Assembly (NCBI GenBank): GCA_963920705.1
Contig: OY987240.1
Location: 7,915,676-7,979,675, forward strand
From: Odiellus spinosus
Lineage: Eukaryota > Arthropoda > Arachnida > Opiliones > Phalangiidae
DNA length: 64,000 nucleotides
Direction: 5' to 3'
Part shown: positions 1-64,000 of the stretch, in pieces
Numbering within the stretch: position 1 is the first letter of the stretch
Layout of the letters: each line of letters starts with the position of its first letter
The notes under the pieces: generated by a model
Told to the model about the DNA's origin: nothing
What the model saw: the letters and a program-made list of their open reading frames with translations, nothing else
Databases searched by the model: none
Program-made: the position numbers and the translations under genes

Positions 1-68
1 TTGGTTTCAGTTCAATCCCCTTTTATTGCTGGGCACAACCTCTAAAAGCAAGAGTCATTAAACAATTA
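1..68. repeat. Left flank of minisatellite element (CTCTAAAAGC-type repeat)
   Basis: This flank contains AACCTCTAAAAGCAAG and is homologous to 30063-30140 in the second copy of the segmental duplication. The CTCTAAAAGCAGAAC-type 15-bp motif recurs in both orientations at 1860-1960, 4780-5275, 5790-5900, 24700-24760 and 30110-30300. Confidence 0.6.
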
Positions 69-1640
69 TAGGCTCTGCTCTTTAAGGCTCTGTTCCTGGA
101 GGCTCTGTTCCTGGAGGCTCTGTTCCTGGAGGCTCTGTTCCTGGAGGCTCTGGTCCTGGAGGCTCTGGTCCTGGAGGCTCTGGTCCTGGAGGCTCTGGTC
201 CTGGAGGCTCTGGTCCTGGAGGCTCTGGTCCCGGAGGCTCTGGTCCCGGAGGCTCTGGTCCCGGAGGCTCTGGTCCCGGAGGCTCTGGTCCCGGAGGCTC
301 TGGTCCCGGAGGCTCTGGTCCCGGAGGCTCTGGTCCCGGAGGCTCTGGTCCCGGAGGCTCTGGTCCCGGAGGCTCTGGTCCCGGAGGCTCTGGTCCCGGA
401 GTCTCTGGTCCCGGAGTCTCTGGTCCCGGAGGCTCTGGTCCCGGAGGCTCTGGTCCCGGAGGCTCTGTTCCCGGAGGCTCTGTTCCTGGAGGCTCTGTTC
501 CTGGAGGCTCTGTTCCTGGAGGCTCTGTTCCTGGAGGCTCTGTTCCTGGAGGCTCTGTTCCTGGAGGCTCTGTTCCTGGAGGCTCTGTTCCTGGAAGCTC
601 TGTTCCTGGAGGCTCTGTTCCTGGAGGCTCTGTTCCTGGAAGCTCTGTTCCTGGAGGCTCTGGTCCTGGAGACTCTGGTCCTGGAGGCTCTGGTCCTGGA
701 GGCTCTGGTCCTGGAGGCTCTGGTCCTGGAGGCTCTGGTCCTGGAGGCTCTGGTCCTGGAGGCTCTGTTCCTGGAGGCTCTGTTCCTGGAGGCTCTGTTC
801 CTGGAGGCTCTGTTCCTGGAGGCTCTGGGCCTGGAGGCTCTGGTCCTGGAGGCTCTGGTCCTGGAGGCTCTGGTCCTGGAGGCTCTGGTCCTGGAGGCTC
901 TGGTCCTGGAAGCTCTGGTCCTGGAGGCTCTGGTCCTGGAGGCTCTGGTCCTGGAGGCTCTGTTCCTGGAGGCTCTGTTCCTGGAGGCTCTGTTCCTTGA
1001 GGCTCTGTTCCTGGAGGCTCTGTTCCTGGAGGCTCTGTTCCTGGAGGCTCTGTTCCTGGAGGCTCTGTTCCTGGAGGCTCTGTTCCTGGAGGCTCTGTTC
1101 CTGGAGGCTCTGGGCCTGGAGGCTCTGGTCCTGGAGGCTCTGGTCCTGGAGGCTCTGGTCCTGGAGGCTCTGGTCCTGGAGGCTCTGGTCCTGGAAGCTC
1201 TGGTCCTGGAGGCTCTGGTCCTGGAGGCTCTGGTCCTGGAGGCTCTGGTCCTGGAGGCTCTGTTCCTGGAGGCTCTGTTCCTGGAGGCTCTGTTCCTGGA
1301 GGCTCTGTTCCTGGAGGCTCTGTTCCTGGAGGCTTTGTTCCTGGAGGCTCTGTTACTGGAGGCAGTGTTCCTGGAGGCTCTGTTCTTGGAGGCTCTGTTC
1401 CTGGAGGCTCTGTTCCTGGAAGCTCTGTTCCTGGAAGCTCTGTTCCTGGAGGCTCTGGGCCTGGAGGCTCTGGGTCTGGAGGCTCTGGGTCTGGAGGCTC
1501 TGGGCTTGGAGGCTCTGCGCTTGGAGGCTCTGCGCTTGGAGGCTCTGCGCTTGGAGGCTCTGCGCTTGGAGGCTCTGCGCTTGGAGGCTCTGCTTTCGGA
1601 GGCTCTGCTTTTTAAGGCTCTGCTTTTGGAGGCTCTGCTC
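69..1640. repeat. 15-bp minisatellite, about 105 units (GGCTCTGTTCCTGGA)
   Basis: The tract is an almost unbroken tandem array of the 15-mer GGCTCTGTTCCTGGA. Variants come in blocks: TTCCTGGA, then GGTCCTGGA, then GGTCCCGGA, then back, then GGGTCTGGA and GCGCTTGGA near the right end. This is typical of local unit homogenisation. The unit is divisible by three and lacks stops in several frames, so long ORFs such as (RLCSW)n on plus and (EQSLQ)n on minus run through it; I regard them as artefacts. The last units (GGCTCTGCTTTTGGA) grade into the dispersed TTTTAGAGGTTTTGC motif, so the array seems to have grown from that repeat. The homologous locus near 30140 has no such array. Confidence 0.95.
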
Positions 1641-2304
1641 TAAAGCTGGATTTTTAAAGGAGCGGATAGCGGTAAAAAATCCAGCGGGTGAGAGAAAAAG
1701 AAGGCGAATCATATCGGAGTGGGTAGCGATTTTTACCCTCATTCCCACCATTTGCACGCTCTCGCGTAAAAAATCGCTTTTATGAAAACGGACTTTTGCT
1801 TAGCGGTAGCGAGAAATTTTCGTTTTTTCTCGCTCCCGCTCAATTTTTGTCCGCTGCTCGCTTTAGAGGGTTTGCTATGGTTTGCCATTTCGTTAGAGCA
1901 GAACCTCTAATAGCGGTGCTTCTAAATGTTTTAGAGTTTTTGCTTTAACGTTATGCTTTTAGAGGTTCTATATCGTGGTTTCGGATATTTCCCTTCTATC
2001 TTCTTGTAACTCTCACGTACAAGAGCCGTCGTCTCTAGGGTTCTCCTTTGACGAGTTTTTTTCTCATTTAGATACGTCCCTTTTATCTACTTAGAGCTGT
2101 TAATTTACTTAACCACCTATACGTAATTGATAGCGAGTAGCGAGACGCGCCAATAAGGATTTGTTTGACGAGATAAATTTCGTAAAGTCCCCCCTACCGC
2201 GCGTCGTAGTTACTCAATGCCCGCACCTTACCCGCCTCTCTTTTCTGATATAGAGGTGTAGTCCGCTAAATACTCAAAAAGTACTGATTTGTGGAAAAAC
2301 TTAC
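1641..2304. repeat. Right flank of minisatellite element, then intron of IR gene A
   Basis: 1860-1960 carries inverted CTCTAA/TTAGAGG motifs such as AGAGCAGAACCTCTAATAGC and TTTTAGAGGTTC, matching 30230-30310 of the second copy. The remainder up to 2304 is unassigned intron sequence downstream of the splice donor of the gene A exon. No gene is recognised here. Confidence 0.5.
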
Positions 2305-2821
2305 AGATAATTCACTTCATCCAAGATTGGTCGCGGTAGTTTCTTATTGAAAATGAAATGTGCATATTTGGTTAAATACGTCTTTTCTCCTATATATAGT
2401 CTTCTCTCGCCGAGTCGGAAATGTTGCAAAAGAAGGATCAAACGGTAGTAATAAAGGAAGTTGTTTTTTATCTCTTTTGGAGTGGAGATGAAAAAGTATT
2501 TCGGGGTACCGTCCGGAAAGATCTCATACATTTTCGAGTGGTATTGTCGATAGTAGATCACTTTCTTCATCATCTTAGCCAATAGTGGAGAGGAATTTTG
2601 ATTTTTGTAAGCGTAGAACGCGAAGGAACCTTTATAGTTTAACAAGGGCCTAGCACGAGGATGTAACTTCATATCTTCGAGTTTGTTTATTCGAACATTC
2701 TTAGAGATCATGAATTCGCTCTTCAAATTGCCCGTGTAAGCCTTCATTATGACCATCGTGCCCAATATCCAAGCACCCAACAGAAGTTTCGCCGATGCTT
2801 GTCGCGGAAAAGTATCCGGAG
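2305..2821 (-). CDS. Ionotropic receptor-like gene A, TM2 and ligand-binding S2 exon
   Basis: This 517-bp exon encodes 171 full codons. It starts after the acceptor TCTTACAG, reads PDTFPRQ, then a membrane segment (LLGAWILGTMVIMKAYTGNL), then a long extracellular stretch ending DEVNYL at a perfect GTAAGT donor. The transmembrane segment followed by YTGNLKS is characteristic of arthropod ionotropic receptors, ligand-gated cation channels of chemosensory neurons related to iGluRs. Exon phase is 1 to 2. Gene B has the same exon at 30394-30916 with two extra codons. The following TM3 exon would lie left of the window. Family assignment is from pattern memory; the ligand is unknown. Confidence 0.82.
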
Positions 2822-3190
2822 CTGTAAGATATTTTAAGTCATTTCGTTAATAATGTTTATTCAAGAATCCATTTAAGACGCTTCGAGAACTCACGAAGGC
2901 GCGTTGTTGCTAACTCGGAAAGGCGCCCGAAAAACCTCCCCGCGAACTAACAAGGAGACTACCCGAGGAAGAATTGGAAAAAACAGATAATCAGGATTAA
3001 CGATAATTGCCGATACGTTCAGTTAATTAAAGTTTTTTTAAATAATATCGCTTTAATTTCGGTAAAAATATACTTAATCTGTTCCGCGAAGTGGAAAGAG
3101 TCAAGCAGGGATACAACGCGCCAACGCTTATCTCTAAGGGGTAAAATTGGTATATACGATGGCTAGAATGGCTAATGACGGATACTCAAC

Positions 3191-3491
3191 TGTTCTGTAG
3201 AAGGTCTGAAGCGTAGTACCAGATGTATTCCAAACATCGAAAACGATTCGCGAACTTCAAACGGATGAAGTTCATTTTCAAAATCCCGCAGACGAGAGAC
3301 AATACAAGCAGACTGATTAACAATGTCATCCAAACTGATCCTTCAATGCCGGACAATGAAAATCTTTTGCCATCACTGATCGTGGGTTTTACGATGGTTA
3401 TAATCTTGTACTCTTCGAAATCATACGCGGGGGGAAAGTGGACCTTATCGACTAATTGGCCTTCGAAAGGTGAAGTAATTGTATGAACATG
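3191..3491 (-). CDS. Ionotropic receptor-like gene A, TM1 and pore exon
   Basis: This 301-bp exon (phase 0 to 1) starts after TTTTGCAG and ends at AACA before GTTGAG. It encodes the end of the S1 ligand-binding half (TITSPFEGQ, then YKIITIVKPTISDGKRFSL), transmembrane segment 1 (WMTLLISLLVLSLVCGIL) and the pore-loop region (FRCLEYIWYYASDLL). A phase-1 splice joins it to the 2305-2821 exon through a Thr codon. Its homologue in gene B has exactly the same length (31405-31705). Selection on the reading frame is suggested by the two copies differing while both remain open. Confidence 0.82.
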
Positions 3492-4309
3492 CTGCAAAAG
3501 ATGCGTACGATTATAAATTTCCTAGGAATACTATTGGCGAAAAAGGTTCTACGCCTTTTGTCCGATGTTGGATCGAAACAAACTACTACGTGATTTCACG
3601 TATTTATTAATTTATTTAGGTTTAAGGGTTTATTCAAAAAGCCTCGAGGGCTTGTAAAATTTGTACAAATTAAAAAAAAACAACAACAAAAAGAAAAGTG
3701 TTTTAAAACTTAAGTATCTAGCTTAAAAGATTACAAAAAAATTACAATGTTAAGCAAAACGAGAGCGCGGACTAATGATAAAATTATAATTCTTAAGAAG
3801 GAATAGGGCAGCGTAATAAGAGTAAAGCGACTAATGCACCATAATTCTCTCTGTCACTTAAGAAAGGGTTGTAGTGAATGGATAGGGCTTTCCTAAATTT
3901 AACCTCGGTAATAATGGAGTGGGTAAAATGACGCTGGCGAATGGACATAAATTAAATGGAGATAATGGGTGTGGAAACGACAAAATGTCGATAATTTTTA
4001 AAGCTTTAAATATCAAAATGACATCTAATAAGAACTAACGAAGATTTCAATTTAAGTGAAAAGCCTAATCTAATAGCAATTGCGTTTTCGCTTGATAATA
4101 GGTACGGCACTCGGCAAATGAGCCTTTATGGCGAGTTACCCATTGACTACCGCCTTAAAAATCACCCTCCTCTCACGAAGCATGGGCGGCCTTTGATCGT
4201 AACGTAGGCAACGAGCTATTATTTTCCCACTATTATAGCCGCCACTAGTCGCGTTCAGTACTAGGCCTTGGAATCGATATAAAATATAAATAGTTTCAAA
4301 AACGTTGTT
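3492..4309. other. Intron of gene A, no gene seen
   Basis: This stretch lies between the 7182-7281 and 3191-3491 exons. About 4020-4260 aligns with 32030-32150 of the second copy (shared GAAGATTTCAATTTAAG and AACGTAGGCAACGAGC). After that the first copy carries ~2.8 kb of inserted repeats before homology resumes near 7070. No conserved ORF is visible. Confidence 0.5.
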
Positions 4310-4560
4310 TTCAATACAAGACGGAAAATAAGTAAAGTGTGTTTTGAATATTTTTTATCAATTTTTATCAAAGGTAAATAATCTCGGGTATTTGACTGTT
4401 TTGGAGGTGAAGAACTAAAGATTTTTCTACCAACTCTTCCTATGCCAGCCCAATTTAATGGACCCTGCTTCTTATATTTTTTCAATCAAGCATTTCTTAT
4501 TCGTTTACTTTATTTTGAAGGTTCATTTCGTTTCGTATCACGAAATAGGCCAAAATGGAT
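4310..4560. repeat. Dispersed repeat X, copy 1
   Basis: It shares AATAATCTCGGGTATTTGAC and flanking sequence, including GGAGGTGAAGAACTAAAG and TTTCGTTTCGTATCA, with 6640-6860 in the same orientation. Small ORFs on both strands here are not conserved between the two copies and look spurious. Confidence 0.6.
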
Positions 4561-4779
4561 TGATACTTTCTACGAATTTTATAGTTTATTTAATCCCCCG
4601 AATATCTTGGCAACTGTGCCGCATTTTGGAAAAGCCGATTCTAATATCACAATTCCACCAAAACTGTAAGTTTCAGATATTACCGAGTTCGGTTGAGTAT
4701 TTTACAGAGAGGATGGGTAGGAAAAAGTACTGTCGTCCTTTGATTTACTTGAAATGCTTTGCCCCTTAATTATTTCTAA

Positions 4780-5275
4780 AACATCTAAGTGCACAAGCTC
4801 TAACTATTTTATAGGTTAAGCTCTTAAGAACCCTAAAAGTGGCAAATCATCTAAAGTCAAAACCTCTAAGAGCGGAACTTCTTCGAATATTCCTCCCTAT
4901 AAAAGCAGAACCTCTAAGCCCCAAAATAATCTAAGCGAAACTTCTAAGAGCAAAATCTATAAGAGCAGAACTAAATAGTTGTAAGGATGGGTTAATTCGA
5001 GGGATTAACTAACGGGTTAGGCAACCCTCTAAAGTCAAAACCTCTAAAAGCTGAACTTTTAAGAGCAGAACTTATAAATGTTTTAAAGGTTTTGCTTTTT
5101 AGAAGTTTTGTTTTTAGAGGTTATGCCCAAAATAAATGGGGGCTGTACAGAAAATAACCATATTAATTTATAAGCAAAACCCCCTAAAAGTAAAACTTCT
5201 AAGAGAAGAACTTTTATTCTTCTTTCTTTTTTTTTAGAAGCTCTTATAGGCTTTGCTCTCAGAAGTTTTGTATAT
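4780..5275. repeat. Inverted CTCTAAAAGCAGAAC / TTTTAGAGGTTTTGC repeat clusters
   Basis: Degenerate 15-bp units such as AACCTCTAAGAGCGG, GCAGAACCTCTAAG and AACTTCTAAGAGC occupy 4850-5070. The reverse complement (TTTTGCTTTTTAGAAG, TTTTTAGAGG) follows directly at 5085-5125. The pattern then repeats at 5180-5275. The arms can fold back on themselves. No coding potential is recognised. Confidence 0.55.
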
Positions 5276-5276
5276 G

Positions 5277-5795
5277 TTGTTCTGGGTTCTACCCCGATTC
5301 GACCAAAACATTTGGCCCAATTCCCATTTCGCCCAATCTCAATTGGCCCAAACTCAATTGGCCCAATCCTAACTGGCCCAATCCCAACTGGCCCAATTCC
5401 CAATCAGCCCAATTTATTCTTATTTCGCCCAATCCACACACAACTAAGGCATATGCGAACAAAATCCTCTTGATCGGTTCCTTCGTCCTGTTTAATTATT
5501 TCTACCTAACCTAACCTAACCCAACCTAACAATTTTAGGCGAAACGGGAAAAGGAATTTTAGGTTGAGCGAAATGGGAATAGATAATTCTTTACTAACTG
5601 ATAAAACGATTGGGCGAAGTGGGATTGGGCGAATTGGGACAAGGAAATTTTGGATTGGGCGAATTGGGAATCAATAATTTTGGGCCAAATGATAATACGT
5701 TTGGGTGAAGTAGGATTGGGCGAAATGGGAATAGATAATTTTGGGCGAAATATTTGGGCGAAATGGGAACAAACCGTTGTTCTGGGGTTTAGAGT
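5277..5795. mobile_element. Foldback-like element 1 (GGCCCAATTCCC arms)
   Basis: The left arm (5310-5430) is a run of ~15-bp units of type TTGGCCCAATCCCAAC. The right arm (5580-5770) holds the reverse complement (GATTGGGCGAAGTGG, GGGCGAAATGGGAA). The interior has CCTAACCTAACC tracts. The element is flanked by a near-identical direct sequence, GTTGTTCTGGG at 5276 and 5778, which could be a target duplication or pre-existing repeat. No transposase is present. Confidence 0.5.
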
Positions 5796-6005
5796 TTCTG
5801 CTTTTAGAGGTTACGCAATTTTTCCTGCAGGCCAAAACTTCTAATATCTCCGCCCTTTTAGAGTTTCTGCCCTTTAGAAGTTTTGCTTTTAGAGGTTTTG
5901 CATCTTTACACGGGAGTGTTAAGGGGGGAACAAAAAGGGGAACTGGGGTTAAAATATTTGTGACACATCATATGTCGCCCTCTTACCATAGAGGGAAACA
6001 ATATT

Positions 6006-6039
<34 letters not shown>

Positions 6040-6288
6040 CGGAACTTCCGGAAGAGAGCTTGGCTCCTTTCGGCAGTCTTTCAGTAATCGGTATGCGTTC
6101 GGGAATTTTAGGAAAGCATCAATTTTTCGTTAACGTTTGGTTTGGTGATGTAGATTTTACAATTACAATAAACACAATATTTTAACCATTGTTATTCAAT
6201 ACTAAAATTTAAAACTGAAGACCACGTTCCGAACCTTCAAATTCCAGATCGTAAAATTATTTTTAAAATCTGGATGGCGCGATAGTAG
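5796..6288. repeat. TTTTAGAGG motifs and 30-bp poly-T tract
   Basis: 5800-5900 carries more TTTTAGAGGTTTTGC motifs. A pure T run lies at about 6008-6039. I see no gene. Confidence 0.6.
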
Positions 6289-6654
6289 TTGGTTTATCAC
6301 GTGATGTTCTATACCCCACTGCGACCTCCTAAAATTTCTACCCACCCCTTTCCCCCTTTTTTGGTAGTTGGCATAGATACCCGCTTAGAGCTCGGCGCTT
6401 CATTTCTATTCCTGCGCTTATTTTTCCATGACGTTGCAAAGCGACGAAAGTGCGAAATTTTTTCCATTCCCAAAGCCCACGAGAACAGCGATAAAATGCG
6501 CCAATGGCTAAAAATTTGGGAAAAAACGTGTCCACCAAGTGCTGTAAAGGAACACTGGTTTGTCTGTTCAAAGCAATACACACGTACTATGCTATTGTTT
6601 AAAAAAGATAAGCGAATGCGTAGCTTTCTACGAATGGTTTTAATACAAGACTGA
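6289..6654 (+). pseudogene. THAP-like zinc-finger fragment, probable transposon relic
   Basis: The 121-codon ORF contains a THAP-like order of residues: a Cys in KCEIFSIPKAHE, a Trp in MRQWLKIWEK, a conserved Pro, and VCSKQY where THAP domains have VCSKHF. THAP domains (C2CH) bind DNA in P-element-type transposases and in host factors. The final His is Gln here and no catalytic region follows, so this would be a dead fragment. A chance resemblance cannot be excluded. It is followed directly by dispersed repeat X copy 2. Confidence 0.3.
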
Positions 6655-6860
6655 AAATAAGTAAAGTGTTGCCTGAATATTTTTATATATTTTTATGAAG
6701 GGTAAATAATCTCGGGTATTTGACTGTTTTGGAGCTGAAGAACTAAAGATTTTTTCTAGCTTCTCCTCCTGCGCCAACTCGAGTTAATGAGCCCTGCTTC
6801 AGATTTATTTTAAACAAGCGTTTTTATTCGTTTCTTTATTTCTTTCATTTCGTATCAGGA
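6640..6860. repeat. Dispersed repeat X, copy 2
   Basis: Direct copy of 4310-4560, sharing AATAATCTCGGGTATTTGAC, GAAGAACTAAAGATTTT and TTTCATTTCGTATCA. Both copies lie in the part of the first segment that the second segment lacks. Confidence 0.6.
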
Positions 6861-6944
6861 TGGAGACCCCATTGTATTAACCCGAAGTAGGGTTCACGTA
6901 TTTAAGTTCATAACTTCAATCCACAAAAAGCAAACAGAAAGTAC

Positions 6945-7060
6945 ACAAAAACTAGCTTTGCTTCGCACTTCTAAAAAAGTGAATTTATACCCAACGTATG
7001 TCGACCATCGTTGGGTATAAAGACATTTTTTAGAAGCGCGAAGCAAAGCTACGTTTTTGT
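6945..7060. repeat. Near-perfect 116-bp palindrome (hairpin MITE)
   Basis: The outer arms ACAAAAACTAGCTTTGCTTC and GAAGCAAAGCTACGTTTTTG pair, as do CTTCTAAAAAA with TTTTTTAGAAG and TATACCCAACG with CGTTGGGTATA. Only about 12 bases form the loop. The TGCTTCGCAC...AAAA terminus resembles the termini of the foldback MITE at 18769-19268. Confidence 0.7.
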
Positions 7061-7181
7061 ATAATAAGCTTAAAACTATTCGTGGCGATTTGAATATCGG
7101 TTTGATTTTACCGTTTCAAATCGATTAAGAAATGCTAGTCGACCTTTCTTCGTACAAATATATTTATATGTTGATACTTAC

Positions 7182-7281
7182 ACCAGTGTATACAAGGTCG
7201 AAAATGTCGTCGCCTGTGGTTTGAGACGTCTTATTGGCTCGTAACGATGCTATGGCGTCACTCAATTTTACAAATACAAAA
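7182..7281 (-). CDS. Ionotropic receptor-like gene A, S1 ligand-binding exon
   Basis: This 100-bp exon (phase 2 to 0) lies between AAATTTTCAG and the consensus donor GTAAGT. It reads FVFVKLSDAIASLRANKTS then GDDIFDLVYTG, and splices in phase to HVHTITSPFEGQ of the next exon, giving the usual IR S1 arrangement. Gene B has an exon of identical length at 34272-34371 with conserved residues and the same splice signals. Matching length, phase and signals in two diverged copies are the best evidence that it is real. Confidence 0.78.
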
Positions 7282-7369
7282 CTGAAAATTTTTAACACAA
7301 TGAATATTGATGACGAAAATTTTCTATTGAACCTTTTTTTATGACTCGATAACCTACGATTTGAATTGA

Positions 7370-7716
7370 CAGGGTTGCCACAGGTCAGGGAAAACAGGGA
7401 AAGTCAGTCAATTTGAAAACGAACCAAAAAAGTCAGGGAAAAGTCAGGAAATTTTAAAATATTTTAAAGATCTTTCAAGAAGCCAGGTAATTACAGATTT
7501 GAAGCTGACCGTGTCAGTTGTATAGATTACAACAAAGATACGCAAAAAGTTTGGCGAACGCGAATATATAAAAAATAAAAGGTTAAAAATTGCGTAGAAT
7601 TAGCTGAAACGGTCAGGAAAAATCGATGGAAAAGGTCAGGGAAAAACCTGGAAAAGGTCAGGGAGAAACCAGGAAAAGTCAGGGAATTTGAATTTGGAAA
7701 AACTGTGGTAACCCTG
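7370..7716. mobile_element. hAT-like non-autonomous element
   Basis: The ends CAGGGTTGCCACAG and CTGTGGTAACCCTG are inverted repeats of the CAGGG type seen in many hAT elements. The interior repeats GTCAGGGAAAA several times. TTGAATT occurs within 1-2 bases of both ends and may be the target duplication. The homologous position in the second segment (about 34455) has no insertion, so this copy arrived after the duplication. Confidence 0.72.
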
Positions 7717-8862
7717 ATTGAATTTTTTCAGTCTGTGTTGTACTTTTCAATCGTGATACAACCTTCGGGTTTTTTCAAAAGATTGTTCTCGCCATTTATA
7801 AGGACGGTATTTTAGGGTCAATAGTTGGTATTATAAAAGTTCACTTCGTCCCAACCTTGAAAAGCGCTACATCTTCCGTAGAAGCGGGTTCTATTTAACG
7901 TCTCTTTTTGTTATTTTCAAACCTGGAAAAAGTAAAGATAATCCTTTACTTGACAAAAGGCAACATCTTCGATAGAGACTGGTGTTTTAACGCCTTTTTT
8001 GGCTGGTTCCAAGGTTATTTTATAATACCAATTATTATATATCGAGCCAGAAAATCTATGAAAGCGCCAAGTTTTTGAATTATTTCCAAATAAAATGGCA
8101 TTGTTAAAATCGGTAATATACCGGCTTTGGGACAAAATACACGTGCTGAAAACGACGAACCGAAAGACTTTACCTAAATCTTCCCAAAAAGTATAGAACG
8201 TTTCCTAAATACTGTTTTTACTGAATATTAGCTATTTGGAAAATCAGTCAAAATCTTTTACGTTGTTTTTTACTTCAGTTTTCATAGATAATCAGGGGTG
8301 GTGCGGAAATGACTGCTCAGTTTTACATTGAGCCGAGATCCTAATTTTACAAGAGATTCGCTTCGTTTGCAAATGAACTCATCTCCGAGTATTAACGAAT
8401 TCGGAATTTCCAAACTCATAAACCAACTTTCAGGGACTACGGCCATTGGGGTACAAATATTATGAAGAATCTTCGCGACAGATGGAGTAGTCCTCCTAAA
8501 TCTGAACGCTTCTAATTCCGAATACATTTAAAGATGGAAGGACTCATTTTGTAAGAATTGGGCTATTCGCGGAACGCGACCTCGACACTCTAGGAAAAGA
8601 CCCGGAGAAGATACGACCCTAATTAGCCAACCACGATAATTAGCTTAATTAATTAGACCGTCATTAAGGGAATGCTTCCCTTTAGAGTCTCGGAAATAAG
8701 GTTTTACGAGCTCCGGAAAAATACCGTCGGCACAAAAACTTCTCAAAGCCAGAATTTGCCCACAAACTCTTCGCGAAAACGTAATTTCAAAATATGTCTA
8801 AGAAATTCTTAACGGTGTACTAAAATAGATGGAAATTTGCTATAGGAACAACTTCCGCGCCA
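7717..8862. other. Intron of gene A, shared with second segment up to ~8340
   Basis: 7740-8340 aligns with 34460-34890. Two minus ORFs (7917-8135 and 8282-8527) lie here. The first is largely deleted in the second copy, and its apparent splice phases do not fit the neighbouring exons, so I treat both as intronic. 8340-9470 has no counterpart in the second segment. Confidence 0.45.
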
Positions 8863-9125
8863 CGAATCGAGAAACGAGTGTCACCAATGGATTACTTGGC
8901 CGAATTTACCGACTTAATGGCGGAATTAGCGGGCTTGAGCCAGTATTTGCGAAGATACTGACGATTTCCTTCGAATTTAGGATTTCTTTACGGGTTCTAT
9001 GCCAAAGCGATGCAAAATTTTAAAATCGCCCATAACTTCGCAAATACTGGTTCGATCGCGCTAATTCCGCCGCTTCACTGTTAAATTCGGCCAAGAAATT
9101 CATTGGTGACACTCGTTACTCAATT
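8863..9125. mobile_element. Foldback MITE with ~90-bp arms
   Basis: The left arm begins AACGAGTGTCACCAATGG and continues with TTGGCCGAATTTA, GCGGAATTAGCG and CAGTATTTGCGAAG. The right arm contains the reverse complement of each in order and ends CATTGGTGACACTCGTT. The loop is about 80 bp. No ORF of note. It lies in the section absent from the second segment. Confidence 0.65.
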
Positions 9126-10500
9126 GGAGGCGTACGAATGTGGTTCCTTTTGCAAATTTGGGATTTTTTTTATATGTTATAAGATAGTTCAGATTTAGAA
9201 GCAGGGGGTGTTCAGAATTGGAATCGGGGCGTTCAGAATTAGAAGCCGCTACTGTCGTCTTTAGAAGTACTCGTCATGGAATGATGAAAACTAGCGCAAC
9301 GGGTTCGCGATTATTCAAACTTGATATTAGATAGTTAAATTCTTCGGTAAAAATTCCATAGCAATCGAGATAGGCGACCTTACCATAGATGGCGTGCCTG
9401 CCCCTCGATCGCTCTCTATCTCTCTCAAAAGACAAGATTACCTATAAACCCGTTGCTATGGGAAACGAGTTGAGATTAGGAGGGGAAAGATATAGCGCGA
9501 GGGGGGGGGGCTACCGACGTGTTTGTTTCGCTCATCATAGCCAATCAGAATGGGATGTACGAAAGCGCCACCTCTTAACAGATCCGCGCGTAAAGATGTA
9601 CCCCAATGGCGCGCTGTTTTTTTTTTTTTTTTTTTTTTTACTCCTATTTTCGTGGCTCACAATTGTAGTTTGTTCTACTGTACACGGGAAAACTTGATCC
9701 TATCCTTTAATGAAATACGGTCTTACGTGACGTTTGATAAGTTTAATAAAACATGTTGCAAGACCGAAGCAGCAGGGTTCAATTGTTTATGGCCCAGAAG
9801 GTATCTTCTAGTATCCTTCTCGCTCCAATCAACGTCATGCTGACGAAAATAATTATAATTAATTGTACACAATATTTTACTGCCTTAGATTCTTTATATT
9901 AGCGAAGCGGGTATTGAAATAAAAACAGCTTGGAGAAGCCATAGAGGGCGTTGTCGATTCTTCCGTGATTAGTTCGCATTTTCAATAACAAATTCGTACT
10001 CCTACGCGTGTTTTAAGGCTCTTCTTCCCTTAAAACGACGATTTTGTGCTTTGGTTATATCTACTTTTTATACAGATTTCTACAGTTAGAAATACGAGGG
10101 TTTCAAATATTATAGACAAATGTCTGCTTAATGTATTAGTGCTAGAGAATTTCTTATGAAATATCGGGATCATTGGTTATAATTATCCAAAGTCAGTTAA
10201 GATTTGGCCTTACATGACTCCCTTTCAGCCTAACGTTTTGTAGAACTAGCAAACCGATGGGGCCGCGAAATGTGGCGTTTTGTTTAAAACATTTGTACGC
10301 GTGATTTGAGTACTTTTTGATTCTTTTATCTTTATTATTTTAAAAGATATTTAGGTTTAAAGTTGAAGTTATAGGCCTGTAATTTCATTTGTAAATACTG
10401 TATCATCGTAAAAATAGCCTCAAATCATAGACCGAAATCACACCTTTTTTTCAAAGCTATTAATTGATAATTATGCTTGATTAAATTTCAATAAACTTAC
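9126..10500. other. Intron of gene A, no gene seen
   Basis: 9460-9935 aligns with 34890-35460 (shared GAAAGCGCCACCTCT and ACGGTCTTACGTGACG). It includes a T run at about 9608-9638 and one copy of the 28-bp unit that is amplified at 34938 in the second segment. From about 9940 the second segment has lost everything to 11370. Confidence 0.5.
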
Positions 10501-10844
10501 GATGAAATAAACCCTTCTATTTTATCCATCGCGTTAACCCAGAGTCCTAGTTCCCAATAAAACCCGCCAGAGGTAGACGGTGTTTCCAAAACGAAGAAAA
10601 TGTTTTTCTCCCGCTTAGAAAGGGGAACTCTGACCCCTTTACAATAGATAAGACCCATTGTAATCGTGGCCTGCGTTCCGACTGTCAGGTGTTTTCTTCT
10701 TCTCGATATCCCGACAAAAAAAAAAAGGATCCCCTGTTCGATGTAGAGCGCCATCTGATGTTTCAAATCGGTAACTTTCGGCGGAAAAGTAGCCTTAAAG
10801 CCGATTAATTTGGTGGTGATTGGTGACGTCTCTCCGCTGAATAG
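10501..10844 (-). CDS. Ionotropic receptor-like gene A, N-terminal / S1 exon
   Basis: This 344-bp exon has an acceptor TTTTGTTTTAG and a consensus GTAAGT donor, phase 0 to 2. It is open throughout and encodes LFSGETSPITTKLIGFK near the start and GFYWELGLWVNAMDKIEGF near the end. The phase-2 end fits exactly onto the phase-2 start of 7182-7281 (Ser codon split). The start fits the phase-0 end of the 12818 exon. By position it should carry part of the amino-terminal domain and the first lobe of the ligand-binding domain, but the sequence alone is not diagnostic. It is missing from gene B. Confidence 0.65.
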
Positions 10845-10952
10845 CTAAAACAAAATGGTTAAGCCCATAGGATCACGTACACATCTTACGGTTGTAAACG
10901 CCTGAAGTCTGTGTGGTTCCATGTTCGCTTTTTTCCACGTTTGTCACATTCT

Positions 10953-11085
10953 CTTGGACTGTTGGGCCCATTCCCTTGGACTGTTTGGCCAATTTACTTG
11001 TACTGTTTGGCCAATTTACTTGTACTGTTTGGCCCGTTCCCTTGGACTGTTGGGTCCATTCACTCGCAATGTTGGGCCCATTCAA
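10953..11085. repeat. 22-bp minisatellite, six units (GGACTGTTGGGCCCATTCCCTT)
   Basis: Six tandem units alternate GGGCCCATTCCC with GGCCAATTTACTT after a GGACTGTT or GTACTGTT core. The unit is open in all three plus frames, which explains three overlapping short ORFs. The GGCCCATTCCC core resembles the arms of foldback-like element 1. Confidence 0.85.
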
Positions 11086-11708
11086 TTATTTAAATTTTTA
11101 AAGTAATCACGTGCGACTACTTGTTTGCAGTCTTTTCATGAGATGAATGTTTAAAAATTAGTTGAGGGGATTATTAATTATATTGATTCGAAACTTCGAG
11201 CGTATCCAAAGCAAGCACTTTTTTCCCCAAATCACCATCGAAAACCTTTGTTCGCTCAACTGGCAACCTCGGATGTTCGAGGATCTGGGCTGTGACTGTT
11301 TCACGTTACTGGCGCCTCTAATCCAGAATTGTCAGTCGACTAACCCTCTATAGTTCCTCCAATATTTCAATAAGTATTCATTCTCTCCAAGGTTGACCAA
11401 GAACTAGCTAGTTCGTATAAATCCACCCGGTTTAAACCAATTTAAAGCGAGGTTGTCGAATGCTTAAAAACTGGCTGTATACGTTAAGTACGAGAGGAAT
11501 AAATTCATTGTTTGAATACGAGACGGGGTCGAATCATTTGAAAGCTAAAAGTTTTCTCATAGTGATTTTTCAGCCACTTACTCCTCTCTACGTTGTCTAG
11601 CTAGAAAATGCCATTAGTGATCTACAACCCTACTGTTTTTAAATAGCCCATTTCTTTCTTGTGGACTGGACAAGTGAAATCAAGTTCTATTATCAGTGGA
11701 TAACCATT
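11086..11708. other. Intron of gene A, partly shared with second segment
   Basis: From 11370 the sequence aligns with 35470-36080 (CTCCAAGGTTGACCAAGAAC, AACTGGCTGTATACG). No coding signal conserved between copies was seen. Confidence 0.5.
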
Positions 11709-12520
11709 TTGGTATGTAGGTAGTATAGCGCTTTCCTATATTAGCGATTCTCAAAACAGCGTTACCAAAAAAGCGTTCATGCAAAACAGCTTTATCATGA
11801 GAGCGGATTTACAAATTAGCGATTACCGTAACAGCGGGTATTCAAAATAACTGTATCATATCAGCGGATCCGCATATTTGAAACGACGTTATTGTCTCCT
11901 TGTGGAATTAATAGTTTTTAAATTAATTTTACCCGCAACAAGAATAAAAGATTAAAAGGGTTTCGTGTTTCTATTTTTTAGGAAAAATCCGTAATGATTT
12001 TACTTTTTAAAATATTAAATCAAAAGGTTCGTGTTATAAATACGACATGGATTTATTATCCGAGCTTTATTTTAAAGACGGCGTGGCTATGGAACGGTAC
12101 GGTTTGGTTAGGTTACTGTTCAAGATAAGAAATCCTCTTAATCGTGGATTCAAACTGGCAAAGAACTGTCACTCCACCTCAATGAGGGTTGTTGACAATT
12201 TTCAACAAGGAGTGATAGAGCTGGTCATGGAGCCGCTGCCCTAAATAAGGGCAACGGTCCAGTTGTACGTCATCTAGATAATAAAACGATACAATGAGAA
12301 CCGTAATGAGAAACCGTTTTTAAGAGAAAGCGCTGATAAGAGAAACCGTTTTTATGAGAAAGCGCTGTTTTGACATTCGCCATTTTGAAATTGCTATTTT
12401 GAATACCGCTGTTATGAGAGAGTTTATTTTGACAATCGCTGTTCTGAAACACCGCTATTTTGACACACGCTGAATTGGGAAGCGCTGTTTTGCAAACCGC
12501 TGACCTACCTACAAACCCCT
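11709..12520. mobile_element. Foldback-like element 2 (AAAACAGCG arms), with empty-site paralogue
   Basis: The left arm (11725-11870) has repeats of the type CTCAAAACAGCGTTACC and ATGAGAGCGG. The right arm (12290-12500) has the inverted form (GAGAAACCG, AAAGCGCTGTTTTGAC). Short terminal inverted repeats TGTAGGTAG (11715) and CTACCTACA (12505) bound it. At 36070-36080 the paralogous sequence runs GTGGACTTTAACGG without the element, so insertion is inferred directly. The interior has a 65-codon ORF of no known family. Exact ends and target duplication are unclear. Confidence 0.65.
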
Positions 12521-12817
12521 ATTTTAACGGATAAAGTTGAATAAGAAAACCCGCACTCACGCCAAAAGTAGAAACGAACGATGTGTGTATAAAGAATACG
12601 CGGATATGCGTGTGATTTTGTTAGTTACTACTTTTGCCTACGTTCTTTGCCGCTAGAGGACGCTTATGAATAATACCAGGTTTTGCTATTCACCCGTATC
12701 TATATCTTAAGATGTACGTTAATTGTCCTAGATGAAATTTTAAAAGTCTGTTCTATTCTAATAAAATCAACTCAATGGTCTGGATTTTTTCCATCCTTGA
12801 TTCTTTCCGTAACTCAC

Positions 12818-12903
12818 CGATGTAAGTCTGAAAATGTACTTTCCATCTTGTAGAGGCATGACGATGGACGAAAGACCTTTAGATATCGAGGAACCACTAT
12901 ATG
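12818..12903 (-). CDS. Ionotropic receptor-like gene A, upstream exon
   Basis: This short exon ends IVMPLQDGKYIFRLTS at a consensus GTGAGT donor in phase 0, matching the start phase of 10501-10844. Gene B keeps MPLQD-KY and the same donor at 36331. The proposed acceptor TTTTCAG at the upstream side is less certain. Further upstream exons and the signal peptide were not identified. Confidence 0.5.
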
Positions 12904-13031
12904 CTGAAAACTGTCTCTCAGTTAAAAAGAGATTGAATGGTCGCGCTCTAAACCTCACCAATGACCGGTCGGTTCGTTGGCAGCTAGGCTCTATTGGACG
13001 CAAAAGTACTGGATCAGAAGGGTTAAGGTAG

Positions 13032-13895
13032 ATTCACACGTAGGGGCAACGAAACGAAACATGTTGCAATATCTAGAGGAGAACAATGTTGAAAATCAGA
13101 TATCATGTTCCATTCCGCTGTCCTATATGTCAATACATCTTTGGAGTCGGATTTAATTTGGATTCTCAATGGTTTCTATCTAGTTACGTTTCTTTTATAG
13201 AGGACTCGACGTTTCATTGTAACCTAATCTACTAATACGAAGATACTTCGTATTTTTTACATTTTATACCATATCATATACCACTAATTGATCTTGGGCT
13301 AATTTTCCCCAAGCGAATTTCGCAGCTTGCAGGTTTTTACTTTTCGTTGCAAAAACTTTAGAATTTTTTGTACTATGGAAAGGTTATTGAATTCTGGTCC
13401 ATGATTTATTACAAATTCTCAAATTTTTATCCTTATTTTACCATATTTTACCATATTTTTTGTTGGGGAAAAAATTATATTGGCCATGTTTTCGTCAAAA
13501 CGAAGATTTTAGAAATAGCGAAGTGTAAATATTTACGAGTTTTAGACGCGCTGCTTCTTGTCTTGTGGCGCGATATGATCCGAATCAGCGCTTTTTATTT
13601 CGAGTACTGTTGGCCAATCGATCGCGAGAAAACTAGGAATGTTTTATTTTTCTACTTGATAGATAATGATGTTAAAGGGAAGCAGTGCGAAGAGATATAA
13701 TTTTCTTTTCTGGGCTTGAATTTAAACGAGAGTCTAGAGATTAATCCGTATACTTTTAATTAAGTGACCTTACTCGCGTTAATCAGATAAATAGGTACTT
13801 TAAGACCAATTCACGGATAGATCAAGAGCAGTTAGTTTTTTAGGGTCAAAATAATCTTAACCCGGGTCAAGAAACTATAGTTGTTTCTCACGGTC
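13032..13895. other. End of first segmental-duplication copy, no gene seen
   Basis: 13000-13100 aligns with 37790-37856 and 36840-36900 (CACTGGATC, GGTTAAGGTA, AATATCTAGAG). 13520-13700 aligns with 37070-37210 (AAATATTTACGAGTTTTAGACG, GTTGGCCAATCGATCGC). The plus ORF at 13368-13700 is not kept intact in the other copy. Confidence 0.5.
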
Positions 13896-13902
13896 TCACC
13901 AG

Positions 13903-14102
13903 CTGCGCGTTCCTAAGTTCGAGAGGAAGTTTGCAGAGAAGGAAAACCCTGCTGGATAGGTTAAATTTATTCTGAAAGAGTCACGCGTATCGTATCGCGC
14001 GCGTGGGAACGCTAGAGCTCGGGATCCATCTAACGAACAATGTTGTAAAGTAAAACCGACCTCAAGCGCGGATGTTAGAACAGTCTTGAGTATATTTATC
14101 AC
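13903..14102 (-). other. Possible upstream exon, low confidence
   Basis: The minus-strand ORF ends at a good GTGAGA donor and contains SFRINLTYPAGFSFSANFL. Its end phase (2) does not match the inferred phase 1 start of the 12818 exon, so another exon would be needed between them. No family recognised. Confidence 0.2.
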
Positions 14103-14154
14103 TTTCTAAAGCTTAAATTTGACAAAGGCCCGAATCTAGTCTGGTTCCTTATAT

Positions 14155-14380
14155 TTTTTAATAAGAATAACTGGTATAACCGTCTTACTCTCCCTTTATT
14201 TAAGAAGAAAAGTTCACGATGGCGTGTAACGTGTTGTTTTCCATGTTATATTATAACCAAACAAACCGCTAACAACGAATATTAAACATTTGAATAATAT
14301 AATCAGCAAAACAACGCCTTAATTAAGTACAATAATTAAACACGACTATATCATTAAAAGGATAGTACCACGAGTTAGTA
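14155..14380. repeat. Dispersed repeat Y, copy 1
   Basis: Aligns in the same orientation with 51300-51530, sharing CATGTTATATTATAA, AACAACGAATATTAAAC-like sequence and ATTTGAATAATAT. No ORF. Confidence 0.55.
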
Positions 14381-14745
14381 ACAGTATTTCCCGGAACACG
14401 CGGAGGCATTATATAAGTGTGTTCTCCTTAATATTATCTACATTTCCTAGAAATGACGTAATGATTCAATCACATGTATCCTCTTAATTCGAATGTAGTC
14501 AAATTTGCAAGTTTAAAATCATAGCTTATTTAATGGAACCATAAATATCTTAAGCTTAAACATTTTGGGATACGCTTACTTTGGAAAGGTGTTAGTTTTT
14601 GATCAGTTTGGCTGCAATAATTTATCCTAACTAACTTAATTAAACTTAATCTTACACCAGCTAATCAGATGTCTCGAACAAATATTTAATTAAATACCAA
14701 AATATTTAACGCGTAGTCAGCGTGAATAAAAATTTATAGTAAAAT

Positions 14746-15262
14746 ATATATATATCTTTAAAATTATAGTTAGTAGATTTAATCTACTACTTCAAAGATT
14801 TTATTATTATTATATATTTTCCAAAAAACGGATAAAGACGACCTAGTTAACCTTCCTCTCTCATTGATGTTAATTTTAATTCTATCAGTATCACTAATAA
14901 AATTAGCTCAAGATGGAGTTCCTTTAATGTATATATATTTATCATTAGTCCTAGGTCGTCTTTATCCGTTTTTTGGAAAATATATAATAATAATAAAATC
15001 TTTGAAGAAGTAGGCTAAATCTACTAACTATAATTTAAAAGATATGAAATTGCTCTTTCTCTAACAATTAATTAGTGTCCCTTCACGGGTTTGATTCGAG
15101 TTAGATAAAGAGCTTTTTTAAGGGTGGGAAGCAACCTCTTTTTTGTATAATTTTACTCATATATAGCGTGTATAACAATTTATATTTCAAAAAAATATAG
15201 GTTGCCTCGAACCCTTAAAAATGGCTCTTTATCTGATTCGGGTCAAACCCGCGAATGGACTG
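14746..15262. mobile_element. Foldback MITE family F, left-truncated copy
   Basis: Two ~90-bp arms, 14750-14838 and 14956-15045, are inverted copies (TTTTCCAAAAAACGGATAAA against TTTATCCGTTTTTTGGAAAA). The outer arm TTCACGGGTTTGATTCGAG ... GGTGGGAAGCAACC follows on the right only, and another inverted terminus lies at 15190-15262. The complete form is at 18769-19268. Other copies are at 21504-21668, 49627-49705 and 50030-50372. Confidence 0.75.
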
Positions 15263-15675
15263 AAATTAAGGCGGTAGTAAAGGGTTATTTAGTACGATGA
15301 AAAACACGATGTGGCGCTGACTTTTCATAATAGGGTCTTTGTTTTTCGGGGGTAAGGATTGCTTGGGATTTATTTCTCAGTCTACTGAACTCTCTCTTAC
15401 CTCTTTCCCCAGTATCCCGCCTCTAGCGGCGGGTGGGCACGCTGTAGGCCAGACAGTGACGGCGCTCGAACATTAGGTTCTTGGTCATTTGGAAAGAGAT
15501 GCCTTCCGATATCGTATTAAATTCTGCTTTGTTCACTTTCAATTATTATTTGCCCGGCGGAAAACCAGCAAAGATTCGCTAATGGAGTCATGTGTTCGGA
15601 TTTTAAAATTCTCTCGTTTTCCATTGGCAAATTTTGGTCTAATTAAGGGCATCGATTAAGCATATTTGTATCATC
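15263..15675. other. Unassigned spacer left of satellite
   Basis: No gene or RNA recognised. A slightly GC-richer patch (15410-15480, CCGCCTCTAGCGGCGGG) could form a small hairpin. Confidence 0.4.
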
Positions 15676-18553
15676 TAATGGTCAAGTGCATTGGTTAAAT
15701 ATTTTATTTACTTCTTAAGGCCAAGTACATCGATTAAATATTTTCATACATCTTTATGGTCGAGTGCACCGATTAAATGTTTTCATTACATCTTTATGGT
15801 CGAGTGCACCGATTAAATATTTTCTTTACTTCTTTATGGTCGAGTGCATCGACTAAATATTTTCATTACATCTTTATGGTCGAGTGCATCGATTAAATAT
15901 TTTCATTACATCTTTATGGTCAAGTGCACCGATTAAATATTTTCATTACATCTTTATGGTCGAGTGCATCGATTAAATATTTTCTTTACATCTTATGGTC
16001 AAGTGCACAGATTAAATATTTTCATTACATCTTTATGGTCGAGTGCATCGACTAAATATTTTCTTTACATCTTTATGGTCGAGTGCATCGATTAAATATT
16101 TTCATTACATCTTTATGGTCGAGTGCATCGACTAAATATTTTCTTTACATCTTTATGGTCGAGTGCATCGATTAAATATTTTCCTTACATCTTTATGGTC
16201 GAGTGCATCGATTAAATATTTTCTTTACATCTTTATGGTCGAGTACACCGATTAAATATTTTCATTACATCTTTATGGTCGAGTGCATCGATTAAATATT
16301 TTCTTTACATCTTTATGGTCGAGTGCATCGATTAAATATTTTCATTACATCTTTATGGTCAAGTGCACCGATTAAATATTTTCATTACATCTTTATGGTC
16401 GAGTGCATCGATTAAATATTTTCATTACATCTTTATGGTCAAGTGCACCGATTAAATATTTTCATTACATCTTTATGGTCGAGTGCATCGATTAAATATT
16501 TTCTTTACATCTTATGGTCAAGTGCACAGATTAAATATTTTCATTACATCTTTATGGTCGAGTGCATCGATTAAATATTTTCTTTACATCTTTATGGTCG
16601 AGAGCACCGATTAAATATTTTCATTACATCTTTATGGTCGAGTGCATCGATTAAATATTTTCTTTACATCTTTATGGTCGAGTGCACCGATTAAATATTT
16701 TCATTACATCTTTATGGTCGAGTGCACCGATTAAATATTTTCATTACATCTTTATGGTCGAGTGCATCGATTAAATATTTTCATTACATCTTTATGGTCA
16801 AGTGCACCGATTAAATATTTTCATTACATCTTTATGGTCGAGTGCATCGATTAAATATTTTCATTACATCTTTATGGTCAAGTGCACCGATTAAATATTT
16901 TCATTACATCTTTATGGTCGAGTGCATCGATTAAATATTTTCATTACATCTTTATGGTCGAGTGCACCGATTAAATATTTTCTTTACATCTTTATGGTCG
17001 AGTGCATCGATTAAATATTTTCATTACATCTTTATGGTCGAGTGCATCGATTAAATATTTTCATTACATCTTTATGGTCAAGTGCATCGATTAAATATTT
17101 TCATTACATCTTTATGGTCAAGTGCATCGATTAAATGTTTTCATTACATCTTTATGGTCGAGTGCACCGATTAAATATTTTCATTACATCTTTATGGTCG
17201 AGTGCATCGACTAAATATTTTCTTTACATCTTTATGGTCGAGTGCATCGATTAAATATTTTCATTACATCTTTATGGTCCAGTGCATCGATTAAATATTT
17301 TCATTACATCTTTATGGTCGAGTGCATCGATTAAATATTTTCTTTACATCTTTATGGTCAAGTGCATCGATTAAATATTTCATTACATCTTTATGGCCAA
17401 GTGCATCGATTAAATATTTTCTTCGCATCTTTATGGTCGAGTGCACCGATTAAATATTTTCTTTACATCTTTATGGTCAAGTGCATCGATTAAATATTTT
17501 CATTACATCTTTATGGTCGAGTGCATCGATTAAATATATTCTGTACATCGTTATGGTTGAGTTTATCGATTAAATATTTTCTTTACATCTTTATGGTCGA
17601 GTGCATCGATTAAATATATTCTTTACATCTTTATGGTCGAGTGCATCGATTAAATATATTCTTTACATCTTTATGGTCGAGTGCATCGATTAAATATTTT
17701 CTTTACATCTTTATGGTCAAGTGCACCGATTAAATATTTTCTTTACATCTTATGGTCAAATACATTGATTAAATATTTTCATTACATCTTTATGGCCAAG
17801 TGCATCGAATAAATATTTTCATTACATCTTTATAGTCGAGTGCATCGATTAAATATTTTCATTACATCTTTATGGTCGAGTGCATCAATTAAATATTTTC
17901 ATTACATCTTTATGGTCGAGTGCATGGATTAAATATTTTCTTTACATCTTAATGGTCGAGTGCATCGATTAAATATATTCTTTACATCTTAATGGTCGAG
18001 TGCATCGATTAAATATTTTCATTACATCTTTATGGTCGAGTGCATCGATTAAATATTTTCATTACATCTTTATGGTCGAGTGCATCAATTAAATATTTTC
18101 ATTACATCTTTATGGTCGAGTGCATGGATTAAATATTTTCTTTACATCTTAATGGTCGAGTGCATCGATTAAATATATTCTTTACATCTTAATAATAATA
18201 ATAATAATATGGTGAAGTGCATCGATTAAATATTTTCTTTACATCTTTATGGTCGAGTGCACCGATTAAATATTTTCATTACATCTTTATAGTCGAGTGC
18301 ATCGATTAAATATTTTCATTACATCTTTATGGTCGAGTGCATGGATTAAATATTTTCTTTACATCTTAATGGTCGAGTGCATCGATTAAATATATTCTTT
18401 ACATCTTAATGGTCGAGTGCATCGATCAAATATATTCCTTACATCTTTATGGTCGAGTGCATCGATTAAATATATTCTTTACATCTTTATGGTCGAGTGC
18501 ATCGATTAAATATTTTCATTACATCTTTATGGTCAAGTGCATTGAATAAATAT
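15676..18553. repeat. 40-bp satellite, about 72 units
   Basis: The unit is GAGTGCATCGATTAAATATT followed by TTCATTACATCTTTATGGTC. Variation is mainly CGAG/CAAG, CATC/CACC and CATTACA/CTTTACA. Some 39-bp units have lost a T. An (AAT)n insertion lies at 18190-18210. Copies of foldback MITE F flank the array on both sides. No coding potential. Confidence 0.95.
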
Positions 18554-18768
18554 CTAGAGACGAGAGCCGCCATCCGCGAGACAGGGATAATTGGTAGAAA
18601 TTATCCTCCATGCAGCCTGTAGGTGGAGTGGAAACGTGAAAGGGGTGCTGTCAATGCCACGTATTATCCCTATGACTCGGAGATGGCGCTACAATCAACC
18701 CAGTGGTTTGTCGACAACAGAGTGTATGGAAAGAGGCATATGTCAATAGCGTAGCGTTATATATTATA
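18554..18768. other. Unassigned unique spacer
   Basis: GC-richer sequence between the satellite and the MITE, with CCACGTATTATCCCTATGAC and GGAGATGGCGCTAC. No gene recognised. Confidence 0.4.
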
Positions 18769-19268
18769 CAAAAAAGAGGTTGCTTCGCACCCTTAAAAAA
18801 ACTCTTTATCTAACTCGAATCAAACCCGTGAAGGGACAGAAATTATTTGTTAGAGAAAGAGCAATTTCATATCTTTAAAATTATAGTTAGTAGATTTAGT
18901 CTTCTACTTCAAAGATTTTATTATTATTATATATTTTCCAAAAAACGGATAAAGACGACCTAGGACTAATGATAAATATATATACATTAAACGAACTCCA
19001 TCTTTAGCTAATTTTATTAGTGATACTGATAGAATTTAAAATAAACATCAATGGGAGAGGATGGTTAACTAGGTCGTCTTTATCCGTTTTTTGGAAAATA
19101 TATAATAGTAATAAAATCTTTGAAGTAGTAGACTAAATCTACTAACTATAATTTTAAAGATATGAAATTGCTCTTTCTCTAACAAATAATTTCTGTCCCT
19201 TCACGGGTTTGATTCGAGTTAGATAAAGAGTTTTTTTAAGGGTGCGAAGCAACCTCTTTTTTGTATAA
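18769..19268. mobile_element. Foldback MITE family F, complete copy
   Basis: A 500-bp element with ~200-bp terminal inverted repeats starting ATTATACAAAAAAGAGGTTG and ending with the inverse. Inside the arms are TTCGCACCCTTAAAA, AACCCGTGAAGGGAC, AATTATAGTTAGTAGATTTA and AAACGGATAAAGACGACC. About 110 bp separates the arms. No ORF, so it would need a transposase in trans. Confidence 0.85.
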
Positions 19269-21503
19269 TTTCTGTCCTTTTTTCTCCAAAAATATACACC
19301 TTTTCCACATTTCACTATTTTGCTTTATAGGTTTATTGAACTTTAATTCTTACTAATGCTGAATAAAAATTAAAGCGTTTAATTGAGGCTTCAATCTATT
19401 CGTAATTGAGACCCTGGTACATATCTCGAAAGGCAGAGATTAACTAACCTAACCTTACCTAAGTTGTAAAACAGGGATGGGCTAGTTCAATTGATTAACT
19501 AACCTAAACTAATCTTACCTAAAATACTACAAGAGGAACGGATTAGCCCGAGTTATAGGGATTACCTAGTTGGAGGGATGGGCTATTTCCAGTGTTTAAT
19601 TAACCTAATTTAACCTTAAAGATTACTTGATGGAATGGGTAACCCGAGGGATTAACTAGTTGGAACGATGGGCTAATTCGAGGAATTAACTAACCTAACC
19701 TAGCCTTACCTAAAATATTACAAATAGCCCGAGCTAAGGATTAACTAGTTGGAAGGATTGGCTAATTAGAGGGATTAACTAACCTAACCTCACCTTAAAG
19801 ATTACCAGATGGACGGGGGAGGTCGAGGGATTAACTAACCTAGCCTTACCTAAAATATTACAAGAGGGACGGGCTAGACCGAGCTAGAGATTAAATTTAT
19901 AATATTGAATCGCATCGACAAAAAATGAGCATGGAAAGCGAAACAATTCTTTAAAGCAGCATGAGAACATAATTCTGGAGACCAGAAGTATGTGGCCGTT
20001 TATTTAACTCGCCGACATCAATTTCCGTTTCGTATATCCTATTTAAAATTCTAAATCTTTATTTTTTATTATAATTGAGTTAGACGTGATTTAGATACAG
20101 ACTTCAATAATTGGTCAACTACTTAATAGCAACGTTATTACGTAGTTGTAATGACGAAGCTATTGGATCTAAAGCACATCCTAGTCGCAAAACTCAAGTA
20201 TTTTAAAAAATAAAGTAGAGATTGAAAACGTTAAACTATAAATTTCATGTGTAATCGAGCACTTGGCAGCATATGAAGTCCAACTCGAGTGATATTTAAT
20301 CCCTAGAACTCTCATTGTGAAATGTTTTTACAGTGACTTACTATATTATATTGGCCACATTTCTAGGTAAGGCGATTTACATTCAATCGCTTCGGTTTAT
20401 TCGAGTACTCTACCCAAAAGATCGTGAGAAATGAGTCTCTTATCACCGAAATATAGGTGAGAAACGATTGCCTAAACAATCGAATACGTCACCATTGCAC
20501 AAACGAGAGGGCTCGCCACAATTTTAAACGCTTACGTAAACCACGCATTGGTACAGTGCATCTGTGAGTACTGAATATGCAAATCTCGTTTATATAGGCC
20601 GAGAAGAGATACATTATTAAAGTTAAAAAATCAAATGATAAGAAAATCATTCCAACTTTTTAATTACGGTGAATTAGGGTGAATATAATGGGATACTCAT
20701 GATATGACATAATAGTCAAAATTAGACGGCTGAAGAGGGCTACCCTAGTAAAAGAACCCAATAAATGCAATTTTCCGTTAACGATAAAAAAATGCCATTA
20801 AAAAAAACTTATCAACTGTTTAATAAAATCAATTTTTGTTTATCAATTTAAAGCCAATTAATAAAGCTCGGCTAGTTATATGTTTTACCCTTTTCGTCAC
20901 CCATACAGGCATCTGTCTCTCTATTAACTCGAATTCGATGGATATTAATTATCATTCTACTGTTTAAGAAATAAAATTTTGTTTACCATTTTGAAGCAAT
21001 TAATAAAGCTCGGCTAAGCTTATGATTTCACCCTTTTGTAACCCATTCAGGTGCCTTACTTTCTATTAACTCGAATTCGATGGATATTCCTTATCATTCT
21101 ACTGTTTAAGAAATAAAATTTTTGTTTATTCATTTTGAAGCAATTAGTAAAGCTCGGCTAAGCTTAAGATTTCACCCTTTTGTAACCCATTCAGGTACCT
21201 TACTTTCTATTACTTCGTATACTTAATCAACATTTCATTATTGAAATCTGTGTTTAACTAGAGATACTCTTGTACCTGATCGAAGTCTTATCAAATTTTT
21301 TCAAAAGTACCTTTGTCTGTATTAATTCGAATTCAGTGGACGGTGGGAAGAGGGAAACGACGACGACGACGACGACGACGCTTTCAGTTATCAAGCGCCG
21401 CGGGTCCATTGGAAAAGACATTACGGTTTCTGATGAAATTCGAGTTCAGATAAAGGGATAAACACGAACGTGTTTATCCTAATAAACACGAACGTGTTTA
21501 TCC
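19103..21503. repeat. 2.4-kb tandem duplication, unit 1
   Basis: It starts in the right arm of MITE F (AGTAATAAAATCTTTGAAG) and ends with two TAAACACGAACGTGTTTATC hairpins. Inside are ~45-bp imperfect repeats of GGATTAACTAACCTAACC type (19430-19890), three ~120-bp repeats with GCTCGGCTAAGCTTA (20870-21215), and a GAC microsatellite (21355-21380). Unit 2 is nearly identical with scattered substitutions. No gene recognised; a 63-codon ORF over the GAC run is not convincing. Confidence 0.9.
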
Positions 21504-23902
21504 TAATAGTAATAAAATCTTTGAAGTAGTAGACTAAATCTACTATAATTTTAAAGATATTAAATTGCTCTTTCTCTAACAAATAATTTCTGTCCCTTCA
21601 CGGGTTTGATTCGAGTTAGATAAAGAGTTTTTTTTAAGGGTGCGAAGCAACCTCTTTTTTGTATAATTTATGTCCTTTTTTCACCAAAAATATACACCTT
21701 TTCCACATTTCACTATTTTGCTTTATAGGTTAATGAACCTTAATTCTTACTAATGCTGAATAAAAATTAAAGCGTTTAATTGAGGCTTCAATCTATTCGT
21801 AATTGAGACCCTGGTACAAATCTCGAAAGGCTGAGATTAACTAACCTAACCTTACCTAAGTTGTAAAACAGGGATGGGCTAGTTCAATTGATTAACTAAC
21901 CTAAACTAATCTTACCTAAAATACTACAAGAGGAACGGATTAGCCCGAGTTATAGGGATTACCTAGTTGGAGGGATGGGCTATTTCCAGGGTTTAATTAA
22001 CCTAATTTAACCTTAAAGATTACTTGATGGAATGATTAACCCAAGGGATTAACTAGTTGGAACGATGGGCTAATTCGAGGATTTAACTAACCTAACCTAG
22101 CCTTACCTAAAATATTACAAATAGCCCGAGCTAAGGATTAACTAGTTGGAGGGATTGGCTAATTAGAGGGATTAACTAACCTAACCTCACCTTAAAGATT
22201 ACCAGATGGACGGGGGAGGTCGAGGGATTAACTAACCTTGCCTTACCTAAAATATTACAAGAGGGACGGGCTAGACCGAGCTAGAGATTAAATTTATAAT
22301 ATTGAATCGCATCGACAAAAAATGAGCATGGAAAGCGAAACAATTCTTTAAAGCAGCATGAGAACATAATTCTGGAGACCAGAAGTATGTGGCCGTTTAT
22401 TTAACTCGCCGACATCAATTTCCGTTTCGTATATCCTATTTAAAATTCTAAATCTTTATTTTTTATTATAATTGAGTTAGACGTGCTTTAGATACAGACT
22501 TCAATAATTGGTCAACTACTTAATAGCAACGTTATTACGTCGTTGTAATGACGAAGCTATTGGATCTAAAGCACATCCTAGTCGCAAAACTCAAGTATTT
22601 TAAAAAATAAAGTAGAGATTGAATACGTTAAACTATAAATTTCATGTGTAATCGAGCACTTGGCAGGATATGAAGTCCAACTCGAGTGATATTTAATCCC
22701 TAGAACTCTCATTGTGAAATGTTTTTACAGTGACTTACTATATTATATTGGCCACATTTCTAGGTAAGGCGATTTACATTCAATCGCCTCGGTTTATTCG
22801 AGTACTCTACCCAAAAGATCGTGAGAAATGAGTGTCTTATCATCGAAATATAGGTGAGAAACGATTGCCTAAACAATCAAAGACGTCACCATTGCACAAA
22901 CGAGAGGGCTCGCCCCAATTTTAAACGCTAACGTAAACCACGCATTGGTACAGTGCATCTGTGAGTACTGAATATGCAAATCTCGTTTATATAGGCCGAG
23001 AAGAGATATATTATTAAAGTTAAAAAATCAAATGATAAGAAAATCATGCCAACTTTTTAATTACGGTGAATTAGGGTGAATATAATGGGATACTCATGAT
23101 ATGACATAATAGTCAAAATTAGACGGCTGAAGAGGGCTACCCTAGTAAAAGAAGCCAATAAATGCAATTTTCCGTTAACGATAAAAAATGCCATTAAAAA
23201 AAACTTATCAACTGTTTAATAAAATCAATTTTTGTTTATCAATTTAAAGCCAATTAATAAAGCTCGGCTAGTTATATGTTTTACCCTTTTCGTCACCCAT
23301 ACAGGCATCTGTCTCTCTATTAACTCGAATTCGATGGATATTCATTATCATTCTACTGTTTAAGAAATAAAATTTTGTTTACCATTTTGAAGCAATTAAT
23401 AAAGCTCGGCTAAGCTTATGATTTCACCCTTTTGTAACCCATTCAGGCACCTTACTTTCTATTAACTCGAATTCGATGGATATTCCTTATCATTCTACTG
23501 TTTAAGAAATAAAATTTTTGTTTATTCATTTTGAAGCAATTAGTAAAGCTCGGCTAAGTTTAAGATTTCACCCTTTTGTAACCCATTCAGGCACCTTACT
23601 TTCTATTACTTCATATACTTAATCAACATTTCATTATTGAAATCTGTGTTTAACTAGAGATACTCTTGTACCTGATCGAAGTCTTATCAAATTTTTTCAA
23701 AAGTACCTTTGTCTGTATTAATTCGAATTCAGTGGACGGTGGGAAGAGGGAAACGACGACGACGACGACGACGACGATTTCAGTTATCAAGCGCCGCGGG
23801 TCCATTGGAAAAGACATTACGGTTTCTGATGAAATTCGAGTTTAGATAAAGGGATAAACACGAACGTGTTTATCCTAATAAACACGAACGTGTTTATCCT
23901 AA
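21504..23902. repeat. 2.4-kb tandem duplication, unit 2
   Basis: Direct continuation of unit 1 with the same order of parts: MITE F right arm, CCTAACC repeats, 120-bp repeats, GAC run, and two terminal hairpins with AACACGAACGTGTT. Parts of the same body recur at 28690-28990 and 50373-50625, so the unit seems to be a larger non-autonomous element ending in the hairpins. Confidence 0.9.
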
Positions 23903-24261
23903 TAGCTTTGAGCGTGTGATTGTAGAGTATATTATATAGTTATACATGCTGAAAAACAGTTTCTTAGTTTTTAACCTTTAACTTCGCTAAATAAAAGCAA
24001 AGCTCACCCGGAAATATGTTCGCTTACTTCTCTCCACTCTTTTTTTACTGAAAATTAAAATTTCACCCTCGAAAAAAACAGGGTTAAAGGCAAATTGATC
24101 AGCGTGGCGAACTAGTGTTTCGCTCTCAAGCTGAAAACTGTGTATCATCAAAGGCAGCGTGTAGATCTGTTTTGCCATCCGTGAGCTGCCTTCGAATGCT
24201 CTTTGCAAAAAACTGTTGAATGTTATTGAGAGAAATTTGAAGACGGTTGGACGGAATGTAT
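23903..24261. other. Downstream of gene B, no gene seen
   Basis: It contains a 73-codon minus ORF (23987-24208) that follows the gene B stop. It has no recognised domain and could be 3' UTR sequence. Confidence 0.35.
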
Positions 24262-24523
24262 TTAGCCGCGCTTCTTTTGATTCGATGGTTTCTTCGAGTT
24301 GCGTCTTATTACTTGAAAAAAGAGTATTTCGAAGAATAGGCAGATTGAAGCGACGCTAATTCCGCATATCCAAATCAAGAACATTAACGACACTTCGTCA
24401 ATGGTCTGGGCGCTGGCTGAGGTCACTAAAGCGCCTTTATCCTTTGCTAGCCAAGTTCGCAAATTAAAATCGGAAAAGCTCCGCTTTCTTCGATCAAGGG
24501 CAGTTTCGAAATATTTTCCAGTA
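24262..24523 (-). CDS. Ionotropic receptor-like gene B, last (TM3) exon
   Basis: This 262-bp exon begins after TTTTTTTTTAAAG. One base completes the Leu codon left by the phase-2 donor at 30394, then TGKYFETALDRR..., the third membrane segment LMFLIWICGISVASICLFFE, a basic tail and a stop. A terminal TM3 followed by a short basic cytoplasmic tail is the usual end of an IR. The 5.87-kb intron upstream holds the inverted-repeat-bounded block 24727-30037. Confidence 0.78.
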
Positions 24524-24726
24524 CTTTAAAAAAAAATCTTGAACTTAAAATACACACGCAACCCGACCAGAATACATTTCCCATATTATACCCCCGCCCC
24601 TCTAAATGAATGGGAATTTCCTAAAAATTCTCTATCTATCCACTTTCCTCTAGGGAGCGGAACCTCTGAAATGTCGGAAATTTTCCAAGTTTTTCCCTGT
24701 TGGAAAAACGGCGTAACCCCAAAAAG

Positions 24727-24925
24727 CAGAAACTCTAACGGAACAATATACGCCAAATCTCTAATAGCCCAGGGAAATAAGGGTTTCACCTAGAACAAAT
24801 TAGTAACTAGCTAATTCCAACGGCCATGTAATGTACTTATGATGCTTACTTATGAAGGGGAAAAAATTTCCTTCACTTCCGGGGGGTGGAAGACCCCCAA
24901 AAAATGGCCGCCATTTTGAAAATTG
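24727..24925 (+). repeat. Inverted repeat bounding a 5.3-kb block, left arm
   Basis: Contains AATAGCCCAGGGAAAT, ACCTAGAACAAATTAGTAAC, CCGGGGGGTGGAAGACCCCC and AAATGGCC. Each is found in reverse complement and reverse order at 29818-30037. Confidence 0.8.
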
Positions 24926-26161
24926 GCTTTTTCGTAGAAGTTCACTTTCAATGTAGAAAAGAGCGAGGCTTTAACAATGACTCTAACGGTATTTTGTATT
25001 TCTGACTTTTTTCTAGACCCTGAAAAAATCATGCTAAAATTACTAGTGAAATCGACTAGGCTAGAAACATTTCTAGTGTGAGCATTTTTTCTCAGATCTA
25101 GAAAGGGGCAAGTCGAGGTACCTTGTCTTGGAAATTCCCGCTATAATAAATCGGAATGCGCAAAATAATATCAAGGTTTACGTCGTTTCTTGCCTTTTTA
25201 AAACGGACTCGTTTCTAATAACGAACGACTTTCCAATCAACGTAAAGGAAATAGAATCTGCGCAAAATCTTTCAAATATTTAAAGGAATTGATGTATTCG
25301 TGTTACAGGTTTGTTTTAAGATTCAGTATCCCTTTAAATCCCGAACCCTCATCTCTTTTCGTAAATTTCGTTCGATGTCCTCTGCCCCTTTAAACTTATT
25401 TTTTTAGCTTTAAAACCTCGTACCCTAACAGTTCATTCGCTAAATGGGTAACAGCAATGCCACATTGTTCCGACGAAAGCAATGCATTAGAGAATTTTAC
25501 TGGCGTCGCGGCATTCACAATCGAGTAGCATGTAGACTTAAGAGGGTCCCGTCGTATTAGGGACCAAAAGGATCCGGATCTGTTTCTAATCTGGCTTGAA
25601 GATCATTCTCCATTTAGTGAAGAACTTGGACCCAATCTGGTATGCTGAGGGTTTCAACTATTCAGCAACGCATATGAACAAGGAGACAACTTTAACATTT
25701 GTAACTAGGGTTATTTATTTCCGTGTTGCCATATCGCAGCGAGCATACATAAATTAATACTGCACAAAATATTCAACTGTGTTATCGTTATATACTCAAT
25801 ATAAAAAACAGGTTTAATTTAATAAAAAAATTGATCCGCGTAAAAGATAAACACAAAAAAATAACTAACAAGAGAAAAGGCTACATTGGTCTAAATCTTC
25901 AACATGGTATCGCTTTAGAGTGTTGCTGAAACCGATATAAATTTCTACAAATCGAATAAGGTCGGCGCTGGATTGATGCAAAATTCGATAGGGAAAAATT
26001 AAAGGATGTTAAGTTTCGTGGATTGGGTCGAGTTAAAAACACTTAACATAACCAACAAGAAGTTCTAAATGATTAGCAACGACAAAATATCTATAAACCC
26101 TGCTAAGCTGTTTAACAGGACAATACGCGCGTGCAAAAATGGTATACGCCTTTAAGTTTGA
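24926..26161. other. Interior of inverted-repeat block, no gene seen
   Basis: AT-rich sequence with no recognised gene or repeat apart from short A/T runs. Confidence 0.4.
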
Positions 26162-27430
26162 ATGGGAATCATATCCGCCATCGCTTTTTGTAAATGGCTT
26201 CTTAAGAGAAGGTACAAATTCAATCTTTTAAAGGAACAAGACAAAGTCGAAAAGCCCAGTGGTACACTTCCGGAGAATGATGAAATCTACAACGTTATAA
26301 ACGGTGACCATTTACCGCATAAAGTTGTATGGCAAAGGCCCTCAACATACGGTGAAATCTACCAGCAATATGTTAACTACGTGACATATCACTACGGCAG
26401 TAAAAGTAGGGTTGTGTTTGACGGCTACGACGAATATACCCTTAGTACGAAATATCAAGAACAAACTCTAGGAGTCACTAAACAAGGACCTGTAATCATT
26501 CTTCAAGATGAAATGAATAACTCACTAATTCGGTCAGATTTCCTTGGTAACGTGCTTAATAAGAAAGCCTTTATTGCAGAGTTATCCCTGAAGCTTAAAT
26601 CGGCGAACATTTCGGTAGCTCATGCAAAGTCTGATACAGACACCGTCATAGTGTCAACATCACTTAAATGCGAGAAAAACCTCGATAGTTGTAGTGGCTG
26701 ATGACACGGATATATTGGTTCTTCTTGTATACCACACATCAGAGCACATTTTTATGATGAGACCATCGAAAACGTTACAACTGATAAAGTCATCAGCTAC
26801 GTTGCAAGCTTGACGGACTAGGTGAAATACTCCCGTTTATTCACGCATTTTCCGCTTGCGATGCCACTTCGAGCATCTCTATAAAAAGGGAAAATTAGCA
26901 GCTCTAAACTTCTTCAAAGGTAACGCGGATCAAGTCGAACGATGTTCAGTATTCAACGATATGAACGCGATAAAAGAAACACGGCAAAGAAAAGGCGTGG
27001 ACATCTTTCTGAAATTGTACGGTGCTGGAACTGAAACCAAGACCTTAAATCGCCACAAATATTTGTAATACAACAAAGTTATTGCCATACAGATATTGAA
27101 AAGTAGTTTCGAATTGGCGTCACTACCACCGACGACATCAGCCGTAAACTTGCAAACTTAAGAGTGGTTGGGAAATACTTTGAGCTCCGAAGAATGGGAA
27201 CTAGATAAGTATAATAAACTAGTACCAATTTTTTCAGAGAAAGCCCCAGCACCTGATAGTATTTGAAACAAATTTTGCGTGTGGTGTAAATGAACCAACT
27301 GTGAGAAAACATGTTCATGTCGGAAATAAAATGTTGCGTGATGTCTGTGGAATGCAATGGAGTTTCTTGTACTAATGCTTATGAAGATGCTTCTGAAGAG
27401 GAAAATTATGACGTTTTTCATTCTTTTTCT
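26162..27430 (+). pseudogene. Decayed transposon-type protein with Cys-rich tail
   Basis: An open 179-codon part reads VWQRPSTYGEIYQQYVNYV, VVFDGYDEY, FLGNVLNKKAFI and SDTDTVIVSTSLK. After a stop and frameshifts come DDTDILVL-like sequence, LAALNFFKGNADQVERCSVF, and a cysteine-rich end with TNCEKTCSCRK then VECNGVSCTNAYEDASEE in another frame. I recognise this order from a multicopy protein family of arthropod and vertebrate genomes with a VVFDGY motif and a terminal CSCRK...C cluster, generally thought to be transposon-borne. I have no secure family name. Several stops and frameshifts make it a pseudogene. It lies within the inverted-repeat block and may be its former coding part. Confidence 0.6.
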
Positions 27431-28245
27431 ACATTGACAGTTTACTTCTGCGGGTTACGGTTTAAGCGTAAAATGCAAACAAGTTGGGAAACCAAAATAT
27501 AACCTCCCCGACCCCGACGTTAAGGTAATCTAACCTAACCTAACCCTACCTAAAATAAAAGATGAAAAGAAATGTAGAGTATTGGATGAGTAGAGGAAAC
27601 AGCGTGCATTTCAATCATTATTCTCTATTTTACGGAGTATAAGTATTTTCCCTTAACCTCAAGGATACAGAGAATGCAAAAAAATGTCATGCGTTACCCA
27701 TAATTATATGCGGCAGGTCGTAGACTCTAATATACACACCAAATGAAATGTCCTGCGTTACCCATAATTATATGCGGCATGGCGTAGATTTCATAATTGA
27801 CACACCAAATGAAATTTATTTTCTAAATAAATATGTAAAATACATGTTCTTATAATATAAATTATCATTAGAGCATAGGCTGTACTGTGTGATTATCTTT
27901 GAGATAATCCACTGATTTGATAAAGACGAAGGATTTAGTCTGGGATGGCAATGAAGACAAGGAATTAAAACGACGAAGATTTTGTAGCAAGTTCCTCTTA
28001 GACAAACCAAGAAATATTGTAGACTGAATGTTCCATTTACAACCCATTTTCGGTAGATGATCGGCAATTACTTCCGGTACAGTTTTCGTCTAAAATTCTT
28101 GTTTTGACGTGCTAATAGAGGACCATTACTGATATTTTCATCATGCAAGTGATCCCAGTCATTGGAAGAATCAAAGGATTGAGCTGGTCGAGAGGGTATT
28201 TTCCAAACCGGCTGACAAGACGTTAGCTTCCACTCCTATCTCTTC
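27431..28245. repeat. CCTAACC tract and a 70-bp tandem duplication
   Basis: 27525-27550 has CTAACCTAACCCTACC. The sequence TTACCCATAATTATATGCGG occurs at about 27692 and 27758 with similar flanks, a two-unit tandem repeat. No gene seen. Confidence 0.5.
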
Positions 28246-28575
28246 CTCGTCTCGTCTCGTCTCGTCTCGTCTCGTCTCGTCTCGTCTCGTCTCGTCTCGT
28301 CTCGTCTCGTCTCGTCTCGTCTCGTCTCGTCTCGTCTCGTCTCGTCTCGTCTCGTCTCGTCTCGTCTCGTCTCGTCTCGTCTCGTCTCGTCTCGTCTCGT
28401 CTCGTCTCGTCTCGTCTCGTCTCGTCTCGTCTCGTCTCGTCTCGTCGCGTCGCGTCGCGTCGCGTCGCGTCGCGTCGCGTCGCGTCTCGTCTCGTCTCGT
28501 CTCGTCTCGTCTCGTCTCGTCTCGTCTCGTCTCGTCTCGTCTCGTCTCGTCCCGTCCCGTCTCGTCCCGTCCCGT
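28246..28575. repeat. Pentanucleotide microsatellite (CTCGT)66
   Basis: 66 uninterrupted pentamers, nearly all CTCGT. There is an internal block of eight CGCGT units at 28446-28485 and four CCCGT units in the last six positions. The array is strongly strand-asymmetric (pyrimidine-rich on plus). Confidence 0.97.
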
Positions 28576-29180
28576 TATACCTTTGCTTTTTGGACTAAAT
28601 GATATATGGAAAACAGCTTAGCGCGTGTTGCCAACTCAAGCTGGTATTAAACGGTCACATTTCATTAAATCTTTGTTTAACTAAGAGAAGCACTCGTAAA
28701 CAATAAACTATACTTTCTCTCTATTATCTCGAATTCAATGGATATTCCTTATCATTCTACTGTTTAAGAAATAAAATTTTTGTTTATCATTTTGAAGCAA
28801 TTAATAAAAATAGGCTAAGCTTATGATTTCACCCTTTTGTAACCAATTCAGGCACCTTACTCTCTATTACTTCATATAATTTATCAATATTTCATTATTT
28901 AAATCTGTGTTTAACTAGAGAAACTCTCGTACCGAAAGAAGTCTTATCAAATTTTGTCAAAGTACCTTTGTCTGTATTAATTCGAATTCAGTGGACGGTG
29001 GGATACCCGTGTAAACGCACTTTTATATAGATTCTTCAATCCACCCCAAGTTTGCAGGAAGACTAAGCCTATACTACCCGTTATACCTTTGCATTTTGGA
29101 CTAAATGATATATGGAAAACAGTTAAGCGCATGTTGCCAACTCAATCTGGTATTAAACGGTCACATTTCATTAAATTTTT
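28574..29180. repeat. 100-bp direct repeats flanking a fragment of the 2.4-kb repeat
   Basis: 28574-28675 and 29079-29180 are near-identical (GGACTAAATGATATATGG, TATTAAACGGTCACATTTC). Between them 28690-28990 matches 21060-21340, including GAATTCAGTGGACGGTGGGA. This could be an insertion with target-region duplication or an unequal exchange. Confidence 0.65.
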
Positions 29181-29817
29181 GGGAAATTTCTTAAATATCT
29201 TCTAAACTATCTCGAATTTTTAATTGATTTTTCAGCTTCTTTATTAATTAGATTCAGTTTAACAATATTATTATATTAAATTAAAATTTAAATGAATTAT
29301 ACGCTTCAACCTTATTCGCTAACCTTTATTCACCGAGCGAGTAACCGAGAAGAGTTGGGGAAAACCCTAGGCATTCGGTAACTGCACCACAAAGACCCGT
29401 AGAGGGAGGAGATGACTGGAGTGGAAGGTTGATGTGGACTATATTAGTGAGGGACGCCTCGCTAATATGGCCCGCTGAGATCGGACACTAGAGGTTGGAC
29501 CTTGGTGTGAGGATGGTCGGAGGTGATTATAACAGTGGGAGACGTCCCATTGCGTATAATCGCCTTCAACTGTCCAGCATCGAGGTTTGACCGTAAAGTG
29601 GATGGTGGCATGTGATAATATACAATTGGAGACGTCCTGTTGTATATAATTGCACGACACCTGAAACTCATTGTGGCAGCCACGCTTAAAGGAGGTAATT
29701 CCCGTTAAACGGAATTGAACGATAAGCTGGTATGACGAGCTAGGTCACGTGATTTCCGGTTACACAGGATATCCGCTTACACAGGAAGTGACACACAGAC
29801 ACGACCAGTGTAAAACC
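29181..29817. other. Interior of inverted-repeat block, no gene seen
   Basis: 29480-29660 contains three related short segments (GGGAGACGTCCCATTGCG, TTGGAGACGTCCTGTTG and similar). Minus ORFs across it overlap in two frames and look spurious. Confidence 0.4.
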
Positions 29818-30037
29818 TCCCCCTGAAAATTTAAAATTGGTGGCCATTTTTGGGGGTCTTCCACCCCCCGGAAGTGAAGGAACTTTTTTCCCCTCAATAA
29901 GCATTATAAGTACATTGCATATCCGTTGGAATTAGCTTGTTACTAATTTGTTCTAGGTTTAAGCCATTTTTTGCATAATTTCCCTGGGCTATAAGAGCGA
30001 AACTTATAAATAAAATTATTTGGGAGTTTCTGTTCTA
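29818..30037 (-). repeat. Inverted repeat bounding a 5.3-kb block, right arm
   Basis: Reverse complement of 24727-24925, with GGGGGTCTTCCACCCCCCGG, GTTACTAATTTGTTCTAGGT and ATTTCCCTGGGCTAT. Arms differ by scattered substitutions and small indels, so the pair is not young. Confidence 0.8.
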
Positions 30038-30062
30038 GGGAATTTGCTTATAATTTATTATT

Positions 30063-30393
30063 GTTGGTTTCTTGTTGGTTTCTGTTCAACCCACTTTTTA
30101 TTTTTGGGCACAACCTCTAAAAGCAAAATCCATTAAAACAATTAGTTCCGCTTTGTTAATTTTTACCTTCATTCCCGCAGAAAAACGCTTTTATCAAAAC
30201 GGTATTTTTGCCCGGGTGCCCGCTTTAGAGGTTGTGACTTTATAGAGCGGAACCTCTATTGAAGAGCGGGACTTCTAAATGTTTTAGAAGTTTCGCTTTT
30301 AGACCGTTCCGCGAACGAACCGTTCGTTCGGATATTTCTCTTCAAATATCTTCCCCGTCAAAACCAAAAGTTCTGATTTGTGGAAAAACTTAC
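30063..30393. repeat. Start of second segmental-duplication copy
   Basis: Aligns with 1-68 and 1660-2304 but without the minisatellite. Contains AACCTCTAAAAGC and the inverted TTTTAGAAG/CTTTAGAGG motifs, then the intron next to the gene B donor. Confidence 0.65.
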
Positions 30394-30916
30394 AGATAAT
30401 TCACTTCATCCAAGATTGATCGCGGTAGCTTCTTATTGAAAATGAAATGTCCATATTTGGTTAAATACGTCTTTTCTCCGAAATATAGGGATAGTCTTTT
30501 CGCGCCGAGTCGGGAATTTCGCAATTTGAGTAACAAACGGTAAAAGTAAAAGAACGCGTCTTTAATATTGGATGGAGTGGACACGAAATAGAATCTCGGG
30601 GTACCGTTCCGAAACATCTGAAAGAGTGCAGGGTGGTATTCTCGATAGAAGACCGCTTCCTTCAACATCTTATCCATTAGTGGAAAAGTCTTTCGATGAT
30701 CCATAGCGTAGCCCCCAAAGACTCCATTAGCGTCTAAAGCGGGCCTAGTTCCAGGATACATCTTCAAATCTTCGAGTTTGTCTATTCGAATATTCTTTGA
30801 GATCATGAATTCGCTCTTCAAATTGCCCGTGTAAGCTTTTATTATGACCATCGTGCCCAAGATCCAGCCGCTCAACAGAAGTTTCGCCGATAGTTGTCGC
30901 GGAAAAGTATCCGGAG
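30394..30916 (-). CDS. Ionotropic receptor-like gene B, TM2 and S2 exon
   Basis: This 523-bp exon (phase 1 to 2) starts after CTTAAATAG and ends before GTAAGT. It encodes PDTFPRQLSAKLLLSGW, membrane segment 2 and the S2 lobe to ILDEVNYL. It is open and aligns with the gene A exon with two added codons and many replacements (for example GGYAMDHRKTFPLMDKM against a shorter loop), suggesting divergence in the ligand-binding face. Function of the gene is doubtful because of the missing upstream exon. Confidence 0.8.
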
Positions 30917-31404
30917 CTATTTAAGTAATTTCGTTAATAATATTTATTCAAGAATCCATTTAAGACGCTTCGAGAACTCGCGAAAGGAGCCCGTCCCATA
31001 GAACCTCCCCGCGAACTAAGATCACTCGGGGAGGTAAAAAATATCAATTTCTGTCTCTATCTGCGAGGGAATTTTTAGTTTGGGTTAATTCTATTTTCCA
31101 AAATGAAGAATTGGAAACAACAGATAAACGAGATCAAAGACAATTGCTGAAACGTCGAGTTAATTGAAATATTTTTTAAATAATATTACGTTAAATTCGG
31201 TAAAAATATACTGAAACGCGAGGCAAAATCCTGTTCCGCGAAGTGGAAAGAGTCAAGGAGGGATACTACGCTCTTCACTCTAGGGAGGAGTTAAGAGCCA
31301 AGAATGAATACGGGTACAATTCTACCTTCTTACGATCTCGGCCGATCTCAAGGGGTAAAATTGGTATATACGATGGCTAGAATAGTTAATGATGGATACT
31401 CAAC

Positions 31405-31705
31405 TGTTCAGTAGAAGGTTTGAAGCGTAGTACCAGATGTATTCCAAACATCGAAAACGATTCGCGAATTTGAAACGGAAGAAGTTAATTTTCAAAATCC
31501 CACAGACTAGAGACAATACTAGCAGACTGATTAACAACGTCATCCAAACTGATCCTTCAATTCCCGCCAATGAAAATCTTTTGCCATCACTGATCGTGGG
31601 TTTTACGATGGTTATAATCTTGTATTCTTCGAACGCGTATGGTGGGGTTAAGTGGACCAACTCGCATAACTGGCCTTCGAAAGGCGAAATAACTGTATCT
31701 ACACT
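31405..31705 (-). CDS. Ionotropic receptor-like gene B, TM1 and pore exon
   Basis: Same length (301 bp) and phases as the gene A exon at 3191-3491. Reads SVDTVISPFEGQ, YKIITIVKPTISDGKRFSL, TM1 WMTLLISLLVLSLVCGIL and the pore region RCLEYIWYYASNLLLN. The donor is again GTTGAG with an AACA exon end. Confidence 0.82.
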
Positions 31706-32439
31706 CTGCAAGATGCGTAAAATTATAAATTTGGTAATCAATTCCAGGACCATGGAACCCGCTTTGGAAATGGCTAAATCTTCTCGATTTACGCCTTATC
31801 ATTTAAAAGGTATTCCAGTTATATATTAGATAGTTCGAAATATCGATGTTTAGTTAATACAAATCTTAGATCTATTTAAAATTTCTTCAAATACTAATCA
31901 CCGTAAAAATTTGAATCCAATTCTCTCGTTCGTTAGAACGCGAGATAATAGGTATGGGCGCGATAAAGTTTCGATAAGTTATTTTTAATCAATGTTCGCT
32001 TATCTCTCGCGCTATAATTTTCAATATTACATCTAAGGAAGATTTCAATTTAAGCGAAAAGAACTGATAGAATTGCGGATCGCTTGATAATTGGTACGGC
32101 AGTTGATTATAACGTAGGCAACGAGCCAGTAGTTTGCCACTATTATATCCGCGTTCACGTATCGCTTTAGTCTTTTCTCGAATCGATTTGATTCGATTTC
32201 TCGAACCCGCTTCGGGAACCAGTTTCGTACCGATTCGGTTTAAACAACCGATAAATGAAGCTACGATAAATCGATTTGTAAAGATAACGAGTGAACACGT
32301 GACGCTTAAAACGATAAGCGCAAGTTTAAAAAAGTACAACAGCTTAAAACGATTCCTGGCGATTTGAATAACGGTTTGATTTCACCGTTTCAAATCGATT
32401 AAGAAACGCTTGTAGACCTTTCTTCGTACAAAATATATA
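31706..32439. other. Intron of gene B
   Basis: 32030-32150 matches 4020-4260 and 32340-32435 matches 7065-7160. The ~2.8-kb set of repeats present between these in gene A is absent. A 116-codon minus ORF (31989-32339) is not preserved in the other copy and has no splice signals in phase. Confidence 0.5.
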
Positions 32440-32614
32440 CGAGGGTGGGTCACTAAGTACCCGTGTTTGAAGACAGGTGGCGTTCCTGAGTTAAGTTGAT
32501 ATTACCATCACGTACTGCCATCTTTCAAACGATACCATACTAAATTTCAGACCTATTCATTGGTAAGTTTTTATTTGGCAGCCACGAGAGCGCCACCTGG
32601 CGGTTAAAATGGAA

Positions 32615-34170
32615 AATGAGCAATATCAATCCGTGGTTCGCGTTTAATTTTTGAATGGAAAATAATAAAGGCGAAGTAGAATGCTGTCTATGGGGACCCT
32701 TCACCATCTTTGACAACCGTGGCATTTATTATTATTATTATTATTTTTGATGAGCAGGCCTGGTTACCGAGGAAATCGTTGCAAATATCCACGAAACGAT
32801 TTTCGAAGTAGCAAAGGCCGTGTTTGAGTTACGATAATTAATTGAAGCCCCCATTTGGCTAAGAAAAAAGTTCCGTTTCACCACGATAAGGCGCGAGGGC
32901 CAAATTGCACGAACTTCGGTACGATTCGCTACCGCGCCCTCCATACGAATTCAACATGGCTACTTGTGACTTGTTTCTGTTCCCCAACATGACAATAAAG
33001 GTATGGTGGTGGCCGGTAATTCCGTCCGCATTTTACAAAATCAACAAGAAAACTCTCCCAATGTTAACTCTGTCCAATTTAGGAATATCTTTTTATAAAT
33101 TTTAAAACTTTTGCGCGTATTTTAAGCTAATTTGCTTTCCATAATTTTGATTGGTCTAAAAGATACGAGACGTCTTTCAAAGTCAGTCGACGCTGCCAAT
33201 TCCGTCCGGCCTGAATCTAATCGCCGGACAGTGGCGGGTAATACCCGTCCACCCGTAAATAAGCAGCGTCTAATAACCGGATAACGTCCATTTATTAAAT
33301 TCATAATATGTTGCTCAGTTTCAAAGGCAACTAAAACACCCACACAGGAAAAACCGCGTCATATTATGTTCTAAGCCTTTTTTGAAAATATTGTTACGAA
33401 ACACTACCGCACTCTATACAGAATTCGCGTTAAAAATATTTCCAGCCCTGAAAGACAGCGGAAAAAGCTTGAAAGACACGCTTTCTGCTTTGAAACGATT
33501 GAATTGTCAATCGTGAATGATTTTAGAGCTCGCAAATTCGCGTTTTAATTAGGTATTTTGAAGTTAATTAACTTTAAACTCGACGTTGTTTCGAGTGGAC
33601 GGAATTGAGTTCTGTCGGTAGTTTTTTCTAATCTTCGATAAATAATTAAATACGGCGTCAAGATGAGATCGGAGACGCGTATTTTGAAGCTAAAGATCTG
33701 GATTTTCGAATGGTATCGGGTTCGTATCTGTACAATTTCCTTGATTGTTTTAAATCCTTATTTCCGGAGTCATAAAAAGCTTCATTCCCTTAAATTGGCA
33801 TTAATTTAATCGGAGTAAATTGCTACTTTGTTAATTAATGTCGTATCTTAGCCGAACCTTGTCATATGGCCTTGAAATATTTTTTTTCTGACGGTCTGTT
33901 TATCAGTGTCTAAAATGGCCCATTTTCGTTTAATTTGAGCGAGCCAAATTAAAGATTCACATTTTTAAATCAAAGTGGACGGAATTAGCTTTGGACGGAA
34001 ACCACCACCCTAGGAGGAAAAGTTTCAGCTCAAGCGAGAAGGCTATGGTCGAGACAGAAGCTTATTTTCAAGAGTTTGACTAATCGTATTTTTTGGAGGA
34101 GTTAAAGAAATGGTAGAATCGTTCGGATAGGTGTTTCAACCTTAAACAAGTTTATATTGAACAACGCCAA
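32615..34170 (+). pseudogene. mariner transposase, dead
   Basis: Readable islands in order: an N-terminal VYGDPSPSLTTVAF-like piece near 32690, LVTEEIVANIHETIFEVA at 32760, a second-Asp motif KVPFHHDKAR at 32870, HELRYDSLPRPPY and MATCDLFLFPNM (third catalytic Asp) at 32905-32990. After the nested insertion come KSFSSSEKAMVETEAYFQEF and LEELKKW at 34015-34110. Frameshifts, stops and an internal deletion, including the first Asp region, make it non-functional. Confidence 0.82.
33004..34010. mobile_element. Non-autonomous TA-flanked element, nested in mariner
   Basis: It begins TGGTGGTGGCCGGTAATTCC and ends GGACGGAAACCACCACCC, with TA on both sides. The mariner reading resumes after it. The interior repeats the TTCCGTCC / GGACGGAA motif four or more times. 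A second copy is at 53207-54024. No transposase. Confidence 0.8.
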
Positions 34171-34271
34171 AAAATAAAATTGCGAAAAACTCGCGTCTTC
34201 ATTCCTAACACGGGTACTTAATGATACACCCTCGTAAATAGTATCCGTATATAAGAAATGTTGGTACTTAC

Positions 34272-34371
34272 ACCAGTAAATACAATGTCGAAAATAGGGT
34301 CACCTGTGGTATTAGACGTCTTTTTGGCTCTTAACGATGCTGTAGCGTCTCTCAATTTTACAAATACGAGA
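34272..34371 (-). CDS. Ionotropic receptor-like gene B, S1 exon
   Basis: Same 100-bp length, acceptor (TTTCAG) and donor (GTAAGT) as gene A 7182-7281. Reads LVFVKLRDATASLRAKKTS then GDPIFDIVFTG. It starts in phase 2, but the exon that supplied that phase in gene A has been lost here. Confidence 0.68.
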
Positions 34372-36330
34372 CTGAAAGTTTTTAACATAATGAATTTTGA
34401 TGAAGAATATTTACTATCGAACATTCATTTATGACTCGATAACCTACGATTTGTACTTATTGTTGTACTTTTCAAATTGTTAAGCAACCCTGAGTTTTTT
34501 TTTAAAGATTGTTCTCGCCATTTATAAGGACGGTATTTTAGGGTCAATAGCTGGCATTATAAATGTTCGCTTCGTCCCAACCTTAAAAAGGGACACATCT
34601 TCCGTAGAAACGGGTTCTATTTAACGGCTCTTTTTGTTATTTTCAAGGCTGGAAAAAGTACAGATAATCCTATACACTGACCCAACCATGACAATTTTGC
34701 CGGCTTTAGGACAAAACGAGACAAATACAAGCGCTGAAAACCCCGAAACGAAAGACTAATTAGGGTGTAGAATGTTTCCTAAATACGTATCGTTTTTACG
34801 CAATACTAGCTATTTGGAAAATCAGTCAAAAACGTTTTCAGAGGTGGTGCGTAAATGATTGGTCAATTTTACATTGAGCCGAGATCAGGGGAAAGATAGG
34901 GTGAGGGGGGTTACCACCGAGTCTGTTTAGCCAATCAGAAGGGGAACTACGAAAGCGCCACCTCTGAACAGGAACTACGAAAGCGCCACCTCTGAACAGG
35001 AACTACGAAAGCGCCACCTCTGAACAGGAACTACGAAAGCGCCACCTCTGAACAGGAACTACGAAAGCGCCACCTCTGAACAGGAACTACGAAAGCGCCA
35101 CCTCTGAACAGGAACTACGAAAGCGCCACCTCTGAACAGATCCGCGTGTAAAATGTACCCCAATGGCGCACTTTTTTTTATGGTTTCCCCCCTATTTTCG
35201 TGTCGCACTGCAATTGTAGTTTGTTTTACCGTACTCTGGAAAACTTGATGAAATAACGGTCTTACGTGACGTTTGATAAGTTTAATAAAACATATTGTAT
35301 GGCCGATTCCATAGAATCCAATTGTCCATGACCTCGAAGGAATCCAGTAAGATCGTCCTTGCTCCAATAATCCTACCGTGACAAAAATATAAAATTAATT
35401 AAACACCATAGTTTTCTATTTATCTAGCGAAGCCAACCGAGGGCATTGAAATAAAAACAGTTTGGAGGGTATTTATTCTCTCCAAGGTTGACCAAGAACT
35501 AGCTAGTTCGGATAAATCCACCCGGTTTAAACCAATTTAAAGAGCGAGGTTGTCACCATTTGTTTTCGAATGCCTAATGATTTTCTTTCTGTTTTATCAT
35601 ATTATTAAAACGCCATATTCAAAAATTTTAAACCTCTGGGTGGAGGAATTTTCAAAAAACTTCAAAATGGAAATGTGTCTTTCATGATTATAAGCTTTTA
35701 TGAAAAATGGCAAATGTATATTCATATTTTGAATCATTTTTAAACAATCTTTCCGAAAATGGTACTCAATTTCCATTGGGAGTTCGTGAAAAATCGGCGA
35801 AAGACTCGCTTTAATCCTCTTAAAAAAATCTGCCTAAAAACTGGCTGTATACGTTAAGTACGAGAGGAATAAATTCAACGCTTTCATTCTTTGAACACGA
35901 GACGGTTCATTTAAAAGCTAGAACTTTTTCTCAGAATGATTTTTCAACCACTTACTCCTCTCTTCGTTGTCTAGCTAGAAAATTCAATTAGTGGTCTATA
36001 ACCCTACTGTTTTTAAATAGCCCATTTCTTTCTTCTGGACTGAACAAATGAAATCAAGGTCTATTAACGGTGGACTTTAACGGATAAAGTTGAATAAGAA
36101 AAACCTCCTCTCGCGGCAAAAGTAGAAACTAACGAAAGCTGGCGCGTAGATGATGCGTATAAAGAATACGCGTATTTTGTTAATTACGACTTTTGCCTAC
36201 GCTGTTGGTTTCTAGAGGACGCTTACGAATAATACCAGGTTATGTTACGTATCCGTATCTATATATGTTCATTGGTAATAGAACTAGATGAACTACGTCT
36301 AGGAATCGAATTAAAAAGTCTGTAACTCAC
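34372..36330. other. Intronic part of second segment, with deletions
   Basis: Aligns in blocks with 7290-8340, 9460-9935 and 11370-12760. Two large pieces of gene A are missing, 8340-9470 and 9940-11370. The second included the 114-codon exon. Contains the 28-bp minisatellite (next entry) and the empty site for foldback-like element 2 near 36075. Confidence 0.65.
34938..35141. repeat. 28-bp minisatellite, seven units
   Basis: Seven tandem copies of GGAACTACGAAAGCGCCACC plus TCTGAACA. Gene A has a single copy at 9553-9582, so amplification followed the segmental duplication. Confidence 0.92.
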
Positions 36331-36403
36331 CGATGTAAATTTCAAATTGTACTTTTCGTCTTGTAGAGGCATGATGATGGACCTTTAGATTTCGAGGAAC
36401 GCT
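36331..36403 (-). CDS. Ionotropic receptor-like gene B, upstream exon remnant
   Basis: Homologous to 12818-12903. It keeps IIMPLQDEKYNLKFTS and the GTGAGT donor but has a short deletion relative to gene A. The upstream boundary is uncertain. Confidence 0.42.
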
Positions 36404-37856
36404 CTAATGTTTTTAACCCTATATGATCTTTAACAATATAATAATGCTCTTATTTCACTCTAGCTTCTTAAGTAAATAAAAAATATATGAAAGAAAATTG
36501 CGCTAGGAATGCCCAAGGCAACTGAAAGCCGTTTTACGAAGCGACCGGTCGAGGGTGGAGCTTACGCGCTTGCCATCAATCTCTTTCAACACGTGACTTC
36601 TAAATCTCACCAACACCCGGTGGCTTCGTCGAGGGGCTGACACTCGTGAGCTCGGACGTACGCGATGTTTGAAATCTTTGTACTGTCAAAGCTGAACTCA
36701 GAGTTCGTAAGAGTTCCAACTCAACGCACTGTCAAAGCTGAACTTACAAGTTAGTGAACTCGGGTGTACAGCGAATTCGAGAGTGTCGGACACCTCGGGC
36801 TTCGTTGGGGGCTTTATTTTAAACAGAAGTATATAAATGTAATCACTGGATCAAAAGTGTTAAGGTAGGCAATATCTAGAGATGTTGAACAATATTGAAA
36901 TTCAGATATCTAGCTATTGACTCCCATGTTCCGTTCCGCCGCCCCTATATATTAATTCATATTAGGGGTCGGATTTCATTGGATTTTCATAGGTTTCTAT
37001 TTTATTCGTGTATCCTTTATATAGAGCTAGACTGGAAAGTTCTAGAATATCTAGAAAGTGCCAAGTGCAAATATTTACGCGTTTTAGACGCTCCGCTTCT
37101 TGTCTTGTGACGCGATATGATCCCAAGCGGCGTTATATATTTCGAGTTCTGTTGGCCAATCGATCGCTTTCAACTTGATACGTAAAATTTTAAGGGGAAG
37201 CGGTACGAAGTCTTTTCTGGGATTCTGCGCTTCAATTGAAGCTCCAGACAATTGCTTAATAAATATGGAAATTCCGAATTAGTCAATTTTATTCAAAAGT
37301 TTATATATATAAACCACTGCCTTCTGTAATACTAGGCCACGAAATGCCAACTACAACTTTTTTTTTCTTGACAATTTTAATTTGCAATTTGTCCGAGATA
37401 GATGTCCCTTTCCTGATGTATGAATAGCCATTCGCGAGTCTCGCGTCGCCAAGAGCCAATTAGATAAGGCTCTATCGAAGTAAGATCGTAGAACTCCTAG
37501 CGACATCTAGGTGATAACGTAGAGATCTTGATTTAAATTTAAGATTTGATTAATGTAAATATTTAAAAATCACTGTTTAATTATTCAAATTAAATCCTAA
37601 TTAATTTATTCTCCATTATTAACCTAAAATTCGTATCAATTTTTTAGTTTTCGGCCTACATTTGAATTTCCCGCTTTTTTTAACCTCAAGAAAGCGACGT
37701 CTAACGATATTTTTGAAATCGGTAACGCCACCCCCTTGCTTTTCCTACGGATAGGCATAGTATTAAAGAAGGCAGTGTATAAACACTGGATCGGAAGGAT
37801 TAAGGTATATTCGCGTGTAGGGGCAGTGGAACATAACACGTAGCGATATCTAGAGG
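36404..37856. other. End of second segment and partial third copy, no gene seen
   Basis: 36840-36990 and 37785-37856 both match 13000-13150 (CACTGGATC..., AATATCTAGAG), so this part exists three times in the window. 36560-36790 is GC-richer and holds two copies of CACTGTCAAAGCTGAACT. No gene recognised. Confidence 0.45.
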
Positions 37857-39906
37857 GGAAGCCCTCATATGAGCAGTTCCCATAAGAGCGGCTCCCATAA
37901 TCGCGGTTCCCAAAACAGCAGTTCTCAAAACAGCGGTTCCCAAAATAGCGGATTGAAGCACTTGATGTATTTTAATGGGCTGTACGAACGATGTTTAGAA
38001 CATTTGTTTACCTGCATCTTATATAAACCTACACAAGTGTTTGGTTAGACGTACATTCCCAAGGTTAGATGAAGGACAAATATTTTCAATGGTTTGGCTT
38101 GGTAAGGTTATTTTAGTTTAATAAATGTTCGTTTTTATCCCAAAATGTATTTATCTTAGAATATTATCCATGTTCGGATAAAAACATTGAAAATTTATTT
38201 TCCGGAAATTTAATGAATAAAAAGATAATTTATAATCTTAGTTTCGTTTTATATTTATATTCTTCAAATTCAAAGTCAATTTGAAATAGTTTTCTTATAT
38301 TTTAGATTAAATTCTGAATTTTCTTATCCATTTTTGCACGTTTAGAAACGAGTAACAATTATACGTACAAATTTCATTTTTTAGTTACAAACCATTTTAT
38401 CCGAAAATAAAATATCTGGAAATATACGAATAATAGAAGATAATGGATATCCGATTCCGAGCTCTAAGGTTAGGTGAGGATAGACATCCATTCCGAAGGT
38501 TCGACGAAGAACGAATACTGTGTAATGGTTTAGCTGGATTAGGCTAGGTTAGGACAGACTTATATTCCCAACGTTGTATGGAGGACGGACACTCGTAATG
38601 GTTTCACTGGGTTAGGCTAGACGCAAATTGCCAAGGTTGGATGAAGGTCGAATACTTCGTAACGGTTTGACAGGGTTAGGTAAGGTTAGGATAGACACCA
38701 TTTCCGAAAGTTTGATGAAGGACGAATACTTCATATTGGGTAAGGTTATGTTAGGATACACATTAATTCCCATGGTTGGATGAAGGACAATTATTTGTAA
38801 TGGTTTGGCTCGGTTAGGTTATGTAAGACGTCCATTCCCAAGCTTGGATGAAGAACGAATATTTAATATTGGTTGGGTTGGGTTAAGTTAGCTTAAGATG
38901 GACATCTATTCCCAAGGTTGGATGAAATACAAATTCTTCATATTGGGTTACGTTGGGTTAGGTTCGGATCGACATCCATTCCTATGGTTGGATGAAGCAC
39001 GAATACTTCGTAACGGTTTGGCTGGGTTAGGTTAGACGTCCATTCCCAAGGTTAGATGAAGAACGAAAACTTCGTATTGGCTTAGGTGGGGTTAGGTCCG
39101 GATAGGCATTAATTCCCATGATGGGATGAAGGACGACTATTTTTAATGGTTTCTCTAGGTTACGTTAGGTAAGACGTCGATTCCCAAGGTTGGATGAAGG
39201 ACGAGTACTTCATATGGGTTTGGCTGGGTTAATTAAAGTTAGGATGGACATCCATTCCCAATCTTAAATGAAGGATGAATACTGGGTAAGGTTGGGTTAG
39301 ATTAGGTTAGGTTAGGATAGAAAGGTAGGATGAAGGACGAATACTTTGTAATGATTTGGCTGTGTTAGGTTAGGTAAGGTTATACATCCATTCCCAAAGT
39401 TTAAAGAAGGGCGAATACTTTCTAATGGTTTGGCTGGGTTAGATTAGATTAGGTATTGCACGGAATTCGTATATATTTTATTACTTGGATATATACTATA
39501 TTCTGATGTATATTATCTGTTTGAATAAAAATAAACTATTTTTCATTCGAGATACGAATACTTCGCAATGGTTTGGCCGGTTAGGGTAAGGTTAGGTTAG
39601 GTTTGGTTAGACATCCAAATACCAAAGTTTGATGAAGGGCGAATATTTCGTACTGGGTTAGGTTAGGTTGCGTTAGGACATACATAATTCCCATGGTTGG
39701 AAGAAGTACGATTACTTCGTAATAGTTTGGCTTGGTATATTAGAGAAAAGCTCACAGCTCGAGAAAAACTCTGCTATTTCCCAAAAAAGAGGTAGCCAAC
39801 TCCCTAAACAGCGGCCGCTCTTATTAAAAGAGCAGTTTTGAGCTTCGCCGCTGTTTTTTGGAAATCGAGGTTGCTGTTTTGGGAACTGCTCTTCTGGAAA
39901 GCACCC
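37857..39906. mobile_element. Foldback-like element 3 with 9-bp target duplication
   Basis: ATCTAGAGG occurs at 37848-37856 and 39907-39915. Inside, the left arm has units of type TCCCATAAGAGCGGC and TTCCCAAAACAGCAG. The right arm has the inverse (AAGAGCAGTTTTGAGC, GTTTTGGGAACTGCTC). The extreme ends both lead into GAGCAGTTCCC, oriented inward. The pre-insertion target is visible at 13071 (ATCTAGAGGA). Interior cargo is a TTAGG-rich array. No transposase ORF. Confidence 0.72.
38040..39735. repeat. 66-76-bp degenerate tandem repeat with TTAGG motifs
   Basis: About 16 units with consensus parts CATCCATTCCCAAGGTTGGA, TGAAGGACGAATACTTCG, TAATGGTTTGGCTGGGTTAG and GTTAGGTTAGGA. Unrelated AT-rich sequence interrupts at 38110-38450 and 39470-39560. 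It is the interior of foldback-like element 3. Confidence 0.8.
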
Positions 39907-39915
39907 ATCTAGAGG

Positions 39916-40485
39916 AGATGTATGTTCTCTTGAACAACAATGTGGATTCTCATTTCATTTGTATTCTTATTATTTTCTTTTAGTTACGAACCCTTTATGT
40001 AGAGTACTGGAAAGATCTAGAATTTTCTAGTTTTTACTAGAAATAAAGAGTACAATGCCATCGAAGGAAATTTAAACCATTTCTCTTTTTTGACAAAATC
40101 ACAAATATATATTATGTAGGTACCCTTTTAACGGATTCTTTTCACCAAACGGTTTTTGCAGCAGAAAACAAAAATGAGAAGAATGCTCTAAATTAGAGTG
40201 AAAATTATTTTTCATGGTTAATAGTGTAGCTGCTTAAGTAACGTACTAAAAGTTAGTATGGCACTGGTGTAAAACAAGTGGACAAAAAGTGGGACGGTAT
40301 ACATCAATGTTCAAGTTTTAGGGTTGAAATTTAATTTGGATAAAATAGATGTAAAAGTATTTGGTCTATTTACTGCCAATTTAGTTAAAGCTTTTGTCAT
40401 TTAGTCTCTTTTCAGCCATTTTAGTAAGAATATTCACATTACGCGTGTTTGTGGCATGAAAAATGTAGGTGGCGACAGAAGCCTA
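39916..40485. other. No gene seen
   Basis: AT-rich sequence with no repeat or coding signal that I can support. Confidence 0.4.
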
Positions 40486-40801
40486 TGAAACCCTCCTTTG
40501 AAGTCTATTACTCCCGGGTCTTGTCTACCCCTCTCTGTATGGGTTACTCTCAAAAATCGCGATTCGTACGCCTCCTAACGGTAGATATTTTCGGAGCGGG
40601 AGTTCGTCCAGCGAATATCTCTAGCAACCTTGGAGTTCGTCAACCAAACGTCGTCGTATTTGGAGAGAAAGAATCTCCAATTTTCCGTAGACAAGGGGTA
40701 TGAAGTAGGACCCCTCCGATCTCGTAAAATTGGGAATAGTACCCATACAGAGAGGAGCCCTTTATGGAACATTAGAGTAGTAGACTTCAAAGGAGGGTTT
40801 C
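40486..40801. mobile_element. MITE with ~60-bp terminal inverted repeats
   Basis: Left end GAAACCCTCCTTTGAAGTCT and right end AGACTTCAAAGGAGGGTTTC are perfect inverses. Homology continues inward to CCTCTCTGTATGGGT against ACCCATACAGAGAGG. Overlapping small ORFs are incidental. Confidence 0.8.
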
Positions 40802-41157
40802 TGGTGGTGGTAAGATTCTAAATAATATTAGTATGTAATGTAGTATAATAATTTTTATTGAAACAGGTTATCCATTTTATATAAAGGCCACTCGAAAAGA
40901 CTAAATAAACCAAATAAATTGTTTCTGCTTTTACTTAAAACTTATGGTTAAAAAACTTTTTTTTTCTTAAAAGTTGTACTTTTAAATAGCCGTAATTGGT
41001 TTTTTAGTAGATATTTTTTGATTTTATGAAAAGAAGCTAAGGCTTTTTTCAAAGTTAGCCTTAAAGTTGGGCCACATTACGTCACACATTACATTTTAGG
41101 ACCCCCGCGAAATTTAAAAAAATTAAAAACCAAAAAAACTAAAAGAGGTTGACCTTT

Positions 41158-42878
41158 CAGGGGCGTAACAACTAGGGGGGGGGGGGCACAGGGGGCATTG
41201 CCCTCTCCTATGTTGATCTTGCCCCCTGCAATAAATTCGATTGCTCCCTGCAATGTCGAACTTGCCCCCTCCAAAACATTTGGATTGCCCCCTCCAAAAC
41301 ATTTGGATTGCCCTCTCCAAAACATTTGGTTTGCCCTCTCCAAAACATTTGGATTGCCCCCTCCAAAACATTTGGATTGCCCCCTCCAAAACATTTGGAT
41401 TGCCCCCTCCAAAACATTTGGATTGCCCCCTCCAAAACATTTGGATTGCCCCCTCCAAAACATTTGGATTGCCCCCTCCAAAACATTTGGATTGCCCCCT
41501 CCAAAACATTTGGATTGCCCCCTCCAAAACATTTGGATTGCCCCCTCCAAAACATTTGGATTGCCCCCTCCAAAACATTTGGATTGCCCCCTCCAAAACA
41601 TTTGGATTGCCCCCTCCAAAACATTTGGATTGCCCCCTCCAAAACATTTGGATTGCCCCCTCCAAAACATTTGGATTGCCCCCTCCAAAACATTTGGATT
41701 GCCCCCTCCAAAACATTTGGATTGCCCCCTCCAAAACATTTGGATTGCCCCCTCCAAAACATTTGGATTGCCCCCTCCAAAACATTTGGATTGCCCCCTC
41801 CAAAACATTTGGATTGCCCCCTCCAAATTATTAAGATTGTCGCCTATATTGTGGAAGTAAAACATTTTCCCTGCTAAACACGCAATAATTTTCAAAAAAA
41901 TACTTCTAATTATTCTATATTGGGAGAAATATTTTATATGAAAATCTTGTAGCTCTAAAAATGTATTTCCTTGGTAACTACTAGACCTAGTTCATAATGT
42001 TCATATAGAAAAATTTTACTGCTATAAAAACCACCGTATTTAAAGAGGTGGTTACTCATCGGTTAAGACCGAAGAAAAATTACTAATGTAAGCCTTCAAG
42101 GCTGTTAAAGCGTGTTACATTGACATTCCCACTCTTCACTTTAATCGCTTAAGCTAAACTAAAAGTATACTTCAAAAACATAAAGCCCAAAACTAAAAAT
42201 TAAAGTGAAAAACAAACCCTCGAATCTCAGCCCTGACTAGATTAGACTCGCCGTTGAACTGAAGTAAGAATTCTACACGTTTAAGGTTTTAACTTTAGAA
42301 ATGTTTAAAATAAGAAAACTGACGGAATATTTTGCGGACATAAAATCCAAATATGAAGGTAAATTACACAAAATTTGTTGACCAACTTGACCACGGTGAA
42401 TAACGTATAATAATATTAATAAAATAATTGAAGATTCAGCTAGTCATGGTGAAAAGAAACTGCTTATTAAATGTTTTATGAGTGCTTTCGGATGAACTGG
42501 AGCAGTGACTCCCTTTTCAATCATTTTATACTCTAACAAAATAACAAAAATACGTCCGAAAGATAACCTGAAAACGTTTATTTAATACAGTTTCCTTTTA
42601 ACCATGCAGCAGCTGTCTCGACTCTAGTGAATTATTTGAATAGTATTATACAATACTATTGTTGTACAGTACTTGTGGGTAGGACTAGGACGTCTGTATT
42701 TGAAAAATTAAAATACCTTTTAGTGTAAAAAATAAAAAATTGATATTCCCCCCCCCTTCTCCCATCTAAAAAAGGTATGCATTTGAAAATAAATTTCAAT
42801 GTAGGAAAAAATCAAAATAAATTGTCACATTTGCGGATTTTGCCCCCCCCCCCTCTGAAAAACGTTCCTACGCCTCTG
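41158..42878. mobile_element. hAT-like non-autonomous element with internal minisatellite
   Basis: It begins CAGGGGCGTAAC and ends TACGCCTCTG, an inverted match to the CAGRGGCGTA type of hAT terminus. Flanking 8-mers TGACCTTT and GACCATTT are near-matches that could be a decayed target duplication. G and C homopolymers occur near both ends. The 23-bp minisatellite fills 41264-41827. No transposase. Confidence 0.6.
41264..41827. repeat. 23-bp minisatellite, about 24 units
   Basis: Unit TTGCCCCCTCCAAAACATTTGGA less one or two edge choices, almost invariant except for CCCCC to CCCTC in three early units. 23 is not a multiple of three and no frame has a stop, so ORFs of 190-268 codons appear in at least five frames. 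They encode the same 23-residue repeat and are not genes. Confidence 0.96.
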
Positions 42879-43713
42879 GACCATTTTCGAGATGATCATC
42901 GGACTCCTCGCATTGTACTCTATAAACATGAGTAAATTCCAAAGAATCAACCGAAACGCTAGTAAGATATTGGTATTTTCGCAAGAGCCTAATTTTTTTC
43001 TCTGACGTTCTAAATATCTTGGGGGTTTCCTCTTAATTTCGCCAAAAAAATGAAAAAATCAATTATTCTTATTTTCATCTTGTAACTACTTGGGTTCGTA
43101 TGAATAGAAGAATCACTTAATATTCTTATAAACTTTTAATTAGCTCTTAAATTAGTTCTTAATTAAATAACAATATAAATTAATTAATATATAAATAAGT
43201 TAATCAACAGGAGTCCTGAGTTCGAATCTCTCATTAAGTCCCAATAGTTACGATCTGCCCCCATCTGTAGGTTTCCCTTGATTATATAGGTCTTCCCTGT
43301 AGTCACGTGACTTCCTAGGTGGCCATGAATCCTCATGATATAGGTGGCGTCCTCTATAGGATATTTCCTCAGGGTTTGAAATTATAATTAAGTCCCATTT
43401 GACAGCATGCAGCTCGTGAACCTAGGTAAGCTCTTTGGTCTTTCATTAAATGTATAAAGGGGTCCCCATTACAATCTTAAAATCATAGAATCCAAGTTTT
43501 TTAAGCATAGAAAAGTGTACCAAATTTCATTTGTATCTGCTGAACCATGGTTGCATGTCTAGGTGAAACCATTTGGAATGACCCAATTCTAGAACTAAAC
43601 AGATTGAAGAAGATGACACTTGACCCCAGTTTATAGTTTTTGAGCACCATCCCCATTAAAATATTCATTTAACTTTTGTAGTTTTTAAGCGCCACATATA
43701 TATTAAAAATATA
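42879..43713. other. No gene seen
   Basis: AT-rich. The segment GAGTTCGAATCTC at about 43213 resembles a Pol III B box but has no accompanying A box or tRNA fold. Confidence 0.4.
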
Positions 43714-44915
43714 GGTATGTGCCTATTAGCGCAGTTCCTATTAGCGCAGTTCCTATTTGCGCAATTTAACATCAGCGCAATTGCCATTAGAGCCGTTTCC
43801 CACTAACGCCGTTTGCCACTAGCGCCGTTTCCCACTAGTGCCGTTTCCCATTTGCGCAGTTTCCCTTTAGCACATTTCCCATTAGCGCATATCCCATTGG
43901 CGCAATTCCCATAAGCGCCGTTTCCCATATGGAGATAAATGTTTTTTTAATTGAGTTGCCGTGGTTCGGTAGCGGAATGGTTAGAATAGATGGCTTCTAA
44001 CCAGAAGATAGTGAGTTCTAGCCTACATACGGAAAATGATATCTTATCGTTTTCGATTTATTTGGTTCATGTAAATTTCAATAATAATTGTGGTTCTTTT
44101 CAGTTTTCATTGTTGTTAGCAGTATCCTATAATGTAGGAAAAATTGGAAAAAAACGAAATAGATTGCGTGGTCATTTCTTCGCACGTGTTTCTGTTAAGT
44201 TTTGCATGATTTTGCTGTTTTCCGTGTAGTGGGTCAGTTTTGTAAATTTTACGTCGGGTTTAATTAAAGATTTAATTTTAATAGCGGTCAAGTTATTTTT
44301 TTTTGCTAAAATTACTAAATACTACTACTAAATTACAAATTTTTCATTTGGGTAATGCTCTTTTGTTAATTCTCTTTTAGAAAACATCGTTTTTGAACGT
44401 GATCCAGTGGTTTAGGTTAGGTTAGTTTTTCTGAGACAATAAATGCTGAAACAGGAAACCCTTTAGAAGGTAGGGTTAAAAAAAGTTTTAGGAAAGAGTG
44501 GATTGCGCGTCTAGGACATAGCGGTTATTGGGAAACCGCGCTAATGGGAAACGGTGCTAATGGGAAACGGCGCAAATGGGAAACGGCGCAAATGGGAAAC
44601 GGCGCAAATGGGAAACGGCGCAAATGGGAAACGGCGCAAATGGGAAACGGCGCAAATGGGAAACGGCGCAAATGGGAACTGCGCTAATGGGAACGGCGCA
44701 AAAGGGAAACGGCGCAAATGGGAACTGCGCTAATGGGAACGGCGCTAATGGGAAACTGCGCTAATGCGAAATTGCGCTAACGGGAACGGTGCAAATGGGA
44801 AATTGCGCTGACGGGAAACTGCGCTAATGGGAACGGCGCAAATGGGAATGGCGCTAATGGGAAACTGCGCTAATGGGAATGGCGCTAATGTGAACTGCGC
44901 TAATGGACATAATTC
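43714..44915. mobile_element. Foldback-like element 4 (CATTAGCGCAGTTCC arms)
   Basis: The left arm (43725-43930) is ~12 units of CCATTAGCGCCGTTTC type. The right arm (44525-44905) is ~24 units of the inverse, the best run being GGGAAACGGCGCAAAT with a 16-bp period. Ends GGTATGTGCCTATTAGCGCA and the inverse of TGCGCTAATGGACATA match. AAAATATA lies next to both ends (43706-43713, 44916-44923) as a possible 8-bp target duplication. The interior holds a tRNA-like sequence. Confidence 0.65.
43962..44033 (+). tRNA. tRNA-like relic inside foldback element 4
   Basis: GCCGTGGTTCGGTAGCGG resembles an A-box region and AGTGAGTTCTAGCC a decayed B box. CTTCTAA sits where an anticodon loop would be (TCT). 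Acceptor pairing is poor, with only CCGT against ACGG. More likely a pseudogene or SINE head than a working tRNA. Confidence 0.3.
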
Positions 44916-44934
44916 AAAATATACAGTCGAGAGC

Positions 44935-45325
44935 GTTTCGGAAACCGCCCTTAATTTGAGACACTGCTCTTTTGGATATGTAGCCATAAGCGCAGTTGCC
45001 AAAAGAGCAGTTTCCGTTTGCGCACTCCCATAAGAGCGGTTTCTCAAAAGCGCAAATTTGCCAAAAGAGCAGTTTCCCAAAAGCGCGGTTGCCAAAAGAG
45101 CAGTTCTCATTTGCGCATTTCCAAAAGGGTTTTTTCGTATAAACTCATTTTCTTATAATTGCGGGCTCAGTTTTTGGACGTCTAATGCTAAAAATTTACA
45201 AAAATATTTTAGGTAAGGTTAAATAGCATAGGTAAGGTTAGGTTAGATTACGGTAGTGTAGGTTAGGCTATTTAATCTGTCATTCGTATACACTCATTTT
45301 CTTATAATTGCGGGCTCAGTTTGGA
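44935..45325. repeat. Further GCGC/AGAGCAG unit cluster and 40-bp direct repeat
   Basis: 44985-45125 has units GCCAAAAGAGCAGTTTCC and CATAAGAGCGG in the orientation opposite to 44525-44905. AACTCATTTTCTTATAATTG with flanks occurs at about 45140 and again (one base different) at 45288. GGTTAGGTTAG-type tracts lie between. Confidence 0.6.
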
Positions 45326-45335
45326 TTTAGTTTAA

Positions 45336-45626
45336 AGGAACAAACTTGCGAATACGAAGAGTGCATTTTATAGTTTCTGCTTTGGAAAATCTTTCATTCA
45401 AAAAATTTGCTTTTTCAATTATTTCGTCATTGGAGACGTAGAAAAATGCAATATTGGAATAACTGAGGAGTTTCCAAATGAATGTGGAGATGGTTTAGTT
45501 TTATTCATGTACCCTCCAATTAATTCCAATAATTATTATTGGCCACTTATTAAAGATGAAAGCTGGATCTTACCAGAAAACTTTCTATGTCAAGTTGATA
45601 ATCAAAATATACTAAATACGCGGTAA
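45336..45626 (+). other. Unrecognised 96-codon stop-to-stop ORF
   Basis: No ATG start. It reads NYFVIGDVEKCNIGITEEF, then LVLFMYPPINSNNYYWPLIK and ESWILPENFLCQVDN. Composition looks protein-like, but I know no match. It could be an exon or transposon fragment. Confidence 0.28.
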
Positions 45627-48600
45627 AGGGTGGCGATAAAGTGTAAATGGTGTAATTGTTTTAATGATTGTTTCTAAAGATAAATTTTAAAATTATGGAA
45701 CGGTTAAATTAACAAAAAATTTGGGTAAATCGTAAATAATCGCAAAATTAGCAGATTATTTTTTGCGAACGATAAGCTCTATTGAAAAGTTCGGTAAAAA
45801 TTCCCAAAATAGGAAGATACGCTTAAATAAGAATTTCAATTTAATATAATACTTTTCTAGGTACTTCTGTCTGTCCGTGGTGAACTCTAAAACCATTGAT
45901 CAAAGTGAAAGTTTCCTTATTGGGAAATGAAAAGTAAGACCAACCTCACACGCGTATGTGAAAACAAACTCGTTTTTTCTTCCCTTTTAAAGTTTAAATT
46001 TCTTGAGATTGGCACAAGAACAATTTGACAAGCGGCCCGAATCGTATCTTTCGTTTAAATGGTTTACTAGATCGTGGTATTATTCCTGTTATGATATATT
46101 CGTGTTTAATTATACAGCAAATAAATTAACGCGTCATTTTGAAAGTGTTATGATTTTAATATTCAAAATTCTAATATTGGAAGTTACGTTTAATATTCTT
46201 TGTGTTGGCTGTGCGTGTTGAATTATAATATAACGTATAACAAGATGCGCAAGGCAATCTTAACGCTTTCCGCTCTATATAGCAAGGTATACGAAACACT
46301 GCTGCGAAGCTTGTACCTTAATCAAGACCGCGTGGAACCATAACTGAAAATATTTTCTAAAAATGGCGTGTGAATGTCCCTTTAAAATCGTTATGACTAT
46401 CTATTACTATGATCTACTACCCCAACTGCTGTCAGACTCGATAATATAACAACTTCTTACATTATTCGGGGTGGCCCTAAAAACGAATTTTCCCTGGATA
46501 TTTTGATTTGGCCACATCCATAGTTTGTAAAAACTATTCAATGTTTGAAATGTATTAAATTGCTGTACTTATAATTCTCGCGTTATTTACTTCGAGATGT
46601 TTTACGATTTAAATAAAATAGTTTTTGTATACTAAAATTTTTTGAGTTTTTAAAGATATAGTAGAACTTTGTAAGAGGAATTATAAAATGAACATTATCA
46701 TTTGAGGAAAGGTAAAGTACATTAGCAGGGATCTTACGTAAAGAAAAGTATGCCTAAAATTATATGGGAACCTTAAAAAGTCCCGAAAAAATACTTAAAA
46801 TTAAGAAAAAACGTTAGAAGTTTAAAAATTTAAACTGCATGATGGACACTATCCAACTTGTTTTCCCCTTTGTGTCGTAACACAACGGTGAACAAATCAC
46901 ACCAGTCGCTGAGAAATAGGATTTTAGTAGTGAATTTTAGGGTGTATAGGAGTGTAAAAGAGTCAAGACAAGGCTTAACCGAGCCAGATGCTATGGCGAG
47001 AGCATCGGCGTGTTCGGGGTTCACCTATCGCCGTCGCTGAAGAGCTTAGGAATCTCACTGAATCAAAATTAAGCTTAGACAAGATATAAACTGGATTTAT
47101 ATTTTTTCACCTCTGCGCGTATATTTATGCGTGAACTTTGATAGAGGCCATATTTTAATTTCTGAGCCTATTTAAAAAACCTTCCTCAGTACTAGGCATA
47201 ATCCGCGGCACATACTCTCTCCCAGTCTCCGTTCGCGACGTGAACAATCGGCGACAGCGAGTCTCAACGACAGCTCTCTGAGCCTCGTCGTGAAGCTCGG
47301 GCCTCGGGCTCGGCTCAGCTGCCGTTGAATCGCGCTATCATCGGCTCGCTAACTTAAAAAGCTAGATTCCATCGTAAGTCACTCGCAACAAAAATATATA
47401 TATATAAATTTTTGCTCGCAATCACATGAAAGGTTTATATTTAGAAAAAATATTATTTGAAACACAATATAACGTTTCTTGTAGGTGTGAGCTTATATGC
47501 CCTCCAAACAAGATTTTGTTTGTTTCGTTGCTCCTTTTTAATTTCCACGTAGGTAAGTAACACGCTAATTATTTATAGGATTTGCATACATTGATTTTCT
47601 GCTGAATTTTATCACTATTTATGAGTTGTGTACCACATATAGTAGTAATGTTTAAGAGGTCTCACAACCAAACTGTTTCTACGCTTAAAATTTAAAAAGC
47701 AAAGAATGCCGTATCAATAACTGGGATAAAGTTCGGAACTCTCACTTGCCAGTGTAAAGATCTCAAATATTTTTCGTGACTTTTGGAAAGCTAAACTTTG
47801 CCAATATTACTCATACCGCAACCGATATTGAAGAAGTTTTTCAAGAATTGGCATTTCTCGTCACAAAATGCCCATGTCAAGGGGAATTAGAACTTCTAGC
47901 TAGGTATGTTGAATTTATCCGTAAACTTGTTTTAGAAATATATTTACTATAATTTATATTTTAATCCTTGTTAATTTAAAAAACTGTACCTAAACCGGTT
48001 TAATAATTGTTAAAACAGTGAATAAAATGCACTTTGTGTAACAACGATGTAAATGAGTTTGGATAAAAAAAATTTAATGAAATCCGTTTTATCGCTTTCT
48101 TTAAAAGGTTCTTACATATGTCATTGCAACTATTTATGTGCTTCTTTCTCAGCACTCCCCATCGCATTTCTAGTCTGTAAATATCCTTACTTACAAGTTA
48201 AAACTAAAGAATAAATTTTTGTATTAAATATTTCAACATTGCCTGTGAGAATGAGGCAGAATAAAAGTTTAAATGATTACACATTCATAATTTAAAATCC
48301 TTCATCATATCTGATTAGGGAGATTATAAATATTTCAAAACTTCCCCAGTGCATTTACAAATCATATCAGAACACGCGGATTGTCCTTAACATTTACTTC
48401 ACCATCACTTTGAACAAAAACAAATACCTTTATGATAATACCCCGCTTATAATAAGGCAGGATAGCGTAAGGGGGGGGGGGAATAAAGTGAGAAATAGTA
48501 ACGTAATAAGATATTAAAGTATATGAAAAATTATTGGGCCCCGAAAAGATCAAATATATGTACGTAATCTTGAAAGTATCAGACCAAACTTCATTTTCAC

Positions 48601-48630
48601 GTCAATCAATTGGAAATAATAAGTAATAAT
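45627..48630. other. No gene supported
   Basis: AT-rich. 47200-47360 is a local GC-rich patch (CGTTCGCGACGTGAAC, GAGCCTCGTCGTGAAG) that could be a promoter or 5' exon region, without proof. Short ORFs at 46003-46221 and 46830-47040 lack recognised motifs. A G11 run lies near 48471. Confidence 0.35.
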
Positions 48631-49085
48631 AATTAAGTATCTATAAAATTATACATCCAATTTAATTCGCTACATTGAAAAATTAATAATTTGAATTGGA
48701 AATAACGTCAATTTATCTTAAACTTGTAAATTAATTAACTAGATGGGGCCATAGACATATAATATATAATTTCTATGGTCACGTCAATCAATAGGAAATA
48801 AAAAGTAATAATAATAATTATAAATCCAATTTAATTCGCTACATAAATAATTTAATTTGCTACATAAAATTATACATTCAATTTAATTCGCTATATAAAA
48901 TTTATCATCCAATTTAATTCGCCACTTATATATGTCTATATATACGTTCGTTCAACTAAATACATGTAGACTTACTTGTATATTACGCGAGGCGAGAGAT
49001 CTCTCGCGTAGTCAATGCGCAAGGCAGTCCAAACGCGTTCAACTATATACATGTAGACTTACTTGTATATTACACGAGAGATAAA
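48630..49085. repeat. Local repeats: TCCAATTTAATTCGCTA and a ~95-bp duplication
   Basis: CCAATTTAATTCGC recurs at 48658, 48828, 48880 and 48912. ACATGTAGACTTACTTGTAT with flanks occurs at 48962 and 49056, separated by a CGCGAGGCGAGAGATCTCTC palindromic patch. Confidence 0.6.
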
Positions 49086-49180
49086 TTTCGCGTTGTCTAC
49101 GGTCGTCGTGTATTTCCCCTGTATCTTGCCCCCTGCGCTACGGAAAGCTTATAGACTATTTTAGGTTCTCTCGTACACAT

Positions 49181-49288
49181 GTCTCCGTGGTGTAGTGGTT
49201 ACGATGCTTCACCTAGTCTCAGAGATAAAAATGTAGAGGTAATCGTGATCGTTCACGAGATGGACCGTTCGAGTCCCCGTCGGGCCAA
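49181..49288 (+). tRNA. tRNA-derived sequence with abnormal A-to-B spacing
   Basis: A-box consensus TGGTGTAGTGG (49188) and B-box-like CCGTTCGAGTCC (49266) are about 75 bp apart, some 30 more than in a normal tRNA. That fits a tRNA with an intron or insertion, or a SINE head. The 3' end CCCCGTCGGGCCA looks tRNA-like but does not pair well with GTCTCCG. Confidence 0.3.
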
Positions 49289-49626
49289 AGAGGCTGAAAA
49301 TTCGCGCGCTCTTGGGCGCAGAGATGGAGCTGTGAGAGTAGCTTCTGGCGCGAATGAGCTCTTCGGCGCAGAGATAGAGCTGTGACTCTGATAGTGGTTT
49401 CTGGCGCGAGGTTGAAATTTTCGGGCTTTATTTCTACATATATCCTTCCGCCAGCCTTTTTTAAGCTTAACCAAAAGGAACGCGAAAAGTAGTTCGCCAG
49501 CCAGCCAGCCAGCCAGCCTCGTACTATCATTCTATTAGCTTTCCTTCCCCCTTTGGGGGGCGGAAAGCTAAAAAGGGCCGTTACACACGCCATCGTCAAC
49601 TTTTCCTTTAGTTAAAGCCACTTATT

Positions 49627-50372
49627 ATAAAAAAAGGTTGCTTCGCGCCCTTAAAAATGGCTCTTTATCTAACTCGGATCAAACCCGTGAAGGGACGCAA
49701 ATTAATTTCTAAATTAAAATAAATAACACTAATAAAATGTACAGAAGTTTACATTATTATTACATAAGTCAAAACTTCATTAATCTCTTCCTACTTCTTT
49801 TATGATTATTTTAGACTTACATGTCCGACGCTAGTGCTAAAGTGTCGATGAGTTAAAAACTTGAGAATTAGGTGTACAAAATGTATGAACTACTCTCGAG
49901 TTCAGCACGAGTTCGAACCGTTTGCACTACCAAAGCTGGACTCACGTGAACTCAGATTTACAAGAAAATCGATATATGTTTAGGTATATTGAAAAGCGTT
50001 AAAAAACAATATTAAAATATCCTATCTAATTTAGCTTTTGAAAATTATCCAAAGGATATGACTAATGGTAAATATATATATATACATTAAAGGAGCTCCA
50101 TCTTTATCTTCTTTATTAGTGATACTGTAAGAAGTTAAATAACACCAATAAAAGAGGCAGGTTTCCTTGGTCTTTTCATCCGTTTTTTTTTTTGGAAAAT
50201 ATTTAAAAATAATAAAATCTTTGAAGTAGTAGACTAAATCTACTAACTATAATTTTAAAGATATTAAATTGCTCTTTCTCTAACAATTAATTTGTGTCCC
50301 TTCACGGGTTTGATCCGAGTTAGATAAAGAGCTCATTTTAAGGGTGCGAAGCAACCTCTGTTTTGTGTAATA
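49627..50372. mobile_element. Foldback MITE family F, interrupted copy
   Basis: The left terminus (AAAGGTTGCTTCGCGCCC, ATCAAACCCGTGAAGGGAC) is at 49627-49700. The right half (TTCATCCGTTTTTTT, ACTAAATCTACTAACTATAA, GAAGCAACCTCTG) is at 50170-50372. About 330 bp of unrelated sequence is inserted between them. Confidence 0.6.
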
Positions 50373-50625
50373 CTTCATATACCTTATCAATATTTAATTA
50401 TTAAAATCTGTGTTTAACTATAGAAAAACTTGTACCCGAAAAAAGTCTTATCAAATTTTGTCAAAGTACCTTTTGTCTGTATTAATTCGAATACTGTGGA
50501 ACGAGGAATACGACGATTCCAGTTAACCATCCATTGGAAATAACATTACTGTTTCTGATGAAATTCGAGTTTAGATGAAAGGATACACACAAACGTGTGT
50601 CTCCTAATTATTAAACAACATATTT
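50373..50625. repeat. 3' end of the 2.4-kb dispersed repeat
   Basis: Matches 21205-21490 from ATACTTCATATACC to the terminal hairpin, here ACACACAAACGTGTGT. As in the 2.4-kb units, it follows a MITE F right arm directly, which supports one composite element. Confidence 0.65.
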
Positions 50626-50789
50626 TTTAAAGTGACTCTGAAGGAACTCGTGTATAATACGCGATAACTTGGTATTTACATTGTTACTATAAAGAAAGTT
50701 ATCTAAATAAGTACTTTTAAATTTAGAACCACCAATTTGAATCACGCTCTGGAGATAAGGGGAGGCGAGCCAATCAAATCTCGTCTTTT

Positions 50790-53095
50790 TATTCCAATAT
50801 CATGAAAGTCTATTATTTTGTTCCCCAGAGCTTAATACTATTAGCAAGGTCCGGGTAAATGTAGCGGCCGCAGACGGTGTAAATAATGAAAATGAAAGCG
50901 CCACTCTTGAGGAGTTGCGGAGAAGACAATAGGGCCAAGCGCGGCCCACCTAAATTCCGTCCTTTCTCTCGACTCAAAATATCGAGGAAGAGTACAAATC
51001 ACTCGAGCCAGACAGGGTTGATGACTTTTTTGAATAGTAGAAATGGGCTGACGTGTAAATGGACCTTACGGGGTGTTTAGTTTTATGTAAGTAAAAGTAA
51101 AACTTTGATTGGCTAGTATCTACTTTTTTACATGGAACAAGATTGTGGACGATTTCAATTATAGTGAAAGGGGTAAAACGCTGACTTTAAACCTTAAATT
51201 TGTAGTAATTAAAAATATTTGTGTGTAGGAAGGGGCTTTTTATTACTGTATTACTGTTTTATCAACAAAATACGGCTTTCAATTTTTCTTTCAGTCTCCC
51301 TTTAATAAGAATTTAACTGTTTTACCCTCCCTTTAATTAAAAGCCAAGTGGACGATAGCCTGTAAAGTTTCATTTTACATGTTATATTATAAATTAACAT
51401 ATACAGCCAACAACAAATATTAAACCTAACTTAGTCTTACAAATTTGAATAATATTATCAGAAAATGACGCGTAAATTTAAATAAGTGCAACAATTAAAC
51501 AAGAATATTACAGCAAACGATAGTGTCCCCTAACCGAAGCTGTTATATTATCTCGACACAGCTTGTGGCCGATTTCACCTCCGAAACCGTTAAGGCTACA
51601 AACACAAATCATTCATCCCTGTAAAGGGCCTGGCGAGGGGACCGACATATCTCAAATCCTTGACCCTACGATAATTAGGAGTAATGATTTGACATGTCCG
51701 AAGATAGCGAAAACTTTCGTCTTCTTCTCCTCCGTCTCCTAGACAATTTTATGCAGACCGCTCTAGAGCAAAATCTATTGGTTGAATTATGGTCAAATTT
51801 CGTACACATATTGGTATGGTCTTCTAGTTGCGTCATTCATAAAACGCAATGGGCTAAGAAAAATAGACTTTGAGTAATTGACCAACCAGTTGACCCCCAC
51901 CCTGGAATTTGCCCTTTTGTCGGTTATCCCGAGTTCAACTTGATATAATATATTAAAAAAAAATTTCAAAATTCCAACAAAAAAATGATCCTGAAATTTC
52001 ACAGAAAATTTGTATACCTCGTCCAGCGCAAGCGTATTAAAAAGCTGGACAAAGTAAATTTATTTCCCAACCAAATCAAGTTGTTAGTCCAACGCCTCCT
52101 ATATGATAAAATATGGGAGGCGTTGGTTAGTCTGTCGCTATTTTCACACTACAAAAAGATGGCGGACGATCACGTGACAAAAGTTTTACCCGCCAAAATT
52201 TTCGCGAGGGTCTCTAGACTTCCGGTTTTGGAAATCGACCAGGACTATCCGACAAAATCAGGAGAATTTTTTTCAAAATCTGACGAAATCAACTGAAAAA
52301 TTTAAAAATCCGAAATCAAACGAAATCCACGCAATGATTTCGAAATCACACGAAATCTACGGAATGATTTCGAAATCACACGAAATCCAATTTCATTTCG
52401 AAATCCCGTACGTTTTTTTTAGAAATGTCCGACCCCTCGTTGCGTGTTTTTAACCGTAAGGTTTTTGGTCAGATATCAATAGAGGGATAGTACCACAATC
52501 TAATAAAACTTTTAATCAAACCTTTCTAGAAATCACGCTCCTGGCTTATTTGATCTAATTTTTCATTCAACCGATTTCGATTCATTCGAATATATATAGT
52601 CAAAAGTCTATCACTACATTCCAAGAAAAAAGTAGCTTCAGGAAAGGGCCAGGTAAAGCGAGGGGCTAAACACTAGGTAAAAATTTTTACGCCTGACTTC
52701 AGACTTCACCGAGATTCTCTGGACATCGGACAAGGTTTCGAAAGACTTCACACGATTACAGATGACAATTTTTGCGACTTCACTTTGGGCTTCAGAAAGT
52801 TTGTACACCAGATCTCGCGAGTGGTTAGCCCATCACTTAAAATTAGCGAAAAAAATCATCACCTTTGTCTGGCACGAGCGGTATGGATATTTAGATGTTG
52901 GGAGAGAGAGACGAAATTTAAGCGGGCCGCGCTTGACTACATCGGCATTCCTCCCAACTCCGGAATTTCTCCAAAGAATGGCGTCCGATTTCACTAATTA
53001 CAAAAATTGCGGCCGCTAGAGTGTCTCGAATCAGAATCTGCGGTACATTTACCCGAACCTTTGCTGATAGTATTAAGCTAGGGGGCGTTGTTTAC
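50790..53095. mobile_element. Putative element with ~55-bp inverted ends
   Basis: AGCTTAATACTATTAGCAA and GGGTAAATGT at 50829-50861 have inverse partners at 53041-53080. GCGGCCGC occurs just inside both ends (50863 and 53010). Interior contains dispersed repeat Y copy 2 (51300-51530) and a 103-codon ORF (51985-52296) of no known family. The two inverted pieces could also be unrelated copies of one repeat. Confidence 0.45.
52310..52412. repeat. 29-bp minisatellite, three units
   Basis: Tandem units of TTTCGAAATCACACGAAATC plus CACGGAATGA type. Confidence 0.8.
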
Positions 53096-53206
53096 TTTTA
53101 TGGAATCAAGGATGAGGGGGAGGATGCGTAATGCGGAATGAAACCGCGCGCGAACTGTGGGACTACCTAGGTTAGGGAGGGACCCCAAAAATGGGTGATA
53201 AATGGT

Positions 53207-54024
53207 AAAGATACGAGACGTTTTTCAAAGACAGTCGACGCGGCCAATTCCGTCCAGAAGAGTGTAATTCCGTCCGACCTGAATCTAATCGCCGGACAGT
53301 GGCGTATAATACCCGTCCACCCGTAAATAAGTAGCGTCTAATTTCCGGATAACCTCCATTTATTAAATTCATAATATTTTACTCAGTTTCAAAGGCAACT
53401 ACAACATCCACACAGGAAAAACTGCGCCATTTTATGTTCTAAGCCTTTTTTGAAAATATTGTCACGAAACATTACCGCCCTCTATATTGAATTCCCATTA
53501 AAAATATTTCCAGCCCTGAAAGACAGCGAAAAAGCGGGAAAAACACGCTTTCTGCTTTGAAATCATTGAATTGTCAATCGAGAATGATTTTAGAGCTCGC
53601 AAATTCGATGTGCAATCGAGTGGACGGAATTGGCCTCTGTCGGTAGTTTTTTCTATTCTTCGATAAATAATTAAATACGGCGTCAAGATGAGATCGGAGA
53701 CGCGTATTTTGTAGCAAAAGATCTGGATTTTCGAGTGCTATCGGTCTCGTATCTGTACAATTTCCGTGATTGTATTATAAAAAGATTCATTCCCTTAAAT
53801 TGGCATTAATTGAATCGGAGTAAATTGCTACTTTGTTAATTTAAGTCGTATCTTAGCCGAACCTTGTCCCATGGCCGTGAAATATTTTTTTTTTCTCCCG
53901 GGGCGTTTATCAGTGTCTAAAATAAGTTCTTTTTCGTTTAATTTGAGCAACCCAAATTAAAGATTCACAATTTTGAACCAAAGTGGACTGAATTAGCTTT
54001 GGACGGAATTACCCACCACCACCC
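53207..54024. mobile_element. Second copy of the TA-flanked GGTGGTGG element, 5' truncated
   Basis: Matches 33157-34010 with many substitutions (AAGATACGAGACG, CGCCGGACAGTGGCG, ACGGCGTCAAGATGAGATCG). It ends GGACGGAATTACCCACCACC followed by TA. The first ~150 bp of the nested copy is missing here. Confidence 0.75.
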
Positions 54025-54639
54025 TATATTTCGTCAAAACTTGAATTCAGAAAAAACAAGCCGTCTAGGTCAATGATTTTAAAAACGCTTAACTCCGAAA
54101 CATAATCTCAATATCAGTCGATTTCTGAATGTGTGCTCTAATGAGATAAAAAAAAGTATCCGAGCCGAAATTTCCATTGAGAAGTTAAGTCAAACATATG
54201 GTATGATCCGAGCTTAATTAAAAATACTACGGTAATTAAAAAAATTAAAGTCTCTCGAACAGAAGTTCCGAAAAGCTCAAACGAAAAAAATAAAAGTTAC
54301 TTTATCAAAATATGCTCTAGAAAATCCGACATTAAGAACCCCACCTTTCGGCTTTTCAAGCGTTTTAATCTTCAAATTGAAATTAGATATAACGACTAAA
54401 GTTTCCTCAAACAGATCTTACGCATTTAGATGAAGATCAATAGGGAAAAGACCGAAATGATTGACGAGATAAAAGCTACTAGAGTAATTGCTCGATTGAA
54501 CTATTATTAATAGTGAATTTTTAAAGTTTAGCAATAAATTTATAATTCGATATGAAACCGTAACTTTAACGTCAATTAGAAATATGGGTAAATGTTTTAT
54601 TACCTTTGAATAGCTGAAAATAAAATAATAGGGTCTTTC
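54025..54639. other. No gene seen
   Basis: AT-rich unique-looking sequence between two mobile elements. Confidence 0.4.
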
Positions 54640-54771
54640 CGGTACGTGCCTATTAGCGCTGTTTCCCATTAGCGCCATTCCCATTTGCGCCGTTCCCATT
54701 AGCGCGGATCCCATTTACGCAGTTTCCCATTAGCGCAATTTCCCATTAGCGCAATTCCCATTAGCATCAAT
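54640..54771. mobile_element. Foldback-like element 5, left arm
   Basis: GGTACGTGCCTATTAGCGCT matches the start of element 4 (GGTATGTGCCTATTAGCGCA). Eight ~15-bp units such as TTCCCATTAGCGCCATTCCC follow. The arm ends CATTAGCATCAATG, where the tRNA-array spacer begins. No right arm is seen before the window ends. Confidence 0.6.
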
Positions 54772-54807
54772 GAAGGGTGATTCACACATTTTGTGTGCGA
54801 AAATAAG

Positions 54808-54880
54808 GCCTCCGTGGCCCAAAGGATACGGCGCCGGTCTTCGAAACCGGAGATTGCGGGTTCGAGTCCCGCCGGTGGTA
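54808..54880 (+). tRNA. tRNA-Arg (TCG), array unit 1
   Basis: First unit after the foldback arm. Full cloverleaf with D-loop AAAGGATA; A and B boxes intact; TTTT terminator. Confidence 0.65.
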
Positions 54881-54939
54881 TTCCTTTTATAATAAGCATC
54901 AATGAAGGGTTATTCACACATTTTGCCTGTGAAGATTAA

Positions 54940-55012
54940 GCCTAAATGGCCCAATAGATTCGGCGCCGGTCTTCTACACAGGAGTTTGCGGGTTCGAGTC
55001 CCGCCAGTGGTA
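54940..55012 (+). tRNA. tRNA-Arg-like (TCT), unit 2, degenerate
   Basis: Acceptor GCCTAAA, broken anticodon stem (ACAGG) and loop CTTCTAC: likely pseudogene. Confidence 0.4.
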
Positions 55013-55071
55013 TTACTTTTATAATAAGCATCAATGAAGGGTTATTCACACATTTTGCGAATGAAGGTTAA

Positions 55072-55144
55072 GCCTCCGTGGCACAATGGATACGGCGCGG
55101 GTCTTCTTAACCGGAGATTGCAGGTTCGAGTCCCGCCGGTGGTA
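55072..55144 (+). tRNA. tRNA-Arg (TCT), unit 3
   Basis: Anticodon stem CGGGT/ACCGG and T-stem GCAGG each carry a mismatch; loop CTTCTTA. Same changes as unit 20. Confidence 0.5.
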
Positions 55145-55203
55145 TTCCTTTTATTATAAGCATCAATGCAATGTTATTCATATATTTTGAGAGTGAAGAT
55201 GGA

Positions 55204-55276
55204 GCCTCCGTGGCACAATGGATACGGCGCCGGTCTTCTAAACCGGAGATTACGGGTTCGAGTCCCGCCGGTGGTA
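55204..55276 (+). tRNA. tRNA-Arg (TCT), unit 4
   Basis: Consensus except D-stem GCAC and T-stem ACGGG. Confidence 0.6.
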
Positions 55277-55336
55277 TTCCTTTTATAATAAGCATCAATA
55301 AAGGGTTTTATTCACACATTTTCCAATGTAGATTAA

Positions 55337-55409
55337 GCCTCCGTAGCCCAATGGATACGGCGCCGGTCTTCTAAACCGGAGATTGCGGGTTCGAGTCCCG
55401 CCGGTGGTA
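55337..55409 (+). tRNA. tRNA-Arg (TCT), unit 5
   Basis: Consensus except G9 to A in the A box (TAGCCCAATGG). Confidence 0.62.
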
Positions 55410-55468
55410 TTCCTTTTATAATAAGCATCAATGCAATGTTATTCATATATTTTGAGTGTGAAGATAGA

Positions 55469-55541
55469 GAATCCCTGGCCCAAAGGATACGGCGCCGGTC
55501 TTTTAAACCGGTGATTGTGGGTTCGAGTCCTCCTGGTGGTA
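55469..55541 (+). tRNA. tRNA-Lys-like (TTT), unit 6
   Basis: Loop CTTTTAA. Acceptor GAATCCC pairs badly with TGGTGGT: likely pseudogene. Confidence 0.4.
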
Positions 55542-55600
55542 TTCCTTTTATAATAAGCATCAATGCTATGTTATTCATATATTTTGAGTGTGAAGATAGA

Positions 55601-55673
55601 GTCTCCGTGGCCCAAAGGCTACAGCGCCGGTCTTTTAAACCGGAGATTGCGGGTTCGAGTCCTCCTGGTGGGA
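55601..55673 (+). tRNA. tRNA-Lys-like (TTT), unit 7
   Basis: Loop CTTTTAA, D-arm GGCTACAGC; only TTT follows as terminator. Confidence 0.42.
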
Positions 55674-55731
55674 TTCCTTTAATAATAAGCTTCAATAAAG
55701 GGTTATTCACACATTTTCCAAAGTAGATTAA

Positions 55732-55804
55732 GCCTCCGTGGCCCAATGGATACGGCGCCGGTCTTCTAAACCGGAGATTGCGGGTTCGAGTCCCGCCGGT
55801 GGTA
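55732..55804 (+). tRNA. tRNA-Arg (TCT), unit 8
   Basis: Matches the array consensus throughout. Confidence 0.68.
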
Positions 55805-55863
55805 TTCCTTTTATAATAAGCATCAATGCAATGTTATTCATATATTTTGAGTGTGAAGATAGA

Positions 55864-55936
55864 GTATCCCTGGCCCAAAGGATACGGCGCCGGTTTTTTA
55901 AACCGGAGATTGTAGGTTCGAGTCCTCCTGGTGGTA
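55864..55936 (+). tRNA. tRNA-Lys-like (TTT), unit 9
   Basis: Loop TTTTTAA (C32 to T); acceptor GTATCCC pairs badly. Confidence 0.4.
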
Positions 55937-55995
55937 TTCCTTTTATAATAAGCATCAATGCTATGTTATTCATATATTTTGAGTGTGAAGACAGA

Positions 55996-56067
55996 GCATC
56001 CGTGGCCAAAGGATACGGCGACGGTCTTCGAAACCGGAGATTGCGGGTTCGAGTCCCCCCGGTGGTA
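55996..56067 (+). tRNA. tRNA-Arg-like (TCG), unit 10
   Basis: One base lost from the D-stem (TGGCCAAAGG), 72 nt; acceptor GCATCCG. Confidence 0.42.
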
Positions 56068-56126
56068 TTCCTTTTATAATAAGCATCAATGCAATGCTAT
56101 TCATATATTTTGAGTGTGAAGATAGA

Positions 56127-56199
56127 GCATCCGTGGCACAAGGGATACGGCGACGGTCTTTTAAACCGGAGGTTGTGGGTTCGAGTCCCGCCGGTGGTA
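56127..56199 (+). tRNA. tRNA-Lys-like (TTT), unit 11
   Basis: D-stem GCAC, anticodon stem ACGGT with A27-G43 mismatch; TTT-only terminator. Confidence 0.42.
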
Positions 56200-56258
56200 T
56201 TCCTTTAATAATAAGCATAAATGAAGGGTTATTCACACATTTTGCCAATGAAGATTAA

Positions 56259-56331
56259 GCCCCCGTGGCCCAATGGATACGGCGCCGGTCTTCGAAACCG
56301 GAGATTGCGGGTTCGAGTCCCGCCGGTGGTA
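56259..56331 (+). tRNA. tRNA-Arg (TCG), unit 12
   Basis: Acceptor GCCCCCG (C4-U69 instead of U-U); otherwise consensus. Confidence 0.65.
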
Positions 56332-56390
56332 TTCCTTTTATAATAAGCATCAATGCAATGTTATTCATATATTTTGAGTGTGAAGATAGA

Positions 56391-56457
56391 GTATCCCAAA
56401 GGATACGGCGCCGGTCTTTTAAACCGGTGATTGTGGGTTCGAGTCCTCCTGGTGGTA
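56391..56457 (+). pseudogene. tRNA-Lys-like (TTT) pseudogene, unit 13
   Basis: TGGCCC is deleted, removing half of the A box and the 5' D-stem; 67 nt. Confidence 0.7.
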
Positions 56458-56516
56458 TTCCTTTTATAATAAGCATCAATGCTATGTTATTCATATATTT
56501 TGAGTGTGAAGATAGA

Positions 56517-56589
56517 GCCTCCGTGGCCCAAAGGATACAGCGCCGGTCTTTTAAACCGGAGATTGCGGGTTCGAGTCCTCCTGGTGGGA
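56517..56589 (+). tRNA. tRNA-Lys-like (TTT), unit 14
   Basis: Arg-type acceptor GCCTCCG with Lys anticodon; T-stem 3' strand CCTCC mispaired; TTT-only terminator. Confidence 0.45.
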
Positions 56590-56647
56590 TTCCTTTAATA
56601 ATAAGCATCAATAAAGGGTTATTCACACATTTTCCAAAGTAGATTAA

Positions 56648-56720
56648 GCCTCCGTGGCCCAATGGATACGGCGCCGGTCTTCTAAACCGGAGATTGCGGG
56701 TTCGAGCCCCGCCGGTGGTA
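56648..56720 (+). tRNA. tRNA-Arg (TCT), unit 15
   Basis: Consensus except T-loop TTCGAGC. Confidence 0.63.
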
Positions 56721-56779
56721 TTCCTTTTATAATAAGCATCAATGCAATGTTATTCATATATTTTGAGTGTGAAGATAGA

Positions 56780-56852
56780 GTATCCCTGGCCCAAAGGATA
56801 CGGCGCCGGTCTTTTAAACCGGAGATTGTAGGTTCGAGTCGTCCTGGTGGTA
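56780..56852 (+). tRNA. tRNA-Lys-like (TTT), unit 16
   Basis: Acceptor GTATCCC, T-stem 3' strand GTCCT; near copy of unit 9. Confidence 0.4.
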
Positions 56853-56911
56853 TTCCTTTTATAATAAGCATCAATGCAATGTTATTCATATATTTTGAGT
56901 GTGAAGATAGA

Positions 56912-56984
56912 GCATCCGTGGCACAAGGGATACGGCGACGGTCTTTTAAACCGGAGGTTGTGGGTTCGAGTCCCGCCGGTGGTA
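56912..56984 (+). tRNA. tRNA-Lys-like (TTT), unit 17
   Basis: Near copy of unit 11. Confidence 0.42.
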
Positions 56985-57043
56985 TTCCTTTAATAATAAG
57001 CATAAATGAAAGGTTATTCACACATTTTGCCAATGAAGATTAA

Positions 57044-57116
57044 GCCCCCGTGGCCCAATGGATACGGCGCCGGTCTTCGAAACCGGAGATTGCGGGCTTG
57101 AGTCCCGCCTGTGGTT
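57044..57116 (+). tRNA. tRNA-Arg-like (TCG), unit 18
   Basis: B box altered to GGCTTGAGTCC; 3' end TGTGGTT. Confidence 0.48.
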
Positions 57117-57175
57117 TTCCTTTTATAATAAGCATCAATGCAATGTTATTCATATATTTTGAGAGTGAAGATAGA

Positions 57176-57248
57176 GCATCCGTGGCCCAAGGGATACGGC
57201 GCCGGTCTTTTAAACCGGAGTTTGTGGGTTCGAGTCCCGCCGGTGGTA
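57176..57248 (+). tRNA. tRNA-Lys-like (TTT), unit 19
   Basis: Good anticodon stem CCGGT/ACCGG with loop CTTTTAA; acceptor GCATCCG. Confidence 0.47.
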
Positions 57249-57307
57249 TTCTTTTAATAATAAACATAAATGAAGGGTTATTCACACATTTTGCGAATGA
57301 AGGTTAA

Positions 57308-57380
57308 GCCTCCGTGGCACAATGGATACGGCGCGGGTCTTCTTAACCGGAGATTGCAGGTTCGAGTCCCGCCGGTGGTA
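57308..57380 (+). tRNA. tRNA-Arg (TCT), unit 20
   Basis: Identical in sequence to unit 3: units 3-5 and 20-22 are one duplicated block. Confidence 0.5.
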
Positions 57381-57439
57381 TTCCTTTTATTATAAGCATC
57401 AATGCAATGTTATTCATATATTTTGAGAGTGAAGATGGA

Positions 57440-57512
57440 GCCTCCGTGGCACAATGGATACGGCGCCGGTCTTCTAAACCGGAGATTACGGGTTCGAGTC
57501 ATGCCCGTGGTA
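57440..57512 (+). tRNA. tRNA-Arg (TCT), unit 21
   Basis: As unit 4, but the 3' T-stem/acceptor reads CATGCCCGTGG. Confidence 0.5.
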
Positions 57513-57572
57513 TTCCTTTTATAATAAGCATCAATAAAGGGTTTTATTCACACATTTTCCAATGTAGATTAA

Positions 57573-57645
57573 GCCTCCGTGGCCCAATGGATACGGCGCC
57601 GGTCTTCTAAACCGGAGATTGCGGGTTCGAGTCACGCCGGTGGTA
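57573..57645 (+). tRNA. tRNA-Arg (TCT), unit 22
   Basis: Consensus except T-stem 3' strand CACGC. Confidence 0.6.
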
Positions 57646-57704
57646 TTCCTTTTATAATAAGCATCAATGCAATGTTATTCATATATTTTGGGTGTGAAGA
57701 TAGA

Positions 57705-57776
57705 GCATCCGTGCCCAAAGGATACGGCGACAGTCTTTTAAACCGGAGATTGCGGGTTCGAGTCCTCCTGGTGGTA
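57705..57776 (+). tRNA. tRNA-Lys-like (TTT), unit 23
   Basis: One G lost in the A box (GTGCCCAAAGG), 72 nt; anticodon stem ACAGT mispaired. Confidence 0.38.
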
Positions 57777-57835
57777 TTCCTTTTATAATAAGCATCAATG
57801 CTATGTTATTCATATATTTTGAGTGTGAAGATGGA

Positions 57836-57908
57836 GCCTCCGTGGCCCAATGGATACGGCGCCGGTCTTCGAAACCGGAGATTGCGGGTTCGAGTCCCGC
57901 CGGTGGAA
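57836..57908 (+). tRNA. tRNA-Arg (TCG), unit 24
   Basis: Consensus except U72 to A at the acceptor 3' strand. Confidence 0.62.
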
Positions 57909-57967
57909 TTCCTTTTATAATTAGCATCAATGAAGGGTTATTCACACATTTTGCCAATGAAGACCAA

Positions 57968-58040
57968 GCCCACGTGGCCCAATGGATACGGCGCCGGTCT
58001 TCTAAACCGGAGATTCCGGGTTCGAGTCCCGCCGGTTGTA
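57968..58040 (+). tRNA. tRNA-Arg (TCT), unit 25
   Basis: Acceptor GCCCACG and CGGTTGT; T-stem CCGGG. Confidence 0.5.
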
Positions 58041-58099
58041 TTCTTTTTATAATAAGCATCAATGCAATGTTATTCATATATTTTGATATTGGAGATAGA

Positions 58100-58172
58100 G
58101 CATCCGTGGCCCAAAGGATACGGCGCCGGTCTTCTAAACCGGAGATTGCGGGTTCGAGTCCCGCCGGTGGTA
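58100..58172 (+). tRNA. tRNA-Arg (TCT), unit 26
   Basis: Acceptor GCATCCG and D-loop AAAGGATA, a body otherwise linked with TTT or TCG. Confidence 0.55.
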
Positions 58173-58231
58173 TTCCTATTATAATAAGCATCAATGCAAT
58201 TTTATTCATATATTTTGAGAGTGAACATGGA

Positions 58232-58304
58232 ACCTCTGGGGCCCAATGGATACGGCGTCGGTCTTCTAAACCGGAGATTGCGGGTTCGAGTCCCGCCGGT
58301 GGTA
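58232..58304 (+). tRNA. tRNA-Arg (TCT), unit 27
   Basis: Acceptor ACCTCTG (A1-U72 pair), T8 replaced by G; anticodon stem TCGGT. Confidence 0.52.
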
Positions 58305-58362
58305 TTCCTTTTATAATAAGCATCAATGAAGGGTCATTCACACATTTTCCAATGTAGGTTAA

Positions 58363-58435
58363 GGCTCCGTGGCCCAATGGATACGGCGCCGGTCTTCTAA
58401 ACCGGAGATTGCGGGTTCGAGTCCCGCCGGTGGTA
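58363..58435 (+). tRNA. tRNA-Arg (TCT), unit 28
   Basis: Consensus except acceptor GGCTCCG. Confidence 0.6.
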
Positions 58436-58493
58436 ATCCTTTTATAATAAGCATCAATAAAGGGTTATTCACACATTTTCCAATGTAGATTAA

Positions 58494-58566
58494 GCCTCCG
58501 TGGCCCAATGGATACGGCGCCGGTCTTCGAAACCGGAGATTGCGGGTTCGGGTCCCGCCGGTGGTA
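58494..58566 (+). tRNA. tRNA-Arg (TCG), unit 29
   Basis: T-loop TTCGGGT (A58 position changed to G). Confidence 0.58.
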
Positions 58567-58624
58567 TTCCTTTTATAATAAGCATCAATGAAGGGTCATT
58601 CACACATTTTCCATTGAAGATTAA

Positions 58625-58697
58625 GCCTCCGTGGCCCAATGGATACGGCGCCGGTCTTCGAAACCGGAGATTTCGGGTTCGAGTCCCGCCGGTGGTA
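58625..58697 (+). tRNA. tRNA-Arg (TCG), unit 30
   Basis: T-stem TCGGG; otherwise consensus. Confidence 0.62.
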
Positions 58698-58756
58698 TTC
58701 CTTTTATTATAAGCATCAATGCAATGTTATTCATATATTTTAATATTGGAGATAGA

Positions 58757-58829
58757 GCATCCGTGGCCCAAAGGATACGGCGCCGGTCTTCGAAACCGGA
58801 GATTTCGGGTTCGAGTCCCGCCGGTGGTA
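58757..58829 (+). tRNA. tRNA-Arg (TCG), unit 31
   Basis: Acceptor GCATCCG, D-loop AAAGGATA, T-stem TCGGG. Confidence 0.55.
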
Positions 58830-58888
58830 TTCTTTTTATAATAAGCATCAATGCAATGTTATTCATATATTTTGAGTGTTAACATAGA

Positions 58889-58961
58889 GCCTCCGTGGCC
58901 CAATGGATACGGCGCCGGTCTTCTAAACCGGAGAATGCGGGTTCGAGTCCCGCCGGTGGTA
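58889..58961 (+). tRNA. tRNA-Arg (TCT), unit 32
   Basis: Consensus except variable loop AGAAT. Confidence 0.67.
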
Positions 58962-59019
58962 TTCCTTTTATAATAAGCATCAATGAAGGGTTATTCACAC
59001 ATTTTCCAATCTAAATTAA

Positions 59020-59092
59020 GCCTCCGTGGCCCAATGGATACGGCGCCGGTCTTCTAAACCGGAGATTGCGGGTTCGAGTCCCGCCGGTGGTA
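59020..59092 (+). tRNA. tRNA-Arg (TCT), unit 33
   Basis: Exact consensus. Confidence 0.68.
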
Positions 59093-59151
59093 TTCCTTTT
59101 ATTATAAGCATCAATGCAATGTTATTCATATATTTTGATATTGGAGATAGA

Positions 59152-59224
59152 GCATCCGTGGCCCAAAGGATACGGCGCCGGTCTTCGAAACCGGAGATTT
59201 CGGGTTCGAGTCCCGCCGGTGGTA
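59152..59224 (+). tRNA. tRNA-Arg (TCG), unit 34
   Basis: Identical tRNA to unit 31. Confidence 0.55.
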
Positions 59225-59283
59225 TTCTTTTTATAATAAGCATCAATGCAATGTTATTCATATATTTTGAGGGTTAACATAGA

Positions 59284-59356
59284 GCCTCCGTGGCCCAATG
59301 GATACGGCGCCGGTCTTCTAAACCGGAGATTGCGGGTTCGAGGCCCGCCGGTGGTA
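59284..59356 (+). tRNA. tRNA-Arg (TCT), unit 35
   Basis: Consensus except T-loop TTCGAGG. Confidence 0.62.
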
Positions 59357-59414
59357 TTCCTTTTATAATAAGCATCAATGAAGGGTTATTCACACATTTT
59401 CCATTGAAGATTAA

Positions 59415-59487
59415 GCCTCCGTGGCCCAATGGATACGGCGCCGGTCTTCTAAACCGGAGATTGCGGGTTCGAGTCCCGCCGGTGGTA
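59415..59487 (+). tRNA. tRNA-Arg (TCT), unit 36
   Basis: Exact consensus. Confidence 0.68.
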
Positions 59488-59546
59488 TTCCTTTTATAAT
59501 AAGCATCAATGCAATTTTATTCATATATTTTGAGAGTGAAGATAGA

Positions 59547-59619
59547 ACCTCTGGGGCCCAATGGATACGGCGCCGGTCTTCTAAACCGGAGATTGCGGGT
59601 TCGAGTCCCGCCGGTGGTA
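59547..59619 (+). tRNA. tRNA-Arg (TCT), unit 37
   Basis: Acceptor ACCTCTG and GG at 8-9, as unit 27. Confidence 0.55.
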
Positions 59620-59677
59620 ATCCTTTTATAATAAGCATCAATAAAGGGTTATTCACACATTTTCCAATGTAGATTAA

Positions 59678-59750
59678 GCCTCCGTGGCCCAATGGATACG
59701 GCGCCGGTCTTCGAAACCGGAGATTGCGGGTTCGGGTCCCGCCGGTGGTA
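59678..59750 (+). tRNA. tRNA-Arg (TCG), unit 38
   Basis: Same tRNA as unit 29 (T-loop TTCGGGT). Confidence 0.58.
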
Positions 59751-59808
59751 TTCCTTTTATAATAAGCATCAATGAAGGGTCATTCACACATTTTCCAATG
59801 TAGATTAA

Positions 59809-59881
59809 GCCTCCGTTGCCCAATGGATACGGCGCCGGTCTTCTAAACCGGAGATTGCGGGTTCGAGTTCCGTCGGTGGTA
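59809..59881 (+). tRNA. tRNA-Arg (TCT), unit 39
   Basis: A box TTGCCCAATGG; T-stem 3' strand TCCGT. Confidence 0.52.
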
Positions 59882-59940
59882 TTCCTTTTATAATAAGCAT
59901 CAATGCAATTTTATTCATATATTTTGAGTGTGAAGGTAGA

Positions 59941-60013
59941 GCATCCGTGGCCCAAAGGATACGGCGACGGTCTTTTAAACCGGAGATTGCGGGATCGAGT
60001 CCTCCTGGTGGTA
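59941..60013 (+). tRNA. tRNA-Lys-like (TTT), unit 40
   Basis: B box damaged (GGATCGAGTCC); A27-G43 mismatch; CCTCC T-stem strand. Confidence 0.38.
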
Positions 60014-60072
60014 TTACTTTTATAATAAGCATCAATGCTATGTTATTCATATATTTTGATAGTGGAGATAGA

Positions 60073-60145
60073 GCATCCGTGGCCCAAAGGATACGGCGCC
60101 GGTCTTCGAAACCGGAGATTGCGGGTTCGAGTCCAGCCGGTGGTA
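60073..60145 (+). tRNA. tRNA-Arg (TCG), unit 41
   Basis: Acceptor GCATCCG; T-stem 3' strand CCAGC. Confidence 0.53.
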
Positions 60146-60204
60146 TTCTTTTTATAATAAGCATCAAAGCAATGTTATTCATATATTTTGAGATTTAACA
60201 TAGA

Positions 60205-60277
60205 ACCTCCGTGGCCCAATGGATACGGCGCCGGTCTTCGAAACCGGAGATTGCGGGTTCGAGTCCCGCCGGTGGTA
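60205..60277 (+). tRNA. tRNA-Arg (TCG), unit 42
   Basis: Acceptor ACCTCCG restores an A1-U72 pair; otherwise consensus. Confidence 0.66.
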
Positions 60278-60335
60278 TTCCTTTTATAATAAGCATCAAT
60301 GAAGGGTCATTCACACATTTTCCAATGTAGATTAA

Positions 60336-60408
60336 GCCTCCGTTGCCCAATGGATACGGCGCCGGTCTTCTAAACCGGAGATTGCGGGTTCGAGTCCCGT
60401 CGGTGGTA
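60336..60408 (+). tRNA. tRNA-Arg (TCT), unit 43
   Basis: A box TTGCCCAATGG; T-stem 3' strand CCCGT (G-U pair retained). Confidence 0.57.
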
Positions 60409-60467
60409 TTCCTTTTATAATAAGCATCAATGCAATTTTATTCATATATTTTGAGTGTGAAGGTAGA

Positions 60468-60540
60468 GCATCCGTGGCCCAAAGGATACGGCGACGGTCT
60501 TTTAAACCGGAGATTGCGGGTTCGAGTCCTCCTGGTGGTA
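60468..60540 (+). tRNA. tRNA-Lys-like (TTT), unit 44
   Basis: Intact A and B boxes; A27-G43 mismatch and CCTCC T-stem strand. Confidence 0.43.
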
Positions 60541-60599
60541 TTCCTTTTATAATAAGCATCAATGCTATGTTATTCATATATTTTGAGTGTGAAGATGGA

Positions 60600-60672
60600 G
60601 CCTCCGTGGCCCAAAGGATACGGCGCCGGTCTTCGAAACCGGAGATTGCGGGTTCGAGTCCCGCCGGTGGTA
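60600..60672 (+). tRNA. tRNA-Arg (TCG), unit 45
   Basis: Consensus with D-loop AAAGGATA, as unit 1. Confidence 0.66.
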
Positions 60673-60731
60673 TTCTTTTTATAATAAGCATCAAAGCAAT
60701 GTTATTCATATATTTTGAGAATTAACATAGA

Positions 60732-60804
60732 ACCTCCGTGGCCCAATGGATACGGCGCCGGTCTTCGAAACCGGAGATTGCGGGTTCGAGTCCCGTCGGT
60801 GGTA
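60732..60804 (+). tRNA. tRNA-Arg (TCG), unit 46
   Basis: Acceptor ACCTCCG; T-stem 3' strand CCCGT. Confidence 0.63.
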
Positions 60805-60863
60805 TTCCTTTTATAATAAGCATCAATGCAATTTTATTCATATATTTTGAGTGTGAAGGTAGA

Positions 60864-60936
60864 GCATCCGTGGCCCAAAGGATACGGCGACGGTCTTTTA
60901 AACCGCAGATTGCGGGTTCGAGTCCTCCTGGTGGTA
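60864..60936 (+). tRNA. tRNA-Lys-like (TTT), unit 47
   Basis: As unit 44, with anticodon stem 3' strand ACCGC. Confidence 0.4.
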
Positions 60937-60995
60937 TTCCTTTTATAATAAGCATCAATGCTATGTTATTCATATATTTTGAGTGTGAAGATGGA

Positions 60996-61068
60996 GCCTC
61001 CGTGGGCCAAAGGATACGGCGCCGGTCTTCGAAACCGGAGATTGCGGGTTCGAGTCCCGCCGGTGGTA
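60996..61068 (+). tRNA. tRNA-Arg (TCG), unit 48
   Basis: D-stem GGCC in TGGGCCAAAGG; otherwise consensus. Confidence 0.58.
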
Positions 61069-61127
61069 TTCTTTTTATAATAAGCATCAATGCAATGTTA
61101 TTCATATATTTTGAAATTTGACATAGA

Positions 61128-61200
61128 GCCTCCGTGGCCCAATGGATACGGCGCCGGTCTTCTAAACCGGAGATTCCGGGTTCGAGTCCCGCCGGTGGTA
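61128..61200 (+). tRNA. tRNA-Arg (TCT), unit 49
   Basis: T-stem CCGGG; otherwise consensus. Confidence 0.63.
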
Positions 61201-61259
61201 TTATTTTTATAATGAGCATCAATGCTATGTTATTCATATATTTTGATAGTGGAGATAGA

Positions 61260-61332
61260 GCATCCGTGGCTCAAAGGAAACGGCGCCGGTCTTCGAAACC
61301 GGTGATTGCGGGTTCGAGTCCCGCCGGTGGTA
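61260..61332 (+). tRNA. tRNA-Arg (TCG), unit 50
   Basis: Acceptor GCATCCG; D-arm GCTCAAAGGAAA; long T run follows. Confidence 0.5.
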
Positions 61333-61391
61333 TTTTTTTTATAATAAGCATCAATGCAATGTGATTCATATATTTTGAGATTTATCATAGA

Positions 61392-61464
61392 GCCTCCGTG
61401 GCCCAATGGATACGGCGCCGGTCTTCTAAACCGGAGATTGTGGGTTCGAGTCCCGCCGGTGCTA
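61392..61464 (+). tRNA. tRNA-Arg (TCT), unit 51
   Basis: T-stem GTGGG; acceptor 3' strand CGGTGCT. Confidence 0.55.
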
Positions 61465-61523
61465 TTCCTTTTATAATAAGCATCAATAAAGGGTTATTCG
61501 CACATTTTGCCAGTGAAGATAAA

Positions 61524-61596
61524 GCCTACGTAGCCCAAAGGATACGGCGCCGGTCTTTTAAACCGGAGTTCACGGGTTCGAGTCCCGCTGGAGGTA
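61524..61596 (+). tRNA. tRNA-Lys-like (TTT), unit 52
   Basis: Unlike other TTT units it follows an A-type spacer. Acceptor GCCTACG/TGGAGGT has U4-A69 paired, but A5-G68 unpaired. Confidence 0.48.
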
Positions 61597-61655
61597 TTCC
61601 TTTTATAATAAGCATCAATGCAATGATATTCATATATTTTGAGTGTGAATAAAGA

Positions 61656-61728
61656 GCCTCCGTGGCTCAATGGATACGGCGCCGGTCTTCGAAACCGGAG
61701 ATTGCGGGTTCGAGTCCCGCCGGTGGTA
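61656..61728 (+). tRNA. tRNA-Arg (TCG), unit 53
   Basis: D-stem GCTC; otherwise consensus. Confidence 0.65.
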
Positions 61729-61787
61729 TTCCTTTTATAATAAGCATCAATGCAATGTTATTCATATATTTTGAGGGTAAAGATGGA

Positions 61788-61860
61788 GCCTCCGTGGCCC
61801 AATGGATACGGCGCTGGTCTTCGAAACCGGTGGTTGCGGGTTTGAGTCCCGCCGGTGGTA
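61788..61860 (+). tRNA. tRNA-Arg (TCG), unit 54
   Basis: Anticodon stem CTGGT (T-G wobble), variable loop TGGTT, B box GGTTTGAGTCC. Confidence 0.55.
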
Positions 61861-61919
61861 TTCCTTTTATAATAAGCATCAATGCAATGTTATTCATATA
61901 TTTTGAGGGTGAAGATGGA

Positions 61920-61992
61920 GGCTCCGGGGGCCCAATGGATACGGCGCGGTCATCTAAACCGGAGATTGCGGGTTCGAGTCCCGCCGATGGTA
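61920..61992 (+). tRNA. tRNA-Arg-like (TCT), unit 55
   Basis: One extra G before the D-stem, one base lost in the anticodon stem, loop CATCTAA: universal T33 is A. Likely pseudogene. Confidence 0.4.
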
Positions 61993-62050
61993 TTCCTTTT
62001 ATAATAAGCATCAATGAAGGGTTATTCACACATTTTCCAATGAAGATTGA

Positions 62051-62123
62051 GCCTCCGTGGCCCAATGGATACGGCGCCGGTCTTCTAAACCGGAGATTGC
62101 GGGTTCGAGTCCCGACGGTGGTA
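62051..62123 (+). tRNA. tRNA-Arg (TCT), unit 56
   Basis: Consensus except T-stem 3' strand CCCGA. Confidence 0.62.
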
Positions 62124-62182
62124 TTTCTTTTATAATAAGCATCAATGAAGGGTTATTCACACATTTTGCCCATGAAGATTAA

Positions 62183-62255
62183 GCCCCCGTGGCCCAATGG
62201 ATACGGCGCCGGTCTTCGAAACCGGAGATTGCGGGTTCGAGTCCCGCCGATGGTA
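62183..62255 (+). tRNA. tRNA-Arg (TCG), unit 57
   Basis: Acceptor GCCCCCG/CGATGGT. Confidence 0.56.
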
Positions 62256-62313
62256 TTCCTTTTATAATAAGCATCAATGAAGGGTTATTCACACATTTTC
62301 CAATGAAGATTGA

Positions 62314-62386
62314 GCCTCCGTGGCCCAATGGATACGGCGCCGGTCTTCTAAACCGGAGATTGCGGGTTCGAGTCCCGACGGTGGTA
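62314..62386 (+). tRNA. tRNA-Arg (TCT), unit 58
   Basis: Same tRNA as unit 56; units 56-57 and 58-59 are a recent dimer duplication. Confidence 0.62.
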
Positions 62387-62445
62387 TTTCTTTTATAATA
62401 AGCATCAATGAAGGGTTATTCACACATTTTGCCAATGAAGATTAA

Positions 62446-62518
62446 GCCCCCGTGGCCCAATGGATACGGCGCCGGTCTTCGAAACCGGAGATTGCGGGTT
62501 CGAGTCCCGCCGGTGGTA
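62446..62518 (+). tRNA. tRNA-Arg (TCG), unit 59
   Basis: Acceptor GCCCCCG; otherwise consensus. Confidence 0.65.
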
Positions 62519-62576
62519 TTCCTTTTATAATAAGCATCAATGAAGGGTTATTCACACATTTTCCAATGAAGATTAA

Positions 62577-62649
62577 GCCTCCGTGGCCCAATGGATACGG
62601 CGCCGATCTTCTAAACCGGAGATTGCGGGTTCGAGTCCCGCCGGTGGTA
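62577..62649 (+). tRNA. tRNA-Arg (TCT), unit 60
   Basis: Anticodon stem CCGAT has one mismatch; otherwise consensus. Confidence 0.6.
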
Positions 62650-62707
62650 TTTTTTTATAATAAGCATCAATGCAATGTTATTCATATATTTTGAGATTTA
62701 ACATAGA

Positions 62708-62767
62708 GCCTCCGTGGCCCAATGGATACGGCGCCGGAGATTGTGGGTTCGAGTCCCGCCGGTGCTA
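62708..62767 (+). pseudogene. tRNA-Arg pseudogene lacking the anticodon arm, unit 61
   Basis: The 13-14 bases between the two CCGG halves of the anticodon stem are gone, leaving GCGCCGGAGATTG. A and B boxes remain. Confidence 0.85.
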
Positions 62768-62826
62768 TTCCTTTTATAATAAGCATCAATAAAGGGTTAT
62801 TCGCACATTTTGCAAGTGAAGATAAA

Positions 62827-62899
62827 GCCTACGTAGCCCAAAGGATACGGCGCCGGTCTTTTAAACCGGAGTTCACGGGTTCGAGTCCCGCTGGAGGTA
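62827..62899 (+). tRNA. tRNA-Lys-like (TTT), unit 62
   Basis: Same tRNA as unit 52. Confidence 0.48.
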
Positions 62900-62958
62900 T
62901 TCCTTTTATAATAAGCATCAATGCAATGATATTCATATATTTTGTGTGTGAATAAAGA

Positions 62959-63031
62959 GCCTCCGTGGCCCAATGGATACGGCGCCGGTCTTCGAAACCG
63001 GAGATAGCGGGTTCGAGTCCCGCAGGTGGTA
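62959..63031 (+). tRNA. tRNA-Arg (TCG), unit 63
   Basis: T-stem 5' strand and variable loop read AGATA-GCGGG; acceptor 3' strand AGGTGGT. Confidence 0.6.
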
Positions 63032-63090
63032 TTCCTTTTATAATAAGCATCAATGCAATGTTATTCATATATTTTGGGAGTGAAGATAGA

Positions 63091-63163
63091 GCCTCCGTGG
63101 CCCAATGGATACGGCGCCGGTCTTCGAAACCGGTGGTTGCGGGTTTGAGTCCCGCCGGTGGTA
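63091..63163 (+). tRNA. tRNA-Arg (TCG), unit 64
   Basis: Variable loop TGGTT and B box GGTTTGAGTCC, related to unit 54. Confidence 0.58.
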
Positions 63164-63222
63164 TTCCTTTTATAATAAGCATCAATGCAATGTTATTCAT
63201 ATATTTTGAGGGTGAAGATGGA

Positions 63223-63295
63223 GCCTCCGGGGGCCAATGGATACGGCGCTGGTCTTCGAAACCGGTGGTAGCGGGTTTGAGTCCCGCCGGTGGTA
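63223..63295 (+). tRNA. tRNA-Arg-like (TCG), unit 65
   Basis: GG replaces TG at 8-9 and D-stem GGCC; B box GGTTTGAGTCC. Confidence 0.48.
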
Positions 63296-63353
63296 TTCCT
63301 TTTATAAAAACATCAATGCAATGTTATTCATATATTTTGAGGGTGAAGATGGA

Positions 63354-63426
63354 GGCTCCGGGGGCCCAATGGATACGGCGCGGTCATCTAAACCGGAGAT
63401 TGCGGGTTCGAGTCCCGCCGATGGTA
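63354..63426 (+). tRNA. tRNA-Arg-like (TCT), unit 66
   Basis: Same defective tRNA as unit 55, including A33. Confidence 0.4.
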
Positions 63427-63485
63427 TTCCTTTTATAATAAGCATCAATGAAGGGTCATTCACACATTTTGCCAATGAAGATTAA

Positions 63486-63558
63486 GCCCCCGTGGCCCAA
63501 TGGATACGGCGCTGGTCTTCGAAACCGGAGATTGCGGGTTCGAGTCCCGCCGGTGGTA
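63486..63558 (+). tRNA. tRNA-Arg (TCG), unit 67
   Basis: Acceptor GCCCCCG; anticodon stem CTGGT with a T-G wobble. Confidence 0.62.
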
Positions 63559-63617
63559 TTCCTTTTTTAATAAGCATCAATGCAATGTTATTCATATATT
63601 TTGGGAGTGAAGATAGA

Positions 63618-63690
63618 GCCTCCGTGGCCCAATGGATACGGCGCCGGTCTTCTAAACCGGAGATTGCGGGTTCGAGTCCCGCCGGTGGTA
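63618..63690 (+). tRNA. tRNA-Arg (TCT), unit 68
   Basis: Exact consensus. Confidence 0.68.
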
Positions 63691-63747
63691 TACCTTTTAT
63701 AATAAGCATCAATATTGGGTTATTCACACATTTTCAATGTAGATTAA

Positions 63748-63820
63748 GCCTCCGTGGCCCAATGGATACGGCGCCGGTCTTCTAAACCGGAGATTGCGGG
63801 TTCGAGTCCCGCCGTTGGTA
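63748..63820 (+). tRNA. tRNA-Arg (TCT), unit 69
   Basis: Consensus except acceptor 3' strand CGTTGGT. Confidence 0.62.
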
Positions 63821-63879
63821 TTCCTTTTATAATAAGCATCAATGCAATTTTATTCATATATTTTGAGAGTGAAGATAGA

Positions 63880-63952
63880 ACCTCTGGGGCCCAATGGAAA
63901 CGGCGCCGGTCTTCTAAACCGGAGATTGCGGGTTCGAGTCCCGCCGGTGGTA
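63880..63952 (+). tRNA. tRNA-Arg (TCT), unit 70
   Basis: Acceptor ACCTCTG, GG at 8-9, D-loop AATGGAAA. Spacer follows to the window edge. Confidence 0.52.
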
Positions 63953-64000
63953 TTCCTTTTATAATAAGCATCAATAAAGGGTTATTCACACATTTTCCAA

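What the first reader, a model, noticed from the sequence alone, without database searches (positions are those of the whole stretch)
54772..64000. A tRNA satellite: 70 tandem tRNA-Arg/Lys-like genes with a 132-bp period
Every repeat unit is one complete tRNA-like gene plus a 59-bp spacer, with A box, B box and usually a TTTT stop. A run of 70 uninterrupted units of one isotype family, still open at the window edge, is far beyond ordinary tRNA clusters and looks like satellite DNA made from a Pol III gene. It could be a dosage-amplified tRNA locus, a source of tRNA fragments, or a Pol III-driven chromatin boundary.
Basis: partly seen in the sequence, partly recalled or inferred. Interest (0 to 1): 0.92.

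Follow-up and report, generated by a model that had tools for sequence, protein, structure and literature searches.

The report
Satellite array of arginine tRNA genes
A stretch of an arthropod chromosome is built from hundreds of head-to-tail copies of one transfer-RNA gene, one of a dozen such arrays read in the same genome, some well kept and some, like this one, partly decayed.

Summary
Window 54763-63996 is a 132-bp tandem repeat of 70 units, each a tRNA-Arg-like gene plus a 59-bp spacer. It runs beyond the window: 385 copies to C18:8021103, a transposon, then 28 more. It is not alone. The genome (443 Mb, 286 contigs; chelicerate- or myriapod-type by mitochondrial gene order) holds isotype-specific tRNA satellites for Arg, Lys, Gly, Glu, Asp, Ala, Cys and Val; I read 12 arrays, most in part, on 9 contigs.

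Best explanation: rDNA-like concerted evolution of whole Pol III genes. A tRNA-Arg(CCT) gene with its flanks became tandem and expands by unequal exchange; one 30-unit block is duplicated at 3936 of 3937 bases. Between two Arg arrays the tRNA is kept (69 of 72) while the spacer drifts (41 of 59). The window's array is a partly decayed daughter: 195 of 348 Arg-anticodon units but 0 of 49 Lys-anticodon units keep all 19 stem pairs tested.

Such arrays are in print for Entamoeba, Hydractinia and Phytophthora infestans, so this is a new member of a known kind. Transcription was not tested.

The parts
54763..63996 (+). tRNA-Arg-derived satellite array, 132-bp period, 70 units in the window; continues to C18:8021103 (window start = C18:7915676)
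   Evidence: TRF; segmentation; place
54808..54880 (+). first tRNA-Arg(TCG)-like unit of the array
   Evidence: ARAGORN; Rfam 60.9 bits
55337..55409 (+). best-scoring tRNA-Arg(TCT)-like unit of the window
   Evidence: Rfam RF00005 64.5 bits, E 1e-11
55601..55673 (+). example of a Lys(TTT)-anticodon unit, a broken Arg derivative
   Evidence: ARAGORN; Rfam only 31.6 bits; every one of the 15 TTT units in the window has 1 to 6 broken pairs
56346..56470 (+). truncated unit (125 bp, 5' half of the tRNA shortened)
   Evidence: sequence
62663..62780 (+). truncated unit (118 bp, anticodon arm missing)
   Evidence: sequence
54652..54765 (+). minisatellite (TTAGCGCNNTTCCCA-type) that abuts the left end of the array; the junction shares the letters AGC
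   Evidence: TRF; sequence

Best explanation
The window shows the left end of a tRNA-Arg satellite: a complete Pol III gene (tRNA body, A and B boxes, T-run stop) with its own flanks, made tandem and kept alike by unequal exchange, as in rDNA. Its ancestor was a tRNA-Arg(CCT) gene. One array on contig C2 kept the CCT anticodon and a sound acceptor stem; the arrays on C18 (the window's, and an inverted one 1.8 Mb away) shifted to TCT, gained a U-U mismatch at 4-69 and split into TCT, TCG and TTT subfamilies. The same thing happened to other isotypes in this genome, so a large part of its tRNA genes sits in isotype-specific satellites. Selection with homogenisation keeps the tRNA consensus in each array while spacers drift; old or surplus arrays decay. 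Most likely a fraction of the window's Arg-anticodon units still makes tRNA-Arg or pre-tRNA and the rest is redundant. Shown: structure, extent, other arrays, between-array constraint, decay of the Lys-anticodon units, one recent block duplication. Inferred: ancestry direction, transcription, function.
For: Extent: 385.5 + 27.8 TRF copies, 412 full units. Second copy C18:6171924-6198675 on the other strand and a tRNA-Arg(CCT) array C2:21175692-21198375. Isolated tRNA-Arg(CCT) gene C2:15702601, 1 base from the C2 array consensus and 2 from the window's. Spacers of the C18 and C2 arrays are alike: score 60, z 5.8, best of 500 shuffles 48; the other 20 spacer pairs of 7 arrays have z at most 2.5. 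tRNA 3 of 72 differ against 18 of 59 spacer positions, Fisher p 5.9e-5; two leader classes inside the array differ at 10 of 45 leader positions and 0 of 72 tRNA positions, p 3.6e-5. Other arrays: Ala, Cys, Lys x2, Val, Gly, Asp, Glu x2; all 9 have tRNA closer to consensus than spacer. Unequal exchange: C18:7980822-7984758 against 7984759-7988695, 3936 of 3937 identical. T-run after the tRNA in 385 of 412 units.
Against: Within the leader classes the tRNA is not clearly better kept than the spacer. Array A class 1 (197 units): leader .947, tRNA .931, trailer .970; class 2 (215).951.978.982; array B class 1 (91).938.933.944; class 2 (56).939.946.954. So selection on single units is weak or absent in part of the array. 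Only 171 of 412 (A) and 23 of 147 (B) units pass my intactness test. The A consensus folds less well than the C2 array or the single gene (-27.5 against -33.9 kcal/mol). No RNA, Pol III or read data could be seen.
Confidence: 0.82

Rival explanations
1. Decayed tRNA pseudogene satellite: the C18 arrays are transcriptionally silent repeats, and tRNA-Arg comes from the C2 array and dispersed genes.
For: Within-class variation shows little or no tRNA constraint; most units have at least one broken pair or other defect (171 of 412 and 23 of 147 intact); consensus has a 4-69 mismatch; an intact CCT array and single gene exist.
Against: 64 window units still pass the tRNA model, as do 318 matches in the 60 kb that follow (which hold 342 full units); T-run stop in 385 of 412; class 2 units keep .978 in the tRNA against .951 in the leader. 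No other tRNA-Arg(TCT) or (TCG) gene was looked for separately.
Confidence: 0.35
2. Dosage amplification: the arrays exist because large amounts of these tRNAs are needed.
For: Gly array has exact copies of the fruit-fly tRNA-Gly(GCC) (at least 189 matches, many 100%); Ala, Cys, Lys, Gly and Glu(C8) arrays have tRNAs near consensus (.978 to .993).
Against: The Entamoeba authors argue that such gene numbers are not needed and do not follow codon use (PMC2652664, section 29). Arrays decay in places (Arg on C18, Glu on C168). No expression or codon-use data here.
Confidence: 0.25
3. Chromatin role: TFIIIC/Pol III loading makes the array a boundary, a replication-fork pause or a heterochromatin seed.
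For: A tRNA tandem repeat in man sits at a domain boundary and binds CTCF (PMC4041453, passages). Dense B boxes, 353 of 412 exact.
Against: No chromatin data; B boxes are expected in any tRNA-derived repeat.
Confidence: 0.15
4. Retroposon (SINE-type) satellite, as reported for reptile SINE satellites and a newt tRNA-Glu family.
For: Both are tandem repeats with a tRNA-like part (PMC10702118, passages).
Against: The unit holds a complete tRNA gene with a leader and a T-run stop and no A-tail or other SINE body in its 59-bp spacer; no CCA is encoded after the tRNA; a second array shares the flank as well as the gene, which a processed copy would not.
Confidence: 0.04
5. Assembly artefact.
For: The 30-unit block duplicated at 3936 of 3937 bases could be a mis-join. 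No reads were available.
Against: 282 of 412 units are distinct; array edges pass into unique sequence; a dozen arrays with different units and periods show the same habit.
Confidence: 0.03

Closest known systems
Entamoeba tRNA gene arrays (PMC2652664; passages and section 29 read)
   Same: Almost all tRNA genes in long tandem arrays, kept uniform by concerted evolution; one array of E. histolytica is a single tRNA-Arg(TCT) unit [R-TCT].
   Different: There units hold 1 to 5 tRNAs with short tandem repeats between genes, and the authors saw no clear pseudogenes; here the 12 arrays read have one tRNA per unit and this one has many broken units.
Hydractinia tRNA arrays (PMC11067881; passages and section 14 read)
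   [quoted passage not shown] a cnidarian, not an arthropod. The section read reports no decaying arrays.
Phytophthora infestans tRNA arrays (PMC9584435; passages read)
   Same: Monomeric isotype-specific arrays such as 271 tRNA-Cys copies on one chromosome; growth by unequal crossing-over proposed; arrays of one anticodon on two chromosomes differ from each other.
   Different: 513-bp Cys unit and dimeric or trimeric units there; an oomycete.
Human 1q23.3 tRNA VNTR (PMC4041453; passages read)
   Same: tRNA genes in a copy-number-variable tandem repeat; a proposed boundary role.
   Different: 7.3-kb unit with several different tRNAs, 9 to 43 copies.
tRNA-derived tandem families of amphibians (newt PolIII/TAN, Xenopus OAX, Rana/polIII), as told in PMC10702118 (passages)
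   Same: Tandem repeats with a tRNA-like part.
   Different: Units of about 250 to 360 bp or longer with partial tRNA likeness; the newt family is said to come from a retroposed tRNA-Glu.

Membership tests
tRNA gene (Rfam RF00005) | Covariance score above the gathering score | tested here: met
   64 matches in the window, 318 in the next 60 kb; about 6 of 70 window units fail.
tRNA gene (Rfam RF00005) | Sound acceptor stem | tested here: inconclusive
   Consensus has U-U at 4-69 (384 of 412 units); G-U at 1-72 is usual in human tRNA-Arg(CCT) (recalled).
tRNA gene (Rfam RF00005) | Pol III transcription, processing and charging | not testable with these tools
   No RNA or ChIP data.
tRNA-Lys (for the TTT units) | Own tRNA-Lys body and intact stems | tested here: not met
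   Arg body; 0 of 49 (A) and 0 of 14 (B) with all 19 pairs. True tRNA-Lys(TTT) arrays lie on C4 and C5 with another body.
Satellite DNA | Long head-to-tail array of near-identical short units with homogenisation | tested here: met
   132 bp x 385.5 and x 27.8; 30-unit duplication at 3936 of 3937; neighbours are barely more alike than distant units on average (.880 to .902 at lags 1-3 against .879).
Entamoeba/Hydractinia-type tRNA array organisation | Several isotypes each in their own tandem array | tested here: met
   Arg, Val, Ala, Cys, Lys, Gly, Asp, Glu.
Entamoeba/Hydractinia-type tRNA array organisation | All or almost all isotypes in arrays | tested here: inconclusive
   8 amino acids seen; Thr genes at C1:24411001-24416000 are three in 5 kb, not an array. 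A Ser/Pro query did not complete; other isotypes not queried.
SINE-derived satellite | tRNA head with SINE body, tail or retroposed (CCA-bearing) tRNA | tested here: not met
   Whole gene plus leader and T-run stop, no A-tail, no CCA.

The most novel reading that the evidence does not exclude
This arthropod has turned most of its tRNA gene set into rDNA-like satellites with a life cycle: an array is born from one gene with its flanks, grows by unequal exchange, stays functional while selection holds the consensus (Gly, Ala, Cys, Lys, Glu on C8, Arg-CCT on C2), then buds daughter arrays whose anticodons drift across amino acids (Arg to Lys on C18; Glu to Asp or Val anticodons on C168) while Pol III signals persist, giving a standing pool of anticodon-shifted tRNA-like RNAs and a niche for transposons.
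Probability: 0.35. Interest if true: 0.75.

Novelty: new member of a known kind. Interest (0 to 1): 0.5.

Why it matters
tRNA tandem arrays have been called unusual outside Entamoeba (PMC11067881). A chelicerate- or myriapod-type arthropod with a dozen isotype-specific tRNA satellites, from near-perfect to decaying, lets one watch how a tRNA array is born, homogenised and lost inside one genome. It also warns annotators: tRNA gene counts and anticodon counts from such genomes are dominated by satellite units, and the 15 'tRNA-Lys' units in this window are not tRNA-Lys genes.

Tried and rejected
Rejected: chance (70 in-register units); a mixed Arg/Lys tRNA cluster (TTT units are broken Arg bodies); a SINE satellite (see rivals); a CpG-decay cause for the variation in the tRNA body (divergence at CpG and other tRNA columns is alike in A.0405 against .0377). 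Spacers of the two Lys arrays could not be shown to be related (score 40, z 2.5, below the best shuffle), so the between-array test rests on the Arg pair and, more weakly, the Glu pair (1 of 72 against 8 of 66 aligned spacer positions, p 0.014). In one search the TTTT count for array C was made with appended letters and is void; the recount is 134 of 135. The pair 4-69 and the D-stem position 13-22 were left out of the pair counts.

Led nowhere: protein homologues (timed out; one search said the shared database is switched off, and I did not ask again); the organism's name; a Ser/Pro tRNA query (asked 15 times, never answered).
Full report
What is there. TRF finds one array at window 54763-63996, period 132, 70.2 copies. 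ARAGORN tRNAs in it and Rfam RF00005 64 above its gathering score. Segmentation with a unit profile gives 70 units: anticodons TCT 30, TCG 24, TTT 15, missing 1; TTTT after 65; exact B box in 57; loose A box in 53; all 19 tested stem pairs in 25; 18 pass my full intactness test (Arg anticodon, T33, exact B box, no gap, all 19 pairs). Two units are truncated.

Beyond the window. The window is C18:7915676-7979675 of a genome of 443074358 bases in 286 contigs. The array runs to C18:8021103 (385.5 TRF copies), is interrupted, and resumes at 8030685-8034341 (27.8 copies); 412 full units in all, 385 and 27. The interruption encodes a P-element-like transposase (Pfam TNP-like_RNaseH_N, E 1.5e-10). 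A second array of the same family lies 1.8 Mb away on the other strand, C18:6171924-6198675, in three blocks of about 36, 27 and 93 copies, 147 full units of 158 hits. A third, on C2:21175692-21198375, has a 135-bp unit and anticodon CCT in 133 of 135 full units. An isolated tRNA-Arg(CCT) gene is at C2:15702601-15702673.

A genome-wide habit. A whole-genome tRNA scan scored only its best 63 of 60283 first-look candidates, but these pointed to clusters, and stretches of them read as arrays: tRNA-Ala (31 in 5 kb, period 159-160), tRNA-Cys (38 in 6 kb, 154), tRNA-Lys on C4 (40 in 6 kb, 148) and tRNA-Lys on C5 (40 in 6 kb, 149). Stretches read: Gly 29 in 5 kb (step 164), Asp 23 in 5 kb (step 210), Glu on C8 18 in 3 kb (step 140), Glu on C168 23 tRNA calls in 4 kb (step 139). 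tRNA-Val, period 150, 21 copies, lies next to the inverted Arg array. Not every tRNA locus is an array: C1:24411001-24416000 has three tRNA-Thr genes and C3:17520001-17523000 two tRNA-Cys genes. I read 12 arrays on 9 contigs, the Arg and Val ones across their length and the rest in part; no isotype census was possible.

Which organism. On mitochondrial contig C286 COX1 runs straight into COX2 (3 bases between frames) and tRNA-Leu(UUR) lies beside ND1. In Pancrustacea that tRNA sits between cox1 and cox2, in chelicerates and myriapods beside nad1 (PMC2194727, passages). So the owner is probably a chelicerate or myriapod. Two window frames resemble ionotropic receptors (Lig_chan, 26.1 and 25.4 bits, below Pfam's cut-off of 30.8), which fits an arthropod.

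Constraint. Between arrays: the consensus tRNAs of the C18 and C2 Arg arrays differ at 3 of 72 positions (34, 59, 69), their spacers at 18 of 59 aligned positions with 3 gap columns (Fisher p 5.9e-5). That the spacers are homologous rests on an alignment score of 60 (z 5.8; best of 500 shuffles 48), while 20 other spacer pairs among 7 arrays reach z 2.5 at most. Inside the C18 family two leader classes differ at 10 of 45 leader positions and at none of 72 tRNA positions (p 3.6e-5). In 9 other arrays units are closer to consensus in the tRNA than in the spacer: Ala .983/.920, Cys .989/.939, Lys C4 .982/.930, Lys C5 .989/.961, Val .935/.855, Gly .993/.975, Asp .984/.971, Glu C168 .920/.809, Glu C8 .978/.934; likewise Arg on C2 .981/.947. 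Against this reading, within the leader classes of the C18 arrays the tRNA is about as variable as the leader except in class 2 of array A (.978 against .951). The window's array is thus the least constrained of those examined.

Decay and anticodon drift. Among C18 units with Arg anticodons 195 of 348 (array A) and 31 of 116 (array B) keep all 19 tested pairs; among TTT units 0 of 49 and 0 of 14 do. Of the 49 TTT units in array A 45 are in leader class 1. These are not independent events, since units descend from one another. The Glu array on C168 shows the same: ARAGORN reads 13 Glu, 7 Asp, 2 Val and 1 Asn anticodons in 4 kb, with the tRNA consensus 1 of 72 from the Glu array on C8. So drifted anticodons mark decaying daughter arrays.

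How it grows. Units 79-108 of array A (C18:7980822-7984758) and the next 30 (7984759-7988695) are identical at 3936 of 3937 bases, as expected from a recent unequal exchange. Elsewhere identity hardly depends on distance between units (.880 to .902 at lags 1-3 against .879 far apart). Edge units are somewhat less like their class consensus than inner ones (.933 and .936 in the first and last group of array A against up to .973 inside).

What it most likely does. A tRNA-Arg satellite with most Pol III signals intact and a minority of sound genes. I think a fraction of the Arg units is still transcribed and that the array as a whole is redundant. Transcription, charging and any boundary role are untested.

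What is known. In print are tRNA arrays in Entamoeba (PMC2652664), Hydractinia for all 20 amino acids (PMC11067881), Phytophthora infestans (PMC9584435) and one in man (PMC4041453); a survey found large tDNA clusters in several lineages, with fifty or more members in Nematostella and teleosts (PMC2888827, sections 5 and 6). A sea spider genome paper reports 4189 predicted tRNA genes (PMC12220506, passages). My four answered searches listed no paper on tRNA satellites in arthropods; that is a narrow search of open papers. The finding is a new member of a known kind, with a decaying branch.

Noticed in passing
C18:8021104-8030684 (L013 1429-10000, L014 1-1009): A P-element-like transposon sits inside a tRNA-Arg unit; a related copy (92% over 1.8 kb) abuts a tRNA-Val unit at C18:6207364. 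By eye both left junctions follow the letters GAT, which in both tRNAs precede AC. It may prefer tRNA satellites.
   Followed up: partly
C18:6198676-6204222 (L019-L020): A non-LTR retroelement (endonuclease, reverse transcriptase, zf-RVT) with a poly-T run at one end and a poly-A run at the other lies exactly between the inverted tRNA-Arg array and the tRNA-Val array, each broken inside a unit.
   Followed up: partly
C2:21182264-21183475 (L023): A retroelement fragment with a TTCAG-like repeat tail is inserted inside a tRNA-Arg(CCT) unit; no Pfam match.
   Followed up: no
window 2301-2846 and 30390-30920, strand -: Two related frames resembling ionotropic receptors (Lig_chan below cut-off).
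   Followed up: no
window 43725-43928, 44529-44906, 54652-54765: The same TTAGCGC/TTTCCCA minisatellite occurs three times, once inverted, and abuts the tRNA array.
   Followed up: no
window 70-1637, 15678-18553, 28246-28575, 41262-41827: Other tandem repeats in the same window: 15 bp x104, 40 bp x63 and x9, CTCGT x66, 23 bp x25.
   Followed up: no
window 19736-21508 and 22135-23904: Two repeats of the same pattern (17-bp, 142-bp and 24-bp tandem units) about 2.4 kb apart, a likely segmental duplication.
   Followed up: no
G000 C17:1.1-4.4 Mb: Ten further COX1-like matches lie on contig C17, some with TAG or TAA in frame, likely nuclear copies of mitochondrial DNA; one more on C14.
   Followed up: no
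C168:816350-837598 and C168:1136881-1163295: Two stretches of degenerate tRNA-Glu units with closely matching spacing on one 1.33-Mb contig, perhaps a large duplication.
   Followed up: no
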